Shown here one piece after another: positions 1 to 41,749 of a DNA stretch of 41,749 nt. The notes beneath the pieces were generated by a model. That model did no database searches, was not told the origin of the DNA, and saw nothing but the letters and a program-made list of their open reading frames with translations. Origin of the DNA: Deltaproteobacteria bacterium (lineage in GTDB: Bacteria > Desulfobacterota > Desulfobacteria > Desulfobacterales > Desulfatibacillaceae); the NCBI GenBank assembly GCA_016235345.1, contig JACRLG010000018.1, positions 1 through 41,749 on the forward strand, written 5' to 3'. Numbering within the stretch: the stretch's first letter is position 1; the number at the start of each line of letters is the position of its first letter. Position numbers and translations under genes: made by a program.

Positions 1-1231
1 AAAGGTCCGTGAGGAACTTCGGCCTGGTTTCCCGCACCCGGTTTGCTATGCGGCAATATACGTTTATGGTGTCGGCCAAAGATTTTGCGTCTATCTGCCG
101 GAACCCCTCCTCAACCGCGCCGCTTAAAAACTCGTCGTCGAACTCGTCCGCAAGCTCCGCGCTTTTGCGCATGGTGCGGATGTGGGCGTTTCCGAGGCTC
201 GGTTTTTCCCGCAGGCGCTGGCTGAAAAGCTCCGGGTTTTCCCGCAGAAGCTCGATCCGGGCCGTTAGGCGGGCTTCCATCAGTTCGGTGAAAGCCATGC
301 GGGTTTTCCACAGGAGATTCGGATCGATGGAACTGCCGATCTGGCCGAATTTTTTAATCAATAGCGTGGTGAGTTCGGGCCTGCCCGGAGGCCCCAGAAG
401 GGCCGAGCCGGTGTGAATTTTTCTCACCACCTCGAAAAGCTGGTTGAGAAGCTCCCCCACGGCCTTTCCGTCAATGTCGTTGGTCAGAGACAAAAGGATT
501 TCCGTTAAGATGTCGGCTGCCAGGGTATTGGCCTTTCCTAGGCTCTGGCCCGCCACCGCCACTATGAGGTTGACGATTCCGGGCCCAAGGCCCATCAGGC
601 ACACCATCTTAGCAGGGTGCTTCATGAGGGTGTCGGTTAAAGCCCCTGCAAGGGCCGCTATGTCTGCGGTGCTCTTGAAGTAGAAGTCGTCAAGCTCGCC
701 GAAATCCGTCTTTTCGATCATCGCCACAAGGGCGGGAATCAGCCGGTCCGAAAGAAAGGTGGGGTTGGTCTCGTGGACCTCGTTCACCATCCGGGCGCAG
801 GTGGTGAGCATCTCGCCCACCGAGGCGTAATTGAGGCCGCCCAGCACCGTTCCCACGAGTTGTTCCCGCTCTCCGGCGGGCAGGTCGTCCACGGCGCTGA
901 AAAAGCCGCTCATGGCCTCAGCCGCAGCGTTTAGTATAACCGGGGTGTTTTGGGCCAGGAGCCGCACCAGTTCCTTGTCGGACAGCACCGAACTCAAGGG
1001 CTCGGCGGAACCGATGTTGGCGGGGCAGGTGGCGGCCTTGTTGATGGTTCTTGCAACTGGCCTCGCCACCATACGCTTCCAGGACGTATCCCCGGCCCAG
1101 CGCCTCAGGAGCCTGGGCAGCAGGGTTCCCGAAAGCTCCAGGACCTCCCTCGACGCCCCCACCCTGGCCGCCAGTTTTTCGGCCAGCACTGCCAGCCCGT
1201 TGACGGGCGATTCTTTCGCTTTAAGTGTCAC
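1..1231 (-). CDS. Helical protein of unknown function (partial, 3' end outside window)
   Basis: An open minus-strand frame of 410 codons runs from a GTG at 1231 to the window edge without a stop. GGAGAG lies four bases before the GTG, which supports this start; an upstream ATG near 1260 is in another frame and stops at once. The protein is leucine- and alanine-rich and looks mostly alpha-helical, with a hydrophobic glycine-rich stretch near residues 215-235 (around LMGLGPGIVNLIVAVAG) that could be a buried or membrane helix. I see no catalytic motif, signal peptide or cysteine motif and do not recognise a family. The next gene upstream on the same strand is a TetR-type regulator, separated by a repeat element. 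Plus-strand frames here are shadows. Confidence 0.7.
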   Translation of the reverse strand, partial: MTLKAKESPVNGLAVLAEKLAARVGASREVLELSGTLLPRLLRRWAGDTSWKRMVARPVARTINKAATCPANIGSAEPLSSVLSDKELVRLLAQNTPVILNAAAEAMSGFFSAVDDLPAGEREQLVGTVLGGLNYASVGEMLTTCARMVNEVHETNPTFLSDRLIPALVAMIEKTDFGELDDFYFKSTADIAALAGALTDTLMKHPAKMVCLMGLGPGIVNLIVAVAGQSLGKANTLAADILTEILLSLTNDIDGKAVGELLNQLFEVVRKIHTGSALLGPPGRPELTTLLIKKFGQIGSSIDPNLLWKTRMAFTELMEARLTARIELLRENPELFSQRLREKPSLGNAHIRTMRKSAELADEFDDEFLSGAVEEGFRQIDAKSLADTINVYCRIANRVRETRPKFLTDL

Positions 1232-1313
1232 TGGTCTCTCCGTATACTTGTGGTGATCATTTTTATGGATGCCCGCTGAATGTCTCGATGCCGGTCACGC
1301 CGTTAACAACCCG

Positions 1314-1439
1314 TAAGCCTGGATAAAAACGATGAAATGCAAGGCGCGCGAGCGAGTGGCGAGGGAGCGTACGCTTTTGTACGTGACCGAGCCTCGAGGC
1401 GAAGCGCAACGCAGCAGTTCGCGTTTTTATCCGGGCTTA
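1314..1439. repeat. Dispersed inverted-repeat element, copy 1
   Basis: Element of about 126 bp bounded by an 18-bp inverted repeat (1314-1331 and 1422-1439, 17 of 18 matching, form taagcctggataaaaacg). Inside are gatgaaatgcaagg and a segment at 1360-1386 whose reverse complement recurs almost exactly in copy 2. The right terminus contains the TAA stop codon of the TetR gene (1437-1439), so the element abuts that gene's 3' end. Together with the upstream part of 1232-1436 it fills the gap between two minus-strand genes. Confidence 0.75.
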
Positions 1440-2048
1440 CCTGTCGGTTACAAAGGGGCACCTCCGGCAAAGCCTGTTGGCCGGGTTCTGGTGCTCCCGC
1501 AGATAGGCAAGCAGGATTTCGGAAAAAACATCCATCTGCTCCCTGGTGGAGATGGTTTCGGGAAAAAGCATGGCCTGGTAGACGATGCCGTTGAAAAACA
1601 CCATGATCAACTGGGCGATTTCCTTGGGGATGGAAAGGTACTGCTGCATGTTTGAAAGGTAGAACTCGCTCCAGCGGTTTACGAGCCTCTTCGCCTCCTC
1701 GGTTCGCGTGTTGCGCAGAAAATCCAGAGACACCAGAAGAAGCCTCTTGAAGTGGGCCTCGGAGTCCACGAAGTAGCTGAAAAAAATTCTGAGCCTTTCC
1801 TCGAAGGAGCCGGTGTCCGCCATTCGCCTTGTTGCCTCGGCCACGTCTTTCGACCCCTTGTGAATCAGCATCTGCTCCAGTATCGCCTGCTTGCTGGGGA
1901 AATAGTGGTAGAGGGCCCCGGTGGAGACGTCCAGCTCCTTGGCGATGTCGCGCAAGGTGACGCTAACGAAGCCCTTTTCCGCGAAAAGGTCGAAGCACCG
2001 GTCCAGGAGAAGCTCTCGATGCAAATTATGATCCACAATCTTCGGCAT
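1437..2048 (-). CDS. TetR/AcrR-family transcriptional regulator
   Basis: 203 residues, normal length for TetR repressors. Residues 8-55 form the N-terminal DNA-binding domain: a first helix (LLLDRCFDLFAEKGF), then TLRDIAKELDVSTGALYHYF, the typical TetR helix-turn-helix with the ALYHYF recognition-helix end. The remaining 145 residues are the ligand-binding and dimerisation part, which is too variable to name a ligand. The gene is on the same strand as, and downstream of, a GMC oxidoreductase about 250 bp away, so control of that gene or of a lipid/alcohol oxidation pathway is a reasonable inference but no more. No strong ribosome site precedes the ATG (CCAGGT only), and repeat copy 2 begins three bases upstream of the start. 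Confidence 0.85.
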   Translation of the reverse strand: MPKIVDHNLHRELLLDRCFDLFAEKGFVSVTLRDIAKELDVSTGALYHYFPSKQAILEQMLIHKGSKDVAEATRRMADTGSFEERLRIFFSYFVDSEAHFKRLLLVSLDFLRNTRTEEAKRLVNRWSEFYLSNMQQYLSIPKEIAQLIMVFFNGIVYQAMLFPETISTREQMDVFSEILLAYLREHQNPANRLCRRCPFVTDR

Positions 2049-2050
2049 AC

Positions 2051-2173
2051 CTGGCTTTCTGAGATCGTCGGATGCTGCGTCAGGCGTCGAGAGTTCGTTC
2101 AGTCACGTACAAAAGCGTACGCTCCTTCACGCCCTTCTTGCCTTCCTTGCCTGCGGCGATCTCAGAAAGCCAG
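2051..2173. repeat. Dispersed inverted-repeat element, copy 2
   Basis: Perfect 17-bp inverted repeat at 2051-2067 (ctggctttctgagatcg) and 2157-2173 around a core that includes 2100-2125. That core matches the reverse complement of 1360-1386 in copy 1 at about 24 of 26 positions. The termini differ from copy 1, so the core rather than the ends is shared here. It lies directly upstream of the TetR start codon. Confidence 0.7.
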
Positions 2174-2301
2174 GGCGTCTAGGCTTGCGATGAAATCGCC
2201 ACCTGATTTTTTGAAATCGCCGGATGCTGTGTCAGGCTTCGCCCGCCCTCACCACGGCCCACATCCTCCGGGTGAGGGTTTCCGATCAGGAATTAAAACC
2301 C
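2174..2301. repeat. Partial repeat copy and hairpin downstream of GMC oxidoreductase
   Basis: Positions 2219-2241 (cggatgctgtgtcaggcttc) repeat, with a few changes, the segment at 2069-2088 inside copy 2, suggesting a truncated or degenerate member of the same family. An 8-bp inverted repeat (2246-2253 with 2271-2278, ccctcacc and ggtgaggg) follows. It sits just past the stop of the minus-strand GMC gene and might act as a terminator, but it has no T-run. Confidence 0.4.
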
Positions 2302-3591
2302 TTAACCCTTGGAGTTCAGGTGCCTGCCCAGGCGGCGGCCAAGGGCCAGCAGGGTGAGCGAGGGCGGCAGGCCCCAGGCTTCGGGGATCACGGCGCAGTC
2401 GCACACGTAAAGGTTCTTGATCTTCGTTTCTAGGTTCGAGTCCACCACCTCGCCGATCTTGGCGGTTCCGCCCGGGTGGGCCGCCACGTACCAGCTTTTG
2501 AAAAGGTTGGTGGCTCCGGCGTTTTTCAAAATCCCCTTGGCGCGCTCATAACCTTTGAGGAGGCTTTGCTTGTCCGAGTCCTTAAGGCTCTTCCGAACGC
2601 CTCCCGAGTTGGTGAGACGCCCGCCCAGGCTGTCTTTGGCTTTCACCATGATGGCAAGGGTGCGGCTGTGGACGTGCAGGCGGTCGAAGCGGCCAACCTC
2701 AGCGGCGAATGCCTGATAGAGCACCTGGGGCACCGTCATGTCGGTCATGAGGTATCCCTCGTCCGAAATGTGAGCTCCGGCGGCCATGGGGAACTCCTTG
2801 CCGCCCATCTTTTCCGGGACCGTGCCGTAAACGCAGATGAGGGGATCGTAGAAGAAGTTGTCTCCGCAGTTGGTTATGCCGGAGGCGCGCAGCACCACGG
2901 GGGTTCCGATGCCGCCAGCCGAGAGGACCACTATGGGCGCGAAGGCCTGGTGTTCCGCCCATTTGTGGGAAAAGACGACTCCCTGGGCCGAGGTGCCGTT
3001 GGAGATCACCCGGCTCACGCGGGCGTTGGCGGTGAATGTCGCGCCTGCGGCCACGGCCTCGTCGATCCAGAAGCGGCTGGTCCACTTGGCCCCGTAAGGG
3101 CAGCCCAGGTTGCACTTGTCGCAGTTTGCGCGGCACTTGTCCTGGAAGCAGTACTTGTCGAGCTTGTTCCAGTTGTAGCCAAGGGACCGGGCCGACTCCA
3201 TGATGCGTTTCGCCATGGGCCCCATGAGATGATCGGAAAGCGGGGCGATGGGAAGCTCAGCGCGCACTTCGGCCACATCGTCCTTCAAGTCCACGCCGTA
3301 TTTTTTGAAGGTGTCATAGGGGGGATCGAAGGCCGTGCCGTAGTAGAACACCGACGAGCCGCCGTTGGTGATTCCCCGCACCATGGCAAGACCGCCGTAG
3401 GTGAAGAGCGTGCCCTTTCCGGGCATTCCGATGAGCGCCCCGGCCTGGGCGATGGTGCCCTTTAGCGGGTCGTTGGGCCCCCATTCCAGGATGAGGACCT
3501 TTTTGCCTGCCTTGGCGAGATCGCGGGCCACCGAAGCCCCGCCGGGGCCTGAGCCCACCACTATGGCGTCGTAGGTGCTGTTTTGCTGCAT
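2302..3591 (-). CDS. GMC-family FAD-dependent oxidoreductase with cysteine cluster
   Basis: 429 residues. The N-terminus has the Rossmann FAD-binding signature VVGSGPGGASVARDLAKAG (residues about 11-29) followed by an acidic strand end (ILEWGP). The C-terminus has the GMC C-terminal pattern, with AAHPGGTAKIG near residue 369 (the histidine is a likely catalytic residue) and the closing FAD contact LPPSLTLLALGRRLG. GMC enzymes oxidise alcohols, sterols or aldehydes using FAD. A cysteine-rich insert near residues 146-166 (CFQDKCRANCDKCNLGCPYG) resembles that of the long-chain-alcohol/cholesterol-oxidase side of the family and could hold a metal or Fe-S site. At 429 residues it is shorter than many GMC proteins (about 500-600). 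Start ATG at 3591 has AAGGAC upstream. Substrate unknown; a lipid role is inference. Confidence 0.88.
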   Translation of the reverse strand: MQQNSTYDAIVVGSGPGGASVARDLAKAGKKVLILEWGPNDPLKGTIAQAGALIGMPGKGTLFTYGGLAMVRGITNGGSSVFYYGTAFDPPYDTFKKYGVDLKDDVAEVRAELPIAPLSDHLMGPMAKRIMESARSLGYNWNKLDKYCFQDKCRANCDKCNLGCPYGAKWTSRFWIDEAVAAGATFTANARVSRVISNGTSAQGVVFSHKWAEHQAFAPIVVLSAGGIGTPVVLRASGITNCGDNFFYDPLICVYGTVPEKMGGKEFPMAAGAHISDEGYLMTDMTVPQVLYQAFAAEVGRFDRLHVHSRTLAIMVKAKDSLGGRLTNSGGVRKSLKDSDKQSLLKGYERAKGILKNAGATNLFKSWYVAAHPGGTAKIGEVVDSNLETKIKNLYVCDCAVIPEAWGLPPSLTLLALGRRLGRHLNSKG

Positions 3592-3684
3592 TGGTTTTTG
3601 TCCTTTCGATGGCTCTTGCCGGTGATGGTGAGGTTATGAAAAGGTTCCGGCCCGCAGGCTGAAAGGCCGGAAAATTATACGGTA

Positions 3685-3820
3685 TTTATTCCGAACGTGC
3701 GGTTTAAAAAAACGGCGCGTTTTGACACTCGGCAAATTTTATTGCAAACCTGATGCCACACTGCGTCAGAATTCGAGTCAAAGCCCTGTCAACTGGTGGC
3801 CTTTATTCCGAACAACCGGT
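3685..3820. repeat. Pair of direct repeats upstream of GMC gene
   Basis: The gap 3592-4155 between the divergent GMC and TetR genes has no gene. The sequence tttattccgaac occurs at 3685-3696 and again at 3802-3813, each followed by four differing bases, then ggtt and a short A-rich run. Two identical 12-mers with matching context, about 117 bp apart in a divergent promoter region, are candidate regulator-binding sites. An imperfect inverted repeat (3924-3934 and 3948-3958, acccaatttgg form) lies further right. No binding protein can be assigned. Confidence 0.35.
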
Positions 3821-4108
3821 TGAAAAAGGCTTTTTGGCAGGAAAAATTTTTCAGGAATGAGGTTCTGTTCCGGTAAGGCCCGTGCGCCCAGTTCAGATGA
3901 AACCCGGAAATTGGATCGAAAAGACCCAATTTGGCCGGGTAATGCGCCCAATTTGGGTAAAAAATGACTCAAATTGTCCCGCGCCGGCTTTCGGAGGGAT
4001 GTTTTTGGCCCCAAAATTTTCGAAGCTGTCGGCCAAATGTCCCGCAGTGCTCGAATTTTTTGATAAGTCTCTTGAAATACGGTTAAAAGGCGAGCTCTCA
4101 AAAAAAAC

Positions 4109-4137
4109 TTGACGGGCGTAAAATTTTGATTCAATGT
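4109..4137 (+). promoter_or_regulatory. Candidate promoter for second TetR gene
   Basis: TTGACG at 4109-4114 matches a sigma-70 -35 box in five of six positions; 17 bases later CAATGT (4132-4137) is a weak -10. The A/T-rich spacer fits. It lies just before the second TetR coding region and runs into the palindrome described next. Confidence 0.35.
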
Positions 4138-4153
4138 TGGATGGACGTCCAAC
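4136..4153. promoter_or_regulatory. Palindromic candidate TetR operator
   Basis: gttggatggacgtccaac is an 18-bp imperfect palindrome with six perfectly paired outer bases on each side (gttgga/tccaac). It overlaps the candidate -10 box and lies immediately before the likely start codon of a TetR-type gene, the usual arrangement for autorepression. Confidence 0.5.
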
Positions 4154-4155
4154 CA

Positions 4156-4791
4156 ATGCGAATCAATAAACTTTTCATGGAGGAAAAAACCGACCGCATC
4201 ATGCAGGCCGTTGCAGGAGTATTGTCCGAAAAGGGCTACCAGGGGGCCACCATCACAGAGATCGCGGCCAAGGCGGGCGTGAGCCGGGGACTTCTCCATT
4301 ACTACTTCAAAAACAAGGAGGAAATGCTCTCCCGCGTGATCCGCCACAACATGGACGGCATCTTTCAAAACATGCAGGAGTGCTTTTCCGGTGCCAGCGA
4401 CGCGGACGAGCTTGCCGACGGCCTGACCTCGTCCATGCGCGCCATACTGGAAGGCGACCCGCAGTTTTTCCGGCTCTTTCTGGAAAGCTGGACCCTTTCC
4501 CGGCAGGGGCCCGTGGCCGAGGAACTCCTGAAGGACATTCACACACGTTTCCGGGAGGCCGTAAGCACCGGCCTTCTTGAAATGGCCGACAGAATGGCCC
4601 CCGGCCCGGACTATCGCTTCGACGGTCTGGCCGCCATCCTCACCGCCCTGGTGGACGGCCTGGGAATGCAGATGGCCATCGATGTGGGCCTTTCAGGGGA
4701 CGAGAAGGTCTGGAAGTCATGCAGGGAAGCCATAAGGGGTCTTGTGGCCTCGCACATTCCTTTCGGTGGGAAAACCTGGCAGCCTGTCTAA
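4156..4791 (+). CDS. TetR/AcrR-family transcriptional regulator (second)
   Basis: About 211 residues from the ATG at 4156. A TTG at 4126 would extend the frame but would put the palindromic operator inside the gene, and an ATG at 4177 is also possible; none has a clear ribosome site. The N-terminal domain shows RIMQAVAGVLSEKGYQGATI then EIAAKAGVSRGLLHYYFKNK, a standard TetR helix-turn-helix. The rest is a helical ligand-binding region typical of the family; ligand unknown. The gene is read toward the SDR-ferredoxin gene 230 bp downstream, and that gene or the GMC gene could be its target. The stop codon lies within repeat copy 3. Confidence 0.85.
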   Translation: MRINKLFMEEKTDRIMQAVAGVLSEKGYQGATITEIAAKAGVSRGLLHYYFKNKEEMLSRVIRHNMDGIFQNMQECFSGASDADELADGLTSSMRAILEGDPQFFRLFLESWTLSRQGPVAEELLKDIHTRFREAVSTGLLEMADRMAPGPDYRFDGLAAILTALVDGLGMQMAIDVGLSGDEKVWKSCREAIRGLVASHIPFGGKTWQPV

Positions 4792-4900
4792 AAACGCGAA
4801 CTGCTGTGTCAGGCTTCGCGGGCGTCGTACTCACGTGCATAAAGCACGCTCCGCCGCCGCCCGTTTGCCTTCCTTGCATTTCATGGTTTTTATCCAGGCT
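4782..4900. repeat. Dispersed inverted-repeat element, copy 3
   Basis: Begins gcctgtctaaaaacgcgaac and ends with ttgcatttcatggtttttat then ccaggc. The ends pair imperfectly (gcctg-taaaaac form). The internal gaactgctgtgtcaggcttcg and ccttgcatttcat are shared with copies 1 and 5. The TAA of the TetR gene (4789-4791) falls inside the left end. It fills most of the gap before the SDR-ferredoxin gene. Confidence 0.65.
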
Positions 4901-5018
4901 TCGTATCGAAACTATTTCAACGGACTTTCAGCGCAGCGCATTTTACGGCCCCGCCCGCCACGTAAGGGCGCGGCCATGAAGGTTTTGAAATCAACTTCTC
5001 AGATATTTCGGAGGAAAA

Positions 5019-6776
5019 ATGGGAAAAATTGTCGCTGTCACCGGAGTCAACAGCTACTTCGCGTCCACCATCCTGCCCAGGCTCCAGGCCGACCCGGAGG
5101 TGGAAAGCATAATAGGCATCGACGTCACCCCCTGGAAGGGCGGCTTCGACAAGGTGAGGTTTTTCAAGGAGGACATAAGAAGCCAAAAGATCGCGGACAT
5201 CCTGAAAGGCGTGGACACCGTCTATCATCTGGCCTTCGTGGTGGGCGAGATAAAAGACAAGGAAAAGACCTTCGACATCAACATCAACGGCTCGAAGAAC
5301 GTGTTTTCGGCCTGCGCGAAAAACAGGGTGCGAAAGGTGATCTACACCTCCAGCATGACGGTTTACGGCGCGCACAAGAATAACCCACTGGGCTTCACCG
5401 AGGAATCGCCCCTGGCCAAGAACGCCGACAATTACTACAACTCCAGCAAGGTGGACGTTGAAAACTTCGTAACGGACTTTTTCAAAAGCCACCCGGACAT
5501 CATCCTCACCGTTATCCGCGCGGGCCTTCTCTGCGGGCCGAAGATCAACAACATGTTCTCGAAGCTCTGGGAGATGAAGGTGACCTCGCTTCCCCTTGGG
5601 CGGGAATCCTACAACCAGTTCATTCACGAGGACGACCTTGGCGAGGCCCTCTACCTCGCCTACACCAAGGACATTCCAGGAATCTACAACGTCACCGCCG
5701 ACGACGCCGTGGCCACAAGGTGGTGCTTCACCAAATCCGGGGCCTTGATCATCCCGCTTCCCACGCCCGTTCTGCGCCTGGTGGCCAACCTCGCCTTCAT
5801 GATCGGGCTTTTCCCCGCCTCCGGCGGCTGGGCCAGCGTATCCGAGTACACCATTTTCGGGCTTTCCGAAAAATTCAAGGCGGCCACGGGCTGGAAGCCC
5901 AGGTACAGCTCCGAAGAGACCTTTCTGAGCTATCTTGCCTCCCGCAAGCGCGACGCCAAAGACAACTTCATCCAGGCCACCCTTTCCTGGGTTTTTAAAA
6001 GCGGCGTGCGCATCAAGCCCACAATGGCAGTGCTGAACATTTTCCGGCTGGGCAAGGTGCCGAAAGTGCGGGAGATGATCCCCTGGATGAAGCACGAGAA
6101 AAATTCCATGACCTACCTGCCCATAAATAAATCCCTTGGACAGGTGGCCAACGAGGCAATGCCCGCCCAGGTGGTGCACGACTTCATAGACAGGGCAAAA
6201 ATCCACGTCATCATGGACACCTGCGGCTGTCGACTTGCCGGGAAGTGCGAGCATTTCACCGCGAGTGTGGGCTGCCTTTTCATGGGCGACACGGCCCTCA
6301 AGATGCCCCACGGCGTTTCCCGCAGGGTGACCAAAGAGGAGGCACACAGGCACGTTGACAGGGCCGTGGAGGTGGGGCTTGTTCCCATGACCGGCAAGGT
6401 CAGGGTGGACAACTTCATCTTCCTGACGCCGGACGAGTCCAGGCTTTTGAGCGTCTGCTTCTGCTGCCCCTGCTGCTGCATGATGACCGCCTTTCAGCAC
6501 ATTCCGGGCGATTACCTGGATGGCATAATGCCCCGGATAGAGGGCCTGGAAATAAGGGTGACCGAAAAGTGCGTGGGCTGCGGCAAATGCCTTGAAACCT
6601 GCGGCTTCAAAGCCATCTCCATCGTGAACGGACGGGCCGTGCACGACGACCACTGCCGGGGATGCGGGCGCTGTGAAAGAACCTGCCCCAACGGGGCCGT
6701 ATCCATAACCATCGCCAACAAAAACTACATAAAGGACGTCGAAAACCGGATTTCATCTTACGTTGATTTTGAATGA
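5019..6776 (+). CDS. SDR (epimerase-type) protein fused to cysteine-rich ferredoxin module
   Basis: 585 residues; ATG preceded by GGAGGA. Residues 1-310 are an extended short-chain dehydrogenase/reductase: nucleotide-binding loop VTGVNSYFAS, DVTPWKG after strand 2, the active-site serine region YTSSMTVYG and the YxxxK motif YYNSSK (near residue 140). Such proteins use NAD(P) to epimerise, dehydrate or reduce sugars, sterols or similar substrates. The second half is different: TCGCRLAGKC (about 399), a very cysteine-dense CFCCPCCC (about 481), then two classical [4Fe-4S] motifs, CVGCGKCLETC (about 518) and CRGCGRCERTC (about 546). A single protein therefore appears to join a nucleotide-dependent active site to at least two Fe-S clusters. 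The next gene carries a relative of this second half. The partner and substrate are unknown. Confidence 0.85.
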   Translation: MGKIVAVTGVNSYFASTILPRLQADPEVESIIGIDVTPWKGGFDKVRFFKEDIRSQKIADILKGVDTVYHLAFVVGEIKDKEKTFDININGSKNVFSACAKNRVRKVIYTSSMTVYGAHKNNPLGFTEESPLAKNADNYYNSSKVDVENFVTDFFKSHPDIILTVIRAGLLCGPKINNMFSKLWEMKVTSLPLGRESYNQFIHEDDLGEALYLAYTKDIPGIYNVTADDAVATRWCFTKSGALIIPLPTPVLRLVANLAFMIGLFPASGGWASVSEYTIFGLSEKFKAATGWKPRYSSEETFLSYLASRKRDAKDNFIQATLSWVFKSGVRIKPTMAVLNIFRLGKVPKVREMIPWMKHEKNSMTYLPINKSLGQVANEAMPAQVVHDFIDRAKIHVIMDTCGCRLAGKCEHFTASVGCLFMGDTALKMPHGVSRRVTKEEAHRHVDRAVEVGLVPMTGKVRVDNFIFLTPDESRLLSVCFCCPCCCMMTAFQHIPGDYLDGIMPRIEGLEIRVTEKCVGCGKCLETCGFKAISIVNGRAVHDDHCRGCGRCERTCPNGAVSITIANKNYIKDVENRISSYVDFE

Positions 6777-6801
6777 ACAGCCGGACGGAGGGACTTTTCC
6801 G

Positions 6802-7719
6802 ATGGGATGGATTCTGCTCTTTTTACTCGCCGTTGCGGTCCTCGTGTTCTGGATGTGGATCGAGCGCTGGCATCTTCTGCTGCCTTCCACGATTCCGGCC
6901 CTGAAATGGATGGGCATCCGCCGGGTGCTTTCGCCGGAGAGCGTGAACGCCATTTTTTACGGGCGCTGGATCGAGACCTACTTAAAGTTTCTGAGCAGGT
7001 TTTTCATGAACAATCCAAGGCGCGCAAAGTGGCTGGAGGAGACCTACCACGGCAAGGTGCTCACGCCGGAGCTGGCCAAGGCCGTCATAAACTGCGACAG
7101 GGACATCCCCCTGCAGGACCTGGGGGAGAAGATCATCCCATATTCACGAGCAAGGGACATCGTGCTGTCGGCATCCAAGGACATCGTGCTTACCTCCTGC
7201 GGCTGCAAGACCCGCTCGGACCACTCCTGCAAAAAGGTGGCCCCGCCTTACCGGACCTGCATGCTGATAGGAAGCCCCCTCACCGATTACCTTCTGGAGC
7301 ACAAGCCTTTGCACAGCCAGCGGATAAGCCAGGCGGAGGCCCTCACTCGCCTTTCGGAGTTCCACGAAATGGGGCTGGTTCACAACGCTTTCTTCAAGGA
7401 CTGCCTGAAGGATCAGTTCTACGTCATCTGCAACTGCTGCGAATGCTGCTGCCTGGGCTTCGAGAGCATGAGACACGGAATAAGGCAGCTTGCGCCATCC
7501 GGGTACGCGTGTGTCGTTGACCCGGAAAAATGCGCCGCCTGCGGCAAATGCGTGACTCGGTGCATGTTCGGCGCAAGCACACTGGACGGGAAGGCGGCGG
7601 TTTCGTGGGAAAAGTGCATGGGCTGCGGGGTCTGCGTTTCCACCTGCCCGTCGGGCGCGCGCTCCCTGGTTCTGGATGAAAAAAAGGGCCTGCCCATGGA
7701 CGTAAGAAAACTCGCCTGA
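6802..7719 (+). CDS. Membrane-anchored cysteine-rich ferredoxin protein
   Basis: 305 residues from ATG 6802, chosen because GGAGGG lies nine bases upstream; an in-frame TTG at 6763 overlaps the previous gene. A hydrophobic segment WILLFLLAVAVLVFWMWI (residues 3-20) anchors it. The rest resembles the second half of the preceding gene: TSCGCKTRSD and a further C (about 132-155), CNCCECCC (about 210), and two [4Fe-4S] motifs CAACGKCVTRC (about 244) and CMGCGVCVSTC (about 272). The gap of 25 bp suggests co-transcription and a joint electron-transfer role, with this protein at the membrane; that role is inference. Confidence 0.8.
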   Translation: MGWILLFLLAVAVLVFWMWIERWHLLLPSTIPALKWMGIRRVLSPESVNAIFYGRWIETYLKFLSRFFMNNPRRAKWLEETYHGKVLTPELAKAVINCDRDIPLQDLGEKIIPYSRARDIVLSASKDIVLTSCGCKTRSDHSCKKVAPPYRTCMLIGSPLTDYLLEHKPLHSQRISQAEALTRLSEFHEMGLVHNAFFKDCLKDQFYVICNCCECCCLGFESMRHGIRQLAPSGYACVVDPEKCAACGKCVTRCMFGASTLDGKAAVSWEKCMGCGVCVSTCPSGARSLVLDEKKGLPMDVRKLA

Positions 7720-7778
7720 TTCATGGAGAACCGGCAGGGACAGTTTTTGCGTCCCGCATGATTTCAGTTGGAAAACCG

Positions 7779-7860
7779 ATGGCGTCCCGGGTTTTCCGGC
7801 CACGTCCCTTATGTGGGGCAATGACCGGCAAGGCCCCCGGACGCCATTGATTTTATTTAA
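7779..7860 (+). terminator. Candidate terminator after ferredoxin gene
   Basis: atggcgtcc at 7779-7787 pairs with ggacgccat at 7839-7847, flanking a GC-rich inner region, followed by ttgattttattt. It is a long-loop hairpin with a T-rich tail, 60 bp past the stop codon of the ferredoxin gene. Confidence 0.45.
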
Positions 7861-8150
7861 CCGTTGAGCACGTCGACAAGGCCCTCTGCGCCGATAATTT
7901 TCTTGAAACATTGAGCCCGAAGGGGCAAATATTCCAAGGAGGGCAGGGGGCCGCCCTTTGGGATGCAGCCCTTTCAACAAACCGGTTTCATAAAGGATAT
8001 CGCGGCCTTTTGGCTATTCATAAACTGTTTCGACCGGCTCCCCCCACAGATAATCTTCCCCGGTGTCCCGGCCATGCTGAAAGATTTGTTTTTCCGTTCG
8101 TAATTTAGTATGAATTGAAGAGTGAATCGATTCCCTCAAAGACAACGCAT
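7861..8150. other. Gene-free stretch, nothing recognised
   Basis: No frame here has a ribosome site or a protein-like composition, and I see no RNA gene. It begins the long gene-free region that precedes the central cluster. Confidence 0.5.
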
Positions 8151-8213
8151 CATTTTTATTTGTGGCCCTTAACAATTTTCAGCTTGTCCGTGAAATGAAC
8201 AGGGAACTTTCAC

Positions 8214-8279
8214 CCTGGGAGCGCGGGCGTCCCGCCCGCATTGGACGGCAAAAGCGGGCGGGACGCCCGCGCTCCCAGG
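8214..8279. repeat. Perfect 26-bp inverted repeat (hairpin)
   Basis: Arms at 8214-8239 and 8254-8279 are exact reverse complements, very GC-rich (built from gcgggcg/cgcccgc blocks), with a 14-base loop. No T-run follows. It could be a strong transcription barrier or a mobile palindromic element. Confidence 0.8.
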
Positions 8280-8362
8280 AAAAACCGCATTGCTGCGAAT
8301 AGTTCAGAGCCACGTTTTTATTTGTGGCTTTATACTATTCTCAGCACGTCGAGCCGATTTTT

Positions 8363-8458
8363 CCCTCACCCTGGCCCTCTCCCAGAGGGAGAATTGAGTT
8401 CCTATAGATAACCCTACCCTCGCCCTCTGGGAGAGGGGGGCCGAAGGCCGGGTGAGGG
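8363..8458. repeat. Nested inverted repeat
   Basis: Outer arms ccctcaccc (8363-8371) and gggtgaggg (8450-8458) enclose inner arms built from ccctctcccagaggg (starting about 8376) and its exact reverse complement ccctctgggagaggg (starting about 8423). Each inner arm is itself nearly self-complementary. It is similar in style to common intergenic palindromes and carries no coding frame. Confidence 0.6.
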
Positions 8459-8544
8459 CGCTTGACCGAGCTGTAAAAAGTTCATAGCCACGTTTTTATT
8501 TCAGTCGGCATCCTCCACGAAAAGCGTTTCAAGCGGGGTGAACG

Positions 8545-11406
8545 ATGCTTTGCAGCGGCTGCAGCCAGTGGACTTTGAAGGCGGACGAGCTTTACTGCGG
8601 CCATTGCCGCAAGATGTTCATGGAGCTGGACGCCCTGCCGCCTTCCATCGAGCTTGTTTCGGGCATAGCGCTTTCCAGGCAATGCGTTCTCAAGAACGTC
8701 ACCTCCCATGACATCACGTTGTCCGTGGACACAGGCGAGAGCGCCCCCTACCTGTCCTTCGATTCGGCTTCCACTATAAACCTTCCTGCCAATGAATCGA
8801 AAACCGTCCATTTCGTGCTCAACGACTCGCTTTTTCCCGAGTCTGTCAGCCGCCGGGAATTTACCTATTTTTTCAGGGTCAACAACAACCCGAAAAAGAC
8901 CAGGGCAGTGAAGGTGGTGGTTCAAAAAGGCCCCAGGCCGGAACTTGTCCCCGCTTTTCTCGATTTCGGGCGTATGGCGGCAAACGAGGGCGAGACTGTC
9001 CTCAAGGTGGCGGTGAAAAACGCGGGAAACGCCCCCCTGGTGCTTCGCGGGGTGGAGCCTTCCGAAAGGACGGCCCTGAAGGTGAAGGACAATCTCGCTC
9101 CGCCCGTCAGCCTTGCGCCAGGAAAGGAGCTTTCAATAGCCCTGGCCTGGGATTCCGGGCTTGTTCCGGGCGAGGCCGAAGGGGGCGAAACGGGCTTTTT
9201 CTTTTATTTCGAGGGATTCGACAAGCCGGTGTTTCTTCCGGCCAAAGGCGGCATCGTGAACCTTTCCCTTGAAGCCGAGCCAGCCGCCGTTGTCATTCCC
9301 GAAGCCTTCGCCAGGCGCTCGTTTCCTGCAAAGGTGGCCATTACAAACACCGGAAACGCCGACGTTACGATTCACTCCCTGGAAACGGACCAGCCCTGGC
9401 TTACGGTGGCCCGCCAGAGCCGCACAGTCACCCTTTTGTGCAGGGAAACGCTTGAGGCGGGCGAAAGGCCGGATTACAGAAGTTTTTTCGACAAATACGA
9501 ATTCACGGTGATGGTGAAGCCCGAAGGCCTTCCAGAAGGGCCGGCAAGGGGCCGGGTGACCGCCCTTGCCGATCACGTGTCCCTATCGGTTGAAATCCCC
9601 GTTGACATCAACGTGGTCACCCCCTTGAAGTGCCCTCATTTCATAGGCATCGATTTCGGGACCACCAATTCCGTGGTGGCGGTGTACGATCCGGACAGGG
9701 GCGAAGCCGTGTGCATAGCCCCCGACGAGGGCGGCGGGCCTTCCGACGCCCTCATCCCCAGCGTTCTCGTGTTTCGGGGAAGCCCGGACAACTACATCAT
9801 CGGCAGGCAGGCTGTGCAGGAGGCGGTTGTCCATCCCGAATCGAGCGCGCATTCCATTAAAAGGATAATGGGCGCCAAGACCGAATGGCCCTTTTTCGGC
9901 AGGAACTTCAAGCCGGAGGAGCTGGCCTCCCGCATATTGCGGCGGCTTCTGGACTACGCCGAAGACGCCCACATAAAAATGGCCGGGGCATATTACGACA
10001 TGCAAAAGGCCATAGTCACGGTTCCTGTCAAGTTCGAGCACCGGGAGATTCAGGCCATACTGAACGCCTGCGACGGCTGCGGCCTGGAAACCCGCCAGGA
10101 CGTGGCCCGGAGGCTGGACGGCCTTTTGAAGGACAAGCTGGGCATAGAGGCCCGCACCGGCATAATCCTGGACGAGCCGTCGGCTGCGGCCTTCTATTAC
10201 GTGCCCAAGCTGGCCAGGAGCGGCGGGGACCTGGCGGAGCGCCTCAAAAGGGGCGAGCGGGTCAACTTCGTTGTGGTTGACTACGGCGGCGGAACCCTGG
10301 ACGTGGTGGTGATTTGCGCCAGTCGTCTTCAAAAGGGCGGCTGGTTCATAGAGGCCCTTGGCCACGACGGGGACAACGACATAGGCGGAGACGCCATAGA
10401 TTACAGGATATTCAAGAGGGTGCTCCCTGAGTGCGCCGAGGAGTTCCCGGACATGGACCCCACCCTCATCTCCGACAGGTACGAGGATATCCTAAAGCGC
10501 AAGGAGCGCGGCAACTGGGACGAGACAGGGTCCTGGGCCAGGGTGCTGGCGGCAAGGGCCGCATGGAAGAACGCGGCGGAAAGCGCCAAGATCGCCCTTT
10601 CCAATAGCGGCGAGGCCCAGTTCAACATAGACGGCGGCTACATACTGCGCATGAACGGCAACGAGGCCGTGGCCGCAGCCGGAAGGAATTTCAGGTTCAA
10701 CATAAGGCGCACGGATTTCGAGGGATGGATCTCTGACGTTCTCATGAGGATGGAGGAGGTCATCAGAAGCGCGGTCCACCTTTCGGACTTGAAGCCCCAA
10801 GACATCCACTACATCCTTCACACGGGCCGTTCCAGCCTCATGAAATCGGCCAGGAGCCGGGTGAGCGAAATTTTCCCCACCATTCCCCCAGGTAACGACA
10901 TCCTGGAGGAGCACGAACTGAAGTTCTGTGTGGCCAAGGGCGCTGTGATGTACGGCGCGCAGTTCACCGGAACCGCCAACGTCAGCCGGGGCGTCTATCT
11001 CAGCAAGGCCAAGGGCAGGAAGCTTCCGCACGGCTACGGCGTCTGCGCCGACGACTCCCTGTTCGGAGAGGTCTACGTGCCCATCGTGCCCATAAATTCC
11101 ATCTATCCGAACAAATACCAGCACAAATTCGAGGACATGATTCTGAGCGACACCCGCGTGATCAAGTTTTTCCGGTCCTCCCTTCCGGGCGAGGCGGAAA
11201 ACGACAACGTGCTCATAAGGGGCAACAGGCATTTGAAGCACATAGCCACGGTTTCCATACCCACCGGGCATGATCCCGAAACCGGTGACGCGCTTTCGGT
11301 GGAGTTCGACATCGACGAAAACAAGATGTACACGGTCCGTGTGAACGGAAGCGTGATTCCCTTGGAAACGGAGCGTTTCGAGGATGTTGACAGGTGGATT
11401 GCATAG
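8545..11406 (+). CDS. Hsp70-type ATPase with N-terminal zinc ribbon and Ig-like region
   Basis: 953 residues, against about 640 for DnaK. Residues 3-20 form a zinc ribbon (CSGC...CGHC). Residues about 30-360 are beta-rich and include an Ig/ASH-like unit (LDFGRMAANEGE). The Hsp70 nucleotide-binding domain starts near 366: phosphate loop 1 GIDFGTTNSVVAVYD, IVTVPVKF, LDEPSAAAFYY (about 541) and phosphate loop 2 VVVDYGGGTLDVVVI (about 577), all intact, so ATP hydrolysis is likely. The adenosine motif reads ILHTGRSSLM instead of the usual GGSS form. The C-terminus keeps a short substrate-domain-like beta segment (VEFDIDENKMYTVRV, about 919) but no long helical lid. GGGGTGA precedes the ATG. It is the first gene of the central cluster and overlaps the next. 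No DnaJ is seen nearby. Client unknown. Confidence 0.88.
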   Translation: MLCSGCSQWTLKADELYCGHCRKMFMELDALPPSIELVSGIALSRQCVLKNVTSHDITLSVDTGESAPYLSFDSASTINLPANESKTVHFVLNDSLFPESVSRREFTYFFRVNNNPKKTRAVKVVVQKGPRPELVPAFLDFGRMAANEGETVLKVAVKNAGNAPLVLRGVEPSERTALKVKDNLAPPVSLAPGKELSIALAWDSGLVPGEAEGGETGFFFYFEGFDKPVFLPAKGGIVNLSLEAEPAAVVIPEAFARRSFPAKVAITNTGNADVTIHSLETDQPWLTVARQSRTVTLLCRETLEAGERPDYRSFFDKYEFTVMVKPEGLPEGPARGRVTALADHVSLSVEIPVDINVVTPLKCPHFIGIDFGTTNSVVAVYDPDRGEAVCIAPDEGGGPSDALIPSVLVFRGSPDNYIIGRQAVQEAVVHPESSAHSIKRIMGAKTEWPFFGRNFKPEELASRILRRLLDYAEDAHIKMAGAYYDMQKAIVTVPVKFEHREIQAILNACDGCGLETRQDVARRLDGLLKDKLGIEARTGIILDEPSAAAFYYVPKLARSGGDLAERLKRGERVNFVVVDYGGGTLDVVVICASRLQKGGWFIEALGHDGDNDIGGDAIDYRIFKRVLPECAEEFPDMDPTLISDRYEDILKRKERGNWDETGSWARVLAARAAWKNAAESAKIALSNSGEAQFNIDGGYILRMNGNEAVAAAGRNFRFNIRRTDFEGWISDVLMRMEEVIRSAVHLSDLKPQDIHYILHTGRSSLMKSARSRVSEIFPTIPPGNDILEEHELKFCVAKGAVMYGAQFTGTANVSRGVYLSKAKGRKLPHGYGVCADDSLFGEVYVPIVPINSIYPNKYQHKFEDMILSDTRVIKFFRSSLPGEAENDNVLIRGNRHLKHIATVSIPTGHDPETGDALSVEFDIDENKMYTVRVNGSVIPLETERFEDVDRWIA

Positions 11407-12976
11407 CCCGGATCGATCGGGCCAGTCTCTTTCCCGCTGGCTGGAAAAGGGCCTGGCCCGCGACCGGCTCATAGTTGACTGGTCGGGCAGGGCCTTTTCC
11501 GCCATGCTCCTTCGCGGCGGGGGAAGGCCCGAACCCTGCGTTTTCGATATAAACGGAGCCCTGTGGCGCTTCGTGTCGTCGCACTTTCACGTCTCCGAAA
11601 AGGAATTCGCGGAATCGGGGGATCTGTCACTTCAAAAACTGGCCGCAGCCTCGGCCCATCTGCCCGAAACTGCGGCTAACGCCTTAAAGGACATGGAATG
11701 GCTTGCCGCCTGGGACGCGGATTCGAAAAGCCTTGACATGCCTCACCGTGACCCCTTGCTGCTTTTGTCCCTCCTGGAATCTTCCGGGGCGGATGACTCC
11801 GGATCAAGGGCAATGGAACATTTCATCGGCGCTCTTTTTGCCTTCGCGGCAAAGCCCCTTTTCGCCTTTCTGCACAGAAACGACGTGCATAGAGAAGGGC
11901 TCGACGTGGCGGTGATAGTCCCGGCTCACGCGGGATTCCGCGAGCGTTCGGCGATGGCCGCGTTTTTCTCCGGCTTGCGGTTCGGAAGGGTGACAGTTCT
12001 GGACGACGCCACTGCCCTTGCCATGAACTTCGCCCACTTTGCCGGGGAAGGCGAAACCGAAAGGGTGCTTGTTCTGACCGGCCACGAGGACGCCCTGATT
12101 GCGAGGGTGGTGGGATTTTCCTTCGGGAAAAACCGCCTTGAAGCGGGCATAATGAGTTCCGGCGCATTTCCGGGCCTGGGAACAAGGGCCTTCATCGACG
12201 CCCTGGCCCGGTCCCTGGAAAAAAGGGCGGGGCAGGGCGAAATCATCGACAGGACGCGGCTCGACAACGCCTTTTTCGCCCTGGGCTGCGGCGCGTCGTC
12301 GCCGATGGTGTCCGAAACATCGGGCCTTGGCCTCACCCACGGCCTCCTGCAGGAGATGCTTTCCGGGGAAACCCTGTCCCGGTGGATGGGCGAGGCTTCC
12401 GGGAAGGTATCGGATTTCGCGGGAAGCGCCCGATTTGGGTCGGTTGTGACCCACAATGGGATATTCATGACCCCCTGCCTTGGCCGGGCCGTGCTTTCCG
12501 GGGCGGGCCTTCCTGAGCCCTACAGGGTGCGCTCCATAGTGTGCGGGGAAAGGGCCACGGCGGGGGTCATGCGAATGCTCCGCCTTAAGGAAAGGGAGCC
12601 GGACCTCGATCTTTGCGTGGCCCATCGCCTTGGAATAAGCGTCGAAAACGGCCACGGCGGGGTTCTGCCGGTGGTCCCGGCACGCCTGATGCCGATGGGA
12701 CCGGGCCAGGACCTTGTGATCCACCGGAGCCTTGAAGGACTGCCCGATCCCGGCAGGGCCTTCGGCCTCAAGGTTCTCTGGGGGGAGCATCCGGTGGCGG
12801 CCTTGAATCCAGTGCTCGCCCGCCTTTTCTTTCCGCCTTCACCCGCCATCGACCAAAACGGATACTTTGCGGGCCTGTCGTTTCATCTTAAGGGCGGCGT
12901 GACCGGCGTGACCGGAACCGTGGGGGGCGTTTTGGGAACAGGCAGGGAGGCAAGCGCGCCCCTCCTGTTTCCCTAA
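11384..12976 (+). CDS. Degenerate Hsp70/actin-fold protein
   Basis: 530 residues, overlapping the previous gene by 23 bp, which implies translational coupling. The order of segments follows an Hsp70 nucleotide-binding domain: LIVDWSGRAFSAMLL (about 28) where phosphate loop 1 should be, VAVIVPAHAGFRERSAM (about 176) like the VTVPAYF region, VTVLDDATALAMNFAHF (about 203) like the EPTAAALAYG helix, and VLVLTGHEDALIARVVGF (about 228) where phosphate loop 2 should be. The glycine- and threonine-rich nucleotide contacts of both loops are missing (no DxGTT, no DxGGGT), so it probably does not hydrolyse ATP. I infer a pseudo-ATPase partner of the preceding Hsp70. The assignment rests on reading the pattern, not on a search; an unrelated fold cannot be excluded. 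Confidence 0.65.
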   Translation: MLTGGLHSPDRSGQSLSRWLEKGLARDRLIVDWSGRAFSAMLLRGGGRPEPCVFDINGALWRFVSSHFHVSEKEFAESGDLSLQKLAAASAHLPETAANALKDMEWLAAWDADSKSLDMPHRDPLLLLSLLESSGADDSGSRAMEHFIGALFAFAAKPLFAFLHRNDVHREGLDVAVIVPAHAGFRERSAMAAFFSGLRFGRVTVLDDATALAMNFAHFAGEGETERVLVLTGHEDALIARVVGFSFGKNRLEAGIMSSGAFPGLGTRAFIDALARSLEKRAGQGEIIDRTRLDNAFFALGCGASSPMVSETSGLGLTHGLLQEMLSGETLSRWMGEASGKVSDFAGSARFGSVVTHNGIFMTPCLGRAVLSGAGLPEPYRVRSIVCGERATAGVMRMLRLKEREPDLDLCVAHRLGISVENGHGGVLPVVPARLMPMGPGQDLVIHRSLEGLPDPGRAFGLKVLWGEHPVAALNPVLARLFFPPSPAIDQNGYFAGLSFHLKGGVTGVTGTVGGVLGTGREASAPLLFP

Positions 12977-13033
12977 AAAGCAGGATCGCTTTGTAAGCCT
13001 CTGTTTTCACAAACGTTACGGAGTGAAACGAAA

Positions 13034-14860
13034 ATGAAAAAGCAGCTTTTCATATTCGCGTGGGTTCTGGCGCTTTCCCCCGTTTTTTTCGTTCCGCGCG
13101 GTTTCTGCATTGACTGCGGGCAGATTTCCGGCTTGCTGGACCGGGAATTCGCCGCCCAAAGCGTGGTGAATGGCGATCTTGAAAAATGCAGGTTGGAAAT
13201 AATCGCCAGCATCAAAGACGCCAGGTTCAGTGACTGCTGGGGAAAAAGCGCCGGGCCGGATGACGAGTACGCCAGTGTTCTTGGGGACAACGTCGCCCAG
13301 CACGTTATCAGCGTGATCCATGACAAGGCGATCAAGCAGGCTGTTCTCAAATTCGCCCAGGAGATACAGGCGGGCTTTTATGGCGGCAACAACATGGAGG
13401 CGTTCAAAAAATTTTCCGCAGGATTCACCGAGAGTTTTTTTAACCGGCTGGAAGGCGACAAGGCGCTGAAGGAACGGATTTATTCAAAGACCCTGTGCAA
13501 TGATGACAAATGCCGTTACTGGCTCGGCAGGCAGGAAGGGCTTCCACCCGAAGAGTACAAAAAGAGAATGGATGAATTCACGGCCATCCTGGCCGGAATT
13601 TCCACGGCAAAGGCGGAAGCCTCGGCGGTCTCCTCCGCCCAGGCGGCCCCAGCCGCCCTTACGGCAACAGCACCGGCGGTTGCGGTGAATGCCGGAACAG
13701 GACCTAAGAGCGAAGCCCCGGCAGGCCGGACTGGAATGCCTTTTCCCGTGCTCCTGGCCGCAGTTGCGGCTTTTCTTTTAGTTGCGGCGGCGGCTGGTTT
13801 CCTTGTGTGGCGCAGAAAAACGGACCGGAATTTCAGGAGAAATTCGAGGGCGGAAAGGCGCGTGGGGAAAAGCGTCTTTCCCAGGTCCTCCGGGCGGGAA
13901 AATGCCGACGTCGTCCAGGGGGCCGTTCCCCCTCCGCCCGTCGCCGCCATTGCGCCGGAACCGGCTCAGTCCGTGGCGCAACAGCCGACGTGGACCAAAA
14001 ACCAGGAGGCCGACCTAAACGAGAGGCTTGACGGGCTTTATGCCGAAATCGTTCAACTCAGGGCCTTCGCGGAGGCGGAAAGGAGCGCGGCGGCCCGCGA
14101 GGCGTCTTCTGTATCGGGCAGGCTCGAAGCCCTGGTTTCAAGGTCCAGGGAAGACTTCCATAATTCCCAGAAGAGCTTCTTCAAGGTCCGCGCCAAGTCC
14201 TTTTTCGAGAAAAACCGGGCGCTTTACGAGGTGGTGGTGAACGAGGTCCAGTCCCGCGACAGGGAGCTTTACCGAAAGCTCATAAGCGAGTTGCCAGAGC
14301 TTTTGGCGGAAAGCGGCGCGGTTGCCGCCTCCTTCGCGGACGCATCCGCCGCACTGGCCGTCTACCAGTCGAACGTGGCGGTGCTGGAGGCCATCATAAG
14401 GGCCCTTAAAGAGGAGGACAGGGCGGCCACCCCCAACACGCCTGAGAGGTATCATCTCATCAACACCTTTCTCAACCAGATGGACGTTTTCCAGTATTCC
14501 GGCCAGATTCCGGTGATAGCCGGGTTCAAGCCCGAAAAATGGGTGCGCGAATCCTTCCTGGGCGTGGCTGACCTTGTGATAAAGGAGCACCAGCGGCTTT
14601 CGCCCGGTCAGGACGCCCCAAATCTTTCAAGGGCCTTGTGGCTGGCGCTGGAAGTCCTTTCCAGGGCGGGAGTGGAGACGGAAACCATAGTTCTTTGCGA
14701 GACCCGCTTCGATTCCAAAAATCACGTGGTGCGCTCCACCGTCAACCGGACCGACCTGCCCGATGGGGTCATAACCGACGTCGTGCGCAACGGCTTTTTC
14801 CACAAGGACGGGCGAAGCATCCAGCAGGCCGAGGTGATAGTCAACAGGTCAAGGGCATAG
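13034..14860 (+). CDS. Membrane protein with coiled coil and C-terminal GrpE-like head
   Basis: 608 residues. Residues 1-26 are a signal peptide (hydrophobic core, cleavage near GFC). An exported part with several cysteines and an Ala/Pro-rich linker follows, then one membrane helix at about 236-257 (LLAAVAAFLLVAAAAGFLVW) with arginines and lysine after it, placing the C-terminal half in the cytoplasm. That half has a charged coiled-coil-like stretch (about 325-395). The last 60 residues follow the GrpE head: GVET, then RFDSKNH (GrpE: LDPNVH), PDGVITDVVRNGF (GrpE: PGNVLGIMQKGY) and GRSIQQAEVIV (GrpE: GRTIRAAMVTV). GrpE heads exchange nucleotide on Hsp70, and an Hsp70 gene lies two genes upstream. 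GGAG lies about ten bases before the ATG. Confidence 0.75.
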   Translation: MKKQLFIFAWVLALSPVFFVPRGFCIDCGQISGLLDREFAAQSVVNGDLEKCRLEIIASIKDARFSDCWGKSAGPDDEYASVLGDNVAQHVISVIHDKAIKQAVLKFAQEIQAGFYGGNNMEAFKKFSAGFTESFFNRLEGDKALKERIYSKTLCNDDKCRYWLGRQEGLPPEEYKKRMDEFTAILAGISTAKAEASAVSSAQAAPAALTATAPAVAVNAGTGPKSEAPAGRTGMPFPVLLAAVAAFLLVAAAAGFLVWRRKTDRNFRRNSRAERRVGKSVFPRSSGRENADVVQGAVPPPPVAAIAPEPAQSVAQQPTWTKNQEADLNERLDGLYAEIVQLRAFAEAERSAAAREASSVSGRLEALVSRSREDFHNSQKSFFKVRAKSFFEKNRALYEVVVNEVQSRDRELYRKLISELPELLAESGAVAASFADASAALAVYQSNVAVLEAIIRALKEEDRAATPNTPERYHLINTFLNQMDVFQYSGQIPVIAGFKPEKWVRESFLGVADLVIKEHQRLSPGQDAPNLSRALWLALEVLSRAGVETETIVLCETRFDSKNHVVRSTVNRTDLPDGVITDVVRNGFFHKDGRSIQQAEVIVNRSRA

Positions 14861-14909
14861 AGCCAGCGCGTTGCAGATCGCGGGCAGGCCGGACAGGGGC
14901 GTTTTCCGC

Positions 14910-16991
14910 ATGGACAGGAACGGTTTGAAGCGATTTTTTGAAGGGCTGGGGCCGGAGGACGGGCCGTCCTTAAGCCTCGCCATCGCAGACAAGCCCCAGG
15001 TGGCCTTCAAGGGGGAGGGCTTAAGCCTTTTCGAGAGCAGGGTCACCCTGTACGATTTCGGCCTTGTAAGCGCCAGGGGCGTGGTCAGCCGTGAAATCGA
15101 GGTGGAAAACCTGGGCGACGGCCCAGTCGCTTTAGGGATTTCCTTTTCCCACGCCTGCTTCGGGCTCTCCTTCGCCGGAAAGGAAAGCGGCGGGGTGGTC
15201 ATAGGGCCGGAGGATTCCGCCAGAATCGCACTGGTATTCCGGGCTGACGGAACCGAGGGCAAAAACACGGCCCAGGCCATGTTCAAGGCCAAGAACTCCA
15301 AGGGCGCGCTGGCGGCCTTTCCGGTGCTGCTGGCGGCTGACGCCCGCAGGGATTACGCATCGGCCCGCTTCGGGTACAACGGTTCGGAGGCCCCCCATGT
15401 CCACGAATTTCGCATAAGGCCCGCCATGCTTCATTTTCCGGAGGCCCTGGCCTTCCGGCTCGACATGGAAAGCAACGGCCCCAGGCCCTTTCAGGCCAGC
15501 TTCTCGTCAAGCTCCGCCCTGCTTCGCATGGGGCTTGACGGGGCTCGAAACGAAGGGGGCGATCTTTTCGTGGAACTGCCTCCCGGAGCCTCCGGGAGCG
15601 TTTTCATAGAGCCAGCGCTTCCGACGGCCCTTGCGGGAGGAGGCGTCACGGAACTGAGGGTCCTTTGCTCCACCAACCACGTGCTGGAAATATTCAGGAG
15701 CTTTTACCTGGATTTCAAGATAATCAGGGAAAGCGACGAGGCCTTCGTCACCTTTGACGTCAACGGCCTGGGGCCGTCAGCCGAACGCGAAATGGAGCTT
15801 CCACTTGCCGACGCCTTAATGGGGTCGGTTCTGGCCGTAAAGACCACCCTTGTGAACTGGGGCGCAAAAGACGCCCCGGTCTCATGCGAAAGCGGGTCCG
15901 GCTGCGCTGAGCTTGAAGGCTCGGTCACCGTTCCCGGTTTTTCCGGTGACAGGCCGGGCAGGGCGAGGGTTGAAATCAAACTCGATACCGTTAGCCTGGA
16001 CGAGGGCGTCCACAGGATTCCCGTCTTTTTCAAAATCCCAGGCAAAATTCCCGGCCAGGCTGAAAACGGCCTGACCCTTTTCGTGAACTTGAGGGTTTTT
16101 TCCATACGCCTGAATCCCGAAATGCTCGATTTCGGAGTGGTGAACGCCGGTGAATCATCGACTTTACGCCTTTCCATAAGGGCCAGCGAGCCCGGAATAG
16201 ATATCACGGGGCTGGCGGCCCTTCCCGTTCAGGGGCTCGCAGGCCAGATCGAGGCCAAAATCGGCCCGGACGGCCTTTTGACCGCCACCCTTGGGGAGCC
16301 TGAAAATTTCCGCGAGAGAAAGCCTTTCCTCGACGGCCCCGGAATAACGCTGGATCAGCCCGAATGGTCATTTCAGAAAGATGTCAGGGTCCGGTTTTCG
16401 CGCACGGCTCCAAGGCTCTACCTCAAAAAAAGCCACATCGATCTGGGAAGCCTCCTGGAAGGGGAGGAGGCCTTTTTCGACCTTGTGCTGGAAAACAGGG
16501 GGGACGGGGACCTTCACGCAGTAATGGAGCCCGCAGGCCCTGGTATCGCGGTCGTCCCGGCCCGGCTTTCCATAAGGCCCGGCGAGAGGATGGGCGCAAC
16601 CCTTACCGTCAAAGCCCCTAAGGGCGGCGGGAAGGACGGCGAAGTCAGGCGGTCTGCGGTCCTGATATCAACCAACGAACCGGGGGCCGCCGCCCAGACC
16701 CTGAGCTTTTCCTATACGTCGGCGGCCCTGGCCGGTCGCCTGTGCCCCAACCCTTCCTGCCCAAGCAAAAAGTGGAGGGAGGTCATACCCGCAAGCTTTT
16801 CCCGCTGCCCCAAGTGTGGCGCGGCGGCCCCGGACGGAAAGCCCGTCCCCCTTTCCGAAACAAGGACCTGTCAGGATCAGGGGGACTGCGAAAACCGGAA
16901 ATGCGGCGGGATGTATTTCAACTGTGACGACACTTTCAGGTTCTGCCCTTACTACGGCAAGCCCCTTGTGACGCCGCAACTGGACAAATGA
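14910..16991 (+). CDS. Multi-Ig-like protein with C-terminal zinc ribbons
   Basis: 693 residues from ATG 14910 (AGGGG upstream); an in-frame TTG at 14871 is possible but has no ribosome site. There is no signal peptide or membrane helix, so it is likely cytoplasmic. Most of the chain is a series of beta-sandwich-like units with the ASH/Hydin-style phrase 'strand-DFG-V-G': LYDFGLVSARG (about 50), MLDFGVVNAGESSTLRLSI (about 413) and HIDLGSLLEGEEAFFDLVL (about 510). The C-terminus (about 610-693) holds cysteine pairs CPNPSC...CPKC and CQDQGDC...CGGMYF...CPYYG, two zinc-ribbon-like units. It is related in style to the N-terminal region of the Hsp70 gene product and is a likely scaffold. Function unknown. 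Confidence 0.75.
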   Translation: MDRNGLKRFFEGLGPEDGPSLSLAIADKPQVAFKGEGLSLFESRVTLYDFGLVSARGVVSREIEVENLGDGPVALGISFSHACFGLSFAGKESGGVVIGPEDSARIALVFRADGTEGKNTAQAMFKAKNSKGALAAFPVLLAADARRDYASARFGYNGSEAPHVHEFRIRPAMLHFPEALAFRLDMESNGPRPFQASFSSSSALLRMGLDGARNEGGDLFVELPPGASGSVFIEPALPTALAGGGVTELRVLCSTNHVLEIFRSFYLDFKIIRESDEAFVTFDVNGLGPSAEREMELPLADALMGSVLAVKTTLVNWGAKDAPVSCESGSGCAELEGSVTVPGFSGDRPGRARVEIKLDTVSLDEGVHRIPVFFKIPGKIPGQAENGLTLFVNLRVFSIRLNPEMLDFGVVNAGESSTLRLSIRASEPGIDITGLAALPVQGLAGQIEAKIGPDGLLTATLGEPENFRERKPFLDGPGITLDQPEWSFQKDVRVRFSRTAPRLYLKKSHIDLGSLLEGEEAFFDLVLENRGDGDLHAVMEPAGPGIAVVPARLSIRPGERMGATLTVKAPKGGGKDGEVRRSAVLISTNEPGAAAQTLSFSYTSAALAGRLCPNPSCPSKKWREVIPASFSRCPKCGAAAPDGKPVPLSETRTCQDQGDCENRKCGGMYFNCDDTFRFCPYYGKPLVTPQLDK

Positions 16992-17034
16992 GGGCCGTTG
17001 TCTCTCAATGGTTAGGAATTCAGCGGGAGTTTTC

Positions 17035-18372
17035 ATGAACTGTCCTTATCTCGATTGCGGCGGGGCGCTTGAAACGGGCGGGCAGTCCTGTCCTGAGTGC
17101 CGGCGCATAATAAAGACCTGCCAGAACGCCGGATGCGGGGCGTCCAACCGTTTCTGGGCCAGGTACTGCACCGCCTGCGGCGAGCCTCTGGCCGAGGTCT
17201 CCTTCAACTGGCCCTGCGCAAGGGGGGGCTGCCAGAGAACCGGCAGGGCCCCGTGCCTTAAAGAGACCGACATCCACAACTGGAAGCTCTCGCCCCTGTC
17301 GGAAATCGCGCCCCCCGCAAAAGGCCAGGCCGGGGTTCAGTGGCCCAGCCTTTTGATATACGGCGATTGTCTCGTTACCGGCTACGCCGCAGGCTGCATA
17401 AGAATCTTCGACCTGTCCGCCCGCTCAGGCGCGGCAGCGCCTGAGGTGAACTCCATCGAACTTGGAGAGCATCTCTACTCCTCGCCCGCCATCAGCCGCG
17501 AAAGCCTCTACGTGGGGGCCGGGAACAGCATTTTCGCCTATTCCATGTCCATGCTCCTGGAAGGAAAGAGCTCGCAGCCTCGATGGAAAAAGAGCCTGGA
17601 CCGCGCCGCCGTCCATTCCATAATGCCGGTGGGCGACGTTCTGGCCGTGACCTCGAAGAGCCCCGACGGCTTGTGGGAGGTGGGGGCTCTAAAGGGCGTT
17701 TCGGGAAACCGGCCCCCTGACTATCTGCCCATCCACAAGGCGGCCACAGTGAGCTCCCTTGCGGGCAATTCCCTTTACGCGCAAGGCGTTGCCGGAGAGA
17801 GCAAGTTTTACTTTTTCTTCTTTTCGTCGAACGGAAGGGATACCCTGGTTCACAAGGTGGACGTGAATCCCGTGGACTGCTCCCTTACCATGGGCTCCCA
17901 CACCTTCAACATCAACCTGCCCGTGAAGGACCCGTCCCTGATGCCGGTGGCGGCGGTGGGTAACATCGTTTACGTTCTGGCCGGGGACGGCGCGCTTTTC
18001 AGGTTCAACGCGGTCCAGCGCACCGGCCAGCGCATGGGGAACTTTGGCGGGCTGAGGGACTTCGCGCTTCTTTCCCCCAACACCCCCATCGTGGCCGCCG
18101 ACAACGCCGTTTTCAGGCTGGACGGCGCAAACAGGATAAGGCTTGAAGGCCCCTGTGAGAACATCACCGCGCCGCCGGTCCTCATGGGCGACAAGGCGCT
18201 GATCCTGGGCCTGGGGCAGGGCGAGATCAGGCTCTATCATCCCGAAAGGCTGTCCCACGAAAAGACCCTTCAGGTGGAGTACGGGCGCTCGGTGGTTTCC
18301 GTGGCTGTTTCCCGAAACATTGTTGCAGCCGTAAGCGACTCCGGGCTTGCAAAAGTCTGGCTTGTCCTGTAA
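17035..18372 (+). CDS. Zinc-ribbon protein with beta-propeller
   Basis: 445 residues from ATG 17035, chosen because GCGGGAG lies just upstream; ATG 17008 is also in frame. Residues 2-70 carry repeated cysteine pairs (CPYLDCGGAL, CPECRRIIKTC, CGASNRFWARYCTACGEPL, CARGGCQRTGRAPC), that is, two or three zinc ribbons. From about residue 95 the sequence is a chain of short strands with phrases such as IYGDCLVTGYAAGCIRIFDL, YSSPAISRESLYVGAGNSIF and VGNIVYVLAGDGALFRFNAV, typical of PQQ/WD40-like propellers. No export signal, so a cytoplasmic binding platform is likely. It follows the Ig-like zinc-ribbon gene by 43 bp. Confidence 0.75.
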   Translation: MNCPYLDCGGALETGGQSCPECRRIIKTCQNAGCGASNRFWARYCTACGEPLAEVSFNWPCARGGCQRTGRAPCLKETDIHNWKLSPLSEIAPPAKGQAGVQWPSLLIYGDCLVTGYAAGCIRIFDLSARSGAAAPEVNSIELGEHLYSSPAISRESLYVGAGNSIFAYSMSMLLEGKSSQPRWKKSLDRAAVHSIMPVGDVLAVTSKSPDGLWEVGALKGVSGNRPPDYLPIHKAATVSSLAGNSLYAQGVAGESKFYFFFFSSNGRDTLVHKVDVNPVDCSLTMGSHTFNINLPVKDPSLMPVAAVGNIVYVLAGDGALFRFNAVQRTGQRMGNFGGLRDFALLSPNTPIVAADNAVFRLDGANRIRLEGPCENITAPPVLMGDKALILGLGQGEIRLYHPERLSHEKTLQVEYGRSVVSVAVSRNIVAAVSDSGLAKVWLVL

Positions 18373-18481
18373 ACGGTATTGAACCGGTTCTTACATACGC
18401 ATCAATAATTCATTCACAGGCTCCCATGCAGTCGGCACGCTGCGGGAAGCCTCCATAAAAACCGGCCAGGGCGGAGGGCGG

Positions 18482-20242
18482 ATGCGCATTTCCGGATTTT
18501 TAAAAACATGTGTGGCGGTTGCCGCGCTTTTTTTCGCAATGGCCCTTCCCGCAAACGCGAAGCTGGGGCCGATGGCGCTTCCCATGGAAGCGAGGGTGCT
18601 TTACGACAACTCCGGCAGCATGTACCCCGGTTACCAGCCGGGAGCCCAAGAAGGCCGGGGCCAGGCCCGCATGTTTCACCAGTACCCGCAGTTTCAGGAA
18701 TTCCTCAACGGGCTGGTGCGCTCCCAGGCGGACAACGGGGCGTCTTCGGTATCGTTCTGGGCCTTCACCGAACTTATAAGGACCATCGTGGCCGCAGAAG
18801 CGCCCATAGGCTCTTTCGACGCTTCAAGCGACCTTTCGGCCATACCCGCAGTTTCGGGGCAGAGAACCTTCCTCACCGAAAACCTGGAAGCATTCACAAG
18901 GGACTTCGAGGGGCTTCTGTGGCTCGTGACCGACAATATTGTGGACACCCGGCCCGGCACCGCAGACAACAGGGACGTCCGGGGCTTTTTCCAGTCCCTG
19001 AACAACAATCCGGCCTTCAAATCCGTCCACGTGTTCAAGTATCCGTTCATAGCCGACGGGGCCAGCTCGGCGCTTTCCATCTACTGCATCCTGGTCTGCC
19101 ACAAGGATTTTTCCGAAAAGGAGAGGGAGGAGGACCTTGCTCCCTTTGACGAGCGGATCGGAAAAAGCCTTTCGGTTTTTCCCCGGGGATCGAGCTACTT
19201 GAAGCTGAAGGATTTAAGCGTCGGCATGGTTAAGCTCAAAACCGACGCAGTGAAGGTCAACGTGACAAAAATCCCCGACGGGTTTTTCGGCGAGAACAGA
19301 AAGGTGAGCGTAGATCTTACGGGAATCATAGAGAGCCGTCTCACCCAGCACCGCATCATCCAGGGTGTCTGCTCGGTGGCGGTGGTGGAGGATTTCGTTC
19401 CGGTCAAAACCTCGGCCAGGGTGAAAATAAGGCCCATAGGGAGCGGGAATTTCTCCACACAGCCCTCCGTCATGCCCCTAAGCGAGATGGAGCCGCGCGG
19501 AACCCAGCCCATAAAGGTGAACGTAAGCTCGGTCCGGCCCGTGAAAATCGGGACCGTGGGCTTTTTCGGCTGGCTCAAGTCCGCCTTCGGCCTGAGGGCC
19601 TGCTACAGCGGCAAGGTCGAGATAAGGCTCGACGACGTGAGGGTGAGGCTTTCCGATGAAAGGCTCTCCGGCATCTGGGGCATAGAGCACGCGGGCGAGG
19701 TTTTCGATTTCGACCGGGAACAGGAGATCACCAACATAAACCCCGGTTACACCTACGTGGATTTCTGCCTTGAAACCGGAAGCGGCAAGGGGCTTTTTCT
19801 CATCGCCCTTCTCATCCTGTTTCTGATCGTCGGTTTTTTCGCGGCCCGCTCCGTTATGGGCGGCAAAAGGGCCGTGTTCATAATCCGAAAGCCCGACGGA
19901 GACCAGATGGTGAGCCTGGGGGCCATAGGTTCCGCGCCGGTGGATTACCGGGGAAGGGCCATCGGAAGGGTGTCGCGGAATCCGAAAAGCGGCGTGGTCT
20001 ATAAGGCCAACAGCACGGTATCCTCCATCAGGGAAAGCGACGATTCCTGGCTCGTGACGCCCAACGACGCCACCGGGGAGTTTCTCCTTCGCATAGAGCG
20101 CGACTGGGGCGAAGGGGAGGGCGGAGACGACGACGCCACCATAATCAGGCCCACGGGCGGGCCTCGGCCCCCCAAAAGAAGGGGCGGCGGACCCGGCCCG
20201 GATTCCGGCGGTGGCCCCCCTTCGGTGCCGCTTCCGTTTTGA
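18482..20242 (+). CDS. Exported membrane-anchored vWA-domain protein
   Basis: 586 residues with GGAGG before the ATG. A signal peptide (residues 1-26, ending PANA) precedes a von Willebrand A domain: the metal-site motif DNSGSM (about 42) and the later VTDN (about 150) are both in place, so Mg-dependent ligand binding is plausible. A beta-rich region follows to about 430, a membrane helix (about 437-458, LFLIALLILFLIVGFFAARS) and a cytoplasmic tail. The tail contains a small beta-rich part and ends in an acidic DDDATIIRPT segment and a Gly/Pro-rich disordered stretch. The topology puts the vWA domain in the periplasm and the tail with the cytoplasmic Hsp70 and tubulin-like proteins. Ligand unknown. 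Confidence 0.85.
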   Translation: MRISGFLKTCVAVAALFFAMALPANAKLGPMALPMEARVLYDNSGSMYPGYQPGAQEGRGQARMFHQYPQFQEFLNGLVRSQADNGASSVSFWAFTELIRTIVAAEAPIGSFDASSDLSAIPAVSGQRTFLTENLEAFTRDFEGLLWLVTDNIVDTRPGTADNRDVRGFFQSLNNNPAFKSVHVFKYPFIADGASSALSIYCILVCHKDFSEKEREEDLAPFDERIGKSLSVFPRGSSYLKLKDLSVGMVKLKTDAVKVNVTKIPDGFFGENRKVSVDLTGIIESRLTQHRIIQGVCSVAVVEDFVPVKTSARVKIRPIGSGNFSTQPSVMPLSEMEPRGTQPIKVNVSSVRPVKIGTVGFFGWLKSAFGLRACYSGKVEIRLDDVRVRLSDERLSGIWGIEHAGEVFDFDREQEITNINPGYTYVDFCLETGSGKGLFLIALLILFLIVGFFAARSVMGGKRAVFIIRKPDGDQMVSLGAIGSAPVDYRGRAIGRVSRNPKSGVVYKANSTVSSIRESDDSWLVTPNDATGEFLLRIERDWGEGEGGDDDATIIRPTGGPRPPKRRGGGPGPDSGGGPPSVPLPF

Positions 20243-20352
20243 GGTTTCCCTGTAAGGCCGTTTTTTCGTCCGTGGCGGCGCGGAAAGCGATGCGGACGTA
20301 TGGTTTTGATGGTTTCGACCAAATATTACGACTGGTTACAAGGAGATCGGTT

Positions 20353-20832
20353 ATGCGGATTTTCACCCTGAGCATGGTTTTTCTGGCCCTTGTTTGCGGG
20401 CTATCGGCCGGATTTACGATGATGGCTCCTTTCGGCGAGGGCTCATTATGCGGAATTTCCGCAGCCGTGGCAGATCAGGCCGTCGTGGCCCCCGCAGAGC
20501 CCCAGGCAGCCGGGGCAAGCCTTGCGGCCCCCAAAAACTGGGTGTTCAGATGGGGCATTTTCCTGGCGGTCCTGGCGGCCATCTGGTTCCTTTTTTACAC
20601 GATCGTATATCCCTACATTGTTCAGTATTACGCCTTCGATTACGCGGACAGCCTTTTCTGGACCATGTCCGTGCTCTATTCCCTGGGATGGATTTCCTTC
20701 AGCCTTTACGTGGTTTTCGGGGTCTGGGAGGTCTGGCCCTGGGCCCGGTGGGTGTCGCTCTTTCTCTCCGGCCTGTGGCTCATCTGGTTCCTCGCCGTGA
20801 TTTTCAGATCGGACGTCTACCACAAGTATTAG
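20353..20832 (+). CDS. Small multi-pass membrane protein
   Basis: 159 residues from ATG 20353, chosen because AAGGAG lies seven bases upstream; the frame is open further up but has no ribosome site there. Residues 1-21 look like a signal peptide or first membrane helix, followed by an Ala/Pro-rich linker. Hydrophobic helices lie at about 67-90, 101-123 and 131-151, rich in tryptophan and tyrosine. The protein ends SDVYHKY. No family recognised. It sits between the vWA gene and the tubulin-like gene and is probably a membrane subunit of the same system. The last base of its stop codon is the first base of a palindromic element. Confidence 0.75.
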   Translation: MRIFTLSMVFLALVCGLSAGFTMMAPFGEGSLCGISAAVADQAVVAPAEPQAAGASLAAPKNWVFRWGIFLAVLAAIWFLFYTIVYPYIVQYYAFDYADSLFWTMSVLYSLGWISFSLYVVFGVWEVWPWARWVSLFLSGLWLIWFLAVIFRSDVYHKY

Positions 20833-20994
20833 GGGCTGTTTCCAAAAAAACTTTTGCAAACGGTAGCGCCTTCATCCCCGCCGACTTTATTGCGCTTCTT
20901 GCGGAATACGTTAAGTATGCCGCAAGGAGACGCGCCTTGTCGGCGGGGCGAAATCGCAACCTTAAGTGCGACAAATTTTTTTGGAAACAGCCCC
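20832..20994. repeat. 163-bp palindromic element before tubulin-like gene
   Basis: Perfect 19-bp terminal inverted repeats (ggggctgtttccaaaaaaa at 20832-20850 and its complement at 20976-20994) enclose a second perfect pair (ccccgccgac at 20876-20885 and its complement at 20939-20948) and a smaller central palindrome around cttgcgg/ccgcaag. The element begins on the last base of a stop codon. It has no coding frame. It looks like a MITE- or REP-type element and, if transcribed, would fold into a long hairpin between two genes of the cluster. Confidence 0.85.
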
Positions 20995-21110
20995 TAAAAA
21001 CCCGGCCAGCTTGCCGACCATTGAACCGGGCAGGCCTTTTGCTTTTTGATGATCGATTTTTTTTGATGATCAATTTTCGATAAAGTTGCGGACATCAAGG
21101 AGATCCGTCC

Positions 21111-24100
21111 ATGGCAATGAGACTTTTACGGGGTGATCAGCCGCCGACGCAGCAGGATTACGTACAGCTTGGAAAAACCCTCCTGATCGGCCTGGGGGGC
21201 ACGGGCAAGGAGGTGCTTTTAAGGTTCCGGCGGCTGGTGGTGGAAAAGTTCGGCAGCCTGGACGCCCTTCCATGCATCCAATATATCTGCATAGATACGG
21301 ACAACACAGAGGACGCCCGCAAGGAATACGACCGGACCATCCTGGACGATCCCCTTTACAGGAAGATTAAGTTCAACAACGTGGAGAGGGTCGATCTGGC
21401 CCTTCCGGGCGGAATCGGCAATTACATCAAAAACATCAACAACTATCCCCATATAAAGACCTGGCTCAACACCCAGGGCAACCTGGCCGACCTGGGCGAC
21501 CTTGGCAAGGGCGCGGGACAGGTGCGCATGGCCTCCCGCCTCGCCTTCTACCACCATTTCGACACCATCGTGGGGGCGCTCCAGAAGGCCGAGGGCGCGC
21601 TGGCCGATCCCAACGTGGGAAAGACCCTGGAAGGCCAGGGCCTTGGGGAGGATTACAACCCGAACCTTAAGGACGCCTACATAATATGCTCCTTAGGCGG
21701 CGGCACCGGGGCGGGCGTCTTTCTGGACACGGCCTATCTCGTAGCGCAGATGTATTCCGACTACCACCGGACCGGGATGCTTTTCCTGCCCTCCTTCTTC
21801 ACCGGCTATTCGGGAAGCAAGAGGATAATGGCCAACGGCTACGCGGCCTTGAAGGAGCTCAACCACTACTCCTTCGCCAACAGGTTCATCCTCCCCACGA
21901 GGCAGAACCCCGCCAACATGGGGCCTCCCCCCTTCAACGAAACCTACCTTCTGGAAAGCCAGAACGAGGTGGGCGAAGGGGTGGGAACGGCGGGCAAGGA
22001 ATACGCCATGTACCAGATGGTGGCGGAAATCCTCGCACAGATTTTCTCCCAGGGGGCTTTTTCCGGCAAGCAGCGGGCCATAAGGGTCAATTTGCAGAAT
22101 TTCGTCAACGACGTTTTTCTGCACACCGTGGCTGGCTCCGACGGCTCCCAGGTGGCCGTGGGCGAGGAGGAGAGCTACTCCACGCGCTTCTGCTCCTTCG
22201 GCATGTCCTCCATCAGCTTTCCCACCGACAGGCTGCACTGGGCCGCGTCCTGCCGCATGGCCCAGGATATCCTGGACATCTGGCAGAAAGAGCAGCACGG
22301 CGATATTTTGAAGGTCCTTTTCACCGATTTTTTAAGCGAAGCGCCCGTCGTCTTCGCCCAGGGGACCTACACCAGGCCGGACACAAGGGAGAGGAAGGTC
22401 TGGAACCAGCTGAACGACGAGCTTCTGATGTACGAGAGGAGCAACGCCGAGCGCTTCCCCGCCTACGTATGGCGCGAGTGCCTCTCCCTTCGCTCGAAGC
22501 TGGACAGCGCCCCCTACGGGCAGAAATCCGGCATCCTTAACGCGGCCCTCAGGGACTGGGACCTGAAGCTGGCGGGGGAGGGCGAGGCTGACCGGAAAAA
22601 ATGGGGCCAGGACCTAAGGAGGCTTGAGGACAATCTTTCCATTTACGCCGACAAGGTGAAGGAAGGCATAAGGGCCAGGGCCCTTGCGCTTCAGGATGAC
22701 AACGAAAAGGGCGTGGCCTACGTTCTGGACATCTTAAGGGAGCTTAAAAGCCTTCTCAAAAATCCCAACTACGGCTACCTTCCCTATTACGTCGCAGAGG
22801 AGCCCAGGCAGGACGCCAACATACAGCAGGCGAACTCAAGGCTTTCCGCCCTTATCGACGATCTGGGCCGAGTGGAAAAGGACATCTTCCACAAAAAGGA
22901 AAAGACCGCAGTTTGCCTTGGTAAGCTGGTGACCCGCGACAGCAGGGACCCCGGGCATCTCTACAACTACGTAATGGCGCGGGTGATGCGGCAGGCGGCC
23001 AAGCGCGGCCAGCGCCTGTGCGAGGAGATAGACAGGTTCCTCGGAGTCGACGCCATAGTGGAGAAGGACTCGCCCAATTACGGCCTTATCGCCGAGTACC
23101 GCACTGTTTTCGCCGACCTGGACGAACTGAAGGCCAACTTGAAGAAAAGGGAGGATTATTTCATTTCGAGCCGGGAATACGGCAACCACCGCGACCTGTA
23201 CCGTGAGGGTGACGTGGACGCCTGGTACGACAGGTGGATGGGGGAGGGGGAGGCCAGGAAGGCCAGGCTGGTTTCAACCGGGGCCTCCATGCTGGACGCG
23301 GTGTTTCACGCGGAATCCGTGCCCCATGCCTTAAATTACATAAGGCAGACCTCCCTCGAAACCATTGAGGATCAGGTTACTGGCTTCTGCCACGCCATAT
23401 TCAAAAGCCACCCGGTCCAGCCCTCGGCCTTGGACATGTTTTTCGACGACAAGAGGGTCTCGGACGCCGAGCGCAAGTCCATAATCCAGACCATGTACCG
23501 AAGGGCCCGGCCCTGGCTCAGGCAGTCGGACAAGATCGGCCACGCCCTGTTTTCCGTGGGCAACGATCAGAAGCCCTGCCTCATCGGCCTAGATACCGAA
23601 TCCTCGCCCGTCAGAACCGAGCAGTTCAGGAAACTGCTTTCCGGTGTGGTGCATCCCGGCGACCCGCCCCACGCCTTCATCAACATAGGCACCCCCAAGA
23701 AGGGGGCCATAGTCTTTTACAACGAGCTTGCGGGCGTCACCGCCTTTTATCCCACAAGCGTCACCCAGACGCTCGGCATGAAGGAGTGCTACGAGGCCTT
23801 CTGGAAAAACCCGGACGAGCCGGGATTCGGCAGAAGCGCTGATCTTCACACGGACAAGAACCGCTTCAAGTTCTCGGACATCATTCCCAAGACCGACGAG
23901 GAAGTGCGCAAGAACATCGAGGGCGTGCGCGATTTCATGAGGGCGTGGCTTTTGGGGATACTCTCGGTGACGGACGGGGGAGACGAGAAGAATCACAGCC
24001 ATTACAACCAGTTCGGCTACATCATCATGAACGGCCCCTGGGAGAAGAAGATTTCCTTAGGCTCCGAAAATCATTCCCTGGACATCATTTACGGAGACAG

Positions 24101-25112
24101 GCGCCCCGCCCACGAGACCCACAGGCAGGTGCTTCTGGGGCAGGTGGAGGAGGCCCTGGGAATGGTCCAGACAAAGGGATGGCTTCCAGCCTACCTTCTG
24201 CTCATCGACTTTTTCAAGACCCATTTTTATCCGCCCAAACAGGTTGACTGCGGGATCGAGGGCCAGCCTCCGCTCACCAGGTATTCCCTGCAATATCTGG
24301 TTCTTGAAAACGAGGAAAACCGCGTTTTGGACGAGTTCACCCCGAGCCGGGAGGAAAAGGAGCGCCTGAGCCGGGAATTTCTGGCGCTTAGGGGAAAGCC
24401 CACGGCCCAGGCCCTCACCTTCGAGGAGTACGAGGAGGCGCTTCGGCCCTTCACCAGGCCGGCGGGCAAGTTCCTGGCCCACATCAGGACCTCGGCGGGC
24501 GTGGGCAAAATGTATCGCTCCATGCCAGCCCTTGACCTTAAGGCGGAAGAGCCCGATGCCGCCTGGCCCTCAGCGCCCAAGGCAGAGCCGGTTCAGGCCG
24601 CAACGAGCGCCGTTGCACAAAATCCCGAAATGGCACATGCCCCGGAAAAAGCGGCCTCACCGGCTCCCTCCGCCGACGTGGCGACAAGGCCCTGCCCCTC
24701 ATGCGGAAAACCGATACCGGCCAGTTCCATCTTTTGCAGGTTCGAGAAGAAGATAGTGGCGGAGCATGTGAAATGCATGGCCTGCGGAGCGGAGACCCCG
24801 AACGATGCCCGCGAATGCGCAAAATGCGGTGGAAACGCCTGGGTGGAGGACGTGGAATGCCCCATGTGCAAGAACATGGGCGCGGGCTTTCCATGCCATG
24901 TCTGCGGTTACGAGCCTGAAGAAGAAGCAGCAAACGTGGGTAGCGTTGACTCCCGGCCCGCAGACGCCCCCGGCGCGGACGCTTCCGACGCCCCGACCAG
25001 CGCGGGGGGGACGGATGCCCTTCAGGAAGACCCGAAGGACAGGTGCCCGGTGTGCCAGAATCCGCTTTCGCCCGGCCAGGCCGTCTGCCCTGCCTGCGGA
25101 ACCGTGATCTGA
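21111..25112 (+). CDS. Tubulin/FtsZ-like GTPase with C-terminal zinc ribbons
   Basis: 1333 residues, about three times FtsZ (roughly 380) or tubulin (roughly 450). AAGGAG precedes the ATG. The N-terminus has a nucleotide-binding start LLIGLGGTGKEVLLRFRRLV (about 24-43) and strand YICIDTDN. Near residue 195 is the tubulin signature SLGGGTGAGVF, the phosphate-binding loop of tubulins. This fits the bacterial tubulin-like family listed in Pfam as Tubulin_2. I could not identify the catalytic T7 loop with confidence. About 900 residues of unassigned, mostly helical and mixed sequence follow. The last 140 residues carry cysteine pairs CPSC, CMAC/CAKC, CPMC/CHVC and CPVC/CPAC, about four zinc ribbons separated by an acidic Ala/Asp-rich linker. 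No membrane helix; probably a cytoplasmic filament former or GTP switch. Confidence 0.85.
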   Translation: MAMRLLRGDQPPTQQDYVQLGKTLLIGLGGTGKEVLLRFRRLVVEKFGSLDALPCIQYICIDTDNTEDARKEYDRTILDDPLYRKIKFNNVERVDLALPGGIGNYIKNINNYPHIKTWLNTQGNLADLGDLGKGAGQVRMASRLAFYHHFDTIVGALQKAEGALADPNVGKTLEGQGLGEDYNPNLKDAYIICSLGGGTGAGVFLDTAYLVAQMYSDYHRTGMLFLPSFFTGYSGSKRIMANGYAALKELNHYSFANRFILPTRQNPANMGPPPFNETYLLESQNEVGEGVGTAGKEYAMYQMVAEILAQIFSQGAFSGKQRAIRVNLQNFVNDVFLHTVAGSDGSQVAVGEEESYSTRFCSFGMSSISFPTDRLHWAASCRMAQDILDIWQKEQHGDILKVLFTDFLSEAPVVFAQGTYTRPDTRERKVWNQLNDELLMYERSNAERFPAYVWRECLSLRSKLDSAPYGQKSGILNAALRDWDLKLAGEGEADRKKWGQDLRRLEDNLSIYADKVKEGIRARALALQDDNEKGVAYVLDILRELKSLLKNPNYGYLPYYVAEEPRQDANIQQANSRLSALIDDLGRVEKDIFHKKEKTAVCLGKLVTRDSRDPGHLYNYVMARVMRQAAKRGQRLCEEIDRFLGVDAIVEKDSPNYGLIAEYRTVFADLDELKANLKKREDYFISSREYGNHRDLYREGDVDAWYDRWMGEGEARKARLVSTGASMLDAVFHAESVPHALNYIRQTSLETIEDQVTGFCHAIFKSHPVQPSALDMFFDDKRVSDAERKSIIQTMYRRARPWLRQSDKIGHALFSVGNDQKPCLIGLDTESSPVRTEQFRKLLSGVVHPGDPPHAFINIGTPKKGAIVFYNELAGVTAFYPTSVTQTLGMKECYEAFWKNPDEPGFGRSADLHTDKNRFKFSDIIPKTDEEVRKNIEGVRDFMRAWLLGILSVTDGGDEKNHSHYNQFGYIIMNGPWEKKISLGSENHSLDIIYGDRRPAHETHRQVLLGQVEEALGMVQTKGWLPAYLLLIDFFKTHFYPPKQVDCGIEGQPPLTRYSLQYLVLENEENRVLDEFTPSREEKERLSREFLALRGKPTAQALTFEEYEEALRPFTRPAGKFLAHIRTSAGVGKMYRSMPALDLKAEEPDAAWPSAPKAEPVQAATSAVAQNPEMAHAPEKAASPAPSADVATRPCPSCGKPIPASSIFCRFEKKIVAEHVKCMACGAETPNDARECAKCGGNAWVEDVECPMCKNMGAGFPCHVCGYEPEEEAANVGSVDSRPADAPGADASDAPTSAGGTDALQEDPKDRCPVCQNPLSPGQAVCPACGTVI

Positions 25113-25214
25113 AGCCGGTTCGCGGGAAGGCTCGCGGAAGCCTGATTGATCCAATGTTTCTGTAATGTTTTTTGAGGGGCCGCCCGGCCCGTCCAAAAAA
25201 GTGGAGACGCCATC

Positions 25215-26024
25215 ATGCAAGCCCAAAGGCCCACCGGAAAGGTGAAACTGTTCCTTTTCCTGCTGTTTTTTATGGGCATCGCCTTAAACCTTTTGGTTCC
25301 GGCCCACGAAAAATGGGGAATCCTGGGTTTCCTGCCCTTTTTTTCGGATGAGGCACGGCCGAAAAACCTGGAAAAACATCCCTTTGTGGAATCGGCGAAA
25401 AACGGCGTGGTCCTTATCGAAACCTTCTCCACCCAGGCCGGGGTCCAGGGCGGCAGCGGAACCGGCTTCATCGTGCGGCCCGGCTACGTCGCCACCAACG
25501 CCCACGTGGCCATGTGCTTAAAGGACGGCAGGGACTTCGTAAACGCCGAAAAAATTTACGTATATTCAAAGGGCGAAAGGCAGGAGGCCGAAATAGAGGG
25601 CCTTGGCGCGCCCAACGGGTCCAGCCAGGACATGGCGGTCCTGAAAATTCGGGACACCTCTATGGCCCCGCTCAAACTGGCCGATTCGTCCAAATACCAG
25701 GGCGTCAGCGGCGAGCAGGTTCTGACAATCGGCTTTCCCTTTGTGGATGATCTCACGGAAAAGGACAAGCCCATGGTGTCATCCGCAGGAAGCCTCAACT
25801 ACAACGGCCCTGCGGGCCTTTTCTATCCTTCGGGCACCAATTTCAACCACGGGAACAGCGGCGGGCCGGTCTTTCTGACTTCCACCGGCCTTGTGGTGGG
25901 GCTCGTGGTGTCCTACAGGCCGGTATCCAGGGATGGTGTGGAGATACGCTCCGTTGACTGCGTGATCCCCATCAACACCTACAAGGCCTTTTTCAGGGAC
26001 AAGACCGGTCAGCAGTTGGGCTGA
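25215..26024 (+). CDS. Membrane-anchored trypsin-like serine protease
   Basis: 269 residues. A membrane helix or uncleaved signal (about 11-29, LFLFLLFFMGIALNLLV) precedes a trypsin-fold domain of HtrA style: GGSGTGFIV, TNAHVA with catalytic His97, QDMAVLKI with Asp139, and HGNSGGPVF with Ser215. All three catalytic residues are present, so it should be active. No PDZ domain follows, unlike DegP/DegS. The topology suggests a periplasmic protease tethered to the inner membrane. The stop codon is 16 bp before the next gene, so the two are surely co-transcribed. Confidence 0.88.
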   Translation: MQAQRPTGKVKLFLFLLFFMGIALNLLVPAHEKWGILGFLPFFSDEARPKNLEKHPFVESAKNGVVLIETFSTQAGVQGGSGTGFIVRPGYVATNAHVAMCLKDGRDFVNAEKIYVYSKGERQEAEIEGLGAPNGSSQDMAVLKIRDTSMAPLKLADSSKYQGVSGEQVLTIGFPFVDDLTEKDKPMVSSAGSLNYNGPAGLFYPSGTNFNHGNSGGPVFLTSTGLVVGLVVSYRPVSRDGVEIRSVDCVIPINTYKAFFRDKTGQQLG

Positions 26025-26040
26025 GAGCCAGGGGGTAAAG

Positions 26041-27186
26041 ATGGGTCGCAACAAGGGCGTGTTTTATTTCGTGATGTTTCTTGCGCTTATGGGTGTGGGG
26101 TTGAACGCGCTTCCCCTTTTTCTGACGCCGCCGGGAAGCGTGCTTGTTACGCTTAAAGACGCGGCCTTTTCCACCGACCTTGGGGGAAGGGAGATGGCCC
26201 TTTTTTCCGCCGACGATAAAATTTCCGCAACGGGCGTCATAAACCTTGAAAACGGAAAATTCAGGTGCCTTCTCGCCAACATCAGAGCGGGCGAGCAGGC
26301 CCTGATCGTAAAGGTCGCCGGTTTTGAAAAAAGCGCTCCGCAGAAGATCGAGGTGCCGTCCTTGGGCCTTGCGGAACTTTCCGTTTCGCTAACCCCCGAC
26401 TTTGGAAGGCTTCTGGTGAAACCCGTGGACGCAAGGGTCCAGGGCCGGGTGGTGGACGGCGCGGCCATAAGGCTGAAGGATAGGGACGTCACGTTCACGG
26501 CCCTGGAAAACGGTTTCAGGCAGGTTGATATCGGAGCCGGAAATTACCTCGTGAACGTCACGGCCCAGGGTTACTGCGACCAGGAAAGGCAGGCCGTGGT
26601 GAAAAAGGGCAGGGTGACCGAGCTTGTCGCGCCGCTTTCCCCGGAACTCGACCCAAGCCGGGAAAGAATGAGGATCATGCTGGACTGGGGGCCCGATCCC
26701 AGGGACCTGGACTCCCATCTTCTCATGCAGCGGCATTCCGAGATACAGGGAAAGGGCTGGGTTTACTTCGCCAACAAGAAGGTGAGCTTAAAGAACGGAA
26801 AACTCCTGGCCATGCTGGACGTTGACAACACCAACTCCGAAGGGGTCGAAACCATAACGGTTTTCACGCCTCTGGCCTATACCACCCATTACGCCGTGCA
26901 TCTTTTCGCGGGCCAGGGAAGCATTGCCGCTTCGGACGCCACCGTGGAGGTGGTCTCGGCAGGTTGCAGAAAGGAGACCTTCCGGCCTCCCGCAGGCTGC
27001 TCAGGCAGGGTGTGGCACGTTTTCGACCTCACCCCGGACATGAGGATAATTCCCAAGAATGTCTGCATGGAGTCCTTTCCCAAGGACTGGCAGATAAGGG
27101 CCACCAAAAAGGACGAGGATGACGCCGGGAGCGCCTCCCCGGCACCTGCAGCCGCCGCGCCCGCCACCGAAGGCCGCAGGCCGTAA
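26041..27186 (+). CDS. Membrane-anchored beta-sandwich protein with YfaP/DUF2135-like domain
   Basis: 381 residues; GGGGG lies upstream of the ATG. An N-terminal hydrophobic helix (about 8-28) anchors an exported chain. Residues about 32-200 are beta-rich, with phrases such as GNYLVNVTAQGY typical of carboxypeptidase-regulatory or PEGA-like sandwich units. Residues about 210-340 follow the YfaP/DUF2135 pattern: LDWGPDPRDLDSHLL, then GWVYFANKK, MLDVDNTNSEGVETITVF and HYAVHLFAG. The tail is Ala/Pro-rich. Its tight coupling to the protease gene suggests a substrate, adaptor or ligand-binding partner in the periplasm. The exact role is unknown. Confidence 0.75.
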   Translation: MGRNKGVFYFVMFLALMGVGLNALPLFLTPPGSVLVTLKDAAFSTDLGGREMALFSADDKISATGVINLENGKFRCLLANIRAGEQALIVKVAGFEKSAPQKIEVPSLGLAELSVSLTPDFGRLLVKPVDARVQGRVVDGAAIRLKDRDVTFTALENGFRQVDIGAGNYLVNVTAQGYCDQERQAVVKKGRVTELVAPLSPELDPSRERMRIMLDWGPDPRDLDSHLLMQRHSEIQGKGWVYFANKKVSLKNGKLLAMLDVDNTNSEGVETITVFTPLAYTTHYAVHLFAGQGSIAASDATVEVVSAGCRKETFRPPAGCSGRVWHVFDLTPDMRIIPKNVCMESFPKDWQIRATKKDEDDAGSASPAPAAAAPATEGRRP

Positions 27187-27211
27187 GGTATAATTGCAGC
27201 CGCTCAAAGCA

Positions 27212-27234
27212 CCGGGGCGGGGAAGTCGCCCCGG
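27212..27234. repeat. GC-rich hairpin between cluster genes
   Basis: ccggggcg (27212-27219) and cgccccgg (27227-27234) form a perfect 8-bp stem with a 7-base loop, 25 bp past a stop codon. No T-run follows directly. It may slow transcription or shield the 3' end of the upstream transcript. Confidence 0.4.
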
Positions 27235-27361
27235 CCCCTCTGACGGCCACTTGAAGTTTTTTTCAGGAAGGGCTAATTAGAACCCGGCTTTCATGAAATC
27301 GAAGATTCCATAAAACAGTCAACGCCGAGATTTTGCCGGGCGCTCCATACAGGTAAACGCC

Positions 27362-28384
27362 ATGCCCAACGTCAACATGTGCTGCCGGAATGCTTCGTGC
27401 AGCCAGTATAAGGAAGTCCATTCGCTTCCATCGGAAGACCCCTTTTTCTGCACCTCCTGCGGAAGCCGCCTCCTGCCCGCTTCCGAGCCGGAACCAGCGC
27501 CCGTTTTCCTGCCCCTGGTATGCAACAACCCTTACTGCTCCGATTACGAGTTGGTGCGCCCACGGTCATCGAGTTCCGCAGCCTTTTGCAGCAAATGCGG
27601 AGGTCGGCTTGGGACCCCCGCGCCCAAGGAGTCCGGTTCCGAAAGCGCCGATGGCTGGTCGCCCGAAGAGCCCGGCAAAGGGTATGTTTACGATGGGGAC
27701 GAATCCGCCCCAAAGGGGAAAAGTTACCGATTCGCCGTTCTCACCGCCTTTTTCCTTTTCGCCTGCATATTGTTGGCGGGCGTGGTGGCCTATCTTGCCG
27801 GGGTGGGGAAAAGGGACGGGCGAAATGAGCCCATGATTCCGTATTCCGCAGGGGAAAATTCTGTGGATGCCAGGGCGGGGGGGTTGGAACAGGCCCCCAC
27901 GCCCTCTTCCGAAACCGTGAACGACGAGGCGGCGATACGTGAAATCGTCATGCGATACCCGGAAATAAAGCGCATGGGGACGAGCGATCTGAACGACAGC
28001 GTGTGGGACGGGATACTGGTGTATCCCATTCTGGAAAAGCAGAAACGCTCCACATGCTGGCTCAGAAAGCACGATCAGAGGTACGTGTTCGGCAGGCAGG
28101 ACGTTAGCATAGGAAGCGTGGTGCAGTACGGCGACACGGCCACCGTGACAGCGGTTATAACCGAATCCCTTGGCCGGTACCGCATGAACGGGTCCACCAT
28201 AAGGCCCATGAAGGAATCCACCTATCAGGCCGCCTACAGGCTTAAAAAGGTCAACGGCTCGTGGTACATTTCCTGCCTGGAGGCCCTCAAGCCAGGGGAC
28301 CCTCTTGATTGCGACGAAAACAGCATAATAGGGGAGATGGAAAAGCAGGACATGGCCGGTGAAAACGCATGTCTGTCTCCCTGA
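27362..28384 (+). CDS. Zinc-ribbon membrane protein with ARC6-IMS/NTF2-like tail
   Basis: 340 residues. Two zinc ribbons occupy residues 6-36 (CCRNASC...CTSC) and 54-81 (CNNPYC...CSKC), then an acidic linker, one membrane helix (about 124-147, AVLTAFFLFACILLAGVVAYLAG) and an exported tail. The tail (about 180-325) has the order 'helix, YPILEKQ, YVFGRQDVSIGSVVQYGDTA, TVTAVITES, YQAAYRLKKVNGSWYIS', which resembles the IMS domain of ARC6-type division proteins and NTF2-like folds. With cytoplasmic ribbons and a periplasmic tail it could link the cytoplasmic and envelope parts of the cluster. It is the last gene of the plus-strand run and is followed by a terminator. No strong ribosome site is seen before the ATG. 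Confidence 0.75.
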   Translation: MPNVNMCCRNASCSQYKEVHSLPSEDPFFCTSCGSRLLPASEPEPAPVFLPLVCNNPYCSDYELVRPRSSSSAAFCSKCGGRLGTPAPKESGSESADGWSPEEPGKGYVYDGDESAPKGKSYRFAVLTAFFLFACILLAGVVAYLAGVGKRDGRNEPMIPYSAGENSVDARAGGLEQAPTPSSETVNDEAAIREIVMRYPEIKRMGTSDLNDSVWDGILVYPILEKQKRSTCWLRKHDQRYVFGRQDVSIGSVVQYGDTATVTAVITESLGRYRMNGSTIRPMKESTYQAAYRLKKVNGSWYISCLEALKPGDPLDCDENSIIGEMEKQDMAGENACLSP

Positions 28385-28424
28385 ATCGGGCCGCCTGCCC
28401 TAAAAAGCCGACTGACTATCATAT

Positions 28425-28442
28425 ACCGGATATCCGGTTTTT
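28425..28442 (+). terminator. Rho-independent terminator at end of central cluster
   Basis: accgg-atat-ccggt is a 5-bp stem with a 4-base loop, followed by a run of T. It lies 41 bp past the last cluster gene and before the convergent universal stress gene. The stem is short, so strength is uncertain. Confidence 0.5.
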
Positions 28443-28497
28443 AAGCGGGTGATTTCCGTTCTTCCGCACAGGTCCCCAACAGCCCGTTGAAAAGGCT

Positions 28498-28938
28498 TCA
28501 GGAGACTACCCACACGGCCTGTGGCCCGGATTCCCTCATCACCCGCGCGGACACGCTTCCGAACATGAATTCCTCCTTTCTGCTCACTCCCCTTCTGCCC
28601 ACCACCACAGTAAGGTAGCCGCCCTCGTGCTTTTCCTTCAAAATGACGTCCGCCGCCGTCTGGGGCGCTGTGAAAACGGCAACCTTAGTCCTGATTCTTT
28701 CCTTGGGAAGCCCGGCGTCGGCCAAAAGGCCGGCCAGCCCCGAAACCAGGGCCTGTCCCTTTTGCCGCCTTTCTTCAAGGATCAGGGAGCGGGCCTTGGG
28801 GTCCCGCTCAGCGTCCTCTTCCGGGCTTCTTATGGCGTTTAGGATGGTGACTGCGATTTCGGGATGGTTTCCCACCATGCGGGCCGCATACATGACCGCC
28901 CTTTCGGCGTTTTCGGAATGATCCACTGCTATCAGCAT
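28498..28938 (-). CDS. Universal stress protein (UspA family)
   Basis: 146 residues, the normal single-domain length. It begins LIAVDHSENAERAVMYAARM, the usual first strand and helix with the nucleotide-contacting aspartate. It ends with VVGRRGVSRKEEFMFGSVSARVM, a form of the GxxG-x9-G(S/T) ATP-binding motif, then a final strand AVWVVS. The family binds ATP or other small ligands and supports survival under stress; which stress is not shown here. It is convergent with the central cluster and reads the same way as the AhpD-like gene 100 bp upstream. Confidence 0.9.
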   Translation of the reverse strand: MLIAVDHSENAERAVMYAARMVGNHPEIAVTILNAIRSPEEDAERDPKARSLILEERRQKGQALVSGLAGLLADAGLPKERIRTKVAVFTAPQTAADVILKEKHEGGYLTVVVGRRGVSRKEEFMFGSVSARVMRESGPQAVWVVS

Positions 28939-29038
28939 GATGTTTTCCTTTCGCTGAATTTGATGGGCAGTCCCTGCCTGGATTTATTCACGGCCCTTTA
29001 TGGGTGATCGAACGCGCAATTGATAAATCGATGCTCTG

Positions 29039-29608
29039 TCATGAAACAGAAACCGATTTCAGGGCTTTTTCGGCCAGGGCGGATATCTTTTTCAACCTGC
29101 CCGGAAGGCGTTTCAAAAGCCCTGTGCGGGAAAAATCCCTTCCGGGTTCCAGGGCGTCCCGAAAAGGCAGGCCGAAAAAAAGGTTGGCGGAATAATTGGC
29201 CAGGCGCATCATCCGCAGAATTTTTTTTATGTCGGCCCGCTCCTTTTTGGAATAGGCCGTCTCGTATGCGAAAATCTGGGGGCCCTTGGGTTCGCGTCCC
29301 CTAAGGGCTGCGAATTTCCGGGCATAGTTCAAGGCCAGCCACTCCTTTTCGGAAAAATCTTGTTTGTCAAGGCTCACCAGCCTTGGGATCTCGTCTTTTT
29401 GAAGACCCTGGGACACGCCCAGGGCTGAGTGGAAATTCACTCAGAGGGCGCAATTGTTGGTGGAGGAAAAGGCCAGGATCAGTTTTTCCCGGAAAATCGG
29501 GTCCATGCGGCGAAATGTCATCAAAAAGGTGGGGCCGCGAAAAAAATCGAACAGGATTTTTGCGAATTCGGCTGGAGATCTGTAGGTGCGCATCGCTATA
29601 TCGGACAT
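29039..29608 (-). CDS. AhpD/carboxymuconolactone-decarboxylase-like protein, candidate selenoprotein
   Basis: 189 residues if the in-frame TGA at 29443-29441 (codon 56) is read as selenocysteine; as standard code it would be two pieces. Start ATG 29608 has AGAGGA seven bases upstream. Before the TGA: REKLILAFSSTNNCAL; after it: VNFHSALGVSQGL. The AhpD/CMD redox motif is CxxCxxxH, and the TGA takes exactly the place of the second cysteine (C-A-L-U-V-N-F-H). The sequence on both sides keeps family character, with KEWLALNYARKFA and a long helical C-terminus, so there is no sign of decay. AhpD-type proteins use the CxxC pair for thiol peroxidase chemistry; selenium would increase reactivity. A hairpin just downstream fits a SECIS. 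A sequencing error or nonsense mutation is the alternative. Confidence 0.75.
29406..29443 (-). promoter_or_regulatory. Candidate bacterial SECIS element
   Basis: On the minus strand, after the TGA, CCCTGGG-CGTGT-CCCAGGG (29424-29406) forms a perfect 7-bp stem with a 5-base loop. The loop starts 24 bases after the TGA (23 in between) and has G as its second base. This agrees with the published general description of bacterial SECIS elements (mini-hairpin, loop some 16-37 bases from UGA, a G among the first two loop bases). A second 7-bp stem (29444-29438 with 29431-29425) includes the TGA itself. Confidence 0.65.
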
Positions 29609-29711
29609 GGGTGATCCTCTTGGGGTTGTTGAACGTAAATGAACGCTTGTTGCCAGTCTTGAAAGAATAGCCCAAGTCGGCCCTGCCGAAAAGGAAAAAT
29701 TTTTTGCAAAC

Positions 29712-29828
29712 AGGTCTTAAGACCTTCATACTTTTGACTTGACACAAAGAGGAGCCATAGTGCATTGTGAATCACAATTCGCTATTCCGCCGGAGGCGGA
29801 GCGGAAACCGGTTTGACAATATGCGTCA
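29712..29828. promoter_or_regulatory. Palindrome-rich divergent regulatory region
   Basis: Between the AhpD-like gene and the gene at 29915 lie aggtcttaagacct (29712-29725, perfect), attgtg-aat-cacaat (about 29763-29777), aaaccggttt (about 29806-29815) and ttgac-aatatgc-gtcaa (about 29812-29828). A possible rightward promoter is TTGACT at 29734 with CATAGT at 29756 (16-base spacing). Several inverted repeats in one divergent gap suggest regulator binding; no regulator can be named. Confidence 0.35.
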
Positions 29829-29914
29829 AAAGAGCGTCTTTACAGGTTTCAAGGGCTGTGGTAAAGGTGGTTTCGGGAAAACTTGGCGAACGATCGCTTT
29901 TTGAAAGGGATGCC

Positions 29915-30775
29915 GTGAACACCGAAACTGCCACATTTGCGCAGCGTCTGCGGAAAAAGATGAGGATGGACCGCCTGGCCCGGCAGGTTTACGCGCTGCC
30001 AGCCGAGGCGGACGGACCAAGGAAGATCGACAAGGAAGCCATGAGGCTCCTTCTGGCCGAGACTGACCGGAAAATGGAGCGGGCAAGGGACCTTGAGCTT
30101 TACACCTCGCTCCTTCCCACGGGCCGCAAGGATATAATGGTCATGGACGGTGATCTTCCGGTTTACAGGAACACCACCGTTGACGAGGTTTTGGTGCACA
30201 AAAGCCCTACCGTAAAAGAAATGGTTCACAATTTTGTAAAAATTCTCTACAACGACAAGGCCCTTGTGTCCACCAAGCGCCAGGATACTGTAAACGCGGT
30301 TCACAGGGAAATCCTGGATCAGCTCGACCTTTCGTTCACCCAAAAAGACATCGAGGAAATGGGGGCGGAAACCAGGGCCTGCCTTGAAACCGCCGACGCC
30401 CCGGCCCTGGTGAAAAATCTGGCGCTCTTCGGGGCTCTTTTGGGCTACAACAAGACCCCCTCCGACGTTTTCGATTCGCCGGGCGTGGAGTCCATGGGCA
30501 GGTTCACCCAGAGCCGCGCCAAAACAGCCATTATCGGCCCCTGCGTTTTCTACGTTACGGACAAAAACCGCCTGGGCTTCATCGAAAAGCAGGTGGACCT
30601 TGGGGACAAGGACAAGAGGGCGGCCCTTCTTACCGTTGTAGCCGGGTCGGGCAAGGCTGACGCCGAGGGAGCCCACGCCGTGGACGCCCTTGTAAGGGAG
30701 GTGGTGAGGGCCTTTGGCCTTGCTCCCGGAAAGAGGGCGGACCTGAAAGACGGAAAAACCATGCTGATCCAGTAA
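29915..30775 (+). CDS. Conserved-looking protein of unknown function
   Basis: 286 residues from GTG 29915, chosen because AAGGGA lies six bases upstream; the frame is open for 34 more codons but without a ribosome site. The protein is charged and probably soluble: no signal peptide, membrane helix or cysteine motif. Segments include KDIMVMDGDLPVYRNTTVDE near residue 70, a helical middle and a mixed C-terminal half with AIIGPCVFYVTDKNRLGF. I do not recognise the family. It precedes the RND efflux operon by 112 bp and is divergent from the AhpD-like gene, so it could be expressed with either. No function is proposed. Confidence 0.7.
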   Translation: MNTETATFAQRLRKKMRMDRLARQVYALPAEADGPRKIDKEAMRLLLAETDRKMERARDLELYTSLLPTGRKDIMVMDGDLPVYRNTTVDEVLVHKSPTVKEMVHNFVKILYNDKALVSTKRQDTVNAVHREILDQLDLSFTQKDIEEMGAETRACLETADAPALVKNLALFGALLGYNKTPSDVFDSPGVESMGRFTQSRAKTAIIGPCVFYVTDKNRLGFIEKQVDLGDKDKRAALLTVVAGSGKADAEGAHAVDALVREVVRAFGLAPGKRADLKDGKTMLIQ

Positions 30776-30887
30776 GGGCTTTCCCCGAATCCTGAACCAC
30801 TTTTTCGGAATTCGTCTATGTACTCTCAAACGTTCGCGGCGAAAGGCCCCGGACGTTTTTAATATCATCCGAAAGGCGAAAAAACCC

Positions 30888-32135
30888 ATGAAGTCGCGTT
30901 GCGCGTTGGGGGCCGCCATGCTGGCCCTCGCCCTGGCCCTTGTCGGTTGCGGAAAGTCCGGCGGGGAAAAACCGGAAGATCAGATTGCGGCCCGCCCGCC
31001 CGTGGCGGTGGAGGCGGTGGCGGTGAAAGCCTCCGATACCCTGGAAGGCATCGACATCGTAGGCTCGCTTGCGCCGAAGTACGACACCATCGTGAAAAGC
31101 GAGTACCAGGGCGTTGTGACGAAGGTGTTCGTGACCGAGTGGGTGAGGGTGAGAAAGGGCGATCTCCTTGCCGAGCTGGACACCAGGGAGGGGCGCGACC
31201 AGGTCGAGGCCGTCCGCGCCCAGGTGGGCAGCGCAAGCGCCCAGGAGGCCACCGCCCGCGCCCAGGTTTCGGCTGCAAAAGCCTCTCTGGTCCAGGCGGA
31301 AGCCGGGCTTTCCAGGGCCAGGCGTGAGCACGCGAGGCTTACGAATCTCAAGGACGCGGGGCTTGTGACCCAGCAGTCCCTTGACGACGCCAAAACGGCC
31401 CTGGAAGTGGCCGAAAGCCAGGTTGAGGCCGCCAGGGCCGGTGTCGAGTCCGCCCAGGCCCAGGTTTCTTCGGCGAAAAGCGGCGTGGTGGCGAACGAGA
31501 AATCCCTTGCCCACGCAGAAACCCGGCTTTCCAAGTTTCTCATAAAAAGCCCCATGGACGGGGTGGTGGCCTATCGCGGCGTGAGCCCCGGAGACCTTGT
31601 GGGTGACCCGGCCTCCCCCAAGGTGATGTTCCGGATAGTGGACGACTCCTTCCTGGAACTCACCGTGGCTGTTCCGTCAAGACACCTTGCTGAGCTTTCC
31701 AGGGGCCAGACCATAATGTTCACCGCAGACGCCTATCCCGGAAGGGAATTCACCGCCACGGTGCGCTTTGTGAACCCCACCGTCAGCGAGACCGACCGGG
31801 CGATAAAGGTGCAGGCCGACGTGGACAACAGGCAGGGCGTCCTGAAAGGCGGGCTCTTCGTGAAGGGCAGGATAGTCACCAGCCGGAAGACCGGGGTGCT
31901 CCTGGCTCCCAGAATCGCTTTTTCCTCTCTGGACCTCATCACGAAAAAGGGCGAGCTCCTTGTGGCTGAAAACGGAATCGCTAGGAAAAAGGAAGTTCTC
32001 GTGGGATCGGTTTACGGCGAAAACATGGAAATAGCCCAGGGGCTTTCTTCCGGCGTTCTGGTCATCACCCGTGGAGGCTACCGCGTGAAGGACGGCGACA
32101 AAGTGGCAGTTACGACCCAGCCGGGAGACAAATAA
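30888..32135 (+). CDS. RND efflux periplasmic adaptor (membrane fusion lipoprotein)
   Basis: 415 residues. A lipoprotein signal ends in LVGC with the lipid-carrying cysteine at residue 21. The MFP layout follows: a first lipoyl half (YQGVVTKVFVTEWVRVRKGDLLAELD), a long coiled-coil hairpin rich in Ala, Gln and Glu (about 98-205) and the second lipoyl half with IKSPMDGVVAYRGVSPGDLV. Beta-barrel and membrane-proximal parts complete it. It bridges the inner-membrane pump and the outer-membrane channel encoded by the next two genes. Its stop is three bases before the GTG of the pump gene. The exported compound cannot be read from sequence. Confidence 0.92.
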   Translation: MKSRCALGAAMLALALALVGCGKSGGEKPEDQIAARPPVAVEAVAVKASDTLEGIDIVGSLAPKYDTIVKSEYQGVVTKVFVTEWVRVRKGDLLAELDTREGRDQVEAVRAQVGSASAQEATARAQVSAAKASLVQAEAGLSRARREHARLTNLKDAGLVTQQSLDDAKTALEVAESQVEAARAGVESAQAQVSSAKSGVVANEKSLAHAETRLSKFLIKSPMDGVVAYRGVSPGDLVGDPASPKVMFRIVDDSFLELTVAVPSRHLAELSRGQTIMFTADAYPGREFTATVRFVNPTVSETDRAIKVQADVDNRQGVLKGGLFVKGRIVTSRKTGVLLAPRIAFSSLDLITKKGELLVAENGIARKKEVLVGSVYGENMEIAQGLSSGVLVITRGGYRVKDGDKVAVTTQPGDK

Positions 32136-32138
32136 ACC

Positions 32139-35100
32139 GTGCTTATTTCAGATGTCTCATTAAAAAGGCCGATTTTCGCCACAGTCATCATGCTGGCCCT
32201 GATGGTGCTGGGCATGTTTTCCTATCGCCGCCTTGCGGTGGACCAGTTTCCCAACGTGGAAATCCCGGTGGTTTCCATCATCACCAAGTATCCGGGGGCG
32301 TCTCCCGAAACGGTGGAAAGGGAGGTCACCAAGCGCATCGAGGAGGCGGTCAACCCCATAGCCGGGGTGAAGCACGTATCCTCCTCATCCCTGGAAAACG
32401 TTTCCATCATCTACGTGGAATTCAACCTGGAAACCAAGGTCAACGAGGTCATCCAGGACGCCCGCGCCAAGGTTTCCGCCATACGGGGCGAGCTTCCCGG
32501 CGACATCGAGGAGCCCATACTGGACAAGCTGGACTTCCAGGCCCTGCCCGTGGCCTCGCTTTCCGTCCAGTCCAAATCCATGAGCCCGGTGGCCCTTTCC
32601 ACCTTCGTGGAAAAAAAGATAAAGCCGCGCCTGGAAACCATATCAGGCGTGGGCAAGGTGAACCTCGTTGGACTTTCCAAGCGCGAGGTCAACGTAGTCA
32701 TTGACCGCACCCGGTTGGAATCCCTGGGAATGGGCCTTGACGAGGTCATCAGCGGCCTTCAGAGCGAAAACGTGAACGCGCCCCTAGGCTCACTCAAACG
32801 CGGAAACGCCGAGTTTCCCCTTCGCATATCCGGCAAGCCCGAAGACGTTGCCGGTTTCGAGAACATGGTGATCGCCTCCCGTTCGGGCCGGCCCGTCACC
32901 CTTGGGGAAATCGCCCGGATCGTCGACGGGATGGAGGAGCCCGACAGCCTTGCAATGGTGAACGGGGTTCCGGCCATCGGCATAGATATATTGAAGCAAT
33001 CGGGCTCCAACACCGTCGCTTTGGTGGACACCATAAAGAAGATCACCGAAAAGCTGGGCAAGGACCTTCCTGAGGGCGTGGAAGTGAAGCTCGTGCGGGA
33101 CGGCAGCCAGTTCATCCGGGACTCTGTTTCCGAAGTCGAGCACACAATGGTCCTGGGCGGCATTCTCACCGTCTTCATCGTGTTCTGCTTCCTGAGTTCA
33201 TGGCGCTCCACCATCATCACCGGCATCACCCTGCCCATTTCGGTCATAAGCTCGTTTTCCGTCATGTATTTCATGGGCATGACCTTAAACATCATGACGC
33301 TTATGGCATTATCGCTGGCAATAGGGCTTCTGATAGACGATGCCATTGTCGTGCGGGAAAACATCGTGCGGCATCTTGAACGCGGCAAGGACCACTTCAC
33401 GGCCAGCCGGGACGGCACGAACGAGATCGGCCTTGCCGTCATGGCCACCACCTTGAGCGTGGTGGCGGTTTTCGTGCCCGTGGCCTTCATGAAGGGCATA
33501 ATCGGCAAGTTTTTCTTCTCCTTCGGTATTACGGTGGCCTTCGCGGTGCTGGTGTCGCTTCTGGTCTCCTTCACCATGGACCCCATGCTTTCGTCCCGCT
33601 GGTTCGACCCGGACATCCACAGGAAGCCGGGAACCGGAAACCTCCTTTACCGGCTCCTGGATTACTTCAACGGGGCCTTTTTCAAGCTGGGCGAGTTCTA
33701 CAAGAAGGCCATCGGATGGGCCCTGTCCCACCGTGTGTTCATCATGTCGGCGGCCCTTGCCGCCTTTGTGGGGGGCATGTACCTTTTCGGGAATCTGCCC
33801 ACCTCTTTCAGGCCGGAACAGGACCAGGCCGAGTTTCAGCTTATTTTCACCACCGCGCCCTACGCGTCCCTGGCCGAGACCGAAAACCGGCTGGAGGCCG
33901 TGTTAAAGGGCCTGAAGGAATTCCCCGAAGTCACGGAAACCTTCGCCACCATAGGAGCAGGCGACCAGAGCACCGTGCGGGACGCCTCGGTTTACGTGAA
34001 ACTTACGCCCAAGAATGAACGCAAGCGCAGCCAGCTCGAACTCCAGGACGCAGTGCGCAGGAAAATGGCCACCATCGCGGGCATTGAAATCGATATCAAG
34101 GAAGTGGGGGACACAGACAGCAGAAAGCCCGTCATGGTGGGCATAAGGGGCGACAACCTGGAGCAGTTGAAGCTCCTGGCGGCCCAGCTTAAAAAGGAAA
34201 TGCTCACCATAAACGGCCTTGAGGACGTTTCCGCAACCCTTGAGCAGGAAACCCAGGAAGTGCGTTTCATCGTGGACCGCGAGCGGGCCAGGGCCACGGG
34301 CCTTTCCACCGCAGCCATCCTCCGCACGGTTTCGGCCCTGGTGGGCGGTTACGCGGTCACCACTTACGAGGACGAGGACGGCGACGCCGTTGACGTTCGC
34401 ATACGGCTTCCCGAAAACCAGAGGGAGGACCCCGCCCAGGTTGGCAGCCTCCTCATCACCGTGCCTCAGCAAAAGGGGGAGGTGGCACTTCTGCCCCTTT
34501 CCGAGTTCGTGAAGATCGAGCAGAAGCCCACTCCCTCCGAAATCACCCGCTGGGACCTTTCCCGACAGGTCTTTGTTTCCGCCGGGCTCGGCAAGGACAT
34601 TGCCCTTGGCACCGCAATGGAAAAAGTGAAGGAAAAGGTCAAGCTGCTCGATCTCCCGCCCGGTTACGGCATCATTTACACCGGCGAGGCCGAGGACATG
34701 GCGGAATCCTTCGGTTACATGTTCGAGTCCCTGCTTCTGGCCATCGTCTTCGTGTACCTGATTCTTGCGGCCCAGTTCGAGAGCTTCATCGATCCCTTCT
34801 CCATCATGTTCTCGCTTCCCCTTTCCATCGTTGGCATGGCGGGAATACTCACTCTCACCGGCGACACCCTTTCCATCATGAGCATGATCGGACTAATCAT
34901 GCTCATGGGGCTCGTGACCAAAAACGCCATCCTTCTCATCGACTTCGCCAAGCAGATACGAAGGCTGGAAGACCCGTGCAACCCGGCTGAGGGCGAGTGC
35001 GTGCGCGACGAAATAAGGCGCGTGCGCAAAAAGGCCCTTGTCATGGCGGGCGGAATAAGGCTTCGGCCCATTCTCATGACCACGCTGGCCATGATCTTCG

Positions 35101-35360
35101 GAATGCTGCCCCTGGCGCTCGGAATCGGGCCGGGAGCTGAAATGCGCGCCCCCATGGCCAGGGCCGTCATAGGCGGCCTCATAACATCCACCCTGCTTAC
35201 GCTTATTGTCGTGCCGGTGGTCTATACCCTTTTGGACGATCTGGTCATATTCTACCGCCGCCTGCGCCCGAAAATGAGCGTTGAGGAACAGGCGGAACAA
35301 CTGCACAAAAAAAGAGGGGAAAAGGTCGGGGCTCACGATTATCCAGAGGCCGGGGCCTGA
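32139..35360 (+). CDS. RND-family efflux pump permease
   Basis: 1073 residues, normal for the HAE1-type multidrug pumps. It starts at GTG 32139 with GGGAG about 12 bases upstream. The N-terminal helix ISDVSLKRPIFATVIMLALM and the porter domain start YPGASPETVEREVTKRIEEA are typical. TM4 keeps the proton-relay pair in LLIDDAIVVRENI, and TM10 keeps the lysine in LMGLVTKNAILLIDFAKQ. An extra acidic/cysteine loop (DPCNPAEGEC) follows TM10. The pump exports lipophilic compounds using the proton gradient; substrate unknown. The TGA overlaps the start of the TolC-like gene by one base. Confidence 0.95.
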   Translation: MLISDVSLKRPIFATVIMLALMVLGMFSYRRLAVDQFPNVEIPVVSIITKYPGASPETVEREVTKRIEEAVNPIAGVKHVSSSSLENVSIIYVEFNLETKVNEVIQDARAKVSAIRGELPGDIEEPILDKLDFQALPVASLSVQSKSMSPVALSTFVEKKIKPRLETISGVGKVNLVGLSKREVNVVIDRTRLESLGMGLDEVISGLQSENVNAPLGSLKRGNAEFPLRISGKPEDVAGFENMVIASRSGRPVTLGEIARIVDGMEEPDSLAMVNGVPAIGIDILKQSGSNTVALVDTIKKITEKLGKDLPEGVEVKLVRDGSQFIRDSVSEVEHTMVLGGILTVFIVFCFLSSWRSTIITGITLPISVISSFSVMYFMGMTLNIMTLMALSLAIGLLIDDAIVVRENIVRHLERGKDHFTASRDGTNEIGLAVMATTLSVVAVFVPVAFMKGIIGKFFFSFGITVAFAVLVSLLVSFTMDPMLSSRWFDPDIHRKPGTGNLLYRLLDYFNGAFFKLGEFYKKAIGWALSHRVFIMSAALAAFVGGMYLFGNLPTSFRPEQDQAEFQLIFTTAPYASLAETENRLEAVLKGLKEFPEVTETFATIGAGDQSTVRDASVYVKLTPKNERKRSQLELQDAVRRKMATIAGIEIDIKEVGDTDSRKPVMVGIRGDNLEQLKLLAAQLKKEMLTINGLEDVSATLEQETQEVRFIVDRERARATGLSTAAILRTVSALVGGYAVTTYEDEDGDAVDVRIRLPENQREDPAQVGSLLITVPQQKGEVALLPLSEFVKIEQKPTPSEITRWDLSRQVFVSAGLGKDIALGTAMEKVKEKVKLLDLPPGYGIIYTGEAEDMAESFGYMFESLLLAIVFVYLILAAQFESFIDPFSIMFSLPLSIVGMAGILTLTGDTLSIMSMIGLIMLMGLVTKNAILLIDFAKQIRRLEDPCNPAEGECVRDEIRRVRKKALVMAGGIRLRPILMTTLAMIFGMLPLALGIGPGAEMRAPMARAVIGGLITSTLLTLIVVPVVYTLLDDLVIFYRRLRPKMSVEEQAEQLHKKRGEKVGAHDYPEAGA

Positions 35361-36565
35361 TGAAACAAGCGAAACATGATCCGTTAACCCACGAAAAGCG
35401 TGCGAAAATGATATCGATAAAATTGATTCGCGCCCATGGGCTGCGCATGGCCTTGCCGCTGGCCCTGGTTTTTTGTCTTGCAGCACAGGCTTTGGCCGCA
35501 GACGCGGCGGACGGCCTTACCCTGGACGCGGCCTGGGAACTCGCTCTTTCCCATAACAAGGACGTTGCGGCGGCCAGGGAATACGCCAAAAAAGTTCGCG
35601 GCATCTACGTGGAGGCCCGCGCCACGGCTCTTCCCAAATTCACCTTGCAGGTCGGACACTACCGGGACAGGGACGAGAGCCAGAAGGCGGTGGGCGGCCC
35701 GTACATGCCCACCACCCACGCCACTTCAAGCGCCATTCTCTCTGTGGATCAGGTTCTCTTCACATGGGGCCAGGTTGGGGCGGCCATTCGCGGGGCCAAG
35801 GTGGGGCTCGCCACCGCAGATGACGAGCTTCGGCTCTATAGGCAGGCGGCTTTGCGGGACGTGGCCGAAGGCTTCTACGACGTGCTCCTGGTCCAGGAGC
35901 TTTTTTCCATTGCGAAGGAAAACCTCGCCCAGAAGGAACGCCACAAAGACGCCGCCGAAAAGAGGCTCCGGGCCGGGCTCGCCACGGACTACGACGTACT
36001 GGCCGCCAGGGTCGCAGTGGACAATGCCCGCCCGGATGTGATCCGCACCGAAAACGGAGCCGTCACCGCCCGCCAGCGCCTGGCCTTTCTACTTGGAGTT
36101 GACGATATCCCGTCAAGGATAGCTGGTTCCCTGGCAGGCTCCCTTGCGGGCCCGGTAACGGAATGCTCCATGACCTGCGACGACGCCTACAAAAAGGCCC
36201 TTTCCAACAGGCCGGAACTGGTCGGGCTTTCGCATCAGGCGGAAATGGCCAAGGAATACGTGACGGTGATATCTTCCGCAGACAAGCCAAGGGCGGCCTT
36301 GCCCAGGCCCGGCGGGACTACCTCGGTTAGGGAGGCGGCCCAGATAGTGGCCTCCCTGGAAGGCACCGTGTCCCAGGCCGAGCGGCTTTTTTCCATGGCC
36401 GAAAAGGGCTTCGACTACGGCGTGAAAACCAGGCTGGACGTCGAGGACGCGCTTCTGGGCCTCATGCAGGCCAAGGGCGGCCTTGCCCAGGCCCGGCGGG
36501 ACTACCTCGTTGCAAGGGTCAAATTCCTCTGGTCAATGGGCGTGTTGGGAGAGGAATCGAAATAG
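35360..36565 (+). CDS. TolC-like outer-membrane channel, apparently internally shortened
   Basis: 401 residues; the family is usually about 430-490. The ATG at 35360 overlaps the pump gene's stop; ATG 35408 would give a more usual signal peptide start (MISIKLIRAHGLRMALPLAL), cleaved near ALA. The first half follows TolC: GLTLDAAWELALSHNKDVAA, the barrel strands, then VLFTWGQVGAAIRGAKVGL and long helices. In the second half the chain passes from a helix (AEMAKEYVTVISSADKPR) through a short odd stretch (AALPRPGGTTS) straight to the last helices (VREAAQIVASLEG to VKFLWSMGVLG). The second set of barrel strands and the 'PLFDGG'-like turn are missing. The odd stretch is encoded by a 40-bp copy of sequence at 36470-36509, read in another frame. 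The channel may be non-functional, or the shortening may be an assembly artefact. Confidence 0.85.
   Translation: MKQAKHDPLTHEKRAKMISIKLIRAHGLRMALPLALVFCLAAQALAADAADGLTLDAAWELALSHNKDVAAAREYAKKVRGIYVEARATALPKFTLQVGHYRDRDESQKAVGGPYMPTTHATSSAILSVDQVLFTWGQVGAAIRGAKVGLATADDELRLYRQAALRDVAEGFYDVLLVQELFSIAKENLAQKERHKDAAEKRLRAGLATDYDVLAARVAVDNARPDVIRTENGAVTARQRLAFLLGVDDIPSRIAGSLAGSLAGPVTECSMTCDDAYKKALSNRPELVGLSHQAEMAKEYVTVISSADKPRAALPRPGGTTSVREAAQIVASLEGTVSQAERLFSMAEKGFDYGVKTRLDVEDALLGLMQAKGGLAQARRDYLVARVKFLWSMGVLGEESK
36286..36325 (+). repeat. 40-bp direct repeat inside TolC-like gene, left copy
   Basis: Identical to 36470-36509. Here it is read as KPRAALPRPGGTTS, out of the family's pattern, and sits where a barrel segment should be. 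Confidence 0.9.
36470..36509 (+). repeat. 40-bp direct repeat inside TolC-like gene, right copy
   Basis: Identical to 36286-36325. Here it is read as AKGGLAQARRDYL, which fits the normal TolC C-terminal helix, so this is probably the original copy. Confidence 0.9.
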
Positions 36566-36599
36566 CGGAGTGAAATTTAAAGCGGTTCGGCGGGCGAAG

Positions 36600-36630
36600 G
36601 GGCGAAAAGGCCTTTTCGCCCGCTTCTTTT
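36600..36630 (+). terminator. Rho-independent terminator of efflux operon
   Basis: gggcgaaaaggccttttcgccc (a perfect palindromic stem at 36600-36621) is followed by gcttctttta. It lies 35 bp past the stop of the TolC-like gene. Confidence 0.75.
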
Positions 36631-36707
36631 AGGGGGCTTGAAAAAAGGCCTTGGGCTGATTATCTTGGTTGGGTCGCTTTTTCAAATTTCTCAGAACGGG
36701 GAAAAAC

Positions 36708-37577
36708 ATGCATTACGAGGGCAACATCATAAGGCCGCCCAGCGAGGCCGACAGCATCCTTCTTCAGGTCACCGTGGGATGCTCCCACAACAAGTGCACT
36801 TTCTGCGGGGCGTACAAGGGCGAACGCTTCAAGATCAAGGACGACTCCATAATAATGGAGGACATCGCCTTTGCGGAGCGCTACTGCAAGCGCCAGGACC
36901 GGCTTTTCCTGTGCGACGGCGACGCCCTCATCCTGCCCCAGAAAAGGCTTCTTACCATCCTTTCCGAGATAAAAAGGAAACTCCCCTGGGTGAAACGGGT
37001 GGGAACCTACGCCAACGCCAAGGCCCTCAAGATGAAGACTCTGGATGAACTGAAAGAGTTGAAAGCCCACGGCCTTGCGATAGCCTACATGGGCCTTGAA
37101 AGCGGGGACGACGAAACCCTCAAAAAAGTCCGCAAGCACGGCGACGCGGCCTTGATGATCGAGCAGGGCCGCAGATGCCGGGAGGCGGGCATAAAGCTTT
37201 CCGTCACCGTGCTTCTGGGTCTTGCGGGCAAAGACCGCTCAATGGAGCACGCGAAAGCCACGGGCGAGGTCTTGTCCGCCATAAACCCGGAATACGTGGG
37301 CGCGCTCATGCTGATGCTGATACCCGGAACCGAAATGTACACGGATTTTGAAAGGGGGGATTTCGTTCTTCCAGACCAGATGGGTCTCTTGTCGGAACTG
37401 GGGGCCATGATCGCAGCCACCAACCTTACCGGCGGCCTTTTCCATGCCAACCACGCCTCCAACTATCTTCCCATAAGGGCCGAGCTTCCAAGGGACAAGG
37501 AAAAGACCTTAAAGCTCATCGGCGACGCCTTGGCGGGCAAGGTGGCGCTAAAGCCCGAATGGATGCGGGCCTTGTGA
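36708..37577 (+). CDS. Radical SAM protein
   Basis: 289 residues from ATG 36708, chosen because GGGGA lies a few bases upstream; a TTG at 36669 is the longest start. The cluster-binding motif lies near residue 24: TVGCSHNKCTFCGAYKG, cysteines spaced C-x4-C-x2-C rather than the classical C-x3-C-x2-C. Further landmarks of the half-barrel are RLFLCDGDALILP, GTYANAKAL and IAYMGLESGDDETLKKVRK, the SAM-ribose region of the Elp3/COG1032 type. The C-terminal part, with LIPGTEMY and FHANHASNYLP, is typical of this subgroup. No extra Fe-S or B12 domain. Substrate unknown. It follows a terminator and has its own transcript; repeat copy 4 lies 11 bp after the stop. Confidence 0.9.
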   Translation: MHYEGNIIRPPSEADSILLQVTVGCSHNKCTFCGAYKGERFKIKDDSIIMEDIAFAERYCKRQDRLFLCDGDALILPQKRLLTILSEIKRKLPWVKRVGTYANAKALKMKTLDELKELKAHGLAIAYMGLESGDDETLKKVRKHGDAALMIEQGRRCREAGIKLSVTVLLGLAGKDRSMEHAKATGEVLSAINPEYVGALMLMLIPGTEMYTDFERGDFVLPDQMGLLSELGAMIAATNLTGGLFHANHASNYLPIRAELPRDKEKTLKLIGDALAGKVALKPEWMRAL

Positions 37578-37587
37578 TTCGGGCGTC

Positions 37588-37727
37588 CACAAGCGCGAAC
37601 TGCGGTGTCAGACATCGCGGCGCGGTCCGCCACGTACGAACATCCTGATTTAGCCCAAGAACTCTGCGATTTCTTGGGCGGGTACGCTTGCTCCCGCGCT
37701 GCTCGTGCTCCGTGTTCATCGCTTGTG
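37588..37727. repeat. Dispersed inverted-repeat element, copy 4 (divergent)
   Basis: Ends cacaagcg (37588-37595) and cgcttgtg (37720-37727). Internal gcgaactgcggtgtcagaca matches the gcgaactgctgtgtcaggc of copy 3, and ccacgtacgaac resembles the gtcacgtacaaaa core of copies 1 and 2. A perfect 9-bp stem (gcccaagaa with ttcttgggc, about 37653-37680) is specific to this copy. It lies between convergent genes. Confidence 0.55.
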
Positions 37728-37763
37728 ATCGCCCTGGATGCGGGGAAGCTAAAGGATTTTTGC

Positions 37764-38240
37764 TTATCTGGGCATTATGCGGCCTTTTTTGCGGCAGAGT
37801 TCCTCCTGAAGCTGGTGGAAGCGGATTCGTATCAGTTCCGCGAGATTGGACATCACCGTAAATCCGAGCTTCGGGTCTTCCTCGAAAAGCGCCAGCAGGC
37901 ATTCGCGGGAGATCGCCACCAGCCTGCACTTTTCCGTGGCGCAGTAGGCGGACAGGCTGTAGATGGGCGAGTGCATCAGGGCCGACCAGCCGAAGGCCTG
38001 GCTTTGGCGAACCGTGCTTATGGTGTCCTCCGGGGACGTGGGCCTGTCCGGTACCTCGCTCCGCAGATCAACCCTGCCTTCTTCCACGATGAACATGGTT
38101 TCTGCCTTTTCGCCGTCCCGGAAGATTCTGTCACCAGCCTTGCAGAGAATTTCCGAACAGCAAGCCACGATTTTTTCCAGGCTCCCGTCATCCAGGCCAT
38201 CGAAAATGAGCGTCCGCTGCAGAAAATCCGGGTTGGTCAT
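37764..38240 (-). CDS. Stand-alone cyclic-nucleotide-binding-like domain protein
   Basis: 158 residues from ATG 38240, which has GAGG ten bases upstream; the longer frame from 38294 begins inside a hairpin. Residues about 8-130 follow the CRP/cAMP-binding beta-roll: FLQRTLIFDGLDDGSLEKIV, AGDRIFRDGEKAETMFIVEEGRVDL, then QAFGWSALMHSPIYSLSAYC and a C-terminal helix. The phosphate-binding cassette normally reads FGE...R-(A/T); here Glu is replaced by Trp (FGWSAL) and the arginine is absent, so canonical cAMP binding is doubtful. No helix-turn-helix follows, so it is not itself a CRP-type regulator. Possibly a sensor or a subunit of another protein. Confidence 0.8.
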   Translation of the reverse strand: MTNPDFLQRTLIFDGLDDGSLEKIVACCSEILCKAGDRIFRDGEKAETMFIVEEGRVDLRSEVPDRPTSPEDTISTVRQSQAFGWSALMHSPIYSLSAYCATEKCRLVAISRECLLALFEEDPKLGFTVMSNLAELIRIRFHQLQEELCRKKGRIMPR

Positions 38241-38268
38241 GGGTTTAATCCTCGTGAATGCTTGTAAA

Positions 38269-38305
38269 AGCGCCCGGCAGGCAAAATTCCACACTGCCGG
38301 GCGCT
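38269..38305 (-). terminator. Strong hairpin between leuA and the cyclic-nucleotide-domain gene
   Basis: Perfect 12-bp stem (agcgcccggcag at 38269-38280 with its complement at 38294-38305) around a 13-base loop. On the minus strand it is followed by TTTTAC, as expected for termination of leuA transcripts. On the plus strand a short T-run lies a few bases beyond. Confidence 0.65.
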
Positions 38306-38343
38306 GTCGCTATTTTTGTGTCATCCCAGAAGGCACGTGCAAA

Positions 38344-38462
38344 GCCTGATCAAAAACGATGAAATGCAAGGAAGGTGAGCGGCGCGGGAAGGAATAGTAC
38401 TTTTCGTACATGACGACCCGCGCCGCGAAACCTGACACAGTAGTTCGCGTTTTTGGACAGGC
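38344..38462. repeat. Dispersed inverted-repeat element, copy 5
   Basis: Ends gcctgatcaaaaacg (38344-38358) and cgtttttggacaggc (38448-38462), 13 of 15 paired. Shares gatgaaatgcaagg with copy 1 and the cctgacacagtagttcgcg segment with copy 3 (reverse complement). It begins two bases beyond the leuA stop codon. Confidence 0.7.
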
Positions 38463-38464
38463 GA

Positions 38465-40015
38465 TTATACTTCCACAGGCTCCTCCGGTGAAAACGCCAC
38501 GGGATGCTGTTTCAGGTACACCAGCCGGTTAAGGCCGTTGATGAAGGCCTTGGCGCAGGCGGTGACGATGTCCGGGTCCGTGCCCTTGCCAAGGGCGGTT
38601 AACCCGTTTTCCGACAGCCTCACCGTAACCTCGCCCTGGGAGTCGGTTCCGGGGTCGATGGCGGCGATGAGGAACTGGGTCAGTTCCGGCTTCATGTTGG
38701 TGAGCTTCGAGATCACGTTGAAGGTGGCGTCGATGGGGCCGTTGCCCAAATCAGCCGCCTTCACCTCCAGGCCGTGAACCATCATGGTCATGCTTGCCGC
38801 AGGCACCACCTGATGTCCGCACACCACGTAGAGGTTCTTCATCTCGAAGGCTTCCGAGGTCTTTACTATCACTTCCGCCACCAGGTTTTCAAGGTCCGCG
38901 TCTGTGACGTACTTTTTCCTGTCCGATAAGTCCTTGAACCGGGTGAAGAGCGTGGCCAGTTCGTCGTTACTGAGCTGGTAGCCCAGATCCTCCAGGTGGC
39001 TTCTGAGCGCGTGGCGGCCCGAATGCTTCCCGAGGACCATGCGGTTGCGGTCCAGGCCCACCAGTTCCGGTTTCATTATCTCGTAGGTCATGGGGTTTTT
39101 CAAGACCCCGTCCTGGTGTATGCCCGCCTCGTGGGCGAAGGCGTTGGCGCCCACGATGGCCTTGTTGGGCTGTACCAGCATTCCGGTGATGGAGGAAACC
39201 CGGCGGGAGGTGGGCACTATCTCGCGGGTTACAATGCTTGTCTCCACCGGAAAACAGCCCTTGCGGGTGAGGATGGACATGACCACTTCTTCAAGGGAGG
39301 CGTTTCCGGCCCGCTCGCCTATGCCGTTGATGGTGACCTCCGCCTGGCGCGCGCCCGCCTGGATGGCCGCTAAGGTGTTCGCCGTGGCAAGGCCTAAGTC
39401 ATTGTGGCAGTGGACCGAGACAACGGCCTTTTCGATCCCCTCGGTGTGGGCGATTATGTAGCTTATGAGCTCGGAAAACTCGTTGGGAACCGCGTAACCC
39501 ACGGTGTCCGGCACGTTGATGGTGGTGGCTCCGGCGGCGATGACGGCCCCGAAGACCTTGCACAGAAAGTCGCGGTCCGAGCGGGAGGCGTCCTCCGCAG
39601 AAAACTCGACGTTGTCGGTGAAACTTTTGGCCAGCTTCACGGCGTCCACGGCCTGGGCTATCACCTGCTCAGGGCTCATCCTGAGCTTGTGAACCATGTG
39701 AATGTCGCTGGTGGCGATAAAGGTGTGGATGCGGGGGAACTTGGCGTCCTTAACTGCGGCCCATGCTTTTTCGATGTCGCTTTTTCCGGTGCGGGCGAGA
39801 GCCGCCACCTGCGAGCGCTCGCAGCGGGCCGCCACGGCCTTCACCGCCTCGAAATCGCCCTCGGACGCAGCGGGAAAACCGGCCTCTATGACGTCAACCC
39901 CAAGGCGCTCCAGGCGAACCGCCACCCGTTCCTTCTCGTTGGTGTTCATGCTCGCGCCGGGTGACTGCTCTCCGTCGCGCAGGGTTGTATCGAACAAAAT
40001 CAGACGATCCGCCAT
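38465..40015 (-). CDS. leuA: 2-isopropylmalate synthase
   Basis: 516 residues, normal for bacterial LeuA. It condenses acetyl-CoA with 2-oxoisovalerate, the first step of leucine synthesis. The catalytic TIM barrel starts ILFDTTLRDGEQSPGASM (catalytic Arg and metal-binding Asp). SVHCHNDLGLATANTLAA carries the metal-binding HxH, followed by NGIGERAGNASLEEVVM. HEAGIHQDGVLKNPMTYEIM lies in the linker region, and residues about 365-500 form the LeuA C-terminal allosteric domain, so leucine feedback is likely. GGAG precedes the ATG. It lies downstream of cimA on the same strand with a gap of about 150 bp, probably one transcript. Confidence 0.95.
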   Translation of the reverse strand: MADRLILFDTTLRDGEQSPGASMNTNEKERVAVRLERLGVDVIEAGFPAASEGDFEAVKAVAARCERSQVAALARTGKSDIEKAWAAVKDAKFPRIHTFIATSDIHMVHKLRMSPEQVIAQAVDAVKLAKSFTDNVEFSAEDASRSDRDFLCKVFGAVIAAGATTINVPDTVGYAVPNEFSELISYIIAHTEGIEKAVVSVHCHNDLGLATANTLAAIQAGARQAEVTINGIGERAGNASLEEVVMSILTRKGCFPVETSIVTREIVPTSRRVSSITGMLVQPNKAIVGANAFAHEAGIHQDGVLKNPMTYEIMKPELVGLDRNRMVLGKHSGRHALRSHLEDLGYQLSNDELATLFTRFKDLSDRKKYVTDADLENLVAEVIVKTSEAFEMKNLYVVCGHQVVPAASMTMMVHGLEVKAADLGNGPIDATFNVISKLTNMKPELTQFLIAAIDPGTDSQGEVTVRLSENGLTALGKGTDPDIVTACAKAFINGLNRLVYLKQHPVAFSPEEPVEV

Positions 40016-40169
40016 GACTCAAGTCTCCTTGAAATGAATGTGTTTACGCCTTGATCAAAAAAAGTTGCAAGCACGGGGACTTCAAGTCATTCAAGCACCC
40101 TCCGCCGGATGGTTGTAACGAACCTGCCGGCGGCAATTACTCCATTAATGTCCATGACCATATTCCGTG

Positions 40170-41749
40170 TTAGATGTTACAATCCTCTTGCTGCTGTTCC
40201 TGGGGGGATTTCATCAACAGATAATGGAAGCTGTCCGCCAGGGCCTGCCAGCTTGCTTCAATTATATCCTCCGACACCCCTATGGTTTTCCAGGTCTGTT
40301 CATGGCTGCCGGATTCGATGAACACCTTGACCTTGGCCGCAGTGCCGTCCCGCCCGTCAATGACTCGCACCTTGAAGTCCTTCAACCTCATGGTATCCAG
40401 CGCCTTCGGGTAGAACTTCCACAGGGCCCTTCTTATGGCGTTATCAAGCGCGCCAACGGGGCCGCGTCCTTCGGCTGCGGTGAAGCGCTCCTGGCCGTCC
40501 ACCGAAAGTTTCACCGTGGCCTCGGCAAAGCAGGGCCGGTCCTTTTCCTTTCTTATGGTGACAAGAAAGGACAGAAGCTCGAAGCGCGGCACGAACTGGC
40601 CCACCTTGCGCTTCAGAAAAAGCTCGAAGCTGCCTTCAGCCGCGTCGAACTGGTAGCCCTGGTTTTCCATGCGCTTTATGTCGGTTACGATCTTTTTGAC
40701 GTCGCTCCCGTTCGCGCCTTCATTAAGATCAATGCCAAGCTCCCAGGCTTTGTACTCCACGTTGCTCTTGCCCGCGAGGTCGGAAACCAGCACCCGCCGC
40801 TTGTTTCCAACCAACTCCGGGTTGATGTGTTCATAAGCCTTGGGAGCTTTCATGACGGCGGAGACGTGGACCCCGCCCTTGTGGGCGAAGGCGCTTTCAC
40901 CCACAAAGGGGCGGTTCTTGCGGGGTATTGTATTGGCCGCTTCGCTCACGAACCTGGAAAGCCTTCGCAGTCCCGCGAGGTTTTCATCCGGTACACAGCG
41001 GTAGCCCATTTTTATCTGCAAAATGGGCATGATGCTGGTGAGATCTGCGTTTCCGCAGCGCTCTCCGTAGCCGTTTATGGTGCCCTGCACCATTTTTGCC
41101 CCGGCCCGGACACCGGCAATGGTGTTGGCCACGGCAAGGCCGCAGTCGTTGTGTGTGTGGATGCCGATGTCCGTCTTCACGGTGGCCTTAACCACTTTGA
41201 CGATCAGTTCGATCTCGTGGGGCAGGGTGCCGCCGTTGGTGTCGCAGAGTGTGATGCACCGCGCCCCGCCCTCGGCGGCCTCGATGATTGTTGCAAGGGC
41301 GTAGTCGGCGTCGGACTTATAGCCGTCGAAAAAGTGCTCTGCGTCGTAATAGACGGCCATGCCCCGCCTTGCCAGATGGGATACCGAGTCCCGGATCATG
41401 GCGAGGTTTTCCTCGCGGGTGTTTTCCATCACGGTTTCAACGTGCAGGTCCCAGCTTTTGCCGAAGATGCAGGCGGCTTTTACCCCGCATTCGGAGATGG
41501 CCTTCAAGGTGGCGTCCTTGGACGCCGCTATGCCGGGTTTCCTTGTGCAGCCGAAGGCCACCAGGGTGGAGTTCTGAAAAACGACGCTCCGGGCAAGCTC
41601 GAAAAAGCGGTCATCGCGGGGGTTCGCGCCGGGCCAGCCGCCTTCGATGAAATGGATGCCCATTTCATCAAGGCGCTTGGCAACGCGCAGCTTTTCCTCC
41701 GCAGAAAAATTGACATCCTCGCCCTGGGTACCGTCCCTTAGCGTTGTGT
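40170..41749 (-). CDS. cimA: (R)-citramalate synthase (partial, 5' end outside window)
   Basis: The frame continues to the window edge through TTLRDGTQGEDVNFSAEEKL, so the first few codons are missing and 525 complete codons remain. It is a LeuA-family acyltransferase of the citramalate-synthase type: TLRDGTQG (not GEQSPG) and FIEGGWPGANPRD, with LCDTNGGTLPHE, IHTHNDCGLAVAN (metal HxH) and INGYGERCGNADL further on. A LeuA-like regulatory domain follows. It condenses pyruvate with acetyl-CoA to (R)-citramalate, the threonine-independent route to isoleucine. Together with leuA it places branched-chain amino acid synthesis here. Confidence 0.93.
   Translation of the reverse strand, partial: TTLRDGTQGEDVNFSAEEKLRVAKRLDEMGIHFIEGGWPGANPRDDRFFELARSVVFQNSTLVAFGCTRKPGIAASKDATLKAISECGVKAACIFGKSWDLHVETVMENTREENLAMIRDSVSHLARRGMAVYYDAEHFFDGYKSDADYALATIIEAAEGGARCITLCDTNGGTLPHEIELIVKVVKATVKTDIGIHTHNDCGLAVANTIAGVRAGAKMVQGTINGYGERCGNADLTSIMPILQIKMGYRCVPDENLAGLRRLSRFVSEAANTIPRKNRPFVGESAFAHKGGVHVSAVMKAPKAYEHINPELVGNKRRVLVSDLAGKSNVEYKAWELGIDLNEGANGSDVKKIVTDIKRMENQGYQFDAAEGSFELFLKRKVGQFVPRFELLSFLVTIRKEKDRPCFAEATVKLSVDGQERFTAAEGRGPVGALDNAIRRALWKFYPKALDTMRLKDFKVRVIDGRDGTAAKVKVFIESGSHEQTWKTIGVSEDIIEASWQALADSFHYLLMKSPQEQQQEDCNI

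Follow-up and report, generated by a model that had tools for sequence, protein, structure and literature searches.

Does the TGA that stands in frame inside an AhpD/CMD-like gene of this Desulfatibacillaceae genome end the protein, or is it read as selenocysteine (Sec)? The gene occupies positions 29039-29608 on the minus strand of the window, by which we mean the whole stretch of 41,749 nucleotides analysed here. Translated through the TGA, it runs from an ATG at 29608 to a TGA stop of its own at 29041-29039, giving 189 codons and a protein of 189 amino acids that includes U56. The start region, read directly from the letters (29606-29633, minus strand), contains a Shine-Dalgarno-like AAGAGG 7 nt before the ATG. 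The internal TGA is codon 56 (29441-29443, minus strand). As the first-pass annotation had proposed, it falls exactly at the second cysteine of an AhpD-type CxxC, so that with TGA read as U the CxxUxxxH motif becomes C53-A-L-U56-V-N-F-H60. The gene is present once in its own genome (search at E up to 0.1), and tblastn against plasmids and phages returned no match to it. In the window, ARAGORN found nothing, and a promoter and terminator scan gave about as many sites as shuffled sequence.

TGA is an ordinary stop in the window, because it terminates 11 of the 25 putative genes, and the AhpD-like gene is the sole one of the 25 with an internal stop. Within the window, these counts make it vanishingly improbable that this genome routinely reads TGA as an amino acid, through genetic code 4 (rejected on the same stops) or a suppressor tRNA, and nothing found there favours that reading. 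A cysteine lying no more than three residues from a TGA, in a frame open on both sides, occurs at 18 places in the window, the AhpD-like site included; the other 17 were judged, by eye only, to be shadow or antisense frames. The CxxU motif alone is weak evidence for selenocysteine. The site rises above chance because homology spans the TGA: a relative from the same genus (L022, in genome G003) is an uninterrupted ORF, 64% identical, with cysteine (TGC) at this position.

Homologues align on either side of the TGA, which supports the earlier proposal that read-through joins two fragments into one AhpD/CMD-like protein. Identity to L022 is 34/55 before the TGA and 64/96 after it (residues 57-152), third codon positions vary most on both sides, and dN/dS is 0.33 before and 0.19 after. 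Purifying selection acts on both sides of the TGA, and the value behind it implies that this stretch is translated in the same frame. Such selection is hard to square with a pseudogene or split gene, in which translation stops at the TGA and what lies behind it is either dead or translated anew from the adjacent GTG. That GTG, directly after the TGA, does open an ORF of 133 codons. However, no Shine-Dalgarno-like stretch was seen in the 26 bases before it, a break here would separate C53 from H60, and relatives conserve both sides of the TGA; we consider a split gene highly improbable.

TGA or a cysteine codon is the only choice found at this position. Seven of nine genomes of the bacterial family have a match, two with TGA (our genome, labelled G000, and G004) and five with Cys. 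A search of 389 genomes of the class (E up to 1e-12) yielded 20 matches, of which 12 have TGA in place of the second Cys and eight have Cys, and one of 395 genomes of the phylum (E up to 1e-10) yielded 16, three of them with TGA (G000, G048 and G009). Pooled, the three Desulfobacterota searches cover 33 distinct genomes, 14 with TGA at the exact position (our own included) and 19 with Cys. At the level of loci, the alignment of homologues that the first-pass annotation had recommended comprises 34 with the window's gene included, 15 with TGA and 19 with Cys, and no other residue occurs at the position.

Three of the TGA-bearing loci have features of their own. G549 has a second, shortened copy (L069) in addition to L058, with TGA at the same codon; it is probably a decaying duplicate. 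In L060 the motif histidine is replaced by arginine (CSLUGNAR), and a hairpin is still there at -8.3 kcal/mol. In G048 (L036:1483-2472), a single frame links the Sec AhpD-like domain to a following domain that resembles phospholipid methyltransferase (PEMT), and the product is possibly a fusion selenoprotein.

Behind the TGA of the window, on the minus strand at 29405-29425, we predict a bSECIS upper stem-loop, GCCCUGGG-CGUGU-CCCAGGGU, at -14.2 kcal/mol. It has 8 bp (one G-U) and a 5-nt loop, CGUGU, with G second, and lies 23 nt (TGA to loop) from the candidate codon. These values fall within the bSECIS constraints as given in PMC13188914, namely a loop of 3-9 nt with a G in its first two positions, a stem of 4-16 bp, a UGA-to-loop distance of 16-37 nt and an MFE of at most -7.5. 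Beside it, folding places a lower hairpin that contains the TGA itself (UGAGUG, a 6-nt loop, CACUCA; 29426-29443, minus strand), and the TGA plus 45 nt folds at -22.2 kcal/mol, a value that 38 of 1000 synonymous recodings also attain. An equally good or better stem-loop follows 0.18% of the 7,988 background codons in the window and none of its 116 Cys codons. Taken alone it is moderate evidence, because 78 of 1000 synonymous recodings match or beat it.

Comparison among relatives adds to this picture. In the same-genus Cys gene the hairpin is weak, at -3.0 kcal/mol. Across the 34 loci, -7.5 kcal/mol is reached by 11 of 15 Sec genes (L057, L058, L059 and L069 fall short) and 3 of 19 Cys genes (L037, L065 and L067), with a Fisher p of 0.0013 that is optimistic because the rows are related. 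In a gap-free alignment of 14 Sec rows, from which L069 was left out as a shortened near-copy of L058, a 7-bp helix, its register picked after the hairpins had been seen, shows pairing in 69.4% of cells, compared with 35.7-46.9% for six slid registers. All seven pairs show changes on both sides, and the covariation score of 0.579 exceeds that of all six slid registers and of shuffled alignments (0.264 ± 0.053; 0/500 as high). The same register in the 19 Cys rows is 41% paired, not above neighbouring registers, and GG stands at the loop start in 12/14 Sec rows compared with 6/19 Cys rows. A stem-loop near this place therefore shows compensatory changes in Sec genes and not, in that register, in Cys genes. 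The window forms three of the seven pairs of the shared helix and has its own stem in a shifted register. RNAalifold gave no consensus helix for the 14 Sec rows, which use slightly different registers. No Rfam family matched in the window at gathering score, and the lack of a match to SECIS_1 (RF00031) in our genome is uninformative, because none of 14 control genomes matches either.

The genome (4,011,554 bases in 36 contigs, 97.36% complete) encodes the decoding apparatus. The first-pass annotation had named selA, selB, selC and selD as the genes to look for, and all four are present: tRNA-Sec scores 74.9 bits (cut-off 47) with anticodon TCA (UCA), and selA, selB and selD reach 587.5, 360.6 and 342.8 bits. 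The selD locus (L018, G000:C7:113791-114720) carries one in-frame TGA, and SelD of this genome is likely a selenoprotein itself, as is known elsewhere. selA is above cut-off in 14/14 Sec genomes, ours included, and also in 18/19 Cys-bearing genomes, so that it does not separate the two groups; selB is above cut-off in all four of the 14 Sec genomes in which it was tested. G003, of the same genus and bearing the Cys form, has a 33-residue selA end and a below-cut-off selB match with a TAG; because this assembly is 83% complete in 550 contigs, loss of the Sec trait in G003 cannot be claimed.

These observations also bear on the reading that the TGA is a sequencing or assembly error for TGC or TGT in an ordinary Cys protein. 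The same-genus relative has TGC, one base away from TGA, as such an error would have it. Yet 13 further genomes have TGA at this very codon, which makes an error unlikely, and the Sec machinery in the genome, together with a bSECIS-type hairpin that is strong behind the window TGA and weak in the same-genus Cys gene, further argues against it; overall we regard an error as very unlikely. By the computational criteria used, this is a selenoprotein gene, and it is very probably one complete gene whose TGA is decoded as selenocysteine. Insertion of selenocysteine at codon 56 is predicted with near certainty. Homology and the RNA features suggest that the stem-loop at 29405-29425 would recruit SelB carrying Sec-tRNA(UCA), and that selenocysteine would then be put in at the UGA at 29443-29441.

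In a tree built from 33 rows, with L069 again left out, after masking of the Sec/Cys column, the window's gene groups with L022 (100/99), and the pair lies inside a 13-row clade (99/99) of eight Sec and five Cys rows. All five Cys rows belong to the window's family, and all six rows outside the family are Sec; Sec and Cys forms thus occur together inside the family, even inside one genus. By hand count on the tree topology, the family needs three changes: either Sec gave way to Cys three times, or it did so once and was regained twice, and the data do not decide between the two. All 33 rows need seven Sec/Cys changes. One reading that we entertain, at somewhat less than an even chance, is of an as yet unmodelled Desulfobacterales clade of AhpD-fold selenoproteins, in which Sec is ancestral, the SECIS is the clade's own with a GG loop start, the substrate is not a plain peroxide, and Sec-to-Cys exchange has repeatedly occurred within one family and genus. 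A literature search of main texts outside most subscription journals (including PMC8318568, PMC1242214 and PMC12013277) did not find the clade in print.

What kind of protein would be made? Against Pfam CMD (PF02627), the window protein scores 23 bits at a gathering cut-off of 23, both as printed. Seven of eight Sec relatives score 29.9-46.2 bits (L060 has no match), and the Cys forms L024 and L022 score 36.2 and 22.5 bits. For the AhpD core domain (TIGR00778, ahpD_dom) the window protein scores 25.1, below the cut-off of 27.8 that 8 of 11 Sec relatives scanned pass; TIGR00777, AhpD proper (cut-off 191.95), gives no match to it at E up to 1. Two families of AhpD-core (seleno)proteins, the GSU3128 family (NF041047) and the YciW-related (seleno)protein (NF053654), match clade members weakly. 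The window protein lies far below the curated NF053654 cut-off (19.2 of 310), also misses that of TIGR01926 (13.2 of 81.8), and has neither NF041047 nor NF041238 among its listed matches. Neither the window protein nor any of the 11 Sec members scanned among the other 13 (all but L059 and L063) passes an NCBIfam equivalog.

An AlphaFold model (mean pLDDT 86.9, pTM 0.78; poor after residue about 150) has an all-helical, AhpD-like fold, in which the neighbouring predicted helices 37-50 and 54-66 hold the relay Glu, Cys, Sec and His. Among solved structures it comes closest to proteins that are AhpD-like or putatively antioxidant, namely 7xw1, titled AhpD of P. aeruginosa (Z 15.5 over 131 residues, rmsd 4.2; Foldseek E 4.3e-4), 2gmy (Z 15.1) and PA0269 of Pseudomonas aeruginosa (2ijc, 2o4d; Z 14.8). 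PA0269 and 7xw1, which share this fold at Z 14.8-15.5, differ from the window protein in having Cys where it has Sec, at 18-20% identity. Helical proteins score high Z by chance and values below about 13 are not decisive, as with Mycobacterium tuberculosis AhpD (1knc, 1gu9; Z 10.4 over 130 residues for 1knc, 8% identity). The debrominase Bmp8 (Z 12.3, 137 residues) is also among the matches. The sequence profile also picks out proteins of the same kind as the top fold matches, 2ouw (9.8e-6), 2ijc (3.1e-5), 2o4d (4.2e-5) and 7xw1 (5e-5), with the CxxC and His aligned in the three profile alignments examined.

In M. tuberculosis AhpD, the second cysteine is the more reactive one, and it is this cysteine of the AhpD-type CxxC for which Sec56 would stand in. 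Glu41, Cys53, Sec56 and His60 are spaced by 12, 3 and 4, exactly as are E36, C48, C51 and H55 of PA0269, where the relay is described as Glu36, Cys48, Tyr50, Cys51 and His55 (PMC3141380); M. tuberculosis AhpD has the same spacing. Residue 55 of the window protein is Leu, in place of the relay Tyr of PA0269 and His of M. tuberculosis AhpD (PMC3141380). Gamma-carboxymuconolactone decarboxylases are described as having neither the CxxC motif nor the relay residues (PMC3141380), and the CxxUxxxH of the window protein sets it apart from such enzymes. Since Glu41, Cys53 and His60 occupy the positions they have in the AhpD proton relay, Sec56 would, as a selenolate, attack a peroxide or disulfide, an Se-S bond would form with Cys53 as the resolving residue, and a thiol reductant would reset the pair. 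By analogy, AhpD-type thiol/selenol redox chemistry is likely; that the protein acts physiologically on a peroxide or an organic peroxide is a tentative proposal.

The neighbouring genes suggest a stress-response setting. A universal stress protein (Usp) gene (28498-28938, minus strand; Pfam Usp 56.6 bits) follows the AhpD-like gene on the same strand after a gap of 100 bp and is possibly co-transcribed with it. A Usp gene also adjoins the same-genus Cys relative in L028 (L028:3751-4188) and lies upstream of the Sec relative of G004 in L030 (L030:1238-2158); in L029, L031, L032 and L033 the neighbouring genes scanned include no Usp gene. In L029 and L031 an MMPL gene follows the relative, with a YceI-like gene before it in L029, and in L032 and L033 an oxidoreductase gene lies beside it on the opposite strand. 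A conserved operon was rejected, since neighbours differ in this way among the family loci.

Elsewhere in the window, a co-directional run on the plus strand (8545-27186) encodes an Hsp70-like protein of 953 aa, a trypsin-like protease, an Ig-like protein of the HYDIN/VesB kind and a Tubulin_2 protein of 1333 aa that bears zinc ribbons, as well as a GrpE-like C-terminus that scores just below cut-off. The run looks like one multi-gene system. Consecutive genes for an HlyD-type adaptor, an AcrB-type transporter and an outer membrane efflux protein (30888-36565, plus strand) make up a tripartite efflux pump. Two adjacent genes at 38465-41663 (minus strand) carry HMGL-like and LeuA dimerisation domains of the isopropylmalate/citramalate synthase type.

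The alternative that survives best accepts the selenoprotein and denies that it is a peroxidase, taking it for an AhpD-fold Sec reductase of the thiol-disulfide, persulfide or dehalogenating type. The ranking of Bmp8 in the fold search points this way, as do the variation of neighbours between genera and the lack of a peroxiredoxin among the 25 window genes (no Pfam match to one, such as AhpC, in the other 24). The organism's group is anaerobic, which we also count in favour of such a reductase. On the other side, the relay Glu, Cys and His are kept, and the fold search is headed by AhpD-like or putative antioxidant proteins, although a fold match does not by itself settle a substrate. We think a non-peroxidase reductase possible, though less likely than not. 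For the gene as a whole, we consider it highly probable that it specifies one 189-residue AhpD-like selenoprotein of the CMD superfamily with the decoding and chemistry proposed above.

Sec-containing AhpD-like proteins had been noted by the first-pass annotation as known from other bacteria, and this is correct. Reports of CxxU AhpD-like and CMD selenoproteins date from 2005 (PMC1088965), with AhpD-like ones following in 2006 (PMC1794560) and CxxU forms again in 2008 (PMC2398784), and they appear in reviews of 2022 (PMC9312934) and 2026 (PMC13188914). The CMD domain-containing or CMD-like selenoprotein of PMC1088965 and Table 1 of PMC13188914 combines PF02627 with CxxU; the window protein shares the CxxU and scores right at the PF02627 cut-off. 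In the table the entry names a family, with MBW1767730.1 as representative, and the likeness is by that label. The new families of the survey among these two sources are reported to have SECIS-like stem-loops after the TGA. GOS AhpD-like 1 (COG2128) and AhpD-like 2 (pfam02627) of PMC2398784 are likewise AhpD-type with CxxU and Cys homologues; they differ in being metagenome sequences, and are likened to the window protein by description. Novelty is modest, because CxxU AhpD-like selenoproteins have already been reported: the window protein is a further member of a type already known.

A gene caller that stops at the TGA splits the gene, so that this protein and its relatives are probably misannotated. 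Sec and Cys forms in the clade match closely, with 64% identity in one genus, and lend themselves well to testing why selenocysteine is retained or lost in bacteria. If the clade is ancestrally Sec with repeated exchange to Cys, it would constitute a natural set of matched Sec and Cys enzymes.
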